Below, piece by piece: positions 1-64,000 of a DNA stretch of 64,000 bases; the stretch's first letter is position 1, and the number at the start of each line of letters is the position of its first letter. Position numbers and translations under genes: made by a program. Location: the NCBI GenBank assembly GCA_018806915.1, contig JAGKQI010000086.1:806001-870000 (forward strand), given 5' to 3'. The notes beneath the pieces were generated by a model, which did not search any database, was not told the origin of the DNA, and saw only the letters and a program-made list of their open reading frames with translations. The DNA comes from Phytophthora colocasiae. Taxonomy: Eukaryota > Oomycota > Peronosporomycetes > Peronosporales > Peronosporaceae.

Positions 1-2297
1 TCTAGTTTAACATCTTTTCCACCTTCCTCGGGGAACAATCCGGCGTGTCGGGTCGGATCGTACCACTTGCGAATCTGGTTGTAAATTCTTCCCATGGGGC
101 ATTCTCCAGCTTCATGGATCTCCCGCAACCACGGCATGTATATAAGCAGCGATCCGTTGGGTGGTCCCTCTTTCCGCATTTGTCACAGGTTAAACGTCTC
201 CAGCAGTCCAGATCCGTGTGCTTCCGCGATCCACAATGCGAACAGCGACCTCGATCGTGATCTGATCCCCTGTGATCCGTGATCCTGCCTCAATCTTGCG
301 AGTTCGTGTGCGATCGCGGCTGATCCACTGTTGGTGGGGAGCGCTCCCAGTACCGATCGGCTTTCTTTCTGACGCGGCCAGATATATCCTCCGGAGATCA
401 CCTTCAGAATCGGATCCGTCCGATCCGGATATTTCTTCCGTTTCCGAGCTCGGATCTTGGGTTTGGATCGCCCGCACCACCGCTCGGGTGGGTGCTGCCG
501 GGGCGCTGGCCGGTGCCTTTTGTCTGTATTTCGATCCGAACGCAGATTTACGCTGCTCTGCTTTTCGCCCGTTCCCGGGCCTGAAGTACTTCCTCCAGTT
601 CATCGACGTCGCTCAGCCGGAGTAGGGTCAGCCGATCAGCTAACTCCGGATCTCCCAATGTCTCGATGTAGTGGTCTACATGTTCCCGGCGGGCCTTGGG
701 GTTCCCATCCTTGATCTTTAGTCTAGCACGTAAAGCCGCCACGTTGAGCCGGTAGAGATAATCGAGAGGAGTTTCTTCCGATCGCTTGCGAGCGTGATAG
801 TATTGCCACGCGACCGACATACCCAACCCACAATATTGGGTCTGGAAACTGTCCAACAGATCCGCCCACTTGGTTTTCGTCGTTCGACTGAGCTGCCTGT
901 ACCAGTTCTTTGCCGGTCCCACCATCAGATCTGCAAACGTGAGGCATTTCTCTTCTTCCGTAGCCTGATCGCGCTAGAACGCTGACTTGACTTTACTGAT
1001 CCAGGCCCGAGCGCGATCTTCGTCCAGATCTTTACCCGCAAAATCTTTCAGATCCGAGATCGCTGAGATCCGGACCCGCTGGATCATCGACGATCCTCCT
1101 TGACCGATCGCCGCGGATGCGATCGTGGCTCGGCTCGACATCTGTCCACCGGAACTTGGTATGCCCAGATCGTCCGGATCGTATTCCCATGCATCCGGAT
1201 CCGAGGCCGTGACGGACTCCATCTCAACATCCAACTCCCCTTCGATCGGCGATCGGGGTGTCGCGAGATTCCGTTCTTTCAAGAAACGATACATCGCCAT
1301 TTGAAAGTAGTCGTCCAACTTGTTGCTCGATCCAGTGGAATTAGTCGTCGGCGCGGTCTGGTCCGTCCGGATCCGGCGATTTTCTTGCTGATCGGGCATC
1401 TTGACCTCCAGCTTCGCAGCCACCGATCGCGTATCCTGTTTCTTCATACGCGATTTCAGGAACTTGGCGCCGGAGGGCCCTAACGACATGCGTTGCAGCC
1501 TTCTCGGGCTATCTGAGTCTGGTTCCGAGGTCGCTGACGCGTAGCATGACGACCCAGTCTGATAGCCTGGGTCGGGCGTCAGTGGGCGCTCGCCGACCAA
1601 GATCTTGAGGGAATCGAATAGATCATGGGTCGCAGATTGAATCGCTTGTAGTTCCAAGTCAAATAGAGAGTTTGGGTCGAACTCTCCAGCCACCAAACCA
1701 GCTTCTTGGAGCAGATCAAGTAGGATCTTCACCGCGTTCAGGCGGTCAGAGCTAGTCCGGGGCTTCGACACTGGGCCGGTGAGGTTACCGATCTGGCGGA
1801 CTTGTATGATCGTAAGAACGGGATCGTTAAGCAAGGTCTCTCTTAGCATCTTCCTGTAGTAGGCCTGCTCGATCGCGTCCTTGGTGATCGTCGATCCTGG
1901 GCTGATCATATCTTCTGGCTCTGAGTCTGGAGCCTTCAATTTCGTCCGGGTGCTCTTGATCTTCTTTTTCTTGGTCGATCTTGAGCTTTGCTGATTCCTT
2001 ATCGCTCGTGTGCGGATCTCGATTCTCATCGAGATCCGCAATGGCCCTCGAAGGGGCCTTGGGAGGAATTCGAGGTTTTTCTTCGAGATCTGGATTGCGA
2101 TCCAGGTCTGCCTCGTGCCTGTCAGTAGAGATCCTCCCAGAACTCTGCTGATCTGTGGATCTTTCCGTTTTAAGCGATGCCTCCGTCGATCCAACCTTCG
2201 TAGGCACTTCTTCCCCTTGTTCTTCTTTAATCTTGACATCTTCTTGGGACTCACGGTGAAATCCGAAGTCACCAGAAGATCCGGGCACGCGCACCAT
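1..2297 (-). pseudogene. gag: Gypsy-A gag, broken
   Basis: This is the structural Gag of a Ty3/Gypsy element. The frame from the ATG at 2297 is open to ~1827, then shifts where a ~31-bp segment present in the 56-kb copy (after 56700) is missing. A second frame runs to 974-976, where a CAG codon of the 56-kb copy is TAG. The same frame continues through the retrotransposon gag core (925-548, with an AKNWYRQL motif). It then frameshifts into the zinc-knuckle region (~50-250). The N-terminal part is acidic and Lys-rich with low complexity. At least three lesions make it a pseudogene. Confidence 0.85.
2280..2297 (-). promoter_or_regulatory. Candidate primer-binding site of Gypsy-A, overlapping a gag ATG
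   Basis: Directly after the LTR end CACCACA the minus strand reads A then TGGTGCGCGTGCCCGG. This starts with the TGG expected opposite a tRNA CCA end. An ATG overlaps it, and that frame stays open into gag. The priming tRNA is not identified. The plus-strand copy at 56385-56402 is similar but carries small changes. Confidence 0.5.
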
Positions 2298-3641
2298 TGT
2301 GGTGGAGCGGATCTGGCCAAAATCTGGTTGAGGCCGATCGCGATCGCCACTTGCGCCCAGACACCGACTAACGGAGGGGGTCCCCCGATGATCCGTGATC
2401 TTGCTGCGTGTAGTGTTCACCTTGTGTACCCGTCGGTAGGCGGGTTACGCTCTTCCAGGTGACTTCTGAAGGTGTCTTGTAGGTCGGAAGAAAGTCTTGC
2501 GTGACGCAGGGGTTGAGGTAGCGTGGAAGTTCTTCACTCCACCTCGGGGTACTTGATCCCGGTCGTAGGCGAGTTCTCGAGCCTTGATCCGGGTGCCTGG
2601 TTCTTGATCCAGGTCTTCCAATAGTCCAGTATTAGGGATTCGGTCCCTTCCTTTACGTTGCTTGCCGCTTCCTTTAGCGGGGGTCTTGAGGGGGCGAGAT
2701 TCGACGGGATCGTCAGGCTAAACAACTAATTCCTTCCGATCCGATGTATGCACTTAAAGGATAGTTCACTAGATAGGGCAAAGCTGGCCAATATATTATC
2801 CAGACTTAACCGCTATACTAGGTCACGTATCCTTACCTTCCTGACGCTTGTAGGGCCAATGTAGTTCCCGGTTCCAGGCGTAGCGAAGACACTTGAGTGG
2901 TTCAGGGCAAATTCGAGTCTGTTTATGGTTATTCCTATGCCTACTAATCCCATCCTGATTTACCATCCTACGATCACATGACACTGGCTACATAGCTGAT
3001 CCCTAGCTTGGTTCCCCTAACCCTGATCGTGAGCCGATTCCGTACTTAACCGAAGCTTGATCTCGCACTTAACCGAAGCTTGATCTCGCACTTAACCGAA
3101 GCTCGATCTCGCACTTAACCGAAGCTTGATCTCGCACTTAATCGGGACTTGATCGCTGCCTGATCCCACTTGGTAATCCTTCGGAGAATCCGGATCAAGC
3201 CACCAGAAGAGTCTGCGTCGCGCCTGGGGCTGAGCTTGATCCGGAGCTGATCTCGTACTTATACGGGAGAGGATCACTGCGTGATCCTGCGTGATCCCGC
3301 TTCGTCGCCGCCCGGGGAAGTAGGATCGTGCTGTTAGAGGCTTCGGGGCGCCAGGGTAAGCCGATCGTGCTCACTTGGGACCCCGTCATCGCTGATCGCG
3401 CGAGAACATCCTTGATTTCCCCATTCTTCCTCCGGCAGGATTCGGATCACCCACGAACACCGCTCCACTTGCTCCTCCGCCGGTGTCTCCGTTGCCTGTT
3501 CCCCGGCTGGACCCATCGTACCTTCGTCTGATTCGACCCAGATCTGGGGATCACAGGTCCCCCCTGTCGCTCGTTCCGACTCTATTCGGGTTCGTGGCTG
3601 ATATCGCCTCTCCGGGAAAAATTCTCGTCCGCTTCACCACA
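2298..3641 (-). repeat. Gypsy-A 5' LTR (1344 bp)
   Basis: The LTR is bounded by the inverted ends TGTGGTG (at 3641 on the minus strand) and CACCACA (at 2298). Three other LTRs have the same ends: 27149-28445, 44017-45314 and 55059-56384. It is 46-47 bp longer than the first two, which matches two extra units of the 23-bp repeat at 3044-3135. No protein-coding region is recognised in it. Confidence 0.85.
3044..3135 (-). repeat. 23-bp tandem repeat (4 units) inside Gypsy-A LTR
   Basis: Four consecutive 23-bp units begin at 3044, 3067, 3090 and 3113. Each starts ACTTAACCGAAGC and ends GATCTCGC, with one T/C difference in the third unit. The equivalent place in the LTR at 27149-28445 (27656-27701) has only two units. 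The unit is therefore variable in copy number between LTRs of one family. Confidence 0.85.
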
Positions 3642-5248
3642 GGGGCATCGTGATACTCGAACATGATCCTCAACCGGAGGTCATGATCATTCGGAACGAC
3701 AATGCGATCCGCATTGTCGTCTACTGTACTGTACAACAGTAGGCCTTCGTGTACACGATAGCGGTGTACACGAGCTCGAAGATGAGGGGTTAGCTTCCGA
3801 CGTGCCACGTCGGAAGGTGCTGCGAGGAACTCCAGCAGCCCCTTCGCGTCTGCATCCCTTGCATACGCGTTCTTCACGTCGTCAATCAACGTTGACGACG
3901 GCACACTTGTCCTCACGACGCCAACTGCGTTGGCGTCGACCGTCTCCGCATAGTCAGGTCGACGCGAAAACGCGTCGGCCACTACATTGAGTCTTCCGGG
4001 TTTGTACTCCACCCGGAAGTTGTACTCCGCGAAGAAGGACAACCATATCGCCATACGTTGCGAGATGTGCGGCGACTTAATCGCCGTCCGCAATGATGCG
4101 TGGTCTGTGTAGACCACGAACGGTCTACTCCTAAGTAGATACACTCGGAACTTTGCAAGTGTATATTTCATGGCAAGGAGCTCCTTGTCATGTACGGGAT
4201 AATTACGCTCAGCTGGCTTCAGCTGACGCGATTGATAATAGACTACACGATCACGCCCTTCGTGATCGTGTTGCATCAATGCACATCCGATTGCAAAGTC
4301 GGATGCATCGCGCACTACGTGGAATGGACGATCTTGGTCCGCCACGGCCAAGATCGGCGCTTCAGTCAAGCCCTGCTTGACTGCACCGAAATGCCTCCTC
4401 GCACTCGGTCGTCCAACTCCACTCAGCTTCTTTCTTAGAAGCTGTGACAACGGGCGAATCTTTTGCCCGCATAGTTGTCCACGTACTTGCACAAAGTACG
4501 TGGCAAGCCAAGGAACTGCCTCCAGTTCCTTCACATTGGATGGCGTGGGCCATTCATTGATCACTCTGACCTTCTCTGGGTCAGGGCGCACGCCGTCTTT
4601 CCCCACGAGACACTCCAGCACGGGTATCTCGCTCGCCCCGAAGATACACTTCTTCAGGTTCGCATAGAGCTTATGTTTCCTCATAAGCTCTAGCAGCTTC
4701 CGGAGATGCACCTTGTGCATCTCAATGTCCGTCTTCCCGTTCACAGCCCGGCTGTGGACGAACACGTCGTCGAAGTAGCTCGGTGCGAAGTCGCGCACCG
4801 AGCGCAATAGATGTGTCACGCATCTATTGAACGTCGCAGGGGCGTTCTTAAGCCCCTGTGGCATGACGAGCCACTCCCAAAGCATACCGCTTGGAGTGCT
4901 TACCGCAGTGAGAGGGATGTCCCTCTCACGCATGAGGATCTGATAGAATCCATCACGCAGATCTAGAGCACTGAAGATAGTGCTCAAGGCCATCGAATCG
5001 ATGATAACATCTTTTCGCGGTATCGGCGTCTGCGCCGGTATCGTCGCATCGTTCAACTTGTTGTACGCGTGAACGATGCGCCACCCGCCCTGTGGTTTCT
5101 TAACACAGAACGTTGGGGCACTGTGCGGGGACTTCGATTCCCGCACTTGACCTGCAAGACGACGACTTTCAAAGAAGTCGTCGATCGCTTGCACTTGTTC
5201 ACGCGGCAGTGGCCACTTCCGTGTAACACAGTACTTCGTGCCCGGCAC
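3642..5248 (-). CDS. pol: Gypsy-B reverse transcriptase-RNase H
   Basis: This is the Pol core that copies element RNA into DNA. The frame is open from 5248 to the Gypsy-A insertion. RT motifs in order are a GGWRIVHAYNKLN block, LDLRDGFYQI, MPQGLKNAPATFNR, and the catalytic box SYFDDVFV (Tyr-Phe-Asp-Asp). RNase H follows with Asp in VRDASDFAIG, Glu in HDKELLAM, Asp in VYTDHASL (codon 4105-4103) and Asp in ADAFSRRP. All four expected acidic residues are therefore present, unlike Gypsy-A. The start at 5248 is not a true initiator: the segment belongs to a polyprotein, with one frameshift near 5310. There is no second RNase H. Confidence 0.9.
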
Positions 5249-5440
5249 GAGATCAATCTCGTGCTGTACGCCCTTGTCCTTCGGAAGCTCCGAAGGAACC
5301 TACATCCTTGTACTCCCGCAGAACTTCGTAGTAGGGACTCGACCTCAACGAGTCCCAACTCTGCTCTTCGAAGCGCTGCTTCTTAGTCTTCGCACTGAGG
5401 GAGTCATCACCCTCAGTGATCCCATCGACGACGAGCTGCT

Positions 5441-5975
5441 TCAGATCAGTGCTGCACATGCACCGGCCGGTGCATGTGCAGCACTGACAGGGCCATCGCT
5501 CTCTGTCGCGCATGTGTTGTTGAAGCGTACGAGTGTACGCTTCTCCCAGTTGATCACCGGGTCATGCCGTGCAAGCCACGGCATGCCTAATACCAAGTCG
5601 AACTTATCGTCTAGATCCAAGACGATAAGATCTTCTACAAACGTCCTTCGTTTGTAAGAGAAGCGCACACGGACTACGCGCTTCTCAGTCCTCACGGTGG
5701 CACCTGTTGCCAACCGCACCTCCAACACGCCGCGAGGCGTGTCGGCTTCTTCGAAGTCAAACCTTCGAAGACTTCCCTGTCGAACAAAGTTGTTCGACGC
5801 GCCCGAGTCCACTAGGGCACGAAGAGAGTTCACTCTCTTCGACATCACGTTCAGGATGACAAGGTTTGGCTTGTCATCTTGCAGCTTACAGCGAGAAACC
5901 TTCTCGCTGGGGGCAGCAGTCCTCATCGTCGCGTGTCCAAGCTCGACACGCGAGACTGCATCACCAGTAGGACGC
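5441..5975 (-). CDS. pro: Gypsy-B aspartic protease region
   Basis: This is a retropepsin-type protease that processes the polyprotein. The active site is LVDSGASNNFVR. Downstream is the flap/C-terminal block LVLGMPWLARHDPV, typical of Ty3/Gypsy proteases. The upstream junction with gag lies at a T-homopolymer near 5998, where the frame changes. The frame closes at 5441, just past the centre of the 42-bp palindrome at 5446-5487, so the protease-RT linker is frameshifted. Confidence 0.8.
5446..5487. repeat. 42-bp perfect palindrome in Gypsy-B pol
   Basis: The sequence from 5446 to 5487 is its own reverse complement with no spacer, centred on CCGG|CCGG at 5466/5467. Because of the symmetry both strands encode the same short peptide (SAAHAPAGACAAL). 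It is the longest of many inverted repeats in Gypsy-B. Confidence 0.95.
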
Positions 5976-5981
5976 CCGCGC

Positions 5982-6969
5982 CTACTGGTCCTTGGCGTTT
6001 TTTGAACGCCCGCCCGCTGTGCACTCGCGTGCATAGTGACCGATGTTACTACACTTGTAACATCGAACCTTGCTGTTCCTACGCTGCTGTTGACCAGCAG
6101 TCGTAGCACTCGAGAGGTCCATAGGTTCCGGACCTCCCGTCTTCACAACAGGACGCGCCGGCTTCGGCGCGTTCGCATGGAGTTTAGCTTGACGTCGGCT
6201 AAACTCCTCTTGCATCGCAAGGCTGATCGCTCTCTTCGAGGTATTCGGATACTATCGGAAGAGATATGTTTTGACAGGACCATCTCTTGGTCGCTTCATG
6301 AACGTGACGACCTTGGTCGCCTCGTCGATCGGGTTGGTCACTATGTTCGATACCAAGTATCGAGCACGCTGGGCAAAGGTGTGAACATCATCCTTGCCCT
6401 GCTGCAGATCGAGAAACTCCGCTCTCGATCTGAACTCGTTCTTCGGGGGCTCAAACGCAAGCTTGAGCTCCTCTTTGAACACCTCGTACGTGCCGAAGCA
6501 CGTAGGATCCGAGAGTCGGCGCCCATAGGCCCAACTCCTCGCACGTCCGCCAAGACATGACATGGCGAACGCGACCTTCGACATCGGATCGACGATACGT
6601 CGAGCCGCAACGGCTGTGTCGAGTTCGACAAGCCACCGAAGGAGGGTCTCGTCCTCCTTCCCCGTGTAGGTACTCACGTGGAGTTTCAATGACTCCACGC
6701 GTGGCTTCGGGGAAGCCACCGAGGCAGCAACATCTCGTTGTTCCTTAACAATGTACCCCAGAGCAACACCGTGTTGCTCTGTCGGCGATAGCGTACGAAG
6801 CATCGTCGCTACCGCTGCCTCTCCAATGACTTGTGAAAGTCTTTGGAGAGCTTCCCCACTCTGGATCTGACAGGTGGGCACAGTCCGTGCGCGTCACGGA
6901 CATGTGAGGGTCCCAGTGGATCCCTGATCCATTGGGGAGTTCTCTACCCGCGTTCCGTATGACTCCCAT
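5982..6969 (-). pseudogene. gag: Gypsy-B gag, frameshifted copy
   Basis: This is the structural Gag. The main frame (6881-6252) carries the retrotransposon-gag core (RARSWAYGRRL, FKEELKLAFEPP). The C-terminal frame (6215-5982) has a CCHC zinc knuckle, CYKCSNIGHYAREC. The N-terminus from the true start (ATG equivalent at 12047 in the second copy) is frameshifted near 6880. The segment between 6252 and 6215 is also shifted. The copies at 11066-12047 and 16132-17082 are near-identical. Confidence 0.85.
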
Positions 6970-7004
6970 ACGAACGAACAGCAGTCAGTCGTGGGACCGG
7001 ACTA

Positions 7005-7018
7005 CAAAGTGCTACCAG
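7005..7018 (-). promoter_or_regulatory. Gypsy-B primer-binding site (initiator Met tRNA-like)
   Basis: Two bases inside the LTR end the minus strand reads TGGTAGCAC. This matches the common TGGTAGC start of retrotransposon PBSs that pair with initiator methionine tRNA. It is repeated at the same position after the LTRs at 12097 and 17167. Confidence 0.6.
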
Positions 7019-7019
7019 G

Positions 7020-7479
7020 TGTAATGGGTCTACTTAGACCTATTAGGTAATACACGTGCGCTTACGTGTATGAGGAAGCGTGCAATTAGAATAGACTTAA
7101 TTTAAGTATACTTATTTAAATAAGTATAATTAAATCAAATATAACTAAATTAAACTGCAAAATACCGTAAAATGAGAACTGTTATTGAATTTGGCATAAG
7201 CCAATTATGGACCTCCTAAAACTGTTTGTTATCTATTTCTAAAGGGTCTGCCAACGTGTGGTTGGCAGAAACTCTGCTCAGTGATTGGTAGAAACCCGTT
7301 ACTTTCTACCAATAATATGCATTAAATGCACACGAACCACCCAATAATGTGGTTCGCCCATGTATCCTTTGGTGTGTACAGCACACCAAGGTCTGAGGCC
7401 CATTTCCAACCTCTAACAGTTATCCTAACTGTTAGAGTTACAAAATGGTACTACCACTTGTACGTGTAACCCCGTTACA
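7020..7479 (-). repeat. Gypsy-B 5' LTR (460 bp), inserted in Copia-1
   Basis: The minus-strand ends are TGTAACGGGG (7479) and CCATTACA (7020), an inverted TGTAA/TTACA terminus. The first half is a chain of perfect hairpins. Copia-1 RT resumes immediately at 7480. The five bases TTTGC at 7480-7484 also precede the opposite LTR end at 36673-36677, as expected for a 5-bp target-site duplication. Confidence 0.9.
7085..7175 (-). promoter_or_regulatory. AT-rich block of Gypsy-B LTR with 20-bp palindrome
   Basis: This stretch of the LTR is almost pure A+T, in sharp contrast with the GC-rich surroundings. It contains a perfect 20-bp palindrome at 7108-7127 with TATTTAAATA at its centre. It could hold the LTR promoter or the RNA 3'-end signal. 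It lies ~350 bp from the LTR start, so R/U5 is as likely as a promoter. The function is inferred only. Confidence 0.35.
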
Positions 7480-8160
7480 TTTGCAGTTCTGCATGCCAAA
7501 GCGCTCCAGGATGTCGTTGATGTAGCGAGCTTGGGACAGCGTGACGCTGCCATCTGCGTTGTCGACCACTTCGATGCCCAGAATGACGGAACACTTGCCG
7601 CTGTCGGTCATCTCGAATCGTGCCTTGAGCTGTTTCTTGACTTCAGCAATGATCGGCGAAGAGCTTCCGGTCACCAAAACATCGTCGACGTACACCAGCA
7701 TCAGAACGCAGTCACCATAAACAACCTTGATGTAGAGGCACGGATCGTAGCTCGAAACGCGAAATCCGATGGAGCGCACATACTCGTCGAAGGTCTCATT
7801 CCACACTCGAGAAGCTTGCTTGAGACCGTAGATCGCCTTGAGCAGTTCCACGCAGTCGTAGCCGTCATCAAGTTCCACGCCTTCTGGAACACTGCAGAAC
7901 ACCTTCTCCTTCATCCAAGCCGTACAGGAACGCCGTGACAACATCAAGTTGGTCGAAGGGCCAATTGAAGAACTTGGCCACAGCGATGATCATTCGCAGC
8001 GTGACGTACTTGACCACCGGCAGAAACGTCTCGGTGTAGTCGATCGCCATACTTCTGCACAAATCCTTTCGCGACGAGTCCAGCCTTGTACTTCTCGATG
8101 GACCAGTCGGCTTTACCCTTGATCTTGAACACCCAGATGGTTCCGACTGCGCGTTGGTTG
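7480..8160 (-). pseudogene. pol: Copia-1 reverse transcriptase, unit 1
   Basis: This is the RT domain. The N-terminal block (WVFKIK, LVAKGFVQKYG) lies in the integrase frame. The rest is in a second frame open from ~7910 to 7480, with IYGLKQASRVWN and the catalytic MLVYVDDVLVTG. It stops at the Gypsy-B LTR just after a Met-Gln-Asn-Cys-Lys stretch. Several frameshifts near 7915 and 8040-8060 break it. Confidence 0.85.
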
Positions 8161-9326
8161 TTCGGTAATTTGGCGCCACGAAACACTCCACGAAGTCGCA
8201 TCGACTTGAGTTCTGCTCGAATCGCCTTGCGCCAGTGGACTTGGTCTTCGCCGCTCACAGCATCTTGGAACGTCTTTGGCTCGGCGCTGTCACTCGTCTC
8301 CACTGCATTCGCACTCGCACGCCAGTACATCGGCTGAGTCGAGTCATCATCATCATTGTCTTCAGATTTGGCTTCTTGATGGTCGGAGTCCGGAGCGCTT
8401 GCTTCTTCTAGTCCAGCACTGCGACGCGGTCGACGAACATGTTCACGATCCTCGGCGTTAGAACGAGCCTTGCGTTTCCCCGCCTGCTTGAATTCACGCG
8501 TTCCATGGTCGTTCGAAATCTCGAGGTCTTCAAGGATATCCGCAGCATCTTCGACATCTTCATCATCATCCACAATATTGGCGTCGTCGAAGGTTGATTC
8601 GTCGAAAGTGACATCGCGAGAAATCACTACCTGGCCCGCCTCGATGTCATAAACGCGATACGCCTTCGAACGCTCTTCATAGCCCATGAAAATTCCTTCA
8701 CGAGCCTTGGGGTCCCACTTGAGTAGCTTCTCCTTCGGCGTCAGGACGTAGGCCTTGCACCCGAAAACGCCCATGTGCTTCACGTTGGGCTTCCTCTTGT
8801 ACACAATCTCAAACGGCGTTTTCCCTGGGACCTTGGGTGATGGCAGTCGATTCTTGATGTAAATTGCCGTCATCGCCGCTTCCGCCCAGAACGTCTTGTC
8901 CAAACGTGCGAAGTGAAGCATGCTGCGCCCGATAGTCACAATCGTCCGGTTGGCTCGTTCCGCAGTAGCATTCGTCTGATGCGCATATCGAACCGTCGGC
9001 TGGACTTCAATGCCATGATTGTCGTAAAAGGCCTTGAGCGAGTTAGTCGCGAACTCCTTGGCACCGTCATGACGCACGAACTTGACCCTGGCATCGAATT
9101 GGCGCTCCACTTTAGCGATGAACTTGCGCAGACTGTCTTCACTCTCCGACTTGGCGCGCAAACAGAATCCCGTCATGCAGCCGCTGGCTTCGTCAGTGAT
9201 CAGCAGTAGATACTTGCTGCCACCAAGCGACTCTTTCTCCATGGGGCCACAAAGGTCGAAGTGCAGGAACTCGAATGGCTTGTACTTGGGCTTGTCCGGG
9301 TTACTCGAAAAGGGTTTTTGGACCAT
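8060..9326 (-). CDS. pol: Copia-1 integrase, unit 1
   Basis: This is a DDE integrase that joins element cDNA to host DNA. The open frame of 460 codons (9326-7944) carries Asp24 in LHFDLCGPM, Asp87 in FVRHDGAKEF and Glu123 in NATAERANR, which fits D-62-D-35-E. After the catalytic core come a GKTPFE...VFGC block and an acidic, low-complexity linker leading into RT (NNQRAVG). It is part of a polyprotein, so the Met at 9326 is not a real start. The upstream HHCC part is frameshifted in the protease frame. Confidence 0.9.
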
Positions 9327-10071
9327 CTTCCCTTGCTGACACCCGCGTCATCCGCTTGAGTTCTTCGACGAGGTCGGCATTTTCGCGCCCGTCACCATGC
9401 CGCTCAAAACCATCTTCCGTAGCACGTCGTTCGGAGCATGACCCATCCGCGCATGAAGATCGACACTGTTGATCGAGACCGAAGTCGTCGAATTGGCAGA
9501 ACCTCGCGGGTACTCGTAGCCAGTAGAGCCCGTCGATCAGGTCCGCGGAAGCAACGATCTTCTTCGACGACTTGCGCGCAATGTGCATCTCGGAGCCGTC
9601 AAACACCACCTTGAAGTCTCCACCTCGGTTGATCTGAGGCACAGACAGCAGGTTCTTGTTCATACTCGGTAAGAGAGCATCTTCGATTCGGACGTCGCGC
9701 ACACTCCGGTTGGGCAGAATCACTTGTTGTACAACGGTACCAACTCCCAAAATCTTGGCCGTTTGACCGTTGGCAACTGTGAGTTTACGCTTCGTCGCGC
9801 AAGTTGATGTCGATGAACTTGGACTTGTCGTTGCAAATGTGGTGGGTTGCGCCACTGTCGATCGCCCATGAGCCTTGAAACTTCTTGCCCGACGACACTC
9901 CACACGCTGTCGACATGGAGACCGCAAACGCGATGTAGTCGTCATCCTCGTTGCACCACTCAACGTTGCTGGCACCGCGACCACCTCGGCCGCGTCGTGC
10001 TCCTCAATTTTCTGCTTTCTGCTTGGTCCAGCACTTGTCGATAACGTGCCCCAATTTTCTGCAGTAGTCAC
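9301..10071 (-). pseudogene. pro: Copia-1 protease and pre-integrase region, unit 1
   Basis: This is an aspartic protease, active site [13 protein letters not shown], present at ~9860. In this copy the surrounding frame is shifted relative to the open frame. The open part contains [20 protein letters not shown] and the conserved MNKNLLSVPQI block. The LHARMGHAP pre-integrase motif near 9440 is also out of frame. Confidence 0.8.
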
Positions 10072-10819
10072 ACCGGCGAGTTTGACGCTCGGCGTTGAAG
10101 GCCTTCGCTGCTTCCTCGATTTTTCACCGCCGCAGTCTTCTCGCCTTGTCGCTTGATATGCTCATTCGTGAGCACCTTCACCACATCTGCGTCCGCAGCT
10201 CTGCATTGCTCATCTCCATGTTGAGCACGACGTTCTCGTAGCTCTTAAGCAGACTGCGCAGCAAGCAGATCGCCACATCCTCGTCCTCCATCTTGGCGCC
10301 GATACTGCTAAGCTTCGCGCTGATGTTGAGGACCTCGTTGCAATGGTGAAGGATGTTTCCGCCTTCTGCCATCTCCATGTTGAAGAGCTGACGCTTGAGA
10401 TAAATGCGTCCAGCCTTCTGCGATCCACCGTAAAGGGTACGCAAGCGCGCCCACGCGACCCAGGCTTCCTCGTAGTCGTCGACCACATGATGGTAGTCCG
10501 CGTCCATGTGGAGGAGCATCAGACCGAAGGCGACATTGCTCGACTTGACATACTCGTCCTTGGCTCTGGAGTCCGTGAATGTAGGCGTCGTCTCGCGATT
10601 CACCACATTCCACACCGACTTGGTCAGGAACACGCCACGCATGTAACGGTTCCACGTGGCGTAGTTCTCGCCGTTGAACTTGTCGATGGAGATCTTGGTA
10701 TCTTGGACAGATGACATCGTGCTTGGGCTCATAACCTGAAGAAGGTCGTCACAGAGGTTGTCTTGCGAAGGGAGGACTGCCGAGGCTTGAGGCGAGAAGG
10801 CCGAGGCGAGGGAAGTCAC
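10025..10819 (-). CDS. gag: Copia-1 gag, unit 1
   Basis: This is Copia Gag (UBN2/retrotran_gag type). The frame is open 10819-10178. The first ATG is at 10732, and the codons before it have no ATG. The core motif [17 protein letters not shown] is followed by helices with [22 protein letters not shown] knuckle, [14 protein letters not shown], lies at ~10030-10074 in a shifted frame, because a base is missing near 10180 relative to the intact copy at 54008-54859. Confidence 0.85.
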
Positions 10820-10837
10820 TTGAGGGGTAGAATGGAA

Positions 10838-11065
10838 ATTCAGAAGTGATTGATTGATATGAGCTTACACTGTCTTCTCTACCTGGCCTGCATCCAATCA
10901 TTTGGTGCATCCAATCACCAACACTCTGTACTCGTCCAATCATCCTACTCGTCTAATTATCGGTGGCGTAAACATCTTACCGTAATCATTGCGGGATCGT
11001 ATTGGATCACCTGCAACACCCTACATCCAATCATTTGGTGCATCCAATCACCAACACCAGCCAGA
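10838..11065 (-). repeat. Copia-1 LTR/leader region, unit 1
   Basis: This is non-coding sequence directly upstream of gag. It recurs before every Copia gag (15904, 20970, 38010, 54880) and after Copia RNase H (34552, 51412), so it contains the LTR. It holds a ~35-bp direct repeat at 10890-10924 and 11023-11056 (GCATCCAATCATTTGG...). The exact LTR ends are unclear because no full-length element with both LTRs is present. Confidence 0.7.
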
Positions 11066-12047
11066 GGTCCTTGGCGGTTTTTGAACGCCCGCCCGCTGTG
11101 CACTCGCGTGCATAGTGACCGATGTTACTACACTTGTAACATCGAACCTTGCTGTTCCTACGCTGCTGTTGACCAGCAGTCGTAGCACTCGAGAGGTCCA
11201 TAGGTTCCGGACCTCCCGTCTTCACAACAGGACGCGCCGGCTTCGGCGCGTTCGCATGGAGTTTAGCTTGACGTCGGCTAAACTCCTCTTGCATCGCAAG
11301 GCTGATCGCCTCTTCGAGAGTATTCGGATACTATCGGAAGAGATATGTTTTGACGGGACCATCTCTTAGTCCCTTCATGAACGTGACGACCTTGGTCGCC
11401 TCGTCGATCGGGTTGGTCACTATGTTCGATACCAAGTATCGAGCACGCTGGAGCAAGGTGTGAACATCATCCTTGCCCTGCTGCAGATCGAGAAACTCCG
11501 CTCTCGATCTGAACTCGTTCTTCGGGGGCTCAAACGCAAGCTTGAGCTCCTCTTTGAACACCTCGTACGTGCCGAAGCACGTAGGATCCGAGAGTCGGCG
11601 CCCATAGGCCCAACTCCTCGCACGTCCGCCAAGACATGACATGGCGAACGCGACCTTCGACATCGGATCGACGATACGTCGAGCCGCAACGGCTGTGTCG
11701 AGTTCGACAAGCCACCGAAGGAGGGTCTCGTCCTCCTTCCCCGTGTAGGTACTCACGTGGAGTTTCAATGACTCCACGCGTGGCTTCGGGGAAGCCACCG
11801 AGGCAGCAACATCTCGTTGTTCCTTAACAATGTACCCCAGAGCAACACCGTGTTGCTCTGTCGGCGATAGCGTACGAAGCATCGTCGCTACCGCTGCCTC
11901 TCCAATGACTTGTGAAAGTCTTTGGAGAGCTTCCCACTCTGGATCTGACAGGTGGGCACAGTCCGTGCGCGTCACGGACATGTGAGGGGTCCCAGTGGAT
12001 CCCTGATCCATTGGGGAGTTCTCTACCCCGCGTTCGTATGACTCCAT
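11066..12047 (-). pseudogene. gag: Gypsy-B gag, unit 2
   Basis: This is the best N-terminus of this gag. The ATG at 12047 opens a frame with the gag core, which stops at an in-frame TAG (11331-11333). The same frame resumes at once and runs through the CCHC knuckle to ~11070. One nonsense codon is therefore the only lesion here. The fragment is cut at 11065 by fusion to the Copia-1 LTR region, so protease and RT are absent. Confidence 0.85.
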
Positions 12048-12096
12048 ACGAACGAACAGCAGTCGGTCGTGGGACGGACTACAAAGTGCTACCAGG

Positions 12097-12556
12097 TGTA
12101 ATGGGTCTACTTAGACCTATTAGGTGGCGTACACGTGCGCTTACGTGTATGAGGAAGCGTGCAATTAGAATAGACTTAATTTAAGTATACTTATTTAAAT
12201 AAGTATAATTAAATCAAATATAACTAAATTAAACTGCAAAATACCGTAAAATGAGAACTGTTATTGAATTTGGCATAAGCCAATTATGGACCTCCTAAAA
12301 CTGTTTGTTATCTATTTCTAAAGGGTCTGCCAACGTGTGGTTGGCAGAAACTCTGCTCAGTGATTGGTAGAAACCCGTTACTTTCTACCAATAATATGCA
12401 CAAATGCACACGAACCACCCAATAATGTGGTTCGCCCATGTATCCTTTGGTGTGTACAGCACACCAAGGTCTGAGGCCCATTTCCAACCTCTAACAGTTA
12501 TCCTAACTGTTAGAGTTACAAGTGGTACTACCACTTGTACGTGTAACCCCGTTACA
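12097..12556 (-). repeat. Gypsy-B LTR, unit 2 (460 bp)
   Basis: It has the same TGTAA/TTACA ends as 7020-7479. It is followed by the iMet-like PBS (12082-12095) on the gag side and abuts Copia-1 RT at 12557 with TTTGC. Confidence 0.9.
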
Positions 12557-13150
12557 TTTGCAGTTCTGCATGCCAAAGCGCTCCAGGATGTCGTTGATGT
12601 AGCGAGCTTGGGACAGCGTGACGCTGCCATCTGCGTTGTCGACCACTTCGATGCCCAGAATGACGGAACACTTGCCGCTGTCGGTCATCTCGAATCGTGC
12701 CTTGAGCTGTTTCTTGACTTCAGCAATGATCGGCGAAGAGCTTCCGGTCACCAAAACATCGTCGACGTACACCAGCATCAGAACGCAGTCACCATAAACA
12801 ACCTTGATGTAGAGGCACGGATCGTAGCTCGAAACGCGAAATCCGATGGAGCGCACATACTCGTCGAAGGTCTCATTCCACACTCGAGAAGCTTGCTTGA
12901 GACCGTAGATCGCCTTGAGCAGTTCCACGCAGTCGTAGCCGTCATCAAGTTCCACGCCTTCTGGAACACTGCAGAACACCTTCTCCTTCATCAAGCCGTA
13001 CAGGAACGCCGTGACAACATCAAGTTGGTCGAAGGGCCAATTGAAGAACTTGGCCACAGCGATGATCATTCGCAGCGTGACGTACTTGACCACCGGCGAA
13101 ACGTCTCGGTGTAGTCGATCCCATACTTCTGCACAAATCCTTTCGCGACG
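12557..13150 (-). pseudogene. pol: Copia-1 reverse transcriptase, unit 2
   Basis: The frame is open 13093-12557 with a VKYVTLRMIIA block, YGLKQASRVW and MLVYVDDVLVTG. It is truncated at the Gypsy-B LTR. A single-base loss at ~13099 separates it from the upstream RT N-terminus, which is in the integrase frame. Confidence 0.85.
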
Positions 13151-14316
13151 AGTCGAGCCTTGTACTTCTCGATGGACCCGTCGGCTTTACGCTTGATCTT
13201 GAACACCCACTTGGTTCCGACTGCGCGTTGGTTGTTCGGTAATTTGGCGCCACGAAACACTCCACGAAGTCGCATCGACTTGAGTTCTGCTCGAATCGCC
13301 TTGCGCCAGTGGACTTGGTCTTCGCCGCTCACAGCATCTTGGAACGTCTTTGGCTCGGCGCTGTCACTCGTCTCCACTGCATTCGCACTCGCACGCCAGT
13401 ACATCGGCTGAGTCGAGTCATCATCATCATTGTCTTCAGATTTGGCTTCTTGATGGTCGGAGTCCGGAGCGCTTGCTTCTTCTAGTCCAGCACTGCGACG
13501 CGGTCGACGAACATGTTCACGATCCTCGGCGTTAGAACGAGCCTTGCGTTTCCCCGCCTGCTTGAATTCACGCGTTCCATGGTCGTTCGAAATCTCGAGG
13601 TCTTCAAGGATATCCGCAGCATCTTCGACATCTTCATCATCATCCACAATATTGGCGTCGTCGAAGGTTGATTCGTCGAAAGTGACATCGCGAGAAATCA
13701 CTACCTGGCCCGCCTCGATGTCATAAACGCGATACGCCTTCGAACGCTCTTCATAGCCCATGAAAATTCCTTCACGAGCCTTGGGGTCCCACTTGAGTAG
13801 CTTCTCCTTCGGCGTCAGGACGTAGGCCTTGCACCCGAAAACGCCCATGTGCTTCACGTTGGGCTTCCTCTTGTACACAATCTCAAACGGCGTTTTCCCT
13901 GGGACCTTGGGTGATGGCAGTCGATTCTTGATGTAAATTGCCGTCATCGCCGCTTCCGCCCAGAACGTCTTGTCCAAACGTGCGAAGTGAAGCATGCTGC
14001 GCCCGATAGTCACAATCGTCCGGTTGGCGCGTTCCGCAGTAGCATTCGTCTGATGCGCATATCGAACCGTCGGCTGGACTTCAATGCCATGATTGTCGTA
14101 AAAGGCCTTGAGCGAGTTAGTCGCGAACTCCTTGGCACCGTCATGACGCACGAACTTGACCCTGGCATCGAATTGGCGCTCCACTTTAGCGATGAACTTG
14201 CGCAGACTGTCTTCACTCTCCGACTTGGCGCGCAAACAGAATCCCGTCATGCAGCCGCTGGCTTCGTCAGTGATCAGCAGTAGATACTTGCTGCCACCAA
14301 GCGACTCTTTCTCCAT
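13066..14316 (-). CDS. pol: Copia-1 integrase and RT N-terminus, unit 2
   Basis: The frame is open for 416 codons. It holds the integrase core (FVRHDGAKEF, NATAERANR), the acidic linker and the RT start (WVFKIKRKADGS, LVAKGFVQKYGIDYTETF). The first catalytic Asp lies just upstream in the protease frame, separated by a one-base indel near 14325. Confidence 0.85.
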   Translation of the reverse strand: MEKESLGGSKYLLLITDEASGCMTGFCLRAKSESEDSLRKFIAKVERQFDARVKFVRHDGAKEFATNSLKAFYDNHGIEVQPTVRYAHQTNATAERANRTIVTIGRSMLHFARLDKTFWAEAAMTAIYIKNRLPSPKVPGKTPFEIVYKRKPNVKHMGVFGCKAYVLTPKEKLLKWDPKAREGIFMGYEERSKAYRVYDIEAGQVVISRDVTFDESTFDDANIVDDDEDVEDAADILEDLEISNDHGTREFKQAGKRKARSNAEDREHVRRPRRSAGLEEASAPDSDHQEAKSEDNDDDDSTQPMYWRASANAVETSDSAEPKTFQDAVSGEDQVHWRKAIRAELKSMRLRGVFRGAKLPNNQRAVGTKWVFKIKRKADGSIEKYKARLVAKGFVQKYGIDYTETFRRWSSTSRCE

Positions 14317-14987
14317 GGGGCCACAAGGTCGAAGTGCAGGAACTCGAATGGCTTGTACTTGGGCTTGTCCGGGTTACTCGAAAAGGGTTTTGGACCATCT
14401 TCCCTTGCTGGACACCGCGTCATCCGCTTGAGTTCTTCGACGAGGTCGGCATTTTCGCGCCCGTCACCATGCCGCTCAAAACCATCTTCCGTAGCACGTC
14501 GTTCGGAGCATGACCCATCCGCGCATGAAGATCGACACTGTTGATCGAGACCGAAGTCGTCGAATTGGCAGAACCCTTGGGTACTCGTAGCCAGTAGAGG
14601 CCCGTCGATCAGGTCCGCGGAAGCAACAGTCTTCTTCGACGACTTGCGCGCAATGTGCATCTCGGAGCCGTCAAACACCACCTTGAAGTCTCCACCTCGG
14701 TTGATCTGAGGCACAGACAGCAGGTTCTTGTTCATACTCGGTAAGAGAGCATCTTCGATTCGGACGTCGCGCACACTCCGGTTGGGCAGAATCACTTGTT
14801 GTACAACGGTACCAACTCCCAAAATCTTGGCCGTTTGACCGTTGGCAACTGTGAGTTTGCCTTCGTCGCGCAAGTTGATGTCGATGAACTTGGACTTGTC
14901 GTTGCAAATGTGGTGGGTTGCGCCACTGTCGATCGCCCATGAGCCTTGAAACTTCTTGCCCGACGACACTCCACACGCTGTCGACAT
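14274..14987 (-). CDS. pro: Copia-1 protease and pre-integrase region, unit 2
   Basis: The frame is open for 237 codons. It contains the protease site [13 protein letters not shown], the MNKNLLSVPQI block, and then the start of integrase (FEFLHFDL). Frameshifts scattered in 14330-14600 disturb the HHCC zinc-binding part. The Met at 14987 lies inside the polyprotein. Confidence 0.85.
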   Translation of the reverse strand: MSTACGVSSGKKFQGSWAIDSGATHHICNDKSKFIDINLRDEGKLTVANGQTAKILGVGTVVQQVILPNRSVRDVRIEDALLPSMNKNLLSVPQINRGGDFKVVFDGSEMHIARKSSKKTVASADLIDGPLLATSTQGFCQFDDFGLDQQCRSSCADGSCSERRATEDGFERHGDGRENADLVEELKRMTRCPAREDGPKPFSSNPDKPKYKPFEFLHFDLVAPWRKSRLVAASIYC

Positions 14988-15094
14988 GGAGACCGCAAAC
15001 GCTATGTAGTCGTCATCCTCGTTGCACCACTCAACGTTGCTGGCACCGCGACCACCTCGGCCGCGTCGTGCTCCTCAATTTTCTGCTTTCTGCT

Positions 15095-15885
15095 TGGTCC
15101 AGCACTCTGTCGATAACGTGCCCCAATTTTCTGCAGTAGTCACACCGGCGAGTTTGACGCTCGGCGTTGAAGGCCTTCGCTGCTTCCTCGATTTTCACCG
15201 CCGCAGTCTTCTCGCCTTGTCGCTTGATATGCTCATTCGTGAGCACCTTCACCACATCTGCGTCCGCAGCTCTGCATTGCTCATCTCCATGTTGAGCACG
15301 ACGTTCTCGTAGCTCTTAAGCAGACTGCGCAGCAAGCAGATCGCCACATCCTCGTCCTCCATCTTGGCGCCGATACTGCTAAGCTTCGCGCTGATGTTGA
15401 GACCTCGTTGCAATGGTGAAGGATGTTTCCGCCTTCTGCCATCTCCATGTTGAAGAGCTGACGCTTGAGATAAATGCGTCCAGCCTTCTGCGATCCACCG
15501 TAAAGGGTACGCAAGCGCGCCCACGCGACCCAGGCTTCCTCGTAGTCGTCGACCACATGATGGTAGTCCGCGTCCATGTGGAGGAGCATCAGACCGAAGG
15601 CGACATTGCTCGACTTGACATACTCGTCCTTGGCTCTGGAGTCCGTGAATGTAGGCGTCGTCTCGCGATTCACCACATTCCACACCGACTTGGTCAGAAC
15701 ACGCCACGCATGTAACGGTTCCACGTGGCGTAGTTCTCGCCGTTGAACTTGTCGATGGAGATCTTGGTATCTTGGACAGATGACATTCTTGGGCTCATAA
15801 CCTGAAGAAGGTCGTCACAGAGGTTGTCTTGCGAGGGGAGGACTACCGAGGCTTGGGGCGAGGAGGCCGAGGCGAGGGAAGTCAC
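15095..15885 (-). pseudogene. gag: Copia-1 gag, unit 2
   Basis: It carries the same Gag as 10025-10819. Small deletions near 15697 and 15400 move the frame twice, so the core is read in three pieces. The CCHC knuckle region lies at ~15100-15150. Confidence 0.85.
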
Positions 15886-15903
15886 TTGAGGGGTAGAATG
15901 GAA

Positions 15904-16131
15904 ATTCAGAAGTGATTGATTGATATGAGCTTACACTGTCTTCTCTATCTGGCCTGCATCCAATCATTTGGTGCATCCAATCACCAACACTCTGTACTCG
16001 TCCAATCATCCTACTCGTCTAATCATCGGTGGCGTAAACATCTTACCGTAATCATTGCGGGATCGTATTGGATCACCTGCAACACCCTACATCCAATCAT
16101 TTGGTGCATCCAATCACCAACACCAGCCAGA
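15904..16131 (-). repeat. Copia-1 LTR/leader region, unit 2
   Basis: It is near-identical to 10838-11065, including the two ~35-bp direct repeats, and is joined to Gypsy-B gag at 16131/16132. Confidence 0.7.
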
Positions 16132-17095
16132 GGTCCTTGGCGGTTTTTGAACGCCCGCCCGCTGTGCACTCGCGTGCATAGTGACCGATGTTACTACACT
16201 TGTAACATCGAACCTTGCTGTTCCTACGCTGCTGTTGACCAGCAGTCGTAGCACTCGAGAGGTCCATAGGTTCCGGACCTCCCGTCTTCACAACAGGACG
16301 CGCCGGCTTCGGCGCGTTCGCATGGAGTTTAGCTTGACGTCGGCTAAACTCCTCTTGCATCGCAAGGCTGATCGCCTCTTCGAGAGTATTCGGATACTAT
16401 CGGAAGAGATATGTTTTGACGGGACCATCTCTTAGTCCCTTCATGAACGTGACGACCTTGGTCGCCTCGTCGATCGGGTTGGTCACTATGTTCGATACCA
16501 AGTATCGAGCACGCTGGGCAAAGGTGTGAACATCATCCTTGCCCTGCTGCAGATCGAGAAACTCCGCTCTCGATCTGAACTCGTTCTTCGGGGGCTCAAA
16601 CGCAAGCTTGAGCTCCTCTTTGAACACCTCGTACGTGCCGAAGCACGTAGGATCCGAGAGTCGGCGCCCATAGGCCCAACTCCTCGCACGTCCGCCAAGA
16701 CATGACATGGCGAACGCGACCTTCGACATCGGATCGACGATACGTCGAGCCGCAACGGCTGTGTCGAGTTCGACAAGCCACCGAAGGAGGGTCTCGTCCT
16801 CCTTCCCCGTGTGGAAGTACTCACGTGGAGTTTCAATGACTCCACGCGTGGCTTCAGGGGAAGCCACCGAGGCAGCAACATCTCGTTGTTCCTTAACAAT
16901 GTACCCCCAGAGCAACACCGTGTTGCTCTGTCGGCGATAGCGTACGAAACATCGTCGCTACCGCTGCCTCTCCAATGACTTGTGAAAGTCTTTGGAGAGC
17001 TTCCCACTCTGGATCTGGATAGGTGGGCACAGTCCGTGCGCGTCACGGACATGTGAGGGGTCCCAGTGGATCCCTGATCCATTGGGAGTTCTCTA
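16132..17095 (-). pseudogene. gag: Gypsy-B gag, unit 3
   Basis: This is the third tandem copy. The main frame is 16918-16397, the CCHC knuckle frame 16360-16132, and the N-terminal part is frameshifted by small insertions at ~16815 and ~16905. It shares the in-frame TAG after the gag core seen in unit 2. Confidence 0.85.
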
Positions 17096-17166
17096 CCCCG
17101 CGTTCGTATGACTCCATACGAACGAACAGCAGTCGGTCGTGGGACGGACTACAAAGTGCTACCAGG

Positions 17167-17628
17167 TGTAATGGGTCTACTTAGACCTATTAGGTGGCGT
17201 ACACGTGCGCTTACGTGTATGAGGAAGCGTGCAATTAGAATAGACTTAATTTAAGTATACTTATTTAAATAAGTATAATTAAATCAAATATAACTAAATT
17301 AAACTGCAAAATACCGTAAAATGAGAACTGTTATTGAATTTGGCATAAGCCAATTATGGACCTCCTAAAACTGTTTGTTATCTATTTCTAAAGGGTCTGC
17401 CAACGTGTGGTTGGCAGAAACTCTGTTTCAGTGATTGGTAGAAACCCGTTACTTTCTACCAATAATATGCATTAAATGCACACGAACCACACAATAATGT
17501 GGTTCGCCCATGTATCCTTTGGTGTGTACAGCACACCAAGGTCTGAGGCCCATTTCCAACCTCTAACAGTTATCCTAACTGTTAGAGTTACAAGTGGTAC
17601 TACCACTTGTACGTGTAACCCCGTTACA
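17167..17628 (-). repeat. Gypsy-B LTR, unit 3
   Basis: This copy is 462 bp with the TGTAA/TTACA ends, a PBS at 17152-17165, and abuts Copia-1 RT at 17629 with TTTGC. Confidence 0.9.
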
Positions 17629-18474
17629 TTTGCAGTTCTGCATGCCAAAGCGCTCCAGGATGTCGTTGATGTAGCGAGCTTGGGACAGCGTGACGCTGCC
17701 ATCTGCGTTGTCGACCACTTCGATGCCCAGAATGACGGAACACTTGCCGCTGTCGGTCATCTCGAATCGTGCCTTGAGCTGTTTCTTGACTTCAGCAATG
17801 ATCGGCGAAGAGCTTCCGGTCGCAAAACATCGTCGACGTACACCAGCATCAGAACGCAGTCACCATAAACAACCTTGATGTAGAGGCACGGATCGTAGCT
17901 CGAAACGCGAAATCGATGGAGCGCACATACTCGTCGAAGGTCTCATTCCACACTCGAGAAGCTTGCTTGAGACCGTAGATCGCCTTGAGCAGTTCCACGC
18001 AGTCGTAGCCGTCATCAAGTTCCACGCCTTCTGGAACACTGCAGAACACCTTCTCCTTCATCAAGCCGTACAGGAACGCCGTGACAACATCAAGTTGGTC
18101 GAAGGGCCAATTGAAGAACTTGGCCACAGCGATGATCATTCGCAGCGTGACGTACTTGACCACCGGCGAAACGTCTCGGTGTAGTCGATCCCATACTTCT
18201 GCACAAATCCTTTCGCGACGAGTCGAGCCTTGTACTTCTCGATGGACCCGTCGGCTTTACGCTTGATCTTGAACACCCACTTGGTTCCGACTGCGCGTTG
18301 GTTGTTCGGTAATTTGGCGCCACGAAACACTCCACGAAGTCGCATCGACTTGAGTTCTGCTCGAATCGCCTTGCGCCAGTGGACTTGGTCTTCGCCGCTC
18401 ACAGCATCTTGGAACGTCTTTGGCTCGGCGCTGTCACTCGTCTCCACTGCATTCGCACTCGCACGCCAGTACAT
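17629..18474 (-). pseudogene. pol: Copia-1 reverse transcriptase, unit 3
   Basis: Pieces are read in order as WVFKIKRKADGS (18474-18136 frame), then YGLKQASRVW (18163-17849 frame). The catalytic region around 17830 is frameshifted by a missing base, so no intact YVDD frame remains. The C-terminal piece (17760-17629) resumes with LGIEVVDNADGS. Confidence 0.8.
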
Positions 18475-18551
18475 CGGCTGAGTCGAGTCATCATCATCAT
18501 TGTCTTCAGATTTGGCTTCTTGATGGTCGGAGTCCGGAGCGCTTGCTTCTT

Positions 18552-19430
18552 CTAGTCCAGCACTGCGACGCGGTCGACGAACATGTTCACGATCCTCGGC
18601 GTTAGAACGGAGCCTTGCGTTTCCCGCCTGCTTGAATTCACGCGTTCCATGGTCGTTCGAAATCTCGGGTCTTCAAGGATATCCGCAGCATCTTCGACAT
18701 CTTCATCATCATCCACAATATTGGCGTCGTCGAAGGTTGATTCGTCGAAAGTGACATCGCGAGAAATCACTACCTGGCCCGCCTCGATGTCATAAACGCG
18801 ATACGCCTTCGAACGCTCTTCATAGCCCATGAAAATTCCTTCACGAGCCTTGGGGTCCCACTTGAGTAGCTTCTCCTTCGGCGTCAGGACGTAGGCCTTG
18901 CACCCGAAAACGCCCATGTGCTTCACGTTGGGCTTCCTCTTGTACACAATCTCAAACGGCGTTTTCCTGGGACCTTGGGTGATGGCAGTCGATTCTTGAT
19001 GTAAATTGCCGTCATCGCCGCTTCCGCCCAGAACGTCTTGTCCAAACGTGCGAAGTGAAGCATGCTGCGCCCGATAGTCACAATCGTCCGGTTGGCGCGT
19101 TCCGCAGTAGCATTCGTCTGATGCGCATATCGAACCGTCGGCTGGACTTCAATGCCATGATTGTCGTAAAGGCCTTGAGCGAGTTAGTCGCGAACTCCTT
19201 GGCACCGTCATGACGCACGAACTTGACCCTGGCATCGAATTGGCGCTCCACTTTAGCGATGAACTTGCGCAGACTGTCTTCACTCTCCGACTTGGCGCGC
19301 AAACAGAATCCCGTCATGCAGCCGCTGGCTTCGTCGGTGATCAGCAGTAGATACTTGCTGCCACCAAGCGACTCTTTCTCCATGGGGCCACAAGGTCGAA
19401 GTGCAGGAACTCGAATGGCTTGTACTTGGG
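18552..19430 (-). pseudogene. pol: Copia-1 integrase, unit 3
   Basis: The core is split into frames 19383-19078 and 18947-18552 by single-base losses near 19170, 18965 and 18610-18670. Asp-containing blocks (FVRHDGAKEF) and the acidic linker are recognisable. Confidence 0.8.
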
Positions 19431-19540
19431 CTTGTCCGGGTTACTCGAAAGGGTTTTGGACCATCTTCCTTGCTGACACCCGCGTCATCCGCTTGAGTTC
19501 TTCGACGAGGTCGGCATTTTCGCGCCCGTCACCATGCCGC

Positions 19541-20050
19541 TCAAACCATCTTCCGTAGCACGTCGTTCGGAGCATGACCCATCCGCGCATGAAGATCGAC
19601 ACTGTTGATCGAGACCGAAGTCGTCGAATTGGCAGAACCCTTGGGTACTCGTAGCCAGTAGAGCCCGTCGATCAGGTCCGCGGAAGCAACGATCTTCTTC
19701 GACGACTTGCGCGCAATGTGCATCTCGGAGCCGTCAAACACCACCTTGAAGTCTCCACCTCGGTTGATCTGAGGCACAGACAGCAGGTTCTTGTTCATAC
19801 TCGGTAAGAGAGCATCTTCGATTCGGACGTCGCGCACACTCCGGTTGGGCAGAATCACTTGTTGTACAACGGTACCAACTCCCAAAATCTTGGCCGTTTG
19901 ACCGTTGGCAACTGTGAGTTTGCCTTCGTCGCGCAAGTTGATGTCGATGAACTTGGACTTGTCGTTGCAAATGTGGTGGGTTGCGCCACTGTCGATCGCC
20001 CATGAGCCTTGAAACTTCTTGCCCGACGACACTCCACACGCTGTCGACAT
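19541..20050 (-). CDS. pro: Copia-1 protease and pre-integrase region, unit 3
   Basis: The frame is open for 169 codons and is the clearest copy of this region on this strand. It contains the protease site [24 protein letters not shown], and the pre-integrase LHARMGHAPNDVLRKMV motif. It is a segment of the polyprotein, not a free-standing gene. Confidence 0.85.
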   Translation of the reverse strand: MSTACGVSSGKKFQGSWAIDSGATHHICNDKSKFIDINLRDEGKLTVANGQTAKILGVGTVVQQVILPNRSVRDVRIEDALLPSMNKNLLSVPQINRGGDFKVVFDGSEMHIARKSSKKIVASADLIDGLYWLRVPKGSANSTTSVSINSVDLHARMGHAPNDVLRKMV

Positions 20051-20159
20051 GGAGACCGCAAACGCGATGTAGTCGTCATCCTCGTTGCACCACTCAACGT
20101 TGCTGGCACCGCGACCACCTCGGCCGCGTCGTGCTCCTCAATTTTCTGCTTTCTGCTTG

Positions 20160-20952
20160 GTCCAGCACTTGTCGATAACGTGCCCCAATTTTCTGCAGTA
20201 GTCACACCGGCGAGTTTGACGCTCGGCGTTGAAGGCCTTCGCTGCTTCCTCGATTTTCACCGCCGCAGTCTTCTCGCCTTGTCGCTTGATATGCTCATTC
20301 GTGAGCACCTTCACCACATCTGCGTCCGCAGCTCTGCATTGCTCATCTCCATGTTGAGCACGACGTTCTCGTAGCTCTTAAGCAGACTGCGCAGCAAGCA
20401 GATCGCCACATCCTCGTCCTCCATCTTGGCGCCGATACTGCTAAGCTTCGCGCTGATGTTGAGGACCTCGTTGCAATGGTGAAGGATGTTTCCGCCTTCT
20501 GCCATCTCCATGTTGAAGAGCTGACGCTTGAGATAAATGCGTCCAGCCTTCTGCGATCCACCGTAAAGGGTACGCAAGCGCGCCCACGCGACCCAGGCTT
20601 CCTCGTAGTCGTCGACCACATGATGGTAGTCCGCGTCCATGTGGAGGAGCATCAGACCGAAGGCGACATTGCTCGACTTGACATACTCGTCCTTGGCTCT
20701 GGAGTCCGTGAATGTAGGCGTCGTCTCGCGATTCACCACATTCCACACCGACTTGGTCAGGAACACGCCACGCATGTAACGGTTCCACGTGGCGTAGTTC
20801 TCGCCGTTGAACTTGTCGATGGAGATCTTGGTATCTTGGACAGATGACATCGTGCTTGGGCTCATAACCTGAAGAAGGTCGTCACAGAGGTTGTCTTGCG
20901 AAGGGAGGACTGCCGAGGCTTGAGGCGAGGAGGCCGAGGCGAGGGAAGTCAC
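20160..20952 (-). CDS. gag: Copia-1 gag, unit 3
   Basis: The frame is open 20952-20311 with [13 protein letters not shown] and the following helices; the first ATG is near 20865. The CCHC knuckle (~20163-20210) is out of frame through one missing base near 20315. Confidence 0.85.
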
Positions 20953-20969
20953 TTGAGGGGTAGAATGAA

Positions 20970-21197
20970 AATTCAGAAGTGATTGATTGATATGAGCTTA
21001 CACTGTCTTCTCTACCTGGCCTGCATCCAATCATTTGGTGCATCCAATCACCAACACTCTGTACTCGTCCAATCATCCTACTCGTCTAATTATCGGTGGC
21101 GTAAACATCTTACCGTAATCATTGCGGGATCGTATTGGATCACCTGCAACACCCTACATCCAATCATTTGGTGCATCCAATCACCAACACCAGCCAG
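20970..21197 (-). repeat. Copia-1 LTR/leader region, unit 3
   Basis: It has the same layout as 10838-11065, with two ~35-bp direct repeats. It ends at the breakpoint with Gypsy-A-like sequence. Confidence 0.7.
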
Positions 21198-21680
21198 ATT
21201 CCTCGAGTAACTCGAAACTTAATAGAAGTCCGTTGTACTCCTGGCGGAGGATCTTTCAGTGCGATCGTCTGGAAGTTACCTGATATGAAGTTGATTAAGG
21301 CAGCATCTTGATACGCAGAGAACCTGACAGTACTCATAATTCTTCCTACGGCTCCACAGTCGATTCTGGCATCTGGATCGTCCGGCGCGGTTCCTTCCTC
21401 GAAGCAATGTTTACTAAAGCTTGATCTACCTCAGATCTCAGGGTGATACTTGCGGCGAGGGATTCCAAAATCTTGTCCTCCCCTTTGGTACACTTCGTGA
21501 TCTCTAAGGTCCAAGGTGATAACAACGCCGCCCATTGGCCCAGGTCAGGATCCGGATCCGTCGCCCAACCAACATGGAATATCCGAGATCCAGGTGGTGA
21601 TTGACTACGCCAGTGAATGGGCCATTTCAGCTTCCCTAACGCAGGATCACGATGGAATCTACATGCCGGTTATGTTGATC
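21198..21680. pseudogene. Scrambled RNase H/aRNH pieces of a Gypsy-A-like element, copy 1
   Basis: Three or four pieces lie in conflicting orientations. 21198-21242 (minus) reads EYNGLLL of aRNH. 21243-21340 (plus) reads FSAIVWKLPDMKLIKA...YAENLTV of aRNH. 21345-21560 (minus) reads SPWTLEITKCTKGED into the linker before aRNH. 21590-21680 (plus) reads DYASEWAISASL of RNase H. The closest relatives in the window are the plus-strand domains at 61628-62500. Stops are present, so none of it is functional. Confidence 0.75.
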
Positions 21681-22340
21681 GACAACGGCGAGCACGTCGA
21701 ACACTTCATCAAGACGCTTGGGGATGCAGATCTGGCAGACCAACTCACATTACTCCGACTTGCGGACGCGGATCAACTCAAAGACATACTGCGGGCCCGA
21801 GATCGCTCGAGATCCAGACAGAATACGCCGTCATCAGGATTCAGCAAGTTCCGGCCGAAGACCACGACGGCCCCGCAGCCAACCGGTCCGACGCGCGCGA
21901 TCCGTTCCATTCAAGCCGTAGAATCTGAGGGATCCGACTCCGAAGACTCCGGGCCGATGGGGGGCTCCGCAGAGCGTACGTAGCAGCCTCGAGTGACCGA
22001 CCGAATACCTCGATGTCAACCGGACCAACGGAGAACAAGACGGAACTTTGGATCCTAAGAAGGACCCCGATTGGACGGTGTTGGATCCGAGCTGACGGTT
22101 CAGATCCTCGACCGCGTTTTTTCAACGAAGGACAGCGCTGCTCGCACTGCGGATCCAGGAAACATTCATATCTTGGCTGTTGGAAGCGTGTCACCTGCTA
22201 GAAGTGCGGCAAGAGGGGTCACCCGTCAGATCGTTGCTTCCTCGTATACCGCGGCTGCGAGAACTTCACGATCACGGCAAGTGCCATATGGAGGAGTTCT
22301 ACAACCTTATCCGGCAGTGGTTCGATCCAAGTTAGCACAT
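21681..22340 (+). pseudogene. gag: Gypsy-A gag C-terminus with zinc knuckles, copy 1
   Basis: It begins with the gag-core end (HVEHFIKTLGDADLADQLTLL), fused in frame to the preceding RNase H scrap. A Pro/Thr-rich linker follows, then two CCHC knuckles (CSHCGSRKHSYLGC, and a second ending KCGKRGHPSDRC) at ~22138-22240. A TAG and frameshifts interrupt it between 21990 and 22340. Confidence 0.8.
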
Positions 22341-22349
22341 GCCTTCAGA

Positions 22350-22800
22350 AGCTGCCGAGAAGATGTTAAACTAGGACGCTCGCCGGGTTTGAATCCGGTA
22401 CGAGACGAGCGTTCAACGTCTTACATCTATACGTATGTGAACAAGAAGGCCATGGATCAAATTAGCAACAAGCGAACGGATCTATTGGATAATACATGTG
22501 AACTTCATGGGAAACGTACGGCTAGAGTTGCAACCTTCCGCTTTACAGACGATGAGTACCAGAGATCCGAAGTCGCCATGTCCTTGGATCTCATGCCTGG
22601 AGATTCACGCGGGTACTGGAAGTACCATGTCCCCAGCAAACACTTCAAGCAGGCCAACGCAACGTGCAAGATCAACAACGCCAAGTCCACCGTGCTTCTT
22701 GACTCGGCATCCAAGGTGTCGATTATCGATGCCGCCTTTGCTCGTAAGGTTGGATCCGAGATTGATACTAATCAAACACAAGAATGCAGCGATAACGGGC
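22350..22800 (+). pseudogene. pro: Gypsy-A protease, copy 1 (active site altered)
   Basis: It is aligned with the protease at 58899-59291. The segment STVLLDSASKVSIIDAAF corresponds to LLLDTGAEVSILDTAL there, so the catalytic Asp-Thr-Gly reads Asp-Ser-Ala. The domain is cut after ~110 residues and joined to integrase. It lacks the flap and C-terminal halves. Confidence 0.8.
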
Positions 22801-23640
22801 GACGATGGCCTACCGACCACAGGCCAATGGGACTGCGGAACGGATGGTGCAAACGGCCACTAGGGCGATCAAGATGTATGTTCAAGATCTCGATCAAAAG
22901 GACTGGGATGAATACGCGGAGAGATTGACGTTCGCTATTAACACGGCTCACGATCGGGTTCGGGGAGACACTCCTCACTATTTGGTACATGGATGGGATC
23001 CGAGATCGACGTTGGAAGCGACGATCCCGATCGGGTCGACCAGGCGCCATGACCGTGATCCAAGACGGTAGAGATATCGCGTTCAGAGATACTACCAGCA
23101 GTCGAGAGAACAGGTCAACGCTAAGCTGCGAGAGGCGATTGCAGACCGAGCTGATCGGCACAATGAGGATGTCGATCTGCATCAGATCGAAGCTGGATCA
23201 CGAGTTTGGCTATACCTAGATCGTGTGAAGGAAGGGTATGCACGTAAACTCGCTCACCTTTGGCACGGCCCGTTCCGTGTTGCAGAGAAGCTCAATGAAT
23301 TCACGATCAAGCTGGAGATCGCGGGATCTGATTACCATATCTTCCCAGTGGTCCATGTTTCTAAGCTAAAGCTGGTACGGAATTTTCCGGATCGACCGCG
23401 GGTCGAGTTGACGGTAGATGAAGCAGATCGGCTCGATTTCGATGAGATCCTCCTTCCGGAGGACAGTTGGGTCCCAGATCTGGATGCCGATGAGTACGAA
23501 GTCGAACGGATCTCGGACATGCGAAGTGGGAAACGAACTCGCTACGGCCGGATCTATCGTGAATTCCTGGTGCACTGGGCTCGATGTTATGATGAGCCAA
23601 CGTGGGGTCGATGGGAAGCTTGATCTTTAAACTGTGGGGC
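22800..23640 (+). pseudogene. pol: Gypsy-A integrase C-terminus and chromodomain, copy 1
   Basis: It contains the end of the integrase core (NGTAERMVQT near 22812), then AINTAHDRVRGDTPHYLVHGWDP, the GPF/Y-like segment (LWHGPFRVAEKLN) and the chromodomain (YEVERISDMR...YREFLVHW). Compared with copy 2 it has a premature TAG near 23070 and extra bases at 23580-23620 that shift the chromodomain end. Confidence 0.85.
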
Positions 23641-24090
23641 CGTATTGATGCGCGTTCCCTACGTGATCCACGCTAATCGGAACTGGTTCGGCGTGATGCA
23701 GTCGCATGGAAGAAGTGTAAGGGAAGTCAGGGCAAAAGAAAGGTGACAGGCCGTTGCCTCTGCCGTGATCCGAGGAAGCTGGATGTGGATGGAGAATCCA
23801 GATCAGGAGCGAGAGTTTTAGCCGGTATTTGTGTTAATATGCATGTGCGTAGGGAATTTGACGTTGGAAGATGGTGGATCCGGGACATGTCGAGATGGAG
23901 ATGAAAGGACTGGATCACATTCTCAAAATGATGGAGCAATACGATAGGGAATGACTGTGAGGAAATGGAGACTTACGAGAATCACGAGTGGAGATTATGA
24001 GAGTTACGGAAATGGGGAGATGGAAGAATGCAGAACGGCCATGGATGGGGTCTCCCAACTTCGGGTGGAGAAGCCCTGAGCTCTTGCTGC
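23641..24090. other. Spacer between Gypsy-A pol and antisense ORF, copy 1
   Basis: This ~450-bp region is A/G-rich, and I recognise nothing coding in it. The counterpart at 40744-41091 is ~100 bases shorter because this copy has many single-base insertions. Confidence 0.6.
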
Positions 24091-27045
24091 AGTGTGATCG
24101 GAAGTTAGCACGACTTATTGGGAGTAAAGCTAGCCCCAGCAGGGTGAGGAGGGGATTGAACTCTGGGCCGGATAAGGCGGGGGATCCTGGTAGCGGGATG
24201 GTTGACCGGGTCTTGCCGATACTGGGTTACGCCACGGATCCGCCTTGTCACACTCCCTCCAGAGCCTCGATCAGGTCTGCCGGCTCTGGGACGTTCGCGT
24301 TGATCCGCCCGGTTGGCACGCCGGAGAGACTCACGCCGGGATACTTCAACGGAACCACATCCACTGCCGGAATGGGGAGGTGAAGGAAGAACGGATCCGA
24401 ACAGGATGCTCGAGGATCGGAACCACCTGGTCGCGCATTATGGCGGGGAAGGAGGCGAGGAGACTGGCGCCAAGCAGACCCAGCCCTGACTCCGCTCTGG
24501 CTCCTTTGGGCGGGAGCAACGTAATACCGCTGCAGTTCGAGATCCGCATCTGTATGGCAGGGAGGTGATCTCGAAGTTATGGGGTGGCTTCCTCAAAATG
24601 CCTGACGGTGCCCGTTCCTCCAGGACGCGATAGGTGGCCACGGCCGCGAGGGGTGTTCCCTCCTCTCGTGCAAAATCGGAGGTCGAACGTGAGGGGACCT
24701 GGGTTCGCGAAGTCGTTCCCACGGCTCGATAGAGCCAGTGCAGATCAAGCCAAATGGTTCACGCCCGTGACTGCAACCCGTTGAAGTGGTATTCGGTGCC
24801 GGGGGTCGGTGCAGGCCCGGGCCTGTAATCTGGAGAAGAGGAAACAGCCAACCCGAAGGGATCAACAACCGTTTGACTCCAGAGAATTGGCAATCAGACC
24901 GCACGATCGAACAGCTTACTACCCGACTCACCTGCGTGATCCCACGGTACGATGTCAGCGGCCGCGAAGGTACGCATGCCGATCGTACCCCTGGAATGAA
25001 AGAGGCGACCGGGAACAGGGGGTGGTCGGAGCCTGAGGGGCGAGGAACCGCCGGGAGAGGAGGTGGCGGCGGTGACGGAGAACCCGGAGGTGATCCCCGG
25101 GAGACGGTGGGGCCAGATCCATTCCGGAGGATGGGCTTGAGCCGTCCGGAGACCCCGATCCACGAGCGCGCCAGAAGGTCCAAGCCTCTCCGGAAATCCT
25201 GACCGGACTCCGCGCCGGTGCGTCGAGATAGATCGTGCTGGCGGCTCATGTGCAGAATATCGTCCTCCTCGGAGTCCTCGGCCTCGTTGGAACGTTCCGA
25301 TTCGGCCTCAGAACTAGTTCCATTGCCTGGGTTCTGGACTCTCGTCCTCTTCGGACGAAGCGATGAGAATGGAGTGCTGGGGATCGTAGTCGGAGTCTTC
25401 CCTCTTCCTCGTCCTGCGAGTCACCATCGGCAGGGAGCGATCCGGGCTGATCCTGTCGGTGCTCAAAGCAGGTCGGATCAGGGGCTGGAGTGTCGGTTTC
25501 CTCCTCCGGCCTGACTCAGGAAGCTTGGTCCGCCAACAGATCCAGCTTGGGCTCGCCGTTGATCCTGCCGGGGTCGGAATCTACCGTTGGTGCTGACAGG
25601 CTGGGACGATCCGGGAGCTTCGGTAGCCGGCAGTTTTTAGATCACGGGGCGTGCTGAGGAGCTCCGGAGCTGGACGGACTATGCGTGAGGGAAGCGAGGA
25701 ACGGCCGGGAAGCGGAGGCGCTTCGAGATCTTTTGGTGGCACGAGCCGCCCGTCGATCCGCGATCCACGAGGACAACCGAGCAGAGGAATCCTCGGCGTG
25801 ATGCAGCTGTTGTTCGGCTTCGGCATAATCAGCGTCCAGCTCTTGATGGGCCTGTCGAAGCTCCGCGTTCTGTCGCTGGAGTTGGTCGAGGTCAGCGAGG
25901 GCTGACGCGTTCTGTCGCTGGAGTTGGTCGAGTTCCTGTGTCGCCGCATCCCGGGCGGAATGGGCCACGTCAAGGTCTGCGAGGACCGATAAACGATCTT
26001 GGGTGGCGTCGTCCAGGTCGACCTGGATTCGATCACGATCCACCGTGACTCGATTGAGATCTTGCATCGCCTGATCCAGGTCTGCGACGGCCTGATCCCG
26101 CTCGACCATCGCGGCACGATGCTGGACGGAGAGCTGGTCTCGGTCGTGCTGAATTATTTCCAGATTTCCCAAAGCGTCCGCCAGATCTTGCTCCAGACTG
26201 GAGATGGCGGCGGCGTCGGCAGTTGCGCCCGAGGGAGGAGCGCGAGAATCCGGCAGACACATCCTCCAGGGCGAGATGTGCCCGCGCCAGCTCTGGCCTG
26301 GTGGCCCTCTGCCTCGCGTTCCAGGTACGCGACCTTGGCTCGAGCCGTGAGCAATTCCGCTTGAGCCCGCGTCACTCCAACCTCAACCGAGCTTCCTCTG
26401 CTGAAGGACGAGCCAGATCAGCGGACGTGGCCATGGCCGCTGGTAGGCCTTGGAAGGAATCGTTCCTCTGCCAGCGGTCAAGGCTACGCTGAGTGAGAGT
26501 CAAGTCATGGCGCACGGCGGCGAGCTCCCGTTCGCGATCCTGAAGCTCATCCCGATGTTCGATCTCTGTCTCCCCTGCTACACGAAGTTCGGCCAACCGG
26601 AAGTCGAGATCCTCGAGCGCAGAGTCTAGCCGCGCCTGGATCCGGGCCATTCGCTGCTCAGACTCCCGCCGTTCGGCGTCGTGCTGAGCCCGCTGATCCA
26701 GCAAGGCGGAGATCGCGTCCCCACTGATAACATCCCCGGTTCCCGACCGCAGACGAGCGATTTCGGCGTTCAGCCGCAAGATCTCCTCCGCCTGGTCGTC
26801 CCGGAAGCGCTCCATATCCTCCATGTCGGATCGCAACCGGCGAACGGTGTCGTCCAGGTGGTCCCGATCGCGACTCAAGGTTTCGCGCATCCGTTGGCTA
26901 TGGGCCAGTCTCGCTTGCAAGGTGACCAGCTCAGGGTTTACCCCGGGGGTTGAGAAGCGGGAGGCGGTGGATCGAGCGGATCGGATCGAGTGCTCGCTCG
27001 AGGGCGTTCTCGGCGTCAAAGGGGCGAGGGGGGCGGATCGGACAT
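24090..27045 (-). pseudogene. Gypsy-A antisense coiled-coil ORF, copy 1 (fragmented)
   Basis: This is the same antisense reading as 41092-43913. Open pieces run 27019-26372 and 26262-25642, carrying heptad-rich coiled coil. Beyond ~25640 the frame changes repeatedly because of ~8% single-base insertions relative to copy 2. The C-terminal part (RLLIPSGWLFP near 24855) is recognisable only in fragments. Confidence 0.75.
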
Positions 27046-27148
27046 CGTGAGGGAGTGGTGGTACTTGAACGACTTGTGTTCCAGGTGGTGAATGTGGAAA
27101 TAAACCCGAAGTGAGCTGCGGCAGCTCAACTTACGTGCTGGGGGCGGA

Positions 27149-28445
27149 TGTGGTGAAGCGGACGAGAATTTTTCCCGGAGAGGCGATATCAGCCACGAAC
27201 CCGAATAGAGTCGGAACGAGCGACAGGGGGGACCTGTGATCCCCAGATCTGGGTCGAATCAGACGAAGGTACGATGGGTCCCGCCGGGGAACAGGCAACG
27301 GAGACACCGGCGGAGGAGCAAGTGGAGCGGTGTTCGTGGGTGATCCGAATCCTGCCGGAGGGAAGAATGGGGAAATCAAGGATGTTCTCGCGCGATCAGC
27401 GATGACGGGGTCCCAAGTGAGCACGATCGGCTTACCCTGGCGCCCCGAAGCCTCTAACAGCACGATCCTACTTCCCCGGGCGGCGACGAAGCGGGATCAC
27501 GCAGGATCACGCAGTGATCCTCTCCCGTATAAGTACGAGATCAGCTCCGGATCAAGCTCAGCCCCAGGCGCGACGCAGACTCTTCTGGTGGCTTGATCCG
27601 GATTCTCCGAAGGATTACCAAGCGGGATCAGGCAGCGATCAAGTCCCGATTAAGTGCGAGATCAAGCTTCGGTTAAGTGCGAGATCAAGCTTCGGTTAAG
27701 TACGGAATCGGCTCACGATCAGGGTTAGGGGAACCAAGCTAGGGATCAGCTATGTAGCCAGTGTCATGTGATCGTAGGATGGTAAATCAGGATGGGATTA
27801 GTAGGCATAGGAATAACCATAAACAGACTCGAATTTGCCCTGAACCACTCAAGTGTCTTCGCTACGCCTGGAACCGGGAACTACATTGGCCCTACAAGCG
27901 TCAGGAAGGTAAGGATACGTGACCTAGTATAGCGGTTAAGTCTGATAATATATTGGCCAGCTTTGCCTATCTAGTGAACTATCCTTTAAGTGCATACATC
28001 GGATCGGAAGGAATTAGTTGTTTAGCCTGACGATCCCGTCGAATCTCGCCCTCAAGACCCCCCCGCTAAAGGAAGCGGCAAGCAACGTAAAGGAAGGGAC
28101 CGAATCCCTAATACTGGACTATTGGAAGACCTGGATCAAGAACCAGGCACCCGGATCAAGGCTCGAGAACTCGCCTACGACCGGGATCAAGTACCCCGAG
28201 GTGGAGTGAAGAACTTCCACGCTACCTCAACCCCTGCGTCACGCAAGACTTTCTTCCGACCTACAAGACACCTTCAGAAGTCACCTGAAAGAGCGTAACC
28301 CGCCTACCGACGGGTACACAAGGTGAACACTACACGCAGCAAGATCACGGATCATCGGAGGACCCCCTCCGTTAGTCGGTGTCTGGGCGCAAGTGGCGAT
28401 CGCGATCGGCCTCAACCAGATTTTGGCCAGATCCGCTCCACCACA
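27149..28445 (+). repeat. Gypsy-A 3' LTR, copy 1 (1297 bp)
   Basis: The ends are TGTGGTG at 27149 and CACCACA at 28445. It carries two 23-bp units (27656-27701) where the 2298-3641 LTR has four. After it, Gypsy-B continues with a CCCC run. Gypsy-B also has CCCC before the opposite Gypsy-A LTR end (~3643-3646 on the complementary strand), which suggests a 4-bp target-site duplication. Confidence 0.9.
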
Positions 28446-30170
28446 CCCCCACGGCAGGGCATCCGGGTCGTGAGAAGACATACACTCTTCTCACGCGTGA
28501 CTTCTACTGGCACCACCAGTACAAGTGGGTGCGCAAGTACGTACGTGCTTGCGAGGTTTGTCAACGCGTGAAGCCTGCGCAGTTCTCGCAGGCTCCTCTT
28601 CAATCACTACCGACTCCGTCGGAAGTGTTTGGCAGTCCATGTCCATGGACTTTGTCTTCGGTCTTCCGCCTGACAGCAAGCGGAGGACGGGCATCGTTGT
28701 TTTTGTGGACCGATTCAGCAAGATGGTTCATCTTGCTGCCGTCCCGGCTACTGTTACAGCCGCGCAGACTGCGCGACTGTTTGTTGACATGGTGTTCAAA
28801 CACCATGGCATGCCGCTCGAGTCGGACCGTGATCCACGCTTCACAGCGCGGTTCTGGCAAGAAGTGTTTACACTTCTTGGTTCACAGTTATCAATGTCGA
28901 CTGCGGATCATCCACAGACGGACGGACAGACCGAACGTGTCAACCGTGTATTGGGTGACACGTTGAAGAGCTACGCTCACTCGTTCCCGCATTGGAGCGA
29001 GTGCTTGCCGATGGCAGAGTTTGCCATCAACAACTCGGTGCATGCCTCGACAGGGCATACACCGTTCTACGTGAATGTCATGAGGCATCCACGATTGCCG
29101 AGCATGCTCGGCGGGGTAGCTTCCTCCTTAAGTGGGGGAGGATCTACGGTTGCGTCCGAACAACCGCAGAATGCAACTGATAGCAGCACACTATCAGCTG
29201 GCGGTGACGCGTGCGACGTCTCGTTCGGAGCGGGAACGAAAGCGCGCGATGTCTGTGCCGGGCACAGACATGAGATGATAGCGAGCAGGCAGGGCCTGCT
29301 GCTGACAAGGGCGACAAGCTGAAAGGATTCAGCTCGGGTGCGCTAGACTTTGTCCAGCGAAGACAAGCCGTCATACGGTTTGTCCAGGATGCTATCGCAG
29401 CTTCTGTCGATCGACAGAAGCTGAACGCTGATACTGTTGGTAGAGGCAACACAAATGAATTCAAAAAGGGTTCATTAGTTTTGTTAGCTACACAAAACCT
29501 ACCTAGACATGCAGTGTCTGACTTTGGAGCAAGCAAGCTTGCTCCAAGATTCATTAGGCCGTTCAAAGTACTTGAACGGCACGGCAACGCGTACCGACTG
29601 GACATACCGTCCAGCATGAGGCTCCACCCGACCTTCTACGTCGGGCTGTTGAAGCAGTACGTGCTGCACGGACTACCTTGGGTTGGTAGTCCGACTGAGG
29701 AGTGCGAGAGGCCTGGAAGGCCTTCTCGAGACCGTCGACACGGTCGGTCAACCGGTTCACTCTCGTCCCAAGACCGGACGAGAGGTTCGAGGCAGTCTGA
29801 GCTGCCTCGCAGACCTCAGCACGGAGGACACGAACCTCCTGCTTCAGGGCAGCTATCTCAGCGCTCTGTGTCTGCTCCAGCGCAGCAACTCGATCGTGCA
29901 GGGCACGATCGTCATGGTCATAGCGTTGACCATGAGGAGGAAGTGTTCCCACCCCCTCCGCCGCCGTTGCGCGACGCGCGTGGAGCGATCCGCTGGATTG
30001 TGGAGCGGATCGTGGCTCATAAGAGAACGAACTCTCAAGGGGTTCGTTTTCGTATTCGTTGGAGAGGATTTCCTCCCCATCGAGATACGTGGAAGCCGCG
30101 GAACGTCCTGATGGAGGACGTTCCGGAAATGGTGAGGGCGTACGAAGCCCACCATAACTTGCAGGGGTAA
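28446..30170 (+). pseudogene. pol: Gypsy-B integrase and chromodomain, copy 1
   Basis: This is an integrase with a C-terminal chromodomain. It starts inside the HHCC domain (AGHPGREKTY, CEVCQRVK). The core carries SMDFVFGLP, SDRDPRF and QTDGQTERVN. After GPFKVLERHG comes a Pro/Arg-rich linker, then the chromodomain (WIVERIVAHKR...FRIRWRGFP). Compared with copy 2 it has extra bases near 28624, 28745 and 29205 and a changed C-terminus, so it is frameshifted at least three times. Confidence 0.85.
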
Positions 30171-31224
30171 GCCCTGCACGAGGAGTGCTGCGGTCAGCCA
30201 CAGCACTCGGAGCTCCGCGTGGCTCGAGACGACCACGAAGCTCCTTGATGTGATCGGGTACACGTACAAGCGTGTACCCCAGGAGATCACTTTCTGAGAG
30301 ACGTGTTGCCAAGGGTTGGCAACACGGGCAGGGTGTGCCAAAGGGAACGGCACATGGGATCCCCGCTTCCATGACTGATCATGGAGGCGTTCACACTTAC
30401 CACGTGTAGTGTAAGTGTAGTAGCGATCGCGAGCCGCAGCAACGCGATCGCGATATGCCTTCGGGTCTTTGTTGAAGTTCTCAACAAAGGCGTTCCACGA
30501 CTGACAAAGTGCCTGCCACTCTGGCACTTTGCTCTTGCGCGAAGTCTTCTTCGCTGCATAGTATCGGAGCTCGTGGAAGAGCCCGATATAGTAGTCGCGT
30601 CTTTGAGTCTCGGACTCAAAGACAACCTTAGCGGCGACGTCGTCGTCGTTGGTACTGTTGCATGAGTACAACAGTATCGGGTTCGGTGGTGAACTAGCAC
30701 CGAACCGGTCATGGATCTCCGCCTCAGTAGGCATCCATGGCGTGCGCACTGGCGGATCAGTGCGCGGTGCAGTGAGCGCCCTCGACATTGGGGACGCTTC
30801 ATCATCACTGCGCGGACGCTTCGAGCTTGAAGCGTCCGAGGCCTCAACACGAGGTCGTCGAGATCCCACGGGTGGGTCTGACGTGTCTTCGGACGAAGAC
30901 ACGGGTGCGGGGGCCTTGACATCAACCTCCGCCTCCTCGACCATCCTCGTCGTAGTCGAGGATGTCTTCATAGTCCTCTTCAAAGAGTTCTTTGAGAGGG
31001 ACAGCAGGATTCTTAATCTCTGCTAGAGAATAAGACTTCTTATTCTTCTCATGCTTCTCCTTATGGAGAGCATGGTACTTGGTGACAGAGAGCTTCTCTG
31101 TCGGACCACTGGAAGCAGCGGTGCTAGTGGGCACTGCTGAAGTCGTTGTTCCTGCTGCAGAGGCAGCAGGTGAGGCTTGCGCGTCCGCAGAAGCGGACGG
31201 AGACGTGGGCGTTGGCGAGTCCAT
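29563..31224 (-). CDS. Gypsy-B antisense ORF, copy 1
   Basis: This is a long reading frame opposite to the element's own genes. A true ATG at 31224 opens 100 codons of Ser/Thr/Ala-rich then acidic sequence (LKELFEEDYEDILDYDEDG). A shift in a GGAGGCGGAGG run leads to the frame 30983-29853, with YYIGLFHELRYYAAKKT and ARDRYYTYTTRGK. A last shift near 30155 leads to the coiled-coil C-terminus. It overlaps the sense chromodomain by ~600 bp. The product is unknown; an accessory antisense ORF is inferred from position, length and conservation of the frame. Confidence 0.6.
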
Positions 31225-31325
31225 TGCGAAATGAACTCGGATTTCTCTCGGGAACTTGACGGTCTTGTCAAGTTCTGTTGATTGACGTATCGAGACCGAT
31301 ACGTCGAATCTTAACGGGGGGATGG

Positions 31326-31611
31326 TGTAACGGGGTTACACGTACAAGTGGTAGTACCACTTGTAACTCTAACAGTTAGGATAACTGTTAGAGGTTGGAA
31401 ATGGGCCTCAGACCTTGGTGTGCTGTACACACCAAAGGATACATGGGCGAACCACATTATTGGGTGGTTCGTGTGCATTTGTGCATATTATTGGTAGAAA
31501 GTAACGGGTTTTTACCAATCACTGAGCAGAGTTTCTGCCAACCACACGTTGGCAGACCCTTTAGAAATAGATAACAAACAGTTTTAGGAGGTCCATAATT
31601 GGCTTATGCCA
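31326..31611 (+). repeat. Gypsy-B LTR, 5' 286 bp only
   Basis: It starts TGTAACGGGG and stops at GGCTTATGCCA, where Copia-1 begins. Chain of hairpins: 10-bp arms at 31344-31353/31355-31364, 12-bp arms at 31367-31378/31382-31393, and others. The missing 175 bp are found inverted at 36678-36852, broken at the same nucleotide. Confidence 0.9.
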
Positions 31612-32239
31612 CGGTGCCAGCAACGTTGAGTGGTGCAACGAGGATGACGACTACATCGCGTTTGCGGTCTCCATGTCGACAGCGTGTGGAGTGTCGTCGG
31701 GCAAGAAGTTTCAAGGCTCATGGGCGATCGACAGTGGCGCAACCCACCACATTTGCAACGACAAGTCCAAGTTCATCGACATCAACTTGCGCGACGAAGG
31801 CGAACTCACAGTTGCCAACGGTCAAACGGCCAAGATTTTGGGAGTTGGTACCGTTGTACAACAAGTGATTCTGCCCAACCGGAGTGTGCGCGACGTCCGA
31901 ATCGAAGATGCTCTCTTACCGAGTATGAACAAGAACCTGCTGTCTGTGCCTCAGATCAACCGAGGTGGAGCCTTCAAGGTGGTGTTTGACGGCTCCGAGA
32001 TGCACATTGCGCGCAAGTCGTCGAAGAAGATCGTTGCTTCCGCGGACCTGATCGACGGGCTCTACTGGCTACGAGTACCCAAGGGTTCTGCCAATTCGAC
32101 GACTTCGGTCTCGATCAACAGTGTCGATCTTCATGCGCGGATGGGTCATGCTCCGAACGACGTGCTACGGAAGATGGTTTCGAGCGGCATGGTGACGGGC
32201 GCGAAAATGCCGACCTCGTCGAAGAACTCAAGCGGATGA
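31612..32239 (+). CDS. pro: Copia-1 protease and pre-integrase region, rightward copy 1
   Basis: The frame is open from ~31673 for 188 codons: [13 protein letters not shown], the MNKNLLSVPQI block and LHARMGHAPNDVLRKMV. It is joined at its 5' side to the half LTR of Gypsy-B, with gag missing. Confidence 0.85.
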
Positions 32240-32260
32240 CGCGGGTGTCAGCAAGGGAAG

Positions 32261-33596
32261 ATGGTCCAAAAACCCTTTCCGAGTAACCCGGACAAGCCCA
32301 AGTACAAGCCATTCGAGTTCCTGCACTTCGACCTTTGTGGCCCCATGGAGAAAGAGTCGCTTGGTGGCAGCAAGTATCTACTGCTGATCACTGACGAAGC
32401 CAGCGGCTGCATGACGGGATTCTGTTTGCGCGCCAAGTCGGAGAGTGAAGACTGTCTGCGCAAGTTCATCGCTAAAGTGGAGCGCCAATTCGATGCCAGG
32501 GTCAAGTTCGTGCGTCATGACGGTGCCGGGCGAGTTCGCGACTAACTCGCTCAAGGCCTTTTACGACAATCATGGCATTGAAGTCCAGCCGACGGTTCGA
32601 TATGCGCATCAGACGAATGCTACTGCGGAACGCGCCAACCGGACGATTGTGACTATCGGGCGCAGCATGCTTCACTTCGCACGTTTGGACAAGACGTTCT
32701 GGGCGGAAGCGGCGATGACGGCAATTTACATCAAGAATCGACTGCCATCACCCAAGGTCCCAGGGAAAACGCCGTTTGAGATTGTGTACAAGAGGAAGCC
32801 CAACGTGAAGCACATGGGCGTTTTCGGGTGCAAGGCCTACGTCCTGACGCCGAAGGAGAAGCGACTCAAGTGGGACCCCAAGGCTCGTGAAGGAATTTTC
32901 ATGGGCTATGAAGAGCGTTCGAAGGCGTATCGCGTTTATGACATCGAGGCGGGCCAGGTAGTGATTTCTCGCGATGTCACTTTCGACGAATCAACCTTCG
33001 ACGACGCCAATATTGTGGATGATGATGAAGATGTCGAAGATGCTGCGGATATCCTTGAAGACCTCGAGATTTCGAACGACCATGGAACGCGTGAATTCAA
33101 GCAGGCGGGGAAACGCAAGGCTCGTTCTAACGCCGAGGATCGTGAACATGTTCGTCGACCGCGTCGCAGTGCTGGACTAGAAGAAGCAAGCGCTCCGGAC
33201 TCCGACCATCAAGAAGCCAAATCTGAAGACAATGATGATGATGACTCGACTCAGCCGATGTACTGGCGTGCGAGTGCGAATGCAGTGGAGACGAGTGACA
33301 GCGCCGAGCCAAAGACGTTCCAAGATGCTGTGAGCGGCGAAGACCAAGTCCACTGGCGCAAGGCGATTCGAGCAGAACTCAAGTCGATGCGACTTCGTGG
33401 AGTGTTTCGTGGCGCCAAATTACCGAACAACCAACGCGCAGTCGGAACCAAGTGGGTGTTCAAGATCAAGCGTAAAGCCGACGGGTCCATCGAGAAGTAC
33501 AAGGCTCGACTCGTCGCGAAAGGATTTGTGCAGAAGTATGGGATCGACTACACCGAGACGTTTCGCCGGTGGTCAAGTACGTCACGCTGCGAATGA
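32261..33596 (+). pseudogene. pol: Copia-1 integrase and RT N-terminus, rightward copy 1
   Basis: The DDE integrase core is split by a frameshift near 32527, where the second Asp block is altered (HDGAGRVRD). The frame then stays open 32445-33596 through NATAERANR, the acidic linker and the RT start (WVFKIKRKADGS). A missing base near 33566 separates it from the rest of RT. Confidence 0.85.
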
Positions 33597-34551
33597 TCAT
33601 CGCTGTGGCCAAGTTCTTCAATTGGCCCTTCGACCAACTTGATGTTGTCACGGCGTTCCTGTACGGCTTGATGAAGGAGAAGGTGTTCTGCAGTGTTCCA
33701 GAAGGCGTGGAACTTGATGACGGCTACGACTGCGTGGAACTGCTCAAGGCGATCTACGGTCTCAAGCAAGCTTCTCGAGTGTGGAATGAGACCTTCGACG
33801 AGTATGTGCGCTCCATCGGATTTCGCGTTTCGAGCTACGATCCGTGCCTCTACATCAAGGTTGTTTATGGTGACTGCGTTCTGATGCTGATGTACGTCGA
33901 CGATGTTTTGGTGACCGGAAGCTCTTCGACGATCATTGCTGAAATCAAGAAACAGCTCAAGGCACGATTCGAGATGACCGACAGCGGCAAATGTTCCTTC
34001 ATTCTGGGGATTGAGGTGGTCGACAATGCGGATGGCAGTGTCACATTGAGTCAAGCTCGCTACATCAACGACATCCTGGAGCGCTTTGGCATGCAGAACT
34101 GCAAACCTGCTGCCAGTCCAGTCGACCTCAGCATGAAGCTCGTTGCCAGTGACGTCTCGACCAAGTTGGATGCGCCGTTCCGCGAAGCTGTCGGTGCTCT
34201 CATGCACTTGATGACGTCGACTCGCCCGGACATTGCTTTTGCAGTTGGTTACGTTTCGCGCTTCATGGAGAATCCTCAAGTCGAGCACTGGATTGCAGTC
34301 AAGCGCATCTTCCGTTACCTTCAGGGCACCAAGTCGCATGGACTCCGTTTTTCGCCGACCAAGGGAATCGACTTTCGTGGCTATTCGGATGCAGACTGGG
34401 CTAGTGACCACAGTGACCGCAAGTCGACTTCAGGCTACCTGTTTCAAGTTCTTGGCGGACCTGTGTCGTGGGGATCCAAGAAGCAATCGAGTGTGTCTCT
34501 TTCCACGAGTGAAGCCGAGTACATTGCGCTCAGTCTGGCAATCCAAGAAGG
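33569..34551 (+). CDS. pol: Copia-1 reverse transcriptase-RNase H, rightward copy 1
   Basis: The frame is open with VKYVTLRMIIA, YGLKQASRVWN, catalytic LMLMYVDDVLVTG, and RNase H motifs YSDADWASDHSDRKST and SLSTSEAEYIALS. At 34551 the coding sequence runs into the LTR region, losing the last ~80 residues of RNase H that are present at 36000-36260. The sequence GTKSHG...FRGYSDADW confirms Ty1/Copia RNase H. Confidence 0.9.
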
Positions 34552-34750
34552 TGTTGCAGGTGATCCAATACGATCCCGCAATGATTACGGTAAGATGTTT
34601 ACGCCACCGATGATTAGACGAGTAGGATGATTGGACGAGTACAGAATGTTGGTGATTGGATGCACCAAATGATTGGATGCAGACCAGGTAGAGAAAACAG
34701 TGTAAGCTCATATCAATCAATCACTTCTGAATTTCCATTCTACCCCTCAA
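34552..34750 (+). repeat. Copia-1 LTR/leader region, rightward copy 1
   Basis: It begins TGTTGCAGGTGATCC and runs to the gag start. It lacks the outer copy of the ~35-bp direct repeat that is present in the leftward copies. The junction with RNase H shows a short shared AAGG/AGG. Confidence 0.7.
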
Positions 34751-34835
34751 GTGACTTCCCTCGCCTCGGCCTCCTCGCCTCAAGCCTCGGCAGTCCTCCC
34801 CTCGCAAGACAACCTCTGTGACGACCTTCTTCAGG

Positions 34836-35999
34836 CTTCACGGATCAGTGCAGTCACCACTCGAAGTCGAGCTAGAGAGGGGCGACCCCGAGTACTCGAC
34901 GAGGAGTCCGTGCAACAGCTGAAGATCGACCGGATCCGACAAGCCCAAAACGAAGAAACATGGATTTTCAACCTGAAGTAGTTCCTGCGTGGACAGCTGA
35001 CGGACCTGACTGCGGCTGAAGCCATGACGTGCCGTCTGCTAGCAGACAATTTCGAGTTGGACGAGGATGAGTTGTTGTTCTATTGCACGCCATCACGAAG
35101 GGCCGAAGCCGATCGATATGGATTGTTACGACTGGTTATACCGGAGACGCTCCAGACGGACCTGCTGCATCACTATCACAGCAGTCTAGAAGAAGGGCAT
35201 CAAGGGATCAGCCGTACGTACAGAGGATCAAGGACCACTTCTACTAGAGAGGACTTTTCAGATCTGTGCAACAGTTCGTCGGAGAATGCGTGGACTGTGA
35301 GACGGGCAAGGGGCGACCTAAGATCCGTGGTGTGTCGCCAGGCAACATTCAAGCCATTGCCATGGATCATATACCTTCGCTACCAAGATCCGAGAACGGG
35401 AACACCGAACTTCTGGTATGGGTGGATCTCTTTACTGGCTACGTGATCGTCTAAGCTAATAACTCGCGAACAGCACAAGCTGTGGCGGAGTCCTATGAGA
35501 TCTCTGTGTTTCGTCGTTTCAGCGCCAGCCAGGTGATCCGGCACGACCGAGAACCCGGGTTCATGTCCGACTTCTTTCGTGCTTTCAACCGGATCTTGGG
35601 CAAGCGCCAGAGAGCCTCTATGGCTTATCGACCGCAGTCAAGTGGCACGGCTGAACGGATGGTGCAGACGATTACTCGAGCAATCAAGATGTATGTTCAG
35701 GATCCCGACCAGAAAGAGTAGGAAGAGTATGCCGAACGCTTGACCTTTGCTTTGAACACTGCACAAGACCGGACTTGGGGCGACACGCCGTTCTACCTCG
35801 CCCATGGCTGGGATCCCAAGACCACTCTGGAGGCAACACTATCCGTGGGGAATACCGGACGCCGTGATATAGATCCACGATGTTGGAGGTATCGGATCCA
35901 GCGACACTATCAACTGGCCAGAGCTGAGGTGAATGATCGCTTGAAACAGGCGATCTCGGATCGTGCCGACCGGCAGAACGAGACGGCGACTCAACAGTC
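34836..35999 (+). pseudogene. pol: Gypsy-C integrase fragment, copy 1
   Basis: This is a fragment of a Gypsy-A-related but distinct integrase. It contains an HHCC zinc domain (HHYHSSLEEGHQG, CVDCETGKGRP), AMDHIPSLP, IRHDREPGFMSDFF, SGTAERMVQT and FALNTAQDRTWGDTPFYLAHGWDP. Stops at 34979-34981 (TAG), ~35452 (TAA) and 35719-35721 (TAG), plus a frameshift near 35215, disable it. Both ends are fused to Copia-1 (gag N-terminus on the left, RNase H on the right). Confidence 0.85.
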
Positions 36000-36677
36000 C
36001 GCCGAGTCCCTTGGTCAAGATGTCGGCCAGCATGGTCGTAGTCTCGCAGTACTCGACGATCACTTCACCGCGCTGGTACTTGATGTCGATGTGCTTCGCG
36101 CGGCCATGGTTCACAGGGTTCTTCGTCATCTTGATGCACGACTGATTGTCTTCGAAAATCTTCAGATCCGGGATGTCTTCGCCTGCAGCGTCGAGGATCT
36201 CACACAGAAGCTTGTGCACCCACTTGCCTTCTTGGATTGCCAGACTGAGCGCAATGTACTCGGCTTCACTCGTGGAAAGAGACACACTCGATTGCTTCTT
36301 GGATCCCCACGACACAGGTCCGCCGATAACTTGAAACAGATAGCCCGAAGTCGACTTGCGGTCACTGTGGTCACCAGCCCAGTCTGCATCCGAATAGCCA
36401 CGAAAGTCGATTCCCTTGGCCGGTGAAAAACGGAGTCCGTGCGACTTGGTGCCCTGAAGGTAACGGAAGATGCGCTTGACTGCAATCCAGTGCTCGACTT
36501 GAGGGTTCTCCATGAAGCGCGAAACATAACCAACTGCAAAGGCAATGTCCGGGCGAGTCGACGTCATCAAGTGCATGAGGGCACCGACAGCTTCACGGAA
36601 CGGCGCATCCAACTTGGTCGAGACGTCACTGGCAACGAGCTTCATGCTGAGGTCGACTGGACTGGCAGCAGGTTTGC
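36000..36677 (-). CDS. pol: Copia-1 RT end and complete RNase H
   Basis: The frame is open from 36645. It covers the RT tail ([24 protein letters not shown]), RNase H (YSDADWAGDHSDRKST, STSEAEYIALSLA) and the usually missing end (EDNQSCIKMTKNP, GRAKHIDIKY, LADILTKGL). It is the only near-complete Copia RNase H C-terminus in this unit. A small deletion near 36080 removes part of the segment after HIDIKY. It starts at the Gypsy-B LTR with TTTGC (36673-36677). Confidence 0.85.
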
Positions 36678-36852
36678 TGTAATGGGTCTACCTAGACCTA
36701 TTAGGTGGCGTACACGTGCGCTTACGTGTATGAGGAAGCGTGCAATTAGAATAGACTTAATTTAAGTATACTTATTTAAATAAGTATAATTAAATCAAAT
36801 ATAACTAAATTAAACTGCAAAATACCGTAAAATGAGAACTGTTATTGAATTT
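36678..36852 (-). repeat. Gypsy-B LTR, 3' 175 bp only
   Basis: It starts TGTAATGGG (LTR 3' end, minus strand) and stops at GAATTT. It is exactly the part missing from 31326-31611. It carries the AT-rich block and the 20-bp palindrome. Confidence 0.9.
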
Positions 36853-37167
36853 AGAGACACTCGATTGCTTCTTGGATCCCCACGACACAGGTCCGCCAAG
36901 AACTTGAAACAGGTAGCCCGAAGTCGACTTGCGGTCACTGTGGTCACCAGACCAGTCTGCATCGAATAGCCACGAAAGTCGATTCCCTTGGCCGGCGAAA
37001 AACGGAGTCCGTGCGACTTGGTGCCCTGAAGGTAACGGAAGATGCGCTTGACTGCAATCCAGTGCTCGACTTGAGGGTTCTCCATGAAGCGCGAAACGTA
37101 ACCAACTGCAAAGGCAATGTCCGGGCGAGTCGACGTCATCAGGTGCATGAGAGCACCGACAGCTTCG

Positions 37168-37989
37168 CTGCTCCTCGATTTTCTTCTTTCTGCTTGGTCC
37201 AGCACTTGTCGATAACGTGCCCCAATTTTCCGCAGTAGTCACACCGGCGAGTTTGACGCTCGGCGTTGAAGGCCTTCGCTGCTTCCTCGATTTTCACCGC
37301 CGCAGTCTTCTCGCCTTGTCGCTTGATATGCTCATTCGTGAGCACCTTCACCACATCTGCGTCCGCAGCTCTGCATTGCTCATCTCCATGTTGAGCACGA
37401 CGTTCTCGTAGCTCTTAAGCAGACTGCGCAGCAAGCAGATCGCCACATCCTCGTCCTCCATCTTGGCGCCGATACTGCTAAGCTTCGCGCTGATGTTGAG
37501 GACCTCGTTGCAATGGTGAAGGATGTTTCCGCCTTCTGCCATCTCCATGTTGAAGAGCTGACGCTTGAGATAAATGCGTCCAGTCTTCTGCGATCCACCG
37601 TAAAGGGTACGCAAGCGCGCCCACGCGACCCAGGCTTCCTCGTAGTCGTCGACCACATGATGGTAGTCCGCATCCATGTGGAGGAGCATCAGACCGAAGG
37701 CGACGTTGCTCGACTTGACATACTCGTCCTTGGCCCTGGAGTCCGTGAACGTAGGCGTCGTCTCGCGGTTCACCACATTCCACACCGACTTGGTCAGGAA
37801 CACGCCACGCATGTAACGGTTCCACGTGGCGTAGTTCTCGCCGTTGAACTTGTCGATGGAGATCTTGGTATCTTGGACAGATGACATCGTGCTTGGGCTC
37901 ATAACCTGAAGAAGGTCGTCACAGAGGTTGTCTTGCGAGGGGAGGACTGCCGAGGCTTGAGGCGAGGAGGCCGAGGCGAGGGAAGTCAC
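37168..37989 (-). pseudogene. gag: Copia-1 gag, duplication unit 1/2 boundary
   Basis: The frame is open 37989-37348 with [13 protein letters not shown]. The CCHC knuckle ([14 protein letters not shown]) lies in the frame 37354-37139. One base is missing near 37350 relative to the intact copy at 54008-54859. Confidence 0.85.
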
Positions 37990-38009
37990 TTGAGGGGTAG
38001 AATGTAAAT

Positions 38010-38234
38010 TCAGAAGTGATTGATTGATATGAGCTTACACTGTCTTCTCTACCTGGCCTGCATCCAATCATTTGGTGCATCCAATCACCAACACTCTGTA
38101 CTCGTCCAATCATCCTACTCGTCTAATTATCGGTGGCGTAAACATCTTACCGTAATCATTGCGGGATCGTATTGGATCACCTGCAACACCCTACATCCAA
38201 TCATTTGGTGCATCCAATCACCAACACCAGCCAG
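38010..38234 (-). repeat. Copia-1 LTR/leader region, second duplication unit
   Basis: It is near-identical to 20970-21197, with the same breakpoint to Gypsy-A-like pieces after CAGCCAG. Confidence 0.7.
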
Positions 38235-38715
38235 ATTCCTCGAGTAACTCGAAACTTAATAGAAGTCCGTTGTACTCCTGGCGGAGGATCTTTCAGTGCG
38301 ATCGTCTGGAAGTTACCTGATATGAAGTTGATTAAGGCAGCATCTTGATACGCAGAGAACCTGACAGTACTCATAATTCTTCCTACGGCTCCACAGTCGA
38401 TTCTGGCATCTGGATCGTCCGGCGCGGTTCCTTCCTCGAAGCAATGTTTACTAAAGCTTGATCTACCTCAGATCTCAGGGTGATACTTGCGGCGAGATTC
38501 CAAAATCTTGTCCTCCCTTTGGTACACTTCGTGATCTCTAAGGTCCAAGGTGATAACAACGCCGCCCATTGGCCCAGGTCAGGATCCGGATCCGTCGCCC
38601 AACCAACATGGAATATCCGAGATCCAGGTGGTGATTGACTACGCCAGTGAATGGGCCATTTCAGCTTCCCTAACGCAGGATCACGATGGAATCTACATGC
38701 CGGTTATGTTGATCG
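38235..38715. pseudogene. Scrambled RNase H/aRNH pieces, copy 2
   Basis: This is a duplicate of 21198-21680 with the same order and orientation of pieces, including the inverted ~98-bp aRNH segment (about 38280-38377). It differs by a few single-base changes. Confidence 0.75.
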
Positions 38716-39370
38716 ACAACGGCGAGCACGTCGAACACTTCATCAAGACGCTTGGGGATGCAGATCTGGCAGACCAACTCACATTACTCCGACTTGCGGA
38801 CGCGGATCAACTCAAAGACATACTGCGGGCCCGAGATCGCTCGAGATCCAGACAGAATACGCCGTCATCAGGATTCAGCAAGTTCCGGCCGAAGACCACG
38901 ACGGCCCCGCAGCCAACCGGTCCGACGCGCGCGATCCGTTCCATTCTGCCGTAGAATCTGAGGGATCCGACTCCGAAGACTCCGGGCCGATGGGGGGCTC
39001 CGCAGAGCGTACGTAGCAGCCTCGAGTGACCGACCGAATACCTCGATGTCAACCGGACCAACGGAGAACAAGACGGAACTTTGGATCCTAAGAAGGACCC
39101 CGATTGGACGGTGTTGGATCCGAGCTGACTTGGTTCAGATCCTCGACCGCGTTTTTTCAACGAAGGACAGCGCTGCTCGCACTGCGGATCCAGGAAACAT
39201 TCATATCTTGGCTGTTGGAAGCGTGTCACCTGCTAGAAGTGCGGCAAGAGGGGTCACCCGTCAGATCGTTGCTTCCTCGTATACCGCGGCTGCGAGAACT
39301 TCACGATCACGGCAAGTGCCATATGGAGGAGTTCTACAACCTTATCCGGCAGTGGTTCGATCCAAGTTAG
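38716..39370 (+). pseudogene. gag: Gypsy-A gag C-terminus with zinc knuckles, copy 2
   Basis: It contains the gag-core end (HVEHFIKTLGDADLADQLTLL), the linker, then two CCHC knuckles at ~39170-39280 and the conserved HMEEFYNLIRQWFDPS segment (39319-39366), closed by TAG. It is frameshifted near 38945 and 39130. Confidence 0.8.
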
Positions 39371-39399
39371 CACATGCCTTCAGAAGCTGCCGAGAAGAT

Positions 39400-40743
39400 G
39401 TTAAACTAGGACGCTCGCCGGGTTTGAATCCGGTACGAGACGAGCGTTCAACGTCTTACATCTATACGTATGTGAACAAGAAGGCCATGGATCAAATTAG
39501 CAACAAGCGAACGGATCTATTGGATAATACATGTGAACTTCATGGGAAACGTACGGCTAGAGTTGCAACCTTCCGCTTTACAGACGATGAGTACCAGAGA
39601 TCCGAAGTCGCCATGTCCTTGGATCTCATGCCTGGAGATTCACGCGGGTACTGGAAGTACCATGTCCCCAGCAAACACTTCAAGCAGGCCAACGCAACGT
39701 GCAAGATCAACAACGCCAAGTCCACCGTGCTTCTTGACTCGGCATCCAAGGTGTCGATTATCGATGCCGCCTTTGCTCGTAAGGTTGGATCCGAGATTGA
39801 TACTAATCAAACACAAGAATGCAGCGATAACGGGCGACGATGGCCTACCGACCACAGGCCAATGGGACTGCGGAACGGATGGTGCAAACGGCCACCAGGG
39901 CGACTCAAGATGTATGTTCAAGATCTAGAACAAAAGGACTGGGATGAATACGCGGAGAGATTGACGTTCGCTATTAACACGGCTCACGATCGGGTTCGGG
40001 GAGACACTCCTCACTATTTGGTACATGGATGGGATCCGAGATCGACGTTGGAAGCGACGATCCCGATCGGGTCGACCAGGCGCCATGACCGTGATCCAAG
40101 ACGGTGGAGATATCGCGTTCAGAGATACTACCAGCAGTCGAGAGAACAGGTCAACGCTAAGCTGCGAGAGGCGATTGCAGACCGAGCTGATCGGCACAAT
40201 GAGGATGTCGATCTGCATCAGATCGAAGCTGGATCACGAGTTTGGCTATACCTAGATCGTGTGAAGGAAGGGTATGCACGTAAACTCGCTCACCTTTGGC
40301 ACGGCCCGTTCCGTGTTGCAGAGAAGCTCAATGAATTCACGATCAAGCTGGAGATCGCGGGATCTGATTACCATATCTTCCCAGTGGTCCATGTTTCTAA
40401 GCTAAAGCTGGTACGGAATTTTCCGGATCGACCGCGGGTCGAGTTGACGGTAGATGAAGCAGATCGGCTCGATTTCGATGAGATCCTCCTTCCGGAGGAC
40501 AGTTGGGTCCCAGATCTGGATGCCGATGAGTACGAAGTCGAACGGATCTCGGACATGCGAAGTGGGAAACGAACTCGCTACGGCCGGATCTATCGTGAAT
40601 TCCTGGTGCACTGGGTCGGTTATGATGAGCCAACGTGGGTCGACGAAGCTGATCTTAACTGTGGGGCCATATTGAGCGCGTTCCTACGTGACCACGCTAA
40701 TCGGAACCGGTTCGGCGTGATGCAGTCGCATGAAGAAGTGTAA
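39400..40743 (+). CDS. pol: Gypsy-A chimeric ORF: protease N-half fused to integrase C-terminus and chromodomain
   Basis: The frame from 39046 to 40743 is open for 565 codons. The first ~120 codons are out of the gag frame. Then come LGRSPGLNPVRDERS, the protease N-half (STVLLDSASKVSIID), a deletion junction at ~39826, integrase tail (RLTFAINTAHDRV, DTPHYLVHGWDP, GSRVWLYLDRVKEGYARKL, LWHGPFRV) and a chromodomain at residues ~495-545 (YEVERISDMR, REFLVHWVGYDEPTW). No RT, RNase H or integrase catalytic core is present. Such a product could not transpose alone, but the frame stays open. Confidence 0.85.
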   Translation, partial: VKLGRSPGLNPVRDERSTSYIYTYVNKKAMDQISNKRTDLLDNTCELHGKRTARVATFRFTDDEYQRSEVAMSLDLMPGDSRGYWKYHVPSKHFKQANATCKINNAKSTVLLDSASKVSIIDAAFARKVGSEIDTNQTQECSDNGRRWPTDHRPMGLRNGWCKRPPGRLKMYVQDLEQKDWDEYAERLTFAINTAHDRVRGDTPHYLVHGWDPRSTLEATIPIGSTRRHDRDPRRWRYRVQRYYQQSREQVNAKLREAIADRADRHNEDVDLHQIEAGSRVWLYLDRVKEGYARKLAHLWHGPFRVAEKLNEFTIKLEIAGSDYHIFPVVHVSKLKLVRNFPDRPRVELTVDEADRLDFDEILLPEDSWVPDLDADEYEVERISDMRSGKRTRYGRIYREFLVHWVGYDEPTWVDEADLNCGAILSAFLRDHANRNRFGVMQSHEEV

Positions 40744-41091
40744 GGGAAGTCAGGCAAGGTGACAGGGTTGCCTCGCCGTGATCGAGGAAGCTGATGTGGA
40801 GGAGAATCCAGATCAGAGCGAGAGTTTTATATTTGTGTATATGCATGTGCGTAGGGAATTTGACGTTGGAAGATGGTGATCCGGGATGTCGAGATGGAGA
40901 TGAAAGGGGATCACATTCTCAAAATGATGGAGTACGATAGGAATGACTGTGGGAATGGAGATTACGAGAATCACGAGTGGAGATTATGAGAGTTACGAAT
41001 GGAGATGGAAGAATGCAGAACGGCCATGGATGGGGTTCCAACTCGGGGAGAAGCCCCGAGCCTTGCTGCAGGTGATCGAAGTTAGCACGAC
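40744..41091. other. Spacer between Gypsy-A pol and antisense ORF, copy 2
   Basis: These ~350 bp follow the pol stop codon, and I recognise no coding sequence in them. Sense and antisense genes converge here, so transcript ends are expected, but I see no clear signal. Confidence 0.55.
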
Positions 41092-43913
41092 TTACGGAGA
41101 AGCGGCCCCAGCGGGAGGAGGATTGAACTTGCCGATAAGGCGGGGGATCCTGGTAGCGGGATGGTTGACCGGGTCTTGCCGATACTGGTTACGCCACGGA
41201 TCCGCCTTGTCACACTCCTCCAGAGCCTCGATCAGGTTCGCCGGCTCTGGGACGTTCGCGTTGGGATCCGCCCGGTTGGCACGCCGAGAGACCACGCCGG
41301 GATACCAACGAACCACATCCACTGCCGGAATGGGGAGGTGAAGGAAGAACGGATCCAACAGGATGTCGAGATCGAACCACTGGTCGCGCATTATGGCGGG
41401 GAAGGAGGCGAGGAACTGGCGCCAAGCAGACCCAGCCCGACTCCGCCTGGCCTTGCGAGCAACGTAATACCGCTGCAGTTCGAGATCCGCATCTTGCATG
41501 GCAGAGGTGATCTCGAAGTTATGGGTGGCTTCCCAAAATGCCTGACGGTGCCGTTCCTCCAGGACGCGATAGGTGGCCACGGCCGCGAGGGGTGTTCCCT
41601 CCCTCTCGTGCAAATCGAGGTCGAACGTGAGGGGACCCGGGTTCGCGAAGTCGTTCCACGGCTCGAGAGCCAGCAGATCAAGCACGTTCACGCCCGTGAT
41701 CAACCCGTTGAGGTATTCGGTGCCGGGGGTCGGTGCAGGCCCGGCCTGTATCTGAGAAGGGAACAGCCAACCCGAAGGGATCAACAACCGTTTGCCCAGA
41801 GAATTGGCAATCAGACCCACGATCGAATACTACCCGATCACCTGCGGATCCCACGGTACGATGTCAGCGGCCGCGAAGGTACGCTGCCGATCGTACCCTG
41901 GAATGAAAGAGGCGACCGGGAACAGGGGTGGTCGGAGCCCGAGGGGCGGGGAACCGCCGAGAGGAGGTGGCGGCGGTGACGGAGAACCCGGAGGTGATCC
42001 CGGAGACGGCGGGCCAGATCCATCCGGAGATGGGCTTGAGCCGTCCGGAGACCCCGATCCACGAGCGCCAGAAGGTCCGCCTCTCGGAACCTGACCGGAC
42101 TCGCGCCGGTGCGTCGAGATAGATCGTTGGCGGCTCATGTGTAGAATATCGTCCTCCTCGGAGTCCTCCGCCTCGTTGGAACGTTCCGATTCGGCCTCAG
42201 AACTAGTTCCATTGCTGGGTTCTGGACTCTCGTCCTCTTCGGACGGCGATGAGAATGGGTGCTGGGGATCGTAGTCGGAGTCTTCCTCTTCCTCGTCCTG
42301 CGAGTCACCATCGGCAGGGAGCGATCCGGGCTGATCCGTCGGTGCTGCGGTCGGATCAGGGGCTGGAGTGTCGGTTTCCTCCCCTCCGGCCTGACCAGAA
42401 GCTTGGTCCGCCAACAGATCCAGCGGGCTCGCCGTTGATCCTGCCGGGGTCGGAACTACCGTTGGTGTGACAGGCTGGGACGATCCGGGAGCTTCGGTAG
42501 CCGCAGTTTTTAGATCACGGGGTGCTGAGGAGCTCCGAGCTGGACGCTTGCGTGAGGAAGGAGGAACGGCCGGGGAAGCGGAGGCGCTTCGAGATCTTTT
42601 GGTGGCACGAGCCGCCCGTCGATCCGCGATCCACGAGGACAACCGAGCAGAGGAATCCTCGGCGTGATGCAGCTGTTGTTCGGCTTCGGCATAATCAGCG
42701 TCCAGCTCTTGATGGGCCTGTCGAAGCTCCGCGTTCTGTCGCTGGAGTTGGTCGAGGTCAGCGAGGGCTGACGCGTTCTGTCGCTGGAGTTGGTCGAGTT
42801 CCTGTGTCGCCGCATCCCGGGCGGAACGGGCCACGTCAAGGTCTGCGAGGACCGATAAACGATCTTGGGTGGCGTCGTCCAGGTCGACCTGGATTCGATC
42901 ACGATCCACCGTGACTCGATTGAGATCTTGCATCGCCTGATCCAGGTCTGCGACGGCCTGATCCCGCTCGACCATCGCGGCACGATGCTGGACGGAGAGC
43001 TGGTCTCGGTCGTGCTGAATTATTTCCAGATTTCCCAAAGCGTCCGCCAGATCTTGCTCCAGACTGGAGATGGCGGCGGCGTCGGCAGTTGCGCCCGAGG
43101 GAGGAGCGCGAGAATCCGGTGCAGACACATCCTCCAGGGCGAGATGTGCCCGCGCCAGCTCTGCCTGGTGGCCCTCTGCCTCGCGTTCCAGGTACGCGAC
43201 CTCGGCTCGAGCCGTGAGCAATTCCGCTTGAGCCCGCGTCAACTCCAACCTCAACCGAGCTTCCTCTGCTGAAGGACGAGCCAGATCAGCGGACGTGGCC
43301 ATGGTCGCTGGTGGGCCTTGGAAGGAATCGTTCCTCTGCCAGCGGTCGAGGCTACGCTGAGTGAGAGTCAAGTCATGGCGCACGGCGGCGAGCTCCCGTT
43401 CGCGATCCTGAAGCTCATCCCGGAGTTCGATCTCTGTCTCCCCTGCTACGCGAAGTTCGGCCAACCGGAAGTCGAGATCCTCGAGCGCAGAGTCTAGCCG
43501 CGCCTGGATCCGGGCCATTCGCTGCTCGGACTCCCGCCGTTCGGCGTCGTGCTGAGCCCGCTGATCTTGCAAGGCGGCGATCGCGTCCCCACCGATAACA
43601 TCTCCGGTTCCCGACCGCAGACGAGCGATTTCGGCGTTCAGTCGCAAGATCTCCTCCGCCTGGTCGTCCCGGAAGCGCTCCATATCCTCCATGTCGGATC
43701 GCAACCGGCGAACGGTGTCGTCCAGGTGGTCCCGATCGCGACTCAAGGTTTCGCGCATCCGTTGGCTATGGGCCAGTCTCGCTTGCAAGGTGACCAGCTC
43801 AGGGTTTACCCCGGGGGTTGAGAAGCGGGAGGCGGTGGATCGAGCGGATTGGATCGAGTGCTCGCTCGAGGGCGTTCTCGGCGTCAAAGGGGCGAGGGGG
43901 GCGGATCGGACAT
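41092..43913 (-). CDS. Gypsy-A antisense ORF: large coiled-coil protein
   Basis: This frame lies opposite to gag-pol, between chromodomain and 3' LTR. It is open for 685 codons (43887-41830), then after one TAG (41832-41830) continues in the same frame for 242 codons (41820-41092). Residues ~25-420 are long heptad-type coiled coil rich in Leu, Asp, Gln and Arg, including tandem QLQRQNA repeats. Residues ~470-640 are acidic and Pro/Ser/Gly-rich. The end looks globular (LLIPSGWLFP, WEATHNFEI). An ATG at 43913 is one base out of frame across a C-run. The product is unrecognised. Plant Tat-lineage Gypsy elements are known to carry antisense ORFs at this place. Confidence 0.7.
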
Positions 43914-44016
43914 CGTGAGGGAGTGGTGGTACTTGAACGACTTGTGTTCCAGGTGGTGAATGTGGAAATAAACCCGAAGTGAGCTGCGGCAGCTCAACTT
44001 ACGTGCTGGGGGCGGA

Positions 44017-45314
44017 TGTGGTGAAGCGGACGAGAATTTTTCCCGGAGAGGCGATATCAGCCACGAACCCGAATAGAGTCGGAACGAGCGACAGGGGGGA
44101 CCTGTGATCCCCAGATCTGGGTCGAATCAGACGAAGGTACGATGGGTCCCGCCGGGGAACAGGCAACGGAGACACCGGCGGAGGAGCAAGTGGAGCGGTG
44201 TTCGTGGGTGATCCGAATCCTGCCGGAGGAAGAATGGGGAAATCAAGGATGTTCTCGCGCGATCAGCGATGACGGGGTCCCAAGTGAGCACGATCGGCTT
44301 ACCCTGGCGCCCCGAAGCCTCTAACAGCACGATCCTACTTCCCCGGGCGGCGACGAAGCGGGATCACGCAGGATCACGCAGTGATCCTCTCCCGTATAAG
44401 TACGAGATCAGCTCCGGATCAAGCTCAGCCCCAGGCGCGACGCAGACTCTTCTGGTGGCTTGATCCGGATTCTCCGAAGGATTACCAAGCGGGATCAGGC
44501 AGCGATCAAGTCCCGATTAAGTGCGAGATCAAGCTTCGGTTAAGTGCGAGATCAAGCTTCGGTTAAGTACGGAATCGGCTCACGATCAGGGTTAGGGGAA
44601 CCAAGCTAGGGATCAGCTATGTAGCCAGTGTCATGTGATCGTAGGATGGTAAATCAGGATGGGATTAGTAGGCATAGGAATAACCATAAACAGACTCGAA
44701 TTTGCCCTGAACCACTCAAGTGTCTTCGCTACGCCTGGAACCGGGAACTACATTGGCCCTACAAGCGTCAGGAAGGTAAGGATACGTGACCTAGTATAGC
44801 GGTTAAGTCTGGATAATATATTGGCCAGCTTTGCCCTATCTAGTGAACTATCCTTTAAGTGCATACATCGGATCGGAAGGAATTAGTTGTTTAGCCTGAC
44901 GATCCCGTCGAATCTCGCCCCCTCAAGACCCCCGCTAAAGGAAGCGGCAAGCAACGTAAAGGAAGGGACCGAATCCCTAATACTGGACTATTGGAAGACC
45001 TGGATCAAGAACCAGGCACCCGGATCAAGGCTCGAGAACTCGCCTACGACCGGGATCAAGTACCCCGAGGTGGAGTGAAGAACTTCCACGCTACCTCAAC
45101 CCCTGCGTCACGCAAGACTTTCTTCCGACCTACAAGACACCTTCAGAAGTCACCTGAAAGAGCGTAACCCGCCTACCGACGGGTACACAAGGTGAACACT
45201 ACACGCAGCAAGATCACGGATCATCGGAGGACCCCCTCCGTTAGTCGGTGTCTGGGCGCAAGTGGCGATCGCGATCGGCCTCAACCAGATTTTGGCCAGA
45301 TCCGCTCCACCACA
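44017..45314 (+). repeat. Gypsy-A 3' LTR, copy 2 (1298 bp)
   Basis: It has TGTGGTG...CACCACA ends and is near-identical to 27149-28445. It follows the purine-rich GGGGGCGGA and is followed by Gypsy-B integrase starting with CCCC. Confidence 0.9.
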
Positions 45315-47117
45315 CCCCCACGGCAGGGCATCCGGGTCGTGAGAAGACATACACTCTTCTCACGCGTGACTTCTACTGGCACCACCAGTACAAGTGGGTG
45401 CGCAAGTACGTACGTGCTTGCGAGGTTTGTCAACGCGTGAAGCCTGCGCAGTTCTCGCAGGCTCCTCTTCAATCACTACCGACTCCGTCGGAGTGTTGGC
45501 AGTCCATGTCCATGGACTTTGTCTTCGGTCTTCCGCCTGACAGCAAGCGGAGGACGGGCATCGTTGTTTTTGTGGACCGATTCAGCAAGATGGTTCATCT
45601 TGCTGCCGTCAACTACTGTTACAGCCGCGCAGACTGCGCGACTGTTTGTTGACATGGTGTTCAAACACCATGGCATGCCGCTCGAGTCGGACCGTGATCC
45701 ACGCTTCACAGCGCGGTTCTGGCAAGAAGTGTTTACACTTCTTGGTTCACAGTTATCAATGTCGACTGCGGATCATCCGCAGACGGACGGACAGACCGAA
45801 CGTGTCAACCGTGTATTGGGTGACACGTTGAAGAGCTACGCTCACTCGTTCCCGCATTGGAGCGAGTGCTTGCCGATGGCAGAGTTTGCCATCAACAACT
45901 CGGTGCATGCCTCGACAGGGCATACACCGTTCTACGTGAATGTCATGAGGCATCCACGATTGCCGAGCATGCTCGGCGGGGTAGCTTCCTCCTTAAGTGG
46001 GGGAGGATCTACGGTTGCGTCCGAACAACCGCAGAATGCAACTGATAGCAGCACACTATCAGCTGCGGTGACGCGTGCGACGTCTCGTTCGAGCGGGAAC
46101 GAGCGCGCGATGTCTGTGCCGGGCACAGACATGAGAGATGATAGCGAGCAGGCAGGGCCTGCTGCTGACAAGGGCGACAAGCTGAAAGGATTCAGCTCGG
46201 GTGCGCTAGACTTTGTCCAGCGAAGACAAGCCGTCATACGGTTTGTCCAGGATGCTATCGCAGCTTCTGTCGATCGACAGAAGCTGAACGCTGATACTGT
46301 TGGTAGAGGCAACACAAATGAATTCAAAAAGGGTTCATTAGTTTTGTTAGCTACACAAAACCTACCTAGACATGCAGTGTCTGACTTTGGAGCAAGCTTG
46401 CTTGCTCCAAGATTCATTGGGCCGTTCAAAGTACTTGAACGGCACGGCAACGCGTACCGACTGGACATACCGTCCAGCATGAGGCTCCACCCGACCTTCT
46501 ACGTCGGGCGGTTGAAGCCGTACGTGCAGCACGGACTACCTAGGGTTGGTAGTCCGACTGAGGAGTGCGAGAGGCCTGGAAGGCCTTCTCGAGACCGTCG
46601 ACACGGTCGGTCAACCGGTTCACTCTCGTCCCAAGACCGGACGAGAGGTTCGAGGCAGTCTGAGCTGCCTCGCAGACCTCAGCACGGAGGACACGAACCT
46701 CCTGCTTCAGAGCAGCTATCTCAGCGCTCTGTGTCTGCTCCAGCGCAGCAACTCGATCGTGCAGGGCACGATCGTCATGGTCATAGCGTTGACCATGAGG
46801 AGGAAGTGTTCCCACCCCCTCCGCCGCCGTTGCGCGACGCGCGTGGAGCGATCCGCTGGATTGTGGAGCGGATCGTGGCTCATAAGAGAACGAACTCTCA
46901 AGGGGTTCGTTTTCGTATTCGTTGGAGAGGATTTCCTCCCCATCGAGATACGTGGAAGCCGCGGAACGTCCTGATGGAGGACGTTCCGGAAATGGTGAGG
47001 GCGTACGAAGCCCACCGCCAACTTGCAGGGGTAAGCCCTGCACGAGGAGTGCTGCGGTCAGCCACAGCACTCGGAGCTCCGCGTGGCTCGAGACGACCAC
47101 GAAGCTCCTTGATGTGA
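45315..47117 (+). CDS. pol: Gypsy-B integrase with chromodomain, copy 2
   Basis: The first frame (to 45652) has the HHCC part (GHPGREKTY, CEVCQRVK) and SMDFVFGLP with the first catalytic Asp. After a one-base shift near 45610 the second frame (45519-47117, 532 codons) has Asp58 in SDRDPRF and Glu94 in QTDGQTERVN, a D-35-E spacing. It then has GPFKVLERHGNAYRLD and HPTFYVGRLK, an Arg/Pro-rich linker, and a chromodomain near residues 430-490 (WIVERIVAHKR, FRIRWRGFPPHRDTW). Chromodomains are known to guide Ty3 integration to heterochromatin. Confidence 0.9.
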
Positions 47118-48087
47118 TCGGGTACACGTACAAGCGTGTACCCCAGGAGATCACTTTCTGAGAGACGTGTTGCCAAGGGTTGGCAACACGGGCAGGGTGT
47201 GCCAAAGGGAACGGCACATGGGATCCCCGCTTCCATGACTGATCATGGAGGCGTTCACACTTACCACGTGTAGTGTAAGTGTAGTAGCGATCGCGAGCCG
47301 CAGCAACGCGATCGCGATATGCCTTCGGGTCTTTGTTGAAGTTCTCAACAAAGGCGTTCCACGACTGACAAAGTGCCTGCCACTCTGGCACTTTGCTCTT
47401 GCGCGAAGTCTTCTTCGCTGCATAGTATCGGAGCTCGTGGAAGAGCCCGATATAGTAGTCGCGTCTTTGAGTCTCGGACTCAAAGACAACCTTAGCGGCG
47501 ACGTCGTCGTCGTTGGTACTGTTGCATGAGTACAACAGTATCGGGTTCGGTGGTGAACTAGCACCGAACCGGTCATGGATCTCCGCCTCAGTAGGCATCC
47601 ATGGCGTGCGCACTGGCGGATCAGTGCGCGGTGCAGTGAGCGCCCTCGACATTGGGGACGCTTCATCATCACTGCGCGGACGCTTCGAGCTTGAAGCGTC
47701 CGAGGCCTCAACACGAGGTCGTCGAGATCCCACGGGTGGGTCTGACGTGTCTTCGGACGAAGACACGGGTGCGGGGGCCTTGACATCAACCTCCGCCTCC
47801 TCGACCATCCTCGTCGTAGTCGAGGATGTCTTCATAGTCCTCTTCAAAGAGTTCTTTGAGAGGGACAGCAGGATTCTTAATCTCTGCTAGAGAATAAGAC
47901 TTCTTATTCTTCTCATGCTTCTCCTTATGGAGAGCATGGTACTTGGTGACAGAGAGCTTCTCTGTCGGACCACTGGAAGCAGCGGTGCTAGTGGGCACTG
48001 CTGAAGTCGTTGTTCCTGCTGCAGAGGCAGCAGGTGAGGCTTTGCGCGTCCGCAGAAGCGGACGGAGACGTATGCTGGCGAGTCCAT
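46540..48087 (-). CDS. Gypsy-B antisense ORF, copy 2
   Basis: The main frame is open for 435 codons (47847-46540). It contains a Ser/Pro/Asp-rich N-part, a Tyr- and basic-rich middle (YYIGLFHELRYYAAKKT, ARDRYYTYTTRGK) and a coiled-coil C-terminus (LHDRVAALEQTQ, AALKQEVRVLRAEV). The N-terminal part (47998-47786 and upstream) is in another frame, and an indel near 48040 disturbs the start seen at 31224. The last 578 bp overlap the sense chromodomain ORF, so both strands are open there. No known family is recognised. Confidence 0.65.
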
Positions 48088-48189
48088 TGCGAAATGAACT
48101 CGGATTTCTCTCGGGAACTTGACGGTCTTGTCAAGTTCTGTTGATTGACGTATCAGAGACCGATACGTCGAGATCTTAACGGGGGATGG

Positions 48190-48474
48190 TGTAACAGGGT
48201 TACACGTACAAGTGGTAGTACCACTTGTAACTCTAACAGTTAGGATAACTGTTAGAGGTTGAAATGAGCCTCAGACCTTGGTGTGCTGTACACACCAAAG
48301 GATACATGAGGCGAACCACATTATTGGGTGGTTCGTGTGCATTTATGCATATTATTGGTAGAAAGTAACGGGTTTTACCAATCACTGAGCAGAGTTTCTG
48401 CCAACCACACGTTGGCAGACCCTTTAGAAATAGATAACAAACAGTTTTAGGAGGTCCATAATTGGCTTATGCCA
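48190..48474 (+). repeat. Gypsy-B LTR, 5' 285 bp only (copy 2)
   Basis: It starts TGTAACAGGG after the purine run GGGGGATGG and breaks at GGCTTATGCCA into Copia-1, identical in structure to 31326-31611. Confidence 0.9.
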
Positions 48475-49100
48475 CGGTGCCAGCAACGTTGAGTGGTGCA
48501 ACGAGGATGACGACTACATCGCGTTTGCGGTCTCCATGTCGACAGCGTGTGGGTGTCGTCGGGCAAGAAGTTTCAAGGCTCATGGGCGATCGACAGTGGC
48601 GCAACCCACCACATTTGCAACGACAAGTCCAAGTTCATCGACATCAACGCGCTGACGAAGGCGAACTCACAGTTGCCAACGGTCAAACGGCCAAGATTTT
48701 GGGAGTTGGTACCGTTGTACAACAAGTGATTCTGCCCAACCGGAGTGTGCGCGACGTCCGAATCGAAGATGCTCTCTTACCGAGTATGAACAAGAACCTG
48801 CTGTCTGTGCCTCAGATCAACCGAGGTGGAGACTTCAAGGTGGTGTTTGACGGCTCCGAGATGCACATTGCGCGCAAGTCGTCGAAGAAGATCGTTGCTT
48901 CCGCGGACCTGATCGACGGGCTCTACTGGCTACGAGTACCCAAGGGTTCTGCCAATTCGACGACTTCGGTCTCGATCAACAGTGTCGATCTTCATGCGCG
49001 GATGGGTCATGCTCCGAACGACGTGCTACGGAAGATGGTTTCGAGCGGCATGGTGACGGGCGCGAAAATGCCGACCTCGTCGAAGAACTCAAGCGGATGA
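48475..49100 (+). pseudogene. pro: Copia-1 protease and pre-integrase region, rightward copy 2
   Basis: The active site ([13 protein letters not shown], ~48590) is in the frame 48547-48729. The remainder ([39 protein letters not shown]) is in the frame 48462-49100. Two indels near 48550 and 48650 separate them. Confidence 0.8.
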
Positions 49101-49121
49101 CGCGGGTGTCAGCAAGGGAAG

Positions 49122-49700
49122 ATGGTCCAAAAACCCTTTTCGAGTAACCCGGACAAGCCCAAGTACAAGCCATTCGAGTTCCTGCACTTCGACCTTTGTG
49201 GCCCCATGGAGAAAGAGTCGCTTGGTGGCAGCAAGTATCTACTGCTGATCACTGACGAAGCCAGCGGCTGCATGACGGGATTCTGTTTGCGCGCCAAGTC
49301 GGAGAGTGAAGACAGTCTGCGCAAGTTCATCGCTAAAGTGGAGCGCCAATTCGATGCCAGGGTCAAGTTCGTGCGTCATGACGGTGCCAAGGAGTTCGCG
49401 ACTAACTCGCTCAAGGCCTTTTACGACAATCATGGCATTGAAGTCCAGCCGACGGTTCGATATGCGCATCAGACGAATGCTACTGCGGAACGCGCCAACC
49501 GGACGATTGTGACTATCGGGCGCAGCATGCTTCACTTCGCACGTTTGGACAAGACGTTCTGGGCGGAAGCGGCGATGACGGCAATTTACATCAAGAATCG
49601 ACTGCCATCACCCAAGGTCCCAGGAAAACGCCGTTTGAGATTGTGTACAAGAGGAAGCCCAACGTGAAGCACATGGGCGTTTTCGGAGTGCAAGGCCTAC
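49122..49700 (+). CDS. pol: Copia-1 integrase, rightward copy 2
   Basis: The frame is open for 181 codons with all three catalytic residues: LHFDLCGPM, FVRHDGAKEF and NATAERANR. It ends by a frameshift near 49624 in a G-run (GKRRLRL), after which the linker and RT continue from 49731. Confidence 0.9.
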
Positions 49701-49730
49701 GTCCTGACGCCGAAGGAGAAGCGACTCAGA

Positions 49731-51411
49731 GTGGACCCCAAGGCTCGTGAAGGAATTTTCATGGGCTATGAAGAGCGTTCGAAGGCGTATCGCGTTTATG
49801 ACATCGAGGCGGGCCAGGTAGTGATTTCTCGCGATGTCACTTTCGACGAATCAACCTTCGACGACGCCAATATTGTGGATGATGATGAAGATGTCGAAGA
49901 TGCTGCGGATATCCTTGAAGACCTCGAGATTTCGAACGACCATGGAACGCGTGAATTCAAGCAGGCGGGGAAACGCAAGGCTCGTTCTAACGCCGAGGAT
50001 CGTGAACATGTTCGTCGACCGCGTCGCAGTGCTGGACTAGAAGAAGCAAGCGCTCCGGACTCCGACCATCAAGAAGCCAAATCTGAAGACAATGATGATG
50101 ATGACTCGACTCAGCCGATGTACTGGCGTGCGAGTGCGAATGCAGTGGAGACGAGTGACAGCGCCGAGCCAAAGACGTTCCAAGATGCTGTGAGCGGCGA
50201 AGACCAAGTCCACTGGCGCAAGGCGATTCGAGCAGAACTCAAGTCGATGCGACTTCGTGGAGTGTTTCGTGGCGCCAAATTACCGAACAACCAACGCGCA
50301 GTCGGAACCAAGTGGGTGTTCAAGATCAAGCGTAAAGCCGACGGGTCCATCGAGAAGTACAAGGCTCGACTCGTCGCGAAAGGATTTGTGCAGAAGTATG
50401 GTATCGACTACACCGAGACGTTTTCGCCGGTGGTCAAGTACGTCACGCTGCGAATGATCATCGCTGTGGCCAAGTTCTTCAATTGGCCCTTCGACCAACT
50501 TGATGTTGTCACGGCGTTCCTGTACGGCTTGATGAAGGAGAAGGTGTTCTGCAGTGTTCCAGAAGGCGTGGAACTTGATGACGGCTACGACTGCGTGGAA
50601 CTGCTCAAGGCGATCTACGGTCTCAAGCAAGCTTCTCGAGTGTGGAATGAGACCTTCGACGAGTATGTGCGCTCCATCGGATTTCGCGTTTCGAGCTACG
50701 ATCCGTGCCTCTACATCAAGGTTGTTTATGGTGACTGCGTTCTGATGCTGATGTACGTCGACGATGTTTTGGTGACCGGAAGCTCTTCGACGATCATTGC
50801 TGAAATCAAGAAACAGCTCAAGGCACGATTCGAGATGACCGACAGCGGCAAATGTTCCTTCATTCTGGGGATTGAGGTGGTCGACAATGCGGATGGCAGT
50901 GTCACATTGAGTCAAGCTCGCTACATCAACGACATCCTGGAGCGCTTTGGCATGCAGAACTGCAAACCTGCTGCCAGTCCAGTCGACCTCAGCATGAAGC
51001 TCGTTGCCAGTGACGTCTCGACCAAGTTGGATGCGCCGTTCCGCGAAGCTGTCGGTGCTCTCATGCGCTTGATGACGTCGACTCGCCCGGACATTGCTTT
51101 TGCAGTTGGTTACGTTTCGCGCTTCATGGAGAATCCTCAAGTCGAGCACTGGATTGCAGTCAAGCGCATCTTCCGTTACCTTCAGGGCACCAAGTCGCAT
51201 GGACTCCGTTTTTCGCCGACCAAGGGAATCGACTTTCGTGGCTATTCTGATGCAGACTGAGCTGGTGACCACAGTGACCGCAAGTCGACTTCAGGCTACC
51301 TGTTTCAAGTTCTTGGCGGACCTGTGTCGTGGGGATCCAAGAAGCAATCGAGTGTGTCTCTTTCCACGAGTGAAGCCGAGTACATTGCGCTCAGTCTGGC
51401 AATCCAAGAAG
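49731..51411 (+). CDS. pol: Copia-1 integrase C-terminus, reverse transcriptase and RNase H, rightward copy 2
   Basis: This is the longest intact Copia reading in the window, 509 codons to 51260. It contains the integrase acidic linker, WVFKIKRKADGS, YTETFSPVVKYVTLRM, YGLKQASRVWN, catalytic YVDD at 50754-50765, LGIEVVDNADGS, then RNase H up to YSDAD. There a Trp codon (TGG in copy 1) reads TGA (51258-51260). RNase H continues in frame after the stop to 51411 (STSEAEYIALS) and then meets the LTR. Confidence 0.9.
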
Positions 51412-51611
51412 GTGTTGCAGGTGATCCAATACGATCCCGCAATGATTACGGTAAGATGTTTACGCCACCGATGATTAGACGAGTAGGATGATTGGACGAG
51501 TACAGAATGTTGGTGATTGGATGCACCAAATGATTGGATGCAGAACCAGGTAGAGAAAACAGTGTAAGCTCATATCAATCAATCACTTCTGAATTTCCAT
51601 TCTACCCCTCA
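51412..51611 (+). repeat. Copia-1 LTR/leader region, rightward copy 2
   Basis: It has the same junction with truncated RNase H as 34552, so the deletion predates the duplication. Confidence 0.7.
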
Positions 51612-51697
51612 AGTGACTTCCCTCGCCTCGGCCTCCTCGCCTCAAGCCTCCAGCAGTCCTCCCCTCGCAAGACAACCTCTGTGACGACCTTCTTCAG

Positions 51698-52855
51698 GCT
51701 TCACGGATCAGTGCAGTCACCACTCGAAGTCGAGCTAGAGAGGGGCGACCCCGAGTACTCGACGAGGAGTCCGTGCAACAGCTGAAGATCGACCGGATCC
51801 GACAAGCCCAAAACGAAGAAACATGGATTTTCAACCTGAAGTAGTTCCTGCGTGGACAGCTGACGGACCTGACTGCGGCTGAAGCCATGACGTGCCGTCT
51901 GCTAGCAGACAATTTCGAGTTGGACGAGGATGAGTTGTTGTTCTATTGCACGCCATCACGAAGGGCCGAAGCCGATCGATATGGATTGTTACGACTGGTT
52001 ATACCGGAGACGCTCCAGACGGACCTGCTGCATCACTATCACAGCAGTCTAGAAGAAGGGCATCAAGGGATCAGCCACGTACGTACAGAGGATCAAGGAC
52101 CACTTCTACTAGAGAGGACTTTTCAGATCTGTGCAACAGTTCGTCGGAGAATGCGTGGACTGTGAGACGGGCAAGGGGCGACCTAAGATCCGTGGTGTGT
52201 CGCCAGGCAACATTCAAGCCATTGCCATGGATCATATACCTTCGCTACCAAGATCCGAGAACGGAACACCGAACTTCTGGTATGGGTGGATCTCTTTACT
52301 GGCTGCACGTGATCGTCTAAGCTAATAACTCGCGAACAGCACAAGCTGTGGCGGAGTCCTATGAGATCTCTGTGTTTCGTCGTTTCAGCGCCAGCCAGGT
52401 GATCCGGCACGACCGAGAACCCGGGTTCATGTCCGACTTCTTTCGTGCTTTCAACCGGATCTTGGGCAAGCGCCAGAGAGGCCTCTATGGCTTATCGACC
52501 GCAAGTCAAGTGGCACGGCTGAACGGATGGTGCAGACGATTACTCGAGCAATCAAGATGTATGTTCAGGATCCCGACCAGAAAGAGTAGGAAGAGTATGC
52601 CGAACGCTTGACCTTTGCTTTGAACACTGCACAAGACCGGACTTGGGGCGACACGCCGTTCTACCTCGCCCATGGCTGGGATCCCAAGACCACTCTGGAG
52701 GCAACACTATCCGTGGGAATACCGGACGCCGTGATATAGATCCACGATGTTGGAGGTATCGGATCCAGCGACACTATCAACTGGCCAGAGCTGAGGTGAA
52801 TGATCGCTTGAAACAGGCGATCTCCGGATCGTGCCGACCGGCAGAACGAGACGGC
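51698..52855 (+). pseudogene. pol: Gypsy-C integrase fragment, copy 2
   Basis: This is a duplicate of 34836-35999. It shares the three premature stops and adds a few indels (near 52075, 52265, 52300, 52480, 52715). It is flanked by the same Copia-1 fusions. Confidence 0.85.
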
Positions 52856-53547
52856 GACTCAACAGTCCGCCGAGTCCCATGGTAAAGAAGTCGGCCAGCA
52901 AGGTCGTAGTCTCGCAGTACACGACCATCACATCACCCCGCGGGTACATGATGTCGATGTGCTTCGCGCGGCCAAGGTTCACACGGTTATTCGTCATATT
53001 GATGCACCACAGAATGTCTTCGAAAATCTTCCAGATCCGGGATGTCTTCGCCTGCAGCGTCGAGGATCTCACACAGAAGCTTGTGCACCCACTTGCCTTC
53101 TTGGATTGCCAGACTGAGCGCAATGTACTCGGCTTCACTCGTGGAAAGAGACACACTCGATTGCTTCTTGGATCCCCACGACACAGGTCCGCCGATAACT
53201 TGAAACAGATGGCCCGAAGTCGACTTGCGGTCACTGTGGTCACCAGCCCAGTCTGCATCCGAATAGCCACGAAAGTCGATTCCTTGGCCGGTGAAAAACG
53301 GAGTCCGTGCGACTTGGTGCCCTGAAGGTAACGGAAGATGCGCTTGACTGCAATCCAGTGCTCGACTTGAGGGTTCTCCATGAAGCGCGAAACATAACCA
53401 ACTGCAAAGGCAATGTCCGGGCGAGTCGACGTCATCAAGTGCATAGAGGGCACCGACAGCTTCACGGAACGGCGCATCCAACTTGGTCGAGACGTCACTG
53501 GCAACGAGCTTCATGCTGAGGTCTGACTGGACTGGCAGCAGGTTTGC
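52856..53547 (-). pseudogene. pol: Copia-1 RT end and RNase H, second duplication unit
   Basis: It is a duplicate of 36000-36677 with extra divergence. An insertion near 53445 and a loss near 53280 shift the frame. Around 52870-53030 many substitutions alter the C-terminal block (LADILTKGL reads with changes). Confidence 0.8.
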
Positions 53548-53722
53548 TGTAATGGGTCTACCTAGACCTATTAGGTGGCGTACACGTGCGCTTACGTGTA
53601 TGAGGAAGCGTGCAATTAGAATAGACTTAATTTAAGTATACTTATTTAAATAAGTATAATTAAATCAAATATAACTAAATTAAACTGCAAAATACCGTAA
53701 AATGAGAACTGTTATTGAATTT
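53548..53722 (-). repeat. Gypsy-B LTR, 3' 175 bp only (copy 2)
   Basis: It is a duplicate of 36678-36852, again preceded by TTTGC and broken after GAATTT. Confidence 0.9.
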
Positions 53723-54036
53723 AGAGACACTCGATTGCTTCTTGGATCCCCACGACACAGGTCCGCCAAGAACTTGAAACAGGTAGCCCGAAGTCGACTT
53801 GCGGTCACTGTGGTCACCAAACCAGTCTGCATCGAATAGCCACGAAAGTCGATTCCTTGGCCGGCGAAAAACGGAGTCCGTGCGACTTGGTGCCCTGAAG
53901 GTAACGGAAGATGCGCTTGACTGCAATCCAGTGCTCGACTTGAGGGTTCTCCATGAAGCGCGAAACGTAACCAACTGCAAAGGCAATGTCCGGGCGAGTC
54001 GACGTCATCAGGTGCATGAGAGCACCGACAGCTTCG
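53723..54036 (-). pseudogene. pol: Copia-1 RT tail/RNase H fragment, second duplication unit
   Basis: It is a duplicate of 36853-37167: [25 protein letters not shown] and SHGLRFSP are recognisable. It is fused to gag at 54036/54037. Confidence 0.8.
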
Positions 54037-54859
54037 CTGCTCCTCGATTTTCTTCTTTCTGCTTGGTCCAGCACTTGTCGATAACGTGCCCCAATTTTCC
54101 GCAGTAGTCACACCGGCGAGTTTGACGCTCGGCGTTGAAGGCCTTCGCTGCTTCCTCGATTTTCACCGCCGCAGTCTTCTCGCCTTGTCGCTTGATATGC
54201 TCATTCGTGAGCACCTTCACCACATCTTGCGTCCGCAGCTCTGCATTGCTCATCTCCATGTTGAGCACGACGTTCTCGTAGCTCTTGGGCAGACTGCGCA
54301 GCAAGCAGATCGCCACATCCTCGTCCTCCATCTTGGCGCCGATACTGCTAAGCTTCGCGCTGATGTTGAGGACCTCGTTGCAATGGTGAAGGATGTTTCC
54401 GCCTTCTGTCATCTCCATGCTGAAGAGCTGACGCTTGAGATAAATGCGTCCAGTCTTCTGCGATCCACCGTAAAGGGTACGCAAGCGCGCCCACGCGACC
54501 CAGGCTTCCTCGTAGTCGTCGACCACATGATGGTAGTCCGCATCCATGTGGAGGAGCATCAGACCGAAGGCGACGTTGCTCGACTTGACATACTCGTCCT
54601 TGGCCCTGGAGTCCGTGAACGTAGGCGTCGTCTCGCGGTTCACCACATTCCACACCGACTTGGTCAGGAACACGCCACGCATGTAACGGTTCCACGTGGC
54701 GTAGTTCTCGCCGTTGAACTTGTCGATGGAGATCTTGGTATCTTGGACAGATGACATCGTGCTTGGGCTCATAACCTGAAGAAGGTCGTCACAGAGGTTG
54801 TCTTGCGAGGGGAGGACTGCCGAGGCTTGAGGCGAGGAGGCCGAGGCGAGGGAAGTCAC
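54037..54859 (-). CDS. gag: Copia-1 gag, intact frame including zinc knuckle
   Basis: This is the only Copia gag copy with core and knuckle in one frame (54859-54008). The first ATG is at 54772, and upstream codons use no ATG. It contains [34 protein letters not shown], then the CCHC box [14 protein letters not shown] near 54075-54120. It is truncated soon after the knuckle by fusion to RNase H. Compared with the frameshifted copies it has one extra base near 54228. Confidence 0.9.
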
Positions 54860-54879
54860 TTGAGGGGTAGAATGTAAAT

Positions 54880-55058
54880 TCAGAAGTGATTGATTGATAT
54901 GAGCTTACACTGTCTTCTCTACCTGGCCTGCATCCAATCATTTGGTGCATCCAATCCAATCACCAACACTCTGTACTCGTCCAATCATCCTACTCGTCTA
55001 ATCATCGGTGGCGTAAACATCTTACCGTAATCATTGCGGGATCGTATTGGATCGCATG
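54880..55058 (-). repeat. Copia-1 LTR/leader region, cut by Gypsy-A insertion
   Basis: It matches 10838-11000 of unit 1 and stops at TATTGGATC, where Gypsy-A begins at 55059. The intact copies continue ACCTGCAAC. It includes one 35-bp repeat with a small CCAAT insertion near 54955. Confidence 0.75.
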
Positions 55059-56384
55059 TGTGGTGAAGCGCGAATAAGAAATCCGAGAAAAGGCAACGTC
55101 AGGCCCTAAGAGAGTCGGATCAAGCGACAGGGGCCTCTGGCGAAGCAAGATGTCAGTTGATGACCCCAGATTGCGCGAACGATGGCTGACGAATGGATCC
55201 AGATCGATGTTCGTCTGGATCTCGCCAGCGATGAATGGATGGCGTCTTGGTCAAGTGAGACTAAGTGATTGGAGAACCCGTCGTGCGGTCCCGCGTGGCG
55301 GCTCAGGGTCGGAGGAGAAAAGGGCGCCTTGCCTGAGGTCGCATGAGAAGGAGATCAAGGCGGCAGAGGGTCGGGATCGGTGTGATCTATGGTGGGCCGG
55401 TGACAACATAACCGTGAGATGCTGCCGAGGGGACCTGATGGCAGTGTTAGTCGCGTGGGGAGTGGTGATCAAGTCTGGGAAGCTCAAGACCTGGAATGTC
55501 GACGACGCAGGCACGCGAGATCAAGTATGAAGGCTGCTGATCGGGATCATTGTTCAAGACGGTGGACCAAGATCGATGACCGAGATGGTTGATCGAGATC
55601 GGCTGATCGGCTGATCGCCAGATCGCCTGATCGCCAGATCGCGATCAGGGGTTAGGTGAGATCAAGATCGAAGATCGGAAGGGCAGCTGTGTAGCTGGAT
55701 GTCAGGTAATCGTAGGATAGCAGATGAGGATGGGGCTAGTAGACATAGGAATAACCATAAACAGAATCGAATTTGCTCTGGACATCACAAGTGCCTTCGT
55801 TCAAGACCGGAACTGGGAATTACATTTGCCCCCCGGCAAAAAGAAGGTAAGGAGAAGAGATCTAGCATAGAGGTTAATTATGGATAAAAAATTGGCCAGT
55901 TTTACCTATCTAGTGATCTATCCTTTACGTGCGAACTACGGATCGGAAGGAATTGGCTGCTTGGCCTGACGATCTCGTCGACTCTCAACCCATCAAGACA
56001 CCCGCTATAGGAAGCGGCAAGCATCGTAAAGGAAGGGATCAGATCCCCAACATTGGACCTTTGGAAGACCTGGATCGAAGACCAGGTGACCGGATCAAGG
56101 CTCGAGAACTCGCCTGTGACCCGGATCAACCCCTCCGAGGTAGAGTGAAGTATTCCCACGCTATCTCACCCCCCTACGTCACCCAAGACATTCTTCTCGT
56201 CCCAAGACATCTTCAGAAGTCACCTGGAAGAGCGTAACCCGCCTACCGACGGGTACACAAGGTGAACACTACACGCAGCAAGATCACGGATCATCGGGGG
56301 ACCCCCTCCGTTAGTCGGTGTCTGGGCGCAAGTGGCGATCGCGATCGGCCTCAACCAGATTTTGGCCAGATCCGCTCCACCACA
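55059..56384 (+). repeat. Gypsy-A 5' LTR (1326 bp), diverged
   Basis: The ends TGTGGTG and CACCACA are conserved. The last ~170 bp match the other LTRs closely, while the interior is more diverged. It includes a GATC-rich run (about 55590-55650: repeated CTGATCG/CAGATCG) in place of the 23-bp units. Confidence 0.85.
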
Positions 56385-58880
56385 ATGATGCGCGTGCCGG
56401 ATCTTCTGGTGACTTCGGATATCACCGTGGAGTCCCAAGAAGATGCTCAAGATTAAGGAAGAACAAGGGAAGAAGTGCCTACGAATGTTGGATCGGCGGA
56501 GGCACCACTGAAAACGGAAAGATCCACAGATCAGCAGAGTTCTGGGAGGATCTCTACTGACAGGCACGAGGCAGACCTGGATCGCAATCCAGATCTTGAA
56601 GAAAAACCTCGAATTCCTCCCAAGGCCCCTTCGAGGGCCACCGCGGATCTCGATGAGAATCGAGATCCGCACACGATCGATAAGGAATCAGCAAAGCTGA
56701 AACCTAATCTGCTCACCAAGTCCACTGTTGCCTCAAGATCGACCAAGAAAAAGAAGATCAAGAGCACCCGGACGAAATTGAAAGCTCCAGACTCAGAGCC
56801 AGAAGACATGATCAGCCCGGGATCGACGATTACCAAGGACGCGATCGAGCAGGCCTATTACAGGAAGATGCTAAGCGAGACCTTGCTTAACGACCCCGTT
56901 CTTACGATCATACAAGTCCGCCAGATCGGTAACCTCACCGGCCCAGTGTCGAAACCCCGGACTAGCTCGGACCGCCTGAACGCGGTGAAGATTCTACTTG
57001 ATCTGCTCCAAGAGGCTGGTTTAGTGGCTGGAGAATTCGACCCAAACTCTCTATTTGACCTGGAACTGGAAGCGATTCCAGTATGCAACCCATGACCTAT
57101 TCAACTCTCTCAAAGTCTTGGTCGCGAACGCCCACTGACGCCCGATCTAGGTTATCAGACTGGATCGTCATGCTACGCGTCAGCGACCTCGGAACCAGAT
57201 TCCGACAGCCCGAGAAGGCTGCAACGCATGTCGTTAGGCCCCTCCGGTGCCAAATTTGTGAAATCGCGTATGAAGAAACAAGATACACGATCGATGGCCA
57301 CGAAACTGGAGGCTAAGACACCTGATCAGCAAGAAAATCGCCGGACCCGGACAGACCAGACCGCGCCGACGACTAATTCCACGGGATCGAGCAACAAGCT
57401 GGACGACTACTTTCAAATGGCGATGGATCGTTTCTTAAAGAACGGAATCTCGCGACACCCCGATCGCCGATCAAAGGGAGTTGGATGTTGAAATGGAGTC
57501 CGTTACGGCCTTCGGATCCGGATGCATGGGAATACGATCCGGACGATATGGGCATACCATGTTCCGGTGGACAGTTGGCGTGCCGAGCTGCGATCGCAGC
57601 CGCGGCGATCAGTCAAGGAGGATCGTCGATGATCCAGCGGGTCCGGATCTCAGCAATCTCAGATCTGAAAGATTTTGCGGGTAAAGATCTGGACGAAGAT
57701 CGCGCTCGGGCCTGGATCAGTAAGGTCAAGTCAGCGTTCCAGCGTGATCAGGCTACGGAAGAAGAAAAATGCCTCACGTTTGCAGATCTGATGGTGGGAC
57801 CGGCAAAGAACTGGTACAGGCAGCTCAGTCGAACGACGAAAACCAAGTGGGCGGATCTGCTGGACGGTTTCCAGACCCAGTATTGTGGGTTGGGTATGTC
57901 GGTCGCGTGGCACATTTATCACGCTCGCAAGCGATCGGAAGAAACTCCCTTGATTTACCTCTACCGGCTCAACGTGGCGGCTTTACGTGCTAGACTGAAG
58001 ATCAAGGATGGGAGCCCTAAGGCCCGCCGGGAACATGTAGACCACTACATCGAGACATTGGGAGATCCGGAGTTAGCTGATCGGCTGACCCTACTCCGAC
58101 TGAGCGACGTCGATGAACTGGAGGAGGTACTTCGTGCCCGGGAACGGGCGAAAAGCAGACAACGTAAATCTGCGTTCGGATCGAAGTATAGACAAAGCAC
58201 CGGCCAGTGCCCCGGCACCCACCCGAGCGGTGGTACGGGCGATCCAAGCCCAAGATCCGAGCTCGGAATCAGAGGAAGTATCCGGATCGGACGGATCCGA
58301 TTCTGAAGGCGATCTCCGGAGGATATATCTTGCCGCGTCGGAAGACAAGCAGATCGGCACTGGGGCGTTCCCCACCAACAGGATCAGTCGCGATCGCAGG
58401 TGAACGCGCAAGACTCGAGGCCGGATCGCGGATCGCAGGGTACGTCAGACCACGATCGAGGTCGCTGTTCACACTGTGGATCGCGGAAGCATACGGATCT
58501 GGACTGCTGGAGACGTCTAACTTGTGAAAAGTGGGAAGAGGGTCACCCAACGGATCGCTGTCTGTATACCTGCCGTGGTTGTGGGAGATCCATGAAGCTG
58601 GAGAATGCCCCATGGAAGAATTCTACAACCAGATCCGCAAGTGGTACGACCTGACCCGACATACCGGATTGTTCCCCGAGAAGGTGGAGAAGATGTGTAA
58701 ACTAGGACGCTCGCCGGTTTGGAAACCGGTACGAGCCGAGCGTTCTGAGTACTGCATCTATGCATATGTGAACAAGAAATCGAGAGATCAAGATAGGGAG
58801 AATTCGGATCTGCGCGGTAATACATGTAAGTTGTATTCGTATACTGCTAAGATCATGAGTCTTCCCCGGATCGATGAGTT
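56385..58880 (+). pseudogene. gag: Gypsy-A gag, most complete copy
   Basis: The N-terminal frame (56475-57095) is acidic/Lys-rich and ends in LLDLLQEAGLVAGEFDPNSL. The middle is frame-shifted near 57080 and 57485. The core frame (57485-58306) has RAWISKVKSAF, AKNWYRQLSRTTKTKW and HVDHYIETLGDPELADRL. Zinc knuckles lie at 58460-58570: CSHCGSRKHTDLDC is complete, but the second reads CEKWEEGHPTDRC with Trp for the second Cys. A conserved segment (MEEFYNQIRKWYDL, LGRSPVWKPVRAERS) leads to protease. Four or so indels break the gene. Confidence 0.85.
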
Positions 58881-58898
58881 CTCTCGATCTGGGCGGAA

Positions 58899-59345
58899 GT
58901 GGCTCTGGATCTCAAGGAAGGAGAGTCCAGGGTATTGAAATACCACGCACCCGGAAAATGGTTCCGCCAAGCCAAGATCTCAGGCAAGATCAATCACGAA
59001 AGAGCGATCTTGCTCCTGGACACTGGCGCCGAGGTATCCATCTTGGATACCGCCTTGCTCGTAAGGTTGGGTGCCACTTTGACACTAGTCAGAGACAGGA
59101 GTGTGTTGGGATCGGTGATAATGTGTACACCGAGGGAAGAACGAGATCAAGATCACGCTTGCGGGATACTTGGTCTACTTTTTCGATATTTGGATCGGGG
59201 ATCTATCCGGGCAAGATGCGATCCTGGTATGGATTTCATGATCCCGGCTGGAGTCCGGATGGATCTGGAAGGGATCGATGTGCTTACCTAATGAAGTGGG
59301 GATCCCACTTAGTGGTCGCAAGAGATTATTCGGGGAGAAGGTAAG
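58899..59345 (+). CDS. pro: Gypsy-A aspartic protease
   Basis: This is a retropepsin with an intact Asp-Thr-Gly (AILLLDTGAEVSILDTALL). The frame 58899-59291 runs to MDFMIPAGVRMDL. Small shifts around 59085-59210 disturb the middle part (the IWIGDLSG-type block is in another frame), and the C-terminal LPNEVGIPLSGRKRLFGEK lies past 59280 in a third frame. The C-terminal block is typical of oomycete Gypsy proteases as I recall them. Confidence 0.8.
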
Positions 59346-60474
59346 ATCGGTAAAATTGGAGGAAGATCTACATATCCCAGTTGGGGATCTGAAGAGATCG
59401 CATCGAGAGTGAAATTATCGGCGACAGAAAAATTGTGGGGTGACCAGAGGCGACCAATGGGCACCTACAGTGGTGAATGGACCCGGCCGAACTCGGTACT
59501 TAGTGATCACGAATTTGAGCAGAAGATTTTACGACTGGATCACAGATTACATGTTGGAATGGTACTTGATCAGGAAAAAGTGCCTCGATTCCCGGGTTTG
59601 TGTCGATCGGATCCCGACGTTACATGGAGTGGCAGAATCTAGCTCTAGAAGCGACTGTGGACGCAAGACCAGAACCTCAGGAATCCGTGGAGATCCCTTA
59701 CCGTCGGTCGAACGGCCGACCTACGTTACGCCGCGATCCATACTCCGCCGAGGTGGGGCAACCAGGACCGACCCTGATCCTGCGCAATATCGACACCGGA
59801 ACCGCGATCACCAACCGATACAGCCGAAGTCAAGGTCGCATTCATCGATCCCCAACCGGATCCCATGGATACTTCCCACCGATCACGATCAGTTCCGCGA
59901 CAAGACCCCGAGTGGCGAAGCTGGCAGGGGCGGTGAGACTGAGACGAATGAGAGCTTGCCAGATCAGGCCCCAGATCGGACAGAGATCGGACATGCGAAG
60001 AAGAGATCGAGGAAAAACAGAAAAACCAGATTTTCAAATCGAGATCAAACATGAATCCGACGCCGATGCCGTCCCCAGGTTAAAGACACCCCGATCTTGA
60101 CAGCCAAGGACGATAGGCTGCGTGATCAATCAACGGATGAACCGGATCCGACATCTCCTGAAGGGATCGAGAACGCTGATCAGACCCACTTACACGAAAG
60201 TGGTGAGTTTTCGACCGACGATCTAGCCGATAATCTCGCAGTAGTACCAGAGATCCAGATCTCCCGCACCACCGAAGAAGTCAGGATTGAAGATCTGCAA
60301 GTAGGGAATCCGGGATCAGCTACCCCGGAGGAGATCGAGAAACTTCGACAGATTATTTGGAAGAAGCGACATCTCCTGATCGGAAGGGAAACGCACTTCC
60401 TCAGCGGCCAAGGGTGTTATATGCGATATCGACGTGGGTGATGCAAAGCCGATCGCACAACTTGAGTCCGAAAG
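59346..60474 (+). pseudogene. pol: Gypsy-A protease-RT linker and RT N-terminus
   Basis: This is low-complexity, Arg/Pro/Ser/Asp-rich sequence in shifting frames. The last part (60097-60441) is open with VRIEDLQVGNPGSATPEEIE and KLRQIIWKKRHLLIG, the usual lead-in to a Gypsy RT. A frameshift near 60390 separates it from the RT frame starting before 60475. I see no separate domain in 59400-60090. Confidence 0.65.
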
Positions 60475-61452
60475 GTGGCGCCACAGTTTCGCGAGAAAGT
60501 ATCGGATCTTATCAAAGGACTCCTAGCTGCCAAGATCATTCGGCCATCGACATCGCCATGGGCATCTCCGATCGTGGTGATCATCAAGAAGAACGGTGTA
60601 GACATCCGACTATGTATCGATTATCGGCTGGTGAACGGTCTCACAAGGCTGATGATCAACCCGATGCCTTTGATCAATGACCTGTTAGAAGATCTTGACA
60701 AGGTTCTGTGGTATTGTTCATTAGACATGGCGAGTGGATTCTGGGTCGTATCAATGACCGATCGAGCTCGCGCGATCTCGGCTTTCATCACTCCATTTGG
60801 CCTTTTCGAGTGGAATCGCATGCCGTTCGGGCTGAAGAACGCCCCTCAGATCTATCAACGCCTTGTGGACAATGCCCTATATGGATTTCTGAAGATCTCC
60901 CAGTCCGGAGATGTGGAAGGCTCTGCGGATGTGTTCGAATCAGGGATCCCGGAAGATCCCGGTCGTCCGTCGGTGCTAGGTCGGAGATCATACATCGACG
61001 ATATCTTGATCACGGCTGGATCATGGGATCAAATGTGCGATCGGGTGGAAGACCTATTGGAGGCCTGTGATAAATGGAATCTCTCGATCAGTGTGGCGAA
61101 GAGCTTCTGGGGCATGGATAAGGTGGAATATCTCGGACACAAAGTGTCGATCGACGGATTGGAGGCAAACCCGAAGGACCTGAAGTCTCTGACGGATCTA
61201 CCATTCCCTGGATCACTCCGATCCATGCAATCGTTCCTTGGAAGTTTGAATTACTATAGTCGGTTCATCGAGGATTATGCGATCTATGCATCGGTCCTAT
61301 ATGAACTACGTGAGGTGGAGTTCGCAGAACTGAAGAAGCGACCAGATCTACGAAAGATCATGGATAGCATGGACCTGATCACTCAAGATCCCGTCGCGCT
61401 TAAGTCGGATCGGGATAGATCGCTAGATATCCCGACTCAAAGAAAGCGATAG
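60475..61452 (+). CDS. pol: Gypsy-A reverse transcriptase
   Basis: The frame is open for 325 codons. RT motifs are PSTSPWASPIVVIIKKNG, LCIDYRLVNGL, SLDMASGFWVVSM, MPFGLKNAPQIYQRLVDNAL, catalytic SYIDDILI (YIDD at 60991-61002), EYLGHKVSIDGL and FLGSLNYYSRFIEDY. There is a ~35-residue insert between the VDNALYGF block and YIDD, a family feature rather than damage. The frame ends at 61452 by a shift before RNase H. Confidence 0.95.
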   Translation: MAPQFREKVSDLIKGLLAAKIIRPSTSPWASPIVVIIKKNGVDIRLCIDYRLVNGLTRLMINPMPLINDLLEDLDKVLWYCSLDMASGFWVVSMTDRARAISAFITPFGLFEWNRMPFGLKNAPQIYQRLVDNALYGFLKISQSGDVEGSADVFESGIPEDPGRPSVLGRRSYIDDILITAGSWDQMCDRVEDLLEACDKWNLSISVAKSFWGMDKVEYLGHKVSIDGLEANPKDLKSLTDLPFPGSLRSMQSFLGSLNYYSRFIEDYAIYASVLYELREVEFAELKKRPDLRKIMDSMDLITQDPVALKSDRDRSLDIPTQRKR

Positions 61453-61990
61453 TACAACGGATCCTGACTTGGGGCGATGTCTTCACCCTGTTCAAGCGAG
61501 ATCGGAACCAACCTGGGCCTAAAGACTGGTGACGAGAGGTGGGGTAGGACATACAGGGCGTTTACAGCCTTGAAGACCAAGATCGCGTCGACCCCGATCC
61601 TTCGCCACTTCGACGCCGAAGTTACCCGTGGTGATCGTGTACGCTAGTGACTGGGCGATTTCCGCCGCACTAATGCAGGAACACGACCAGATCTACCACC
61701 CGGTCGCGTTTGCCAGCCGAACCTTGAAGACCAACGAGCTGAATTATAATGTTGCCGAAAAGGAGGTGTTAGCTCTACTTCGGATCTTGGATCTACACTA
61801 CACCTTGTTGGTGGGACGTCGGATCAAGGTCCTAACCCGACACTCGACGCTTGCCTGGCTGTTCAAGTCTGCCGGCCTCCAAGGACGTCTGGGACAATGG
61901 TCTGCTCTTCTGTCCCCATGGACGCTCGAGATCACGAAGTGTACGAAGGGAGAGGATGAAATACTGGGGGCGATCGCAGCTAACATAACG
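61453..61990 (+). CDS. pol: Gypsy-A RNase H (first copy, catalytic Asp replaced)
   Basis: This RNase H follows the RT connection (frame restored by 61628). It shows Asp in YASDWAISAAL (61649-61651) and Glu in VAEKEVLALLR. The third acidic position, Asp in the TDHxxL motif of Gypsy-B, is Arg here (LTRHSTLAW, codon 61838-61840). The domain ends LSPWTLEITKCTKGED. Loss of a catalytic residue suggests it acts only as a structural tether, with activity supplied by the second RNase H. That division of labour is known for elements and viruses with duplicated RNase H. Confidence 0.8.
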
Positions 61991-62084
61991 CCCCGATCGG
62001 AGATCGACGAAGCTCTGATCGCGATCGCGCCGCGAAAGGAGCCAAAACGTCGGATCCAGATGCCGATCCCCACTGTAGACCCAG

Positions 62085-62520
62085 ATGAGGAGTTGTGGGT
62101 TATAAGTTTCGACGGATCGGCACGCGTGAAACGAGGAGGAGGCGCTTTCAGCGCGATCGTGTGGAGTTTACCAGAGTGGAAGGTGATCAAGGCTAGATCG
62201 GATTATGCTGAAAGCCTCACTGTCAATGAAGCGGAATACCGTGGACTCTTGCTAGGTCTTGCGCATGATCGCACAGTTAGAACGCCGCCGTTTGGTCGTT
62301 TGTGGCGATTCGAATCTGGTAATCCGACAAGTCCGGGGCGAGATCGACTGCAAGGCGCCAGGATTGACGCTACTGAAACAGAAGGTGCTAGATCACTTGC
62401 GGAATTGGGGAGATCACGAGCTGGTCCATGTGAAGAGAGACTGGAATGGGGAGCGCAGATAGCTTGGCGAGTGCCGCGCTGCAGCGAGGAAGCGGGATCG
62501 AAGTCCACGATGAGACAGAT
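62085..62520 (+). pseudogene. Gypsy-A second RNase H (archaeal-like aRNH), two frameshifts
   Basis: A second RNase H fold lies between the first RNase H and integrase. Catalytic candidates are Asp in SFDGSARV (62111-62113), Glu in NEAEYRGLL (62234-62236), Asp in VVCGDSNLVI (62307-62309) and Asp in ADSLASAAL (62458-62460). They fall in three frames, so two indels (near 62260-62290 and ~62450) break this copy. DGSAR...GGGA, NEAEY and GDS are hallmarks of aRNH, described in plant Tat and oomycete Gypsy elements. Confidence 0.8.
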
Positions 62521-62599
62521 CGATGCGATCTGATCACCCTGAATCGGCTTAATGAGGTGTTGATCCCTCGAGTTGAAGATCGATCTGTGCAAGTGTCGG

Positions 62600-64000
62600 C
62601 AGTAGCCACGCGTGCAGCCCGAGCGCGACCTGGCGCCGCTGTCTTGCGAGGAAGGAACTGATCCGGGAGATGCGGGTTGATCGGATCAGGCGAGCCCAGG
62701 ACGAGGAGGTCTGGATCGCAGGACTAAAGAAGTACCTGGCTGGGCAGATCGCGGATCTTACTCGAGCCGAATCCGGATCCTACGCCAAGATCGCCTCCGA
62801 GTACGAGGTAGATGAACAAGATCTGTTGTTTTACTGCCCACCAGGGCCGAGATCAAGAGGTGATCGCGATCGCCTGATGAGACTTGTAGTTCCAGAAACG
62901 CTACAGCAGGATGTCTCCTCCACCATACGACTCTGGAAGGAGGACATCAGGGATCGGACGCACTTATCAGCGGATCCGAGATCATTTCCACTGGAGGGAT
63001 TATATCGGAGCGTGCAGCGATACGTAGGCGAGTGTGTAGATTGTGAGACCGGGAAGGAGGCCCACGATCCAGGGCGAGTCGCCGGGAATCTGCAGGCGAC
63101 ATACCCATTCCAGATCATAGCAATGGATCACATACCTTCTCTGCCCAGATCCAACAAAGGCAACACCGAACTACTGATCTGGGTCGATCTGTTCACGGGA
63201 TATGTGATCGCAAAGGCCAGTTCCTCCCGATCGGCCCAGACCGTCGCGGAATCTTATGAAGAATGCGTGTTCCGCAGATTTGGTGCTAGCGAGATGATCA
63301 GGCACGATCGAGAACCGGTTTCATGTCCGACTTCTTCAGATCGTTCAATAAGATCCTGGGGCAGCGACAACGGGCGACGATGGCCTACCGGCCGCAAGCC
63401 AACGGGACTGCGGAACGGATGGTGCAAACGGCGACTAGGGCGATCAAGATGTATGTTCAAGATCTCGATCAGAAGGACTGGGATGAATACGCGGAGAGAC
63501 TGACGTTCGCCATTAATACGGCTCACGATCGGGTTCGGGAGATACCCCTCATTACCTGAGTACATGGATGGGATCCGAGATCGACGTTGGAGGCAACGAT
63601 CCCGATCGGATCGACCAGACGCCACGATCGCGATCCAAGACGGTGGAGGTATCGGGTTCAGAGATACTACCAGCAGTCGCGAGAGCAGGTCAACGCTAGA
63701 CTACGAGAGGCGATTGCAGATCGAGCCGATCGGCACAATGAGAATGTCGATCCGCATCAGATCGAAGCTGGATCACGAGTTTGGCTATACCTAGATCGTG
63801 TGAAGGAAGGGTATGCACGTAAACTCGCTCACCTTTGGCACGGCCCGTTCCGTGTTGCAGAGAAGCTCAACGAATTCACGATCAAGCTGGAGATCGCGGG
63901 ATCTGATTACCATATCTTTCCAGTGGTCCATGTTTCTAAGCTAAAGCTGGTGCGGAATTTTCCGGATCGACCGCGGGTCGAGTTGACTGTGGATGAAGCA
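62600..64000 (+). pseudogene. pol: Gypsy-A integrase (C-terminal end outside window)
   Basis: The frame 62670-63503 has the HHCC region (VQRYVGECVDCETGKE; the His part near 62945 is frameshifted), AMDHIPSLP with the first Asp, WVDLFTGYVIAK and FRRFGASEMIRHDREP with the second Asp. A lost base near 63318 moves the rest to the frame 63323-63559 (MSDFFRSFNKILGQRQ, NGTAERMVQT with Glu, FAINTAHDRV). Beyond 63540 another shift precedes the C-terminal domain (VWLYLDRVKEGYARKL, LWHGPFRV). The window ends before the chromodomain. Confidence 0.9.

Follow-up and report, generated by a model that had tools for sequence, protein, structure and literature searches.

In RNA viruses, selection is known to act on silent sites in favour of overall foldability, to an end that is still debated; genome-scale ordered RNA structure (GORS) is a property of vertebrate viruses. 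Among retrotransposons, Ty3, a Ty3/Gypsy element, has a genomic RNA that contains folded regions: the available part of the structure map (PMC11381356) counts 12-14 regions as well folded and reports defined cis elements, describes no element-wide excess of hairpins at the codon level, and does not contain the word "synonymous". A mutational route by which RNA hairpins are made or mended has also been described – template switching that yields perfect reverse-complement arms – and the events in the available part of that report (PMC8794818) are scattered single ones in genes. Our search of the literature found no report of hairpin saturation in a retrotransposon of the kind presented below.

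The window, a stretch of 64,000 nucleotides from Phytophthora colocasiae, contains several pieces of an element that we call Gypsy-B. Gypsy-B is a chromodomain Ty3/Gypsy LTR retrotransposon (a chromovirus): Pfam matches place reverse transcriptase (RT), RNase H and integrase (IN) in the Gypsy order and identify a chromodomain, and the LTRs end in TG...CA. Copies outside the window have single frames of up to 1753 aa, and the proteins, by protein comparison alone, are 81-83% identical in P. ramorum, P. sojae, P. cinnamomi and others. Within the window the two halves sit in separate rearranged pieces, 3642-7479 being the 5' half alone. Hairpins were counted as inverted repeats with arms of at least 7 bases and a loop of at most 15, and compared with dinucleotide shuffles (n=20) or codon-preserving shuffles (n=100 per frame). 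The features are as follows.

3642..7479, minus strand: 5' half of a Gypsy-B copy (LTR, leader, gag, PR, RT, RNase H; Pfam and repeat counts), hairpin-saturated; 70 inverted repeats, dinucleotide-shuffle mean 3.05, maximum 9
7192..7479, minus strand: LTR, inverted match to 31326-31611 (98.3%); 5 inverted repeats (arms at least 7)
7020..7191, minus strand: putative leader between LTR and gag; 11.6 inverted repeats/kb
6255..6893, minus strand: gag (Retrotrans_gag, Pfam); 7 hairpins, codon-preserving-shuffle mean 0.5, maximum 4
5444..6142, minus strand: aspartic protease (PR) frame (RVP_2, Pfam); 16 hairpins, codon-preserving-shuffle mean 1.5, maximum 5
5446..5487, no strand: 42-base perfect palindrome bordering the 1.1-kb deletion; observed in no copy but the window's
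5447/5455, within 3642..7479: deletion of about 1.1 kb in the 5'-half copy
3642..5299, minus strand: RT and RNase H (RVT_1, RT_RNaseH, Pfam); 35 hairpins, counted over 3554-5299, codon-preserving-shuffle mean 2.1, maximum 6
28446..31611, plus strand: 3' half of a Gypsy-B copy (IN, SH3, chromodomain, antisense ORF region, LTR; Pfam); 57 hairpins, dinucleotide-shuffle mean 2.2, maximum 5
28376-28963: H2C2 finger (Pfam), in a frame overlapping the integrase core
28501..29319, plus strand: integrase core (rve, Pfam); 12 hairpins in IN, codon-preserving-shuffle mean 1.3, maximum 4
29274..30167, plus strand: SH3_Tf2-1 and chromodomain (Pfam); 14 hairpins, codon-preserving-shuffle mean 1.7, maximum 6
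29856..31022, minus strand: antisense ORF of 389 aa over part of the chromodomain and the 3' region, hairpin-rich
31326..31611, plus strand: 3' LTR; 5 inverted repeats
45315..48474, plus strand: second 3' half, 98.8% identical (Pfam); 60 hairpins
46543-47886: antisense ORF of the second 3' half, 448 aa
11066..12556, minus strand: partial copy (gag, leader, LTR); 21 hairpins, 1.2 expected
16132..17628, minus strand: partial copy (gag, leader, LTR), hairpin-rich

The initial annotation had described a saturation with short perfect hairpins that runs through coding sequence, antisense ORF and LTR, and the counts bear this out: seven parts of Gypsy-B carry 11-23 hairpins per kb, so that hairpins extend all along the element. 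The overall density is about 18 per kb as compared with 0.7-0.8 in the dinucleotide shuffles. The antisense ORF holds 24-26 where codon-preserving shuffles give 1.9-2.2 on average and 7 at most. All nine arm pairs cited in that annotation are exact reverse complements, and the arms, which it held to be mutually unrelated, do differ, which rules out one repeated hairpin as the source of the pattern. The modal arm is nine bases and the loop mostly 2-9 bases. Six stretches of more than 1 kb outside Gypsy-B have 0.56-2.2 inverted repeats per kb, and the 642 bases adjoining the element (3000-3641) have two. Copia-1 and Gypsy-A lack the pattern, as had been claimed, their counts being low, although two stretches that are not Gypsy-B (1401-2100 and 58451-59150) fold 14-21% better than shuffles. 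The trait recurs in separate copies: among 40 Gypsy-B loci from outside the window, at least three of them repeat fetches of one copy, 39 have 12-15 repeats per kb (arms at least 8), the outlier (L002) having 3.6.

The impression that codons are chosen to pair with their neighbours is correct, but too narrow, for stems are also found in non-coding parts and in registers that require amino-acid changes, and are spread nearly evenly over the reading-frame registers. Third-position GC is slightly higher in stems than outside them in Gypsy-B (0.608 versus 0.580) and more markedly so in the related family C (0.769 versus 0.650); the small enrichment in Gypsy-B indicates that stability alone is not the driver there.

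Folding was predicted for 350-nt fragments of both strands and compared with dinucleotide shuffles. Mean excess for Gypsy-B was 35.9% and 38.8% on the two strands, and all 37 fragments reached at least 15% on each; for the 145 fragments from the rest of the window the means were 0.5% and 0.2%. Judged against shuffles, the antisense strand equals or surpasses the sense strand in families B, C and D, and nearly equals it in E. Among fixed near-stems of Gypsy-B with one odd pair, 8 had G.U, 9 A.C and 12 another mismatch, which shows no preference for G.U; G.U-type polymorphisms were weakly better tolerated than A.C-type ones (p 0.06 for singletons, 0.80 for shared variants). Being strand-symmetric and without G.U preference, the predicted signal in Gypsy-B does not single out a compact sense RNA. 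The earlier proposal of selection for folding, taken as acting on a folded nucleic acid, is supported by the depletion of stem variants and by compensating synonymous changes. In family D, G.U outnumbered A.C 6 to 0 at internal, 8 to 4 at outer and 4 to 1 at inner positions, small numbers from many comparisons that are given no weight here.

Families C (three loci sampled) and D (one locus) are independently hairpin-enriched. Gypsy-B stems are kept at the same position in 0/60 or 1/77 cases in C and in 6/49 in D (two alignments); pairing positions are poorly conserved between related families and most turn over, while some stems are common to families and show compensating synonymous changes. 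Family E (one locus), with about 60% protein identity to Gypsy-B, has 2 perfect stems in 1.2 kb where 1.5 are expected, and is nonetheless predicted to fold better than shuffles. Two more distant Gypsy families in the same genome showed neither hairpin enrichment nor folding better than shuffles; both thrive without the trait. A weak trace of stems can be followed at the protein level in 19 homologs from other Phytophthora, whose rows are not independent: at two residue differences pairing-compatible residues are kept more often in realised than in unrealised stems (43/117 versus 102/420, p 0.009), with no such excess at one difference (79/141 versus 281/542) or at three or more (20/181 versus 77/898). 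Scans of viral contigs found no relatives.

A critical question is what maintains the stems, and here polymorphism among 35 copies is informative (L050 was excluded for clusters of odd changes; L042, L046 and L060 were dropped as duplicates). The ratio of stem to non-stem variants falls from 0.70 for singletons to 0.45 for variants in 2-3 copies and 0.24 for those in at least four (p 5e-7); at third codon positions the corresponding values are 0.62, 0.33 and 0.17 (p 2.6e-6). Variants in at least four copies are thus 4-fold rarer inside stems, and 6-fold rarer at third codon positions, and the depletion is alike under all three stem definitions. Roughly 59 shared stem variants are missing. Were one arm copied at random onto the other, about half of these would be expected as pair-keeping double changes; among Watson-Crick double changes of this kind we saw none that was shared and one singleton. 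For want of shared pair-keeping double changes in these copies, ongoing template-switch correction is rejected as the keeper of stems, and purifying selection best explains their persistence. The second cause put forward in the initial annotation – template switching that perfects quasi-palindromes – accordingly fails as an account of maintenance; it may bear on origin, through a single fold-back junction.

That junction shows that self-templated copying happened at one hairpin here: at 5446-5487 an older hairpin was extended by nine bases templated by its own arm, and the sequence picks up again some 1.1 kb further downstream. Although known from the window's copy alone, it suggests that such copying may help to create stems. 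As sole cause – a strand being extended in reverse transcription or repair that doubles back at a quasi-palindrome, copies some nine bases of its own arm and returns, stems accumulating wherever the protein tolerates them – the process is improbable. It would account for stems that are Watson-Crick perfect, poor in G.U and strand-symmetric; the nine-base lengthening equals the modal arm length; and register use is near-even even though the wobble-on-wobble register is protein-compatible at only 10% of compatible placements (15/42 realised, p 1e-5). Departures from the conserved family residue are also commoner in 3' arms than in sequence outside stems (12/69 versus 26/309, p 0.04), the difference from 5' arms (7/74) not being significant (p 0.22). 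A mutational process alone, however, would not deplete common stem variants, and correction predicts common pair-keeping double changes, of which none is shared. The junction, having also lost 1.1 kb, may be a repair event, and no clean new stem was found among 37 copies. An apparent new hairpin at 4510-4531 in the window's copy was an artefact: the alignment had misread two one-base indels. As a maker of stems that selection then retains, self-templated copying is a good deal more credible, at somewhat less than even odds.

Three other alternatives were weighed. Chance, base composition or assembly artefact has a negligible probability: no shuffle, codon- or dinucleotide-preserving, equalled the observed count in the tested stretches and frames, the loci that share the trait are independent or partly independent, and neighbouring elements of like base composition are without it. 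Hairpins might instead be selected in single-stranded cDNA, as a shield from damage, deamination or nucleases or as an aid to strand transfer. Strand symmetry and poor use of G.U would fit pairing in DNA, where G.T is a weak mismatch, and among singletons the stems are short of G>A changes (ratio 0.57) but not of C>T changes (0.93), as if minus-strand cytosines were exposed outside stems; yet this contrast comes from a small sample, and in every class the depletion grows stronger at higher allele frequency, an effect that exposure alone would not have. We consider this unlikely, if not quite as improbable as copying alone. Slightly better placed, but still unlikely, is a fold that compacts genomic RNA for packaging into virus-like particles or guards it against nucleases or deadenylation, on the model of RNA viruses and of local motifs suggested in other retrotransposons. 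Hairpins throughout the transcribed element, and the structured genomic RNA of Ty3 in the available part of PMC11381356, agree with it, but it leaves unexplained both the strand symmetry and the two distant families of the same genome that fold like shuffles.

The explanation that we favour as a whole, with a probability of roughly 0.55, is that selection maintains dense, short Watson-Crick hairpins along the whole of Gypsy-B; escape of its folded transcripts from silencing is the mechanism that we propose. The parts of this explanation differ in strength. That hairpin structure is under selection, whether a stretch codes on one strand or the other or not at all, is highly probable; that selection acts on the folded transcript and not on single-stranded cDNA is somewhat more likely than not; and the silencing step, our preferred function, is a tentative and rather doubtful suggestion. 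On the proposed mechanism every stretch would fold locally and quickly, so that genomic sense RNA and antisense transcripts, where these are made, would each remain self-paired and seldom anneal to one another or to silencing RNAs. Stems of 7-13 bp would at the same time be too short for Dicer-type processing. Antisense transcription is plausible, since 538 relatives of the antisense ORF reach E <=0.001 (the best 120 of 538 listed), and Phytophthora directs 25/26-nt small RNAs at elements of this kind, according to the available part of PMC3804510. The ORF as a by-product of hairpins was considered and rejected: hairpin-free Gypsy-A likewise carries, past its chromodomain part, a long frame on the opposite strand (41833-43998, 722 aa), unrelated in sequence to that of Gypsy-B. 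Against the favoured explanation, a purely sense-RNA fold should tolerate G.U, which fixed Gypsy-B stems hardly use; family E is nearly without perfect stems, though it folds better than shuffles; and the two distant families do well without the trait. A combination is also conceivable, if improbable: fold-back copying would make nine-base hairpins and selection would keep those that hide sense and antisense transcripts from small-RNA silencing, the trait spreading across the whole element while individual stems turn over.

These data suggest that a foldable genome matters to the Gypsy-B parasite. One genome contains hundreds of dated copies of a parasite with the trait, and also relatives that lack hairpins. 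This amounts to a natural experiment: host and copying machinery are common to all families, some of which have the trait and others not, and the record of polymorphism allows selection to be told from mutation. Were silencing escape true, it would amount to a sequence-wide, position-free resistance of a transposon to small RNAs; were stems made by fold-back copying, a mutation mechanism would be tied to the origin of ordered RNA structure.

In its proteins – gag, PR, RT, RNase H, IN, SH3 and chromodomain – and in its LTRs, Gypsy-B resembles other chromoviral Ty3/Gypsy elements of Phytophthora, a comparison made by protein. With the template-switch mutations of PMC8794818, as described in the available part of that source, it shares perfect reverse-complement arms and one fold-back junction, but here one element lineage is saturated, and no pair-keeping double change is shared among the copies. 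A close likeness is to GORS, of which Gypsy-B, on predicted folding, may be regarded as the retrotransposon counterpart: folding energy far beyond that of composition-matched shuffles along the entire genome, hundreds of consecutive stem-loops, pairing positions poorly conserved among relatives and lower diversity at paired sites are common to both. Gypsy-B differs in being an LTR retrotransposon, in being strand-symmetric and nearly without G.U, and in the size of its predicted excess – 36-39%, whereas the available part of the GORS source quotes 7-15% for HCV and SARS-CoV-2 and 23.4% as its highest value.

Gypsy-B, the hairpin-rich element, is a chromodomain Ty3/Gypsy retrotransposon, as judged from its Pfam domains (gag, retropepsin, reverse transcriptase, RNase H, H2C2 finger, integrase core, Tf2-1-like SH3 and chromodomain) and from LTRs of 286–288 bases with TG...CA ends. 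The window consists of nested pieces, rearranged and repeated, and these have split the element into separate halves.

Gypsy-B halves and opposite-strand frames (window positions)
3642–7479, minus strand: 5′ half of Gypsy-B
28446–31611 and 45315–48474, plus strand: 3′ half of Gypsy-B, two occurrences
46543–47886 (448 aa), also 29856–31022 (389 aa), minus strand: Gypsy-B antisense ORF, overlapping the chromodomain part and the 3′ region
41833–43998, minus strand: opposite-strand frame of Gypsy-A (another element of the window), 722 aa, beyond the chromodomain part

Among 8000 candidates scored, 2894 proteins matched Gypsy-B at E ≤0.001; the closest among the 120 matches listed come from Phytophthora ramorum, sojae, cinnamomi and cactorum (81–83% identity). 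Within the genome, the best 75 of 4980 candidate matches to the reverse transcriptase frame are at least 89% identical in protein, and many sit in long open frames. The window also holds three tandem copies of a 5.07-kb unit (5987–21198, 98.8–98.9% identity) and an 18-kb direct duplication (20132–55053, 98.0% identity): recent segmental duplication of nested retroelements. One outside locus, L002, matches 4400–5000 at 99% and has only 3.6 hairpins per kb; this copy is probably truncated, with other sequence next to it.

The initial annotation held that Gypsy-B is saturated with short perfect hairpins, and all nine of the inverted repeats it listed are exact. A whole-window scan (arms ≥8, loops ≤15) reveals five hairpin-rich islands – at approximately 3.5–7.5, 11–12.5, 16–18, 28.5–31.5 and 45.5–48.5 kb – all of them copies or pieces of Gypsy-B, with 0–2 hairpins per 500 bases elsewhere. 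With arms of at least 7, 3642–7479 contains 70 inverted repeats against a shuffle mean of 3.05, and 28446–31611 contains 57 against 2.2; every Gypsy-B coding part exceeded 100 codon-preserving shuffles. The remaining stretches counted did not exceed their own shuffles at this arm length, save 1–3641 (8 repeats; shuffle mean 3.65, maximum 7) and 3000–3641 (2; mean 0.8, maximum 2), both ordinary. Across 132 repeats in the two halves (arms ≥7, loops ≤25) the modal arm is nine bases (23/73 and 17/59), loops are mostly 2–9 bases, and a single arm is longer than 13. Hairpins occur at 11–23 per kb whether a part codes on the sense strand, on the antisense strand or not at all, and the LTRs are no exception.

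In 350-base fragments compared with dinucleotide shuffles, the 37 from Gypsy-B are predicted to fold on average 35.9% and 38.8% better on the two strands (lowest gains 17.6% and 15.1%), while the 145 others average 0.5% and 0.2%. For 4400–5300 the predicted z is −13.0 (sense) and −14.2 (antisense); for a Copia frame (13200–14100) it is +3.1. Two stretches outside Gypsy-B, 1401–2100 and 58451–59150, fold 14–21% better than shuffles on both strands and may be part of another element.

A critical issue is whether the stems are maintained. We analysed 35 Gypsy-B copies in the 4.3-kb frame of a reference copy (L055), leaving out three duplicates and the odd copy L050, and accepted a stem if 5, 20 or 50% of the copies or more supported it, so as not to rely on any single one. 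Under the 20% definition, singletons fall at 124/1450 stem sites versus 343/2804 others (ratio 0.70), variants in 2–3 copies give 0.45, and variants in at least four copies 0.24 (10/1450 versus 81/2804, p = 5e-7); under the remaining definitions this last class comes to 0.28 and 0.19. At third codon positions the ratios are 0.62, 0.33 and 0.17 (p = 2.6e-6) with rising allele frequency. A shortage of variants that grows with their frequency is characteristic of purifying selection, which best explains why the stems persist. Template switching, one of two causes originally proposed, fails as the keeper of stems: if broken stems were restored by copying the opposite arm, many double changes that preserve a pair should be seen, and among the 35 copies no shared Watson–Crick double change does so (one singleton does), although stems are short of about 59 shared variants. 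L050 itself (G000:C52, ~55–57 kb) carries clustered C>A and G>T changes that hit conserved reverse transcriptase residues; other copies are unlike it.

The other proposed cause, selection for a folded RNA, is supported as to selection, but the data do not single out the sense RNA. Computed per source base, singletons that leave a sense-RNA G·U pair show no depletion there (stem ratio 0.92), against 0.56 for A·C and 0.67 for other changes; shared variants give 0.42, 0.37 and 0.22. The G·U–A·C difference is not significant (p = 0.06 for singletons, 0.80 for shared variants), and fixed near-stems of Gypsy-B comprise 8 G·U, 9 A·C and 12 others. Predicted antisense energy (−1105 versus −756 in codon shuffles, z −30.8) matches sense (−1132 versus −837, z −26.8), and in the related families C and D the antisense likewise does as well, in E nearly so. 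Equal antisense folding and the lack of a significant G·U preference point to a pattern of Watson–Crick self-complementarity that does not favour the sense RNA; single-stranded cDNA may also be the selected form.

How stems arise is a separate matter. In the initial annotation codons seemed chosen to pair with their neighbours; silent choice is part of it, but residues have been shaped too. The protein restricts the sites open to stems: only 10% of the placements compatible with it are in the wobble-on-wobble register, yet 15 of 42 realised stems use that register (p = 1e-5). Stems of this kind sit in poorly conserved stretches of the family, with 20 conserved codons in 19 stems; for the other registers the counts are 71 in 21 and 52 in 23. 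Fold-back copying may make the stems. In the window copy, a hairpin known from other copies has gained nine further bases, a copy of part of its own arm, the sequence resuming ~1.1 kb downstream; the junction is absent from fetched copies outside the window, three of nine checked spanning both sides. The junction is proof of self-templated synthesis at a Gypsy-B hairpin, not of a general origin of stems by this route. Residues departing from those conserved in distant relatives are not significantly commoner in 3′ arms (12/69) than in 5′ arms (7/74; p = 0.22), and against close relatives the arms hardly differ (8/115 and 6/116).

The antisense ORF has no Pfam family. Of 8000 candidates, 538 match it at E ≤0.001, and named relatives among the 120 listed are Phytophthora hypothetical proteins, 39–81% identical; the ORF resembles a genuine antisense gene belonging to the lineage. 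The 722-aa frame of Gypsy-A has neither a Pfam family nor sequence kinship to it.

Within this one genome, families C, D and E (three, one and one loci) belong to the same lineage. C (51–52% protein identity to Gypsy-B) has 32 hairpins in its frame versus 7.5 in codon shuffles, and D (~60%) 28 versus 3.8. For E (~60%; 1.2 kb only) the counts are 2 versus 1.5 at arms ≥7 and 12 versus 5.8 at arms ≥6, but its predicted folding beats shuffles (z −7.2). Hairpins with arms ≥8 are absent from all 30 loci of more distant Gypsy families (L009–L038; 28% identity in the two compared), and in the nine examined repeat counts equal or fall slightly under shuffles. Predicted folding at two of them, L009 and L012, is no better than shuffles or worse; these (z +1.5 and +3.0) and the Copia frame fold as if structure were avoided there. 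Within the lineage few stems are held in common: 0/60 and 1/77 between Gypsy-B and C in two alignments, 6/49 between Gypsy-B and D, and 3/17 between C and D. Some differ by compensating synonymous changes, most clearly a C–D stem where both families encode the six residues PLTAVS by different codons and each pairs completely. Since a protein allows few placements (some 1% with arms of nine bases), this handful could be independent in origin.

The best-supported reading is that the Gypsy-B lineage is under selection for foldability everywhere, with single stems turning over. The purpose we favour, because both strands fold alike and the antisense ORF has relatives by the hundred, would be escape from sense–antisense pairing and from small RNAs; 25/26-nt small RNAs cover LTR retrotransposons in Phytophthora species, according to PMC3804510. 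A literature search covering few subscription journals and preprints returned no report of element-wide hairpin saturation in a retrotransposon. Already known are template-switch hairpins in genes (PMC8794818), RNA maps of Ty3 (PMC11381356) and genome-scale ordered RNA structure in RNA viruses (PMC7642675). It is these last that the Gypsy-B lineage resembles: according to that source, such viruses too are foldable everywhere while their individual stems turn over.
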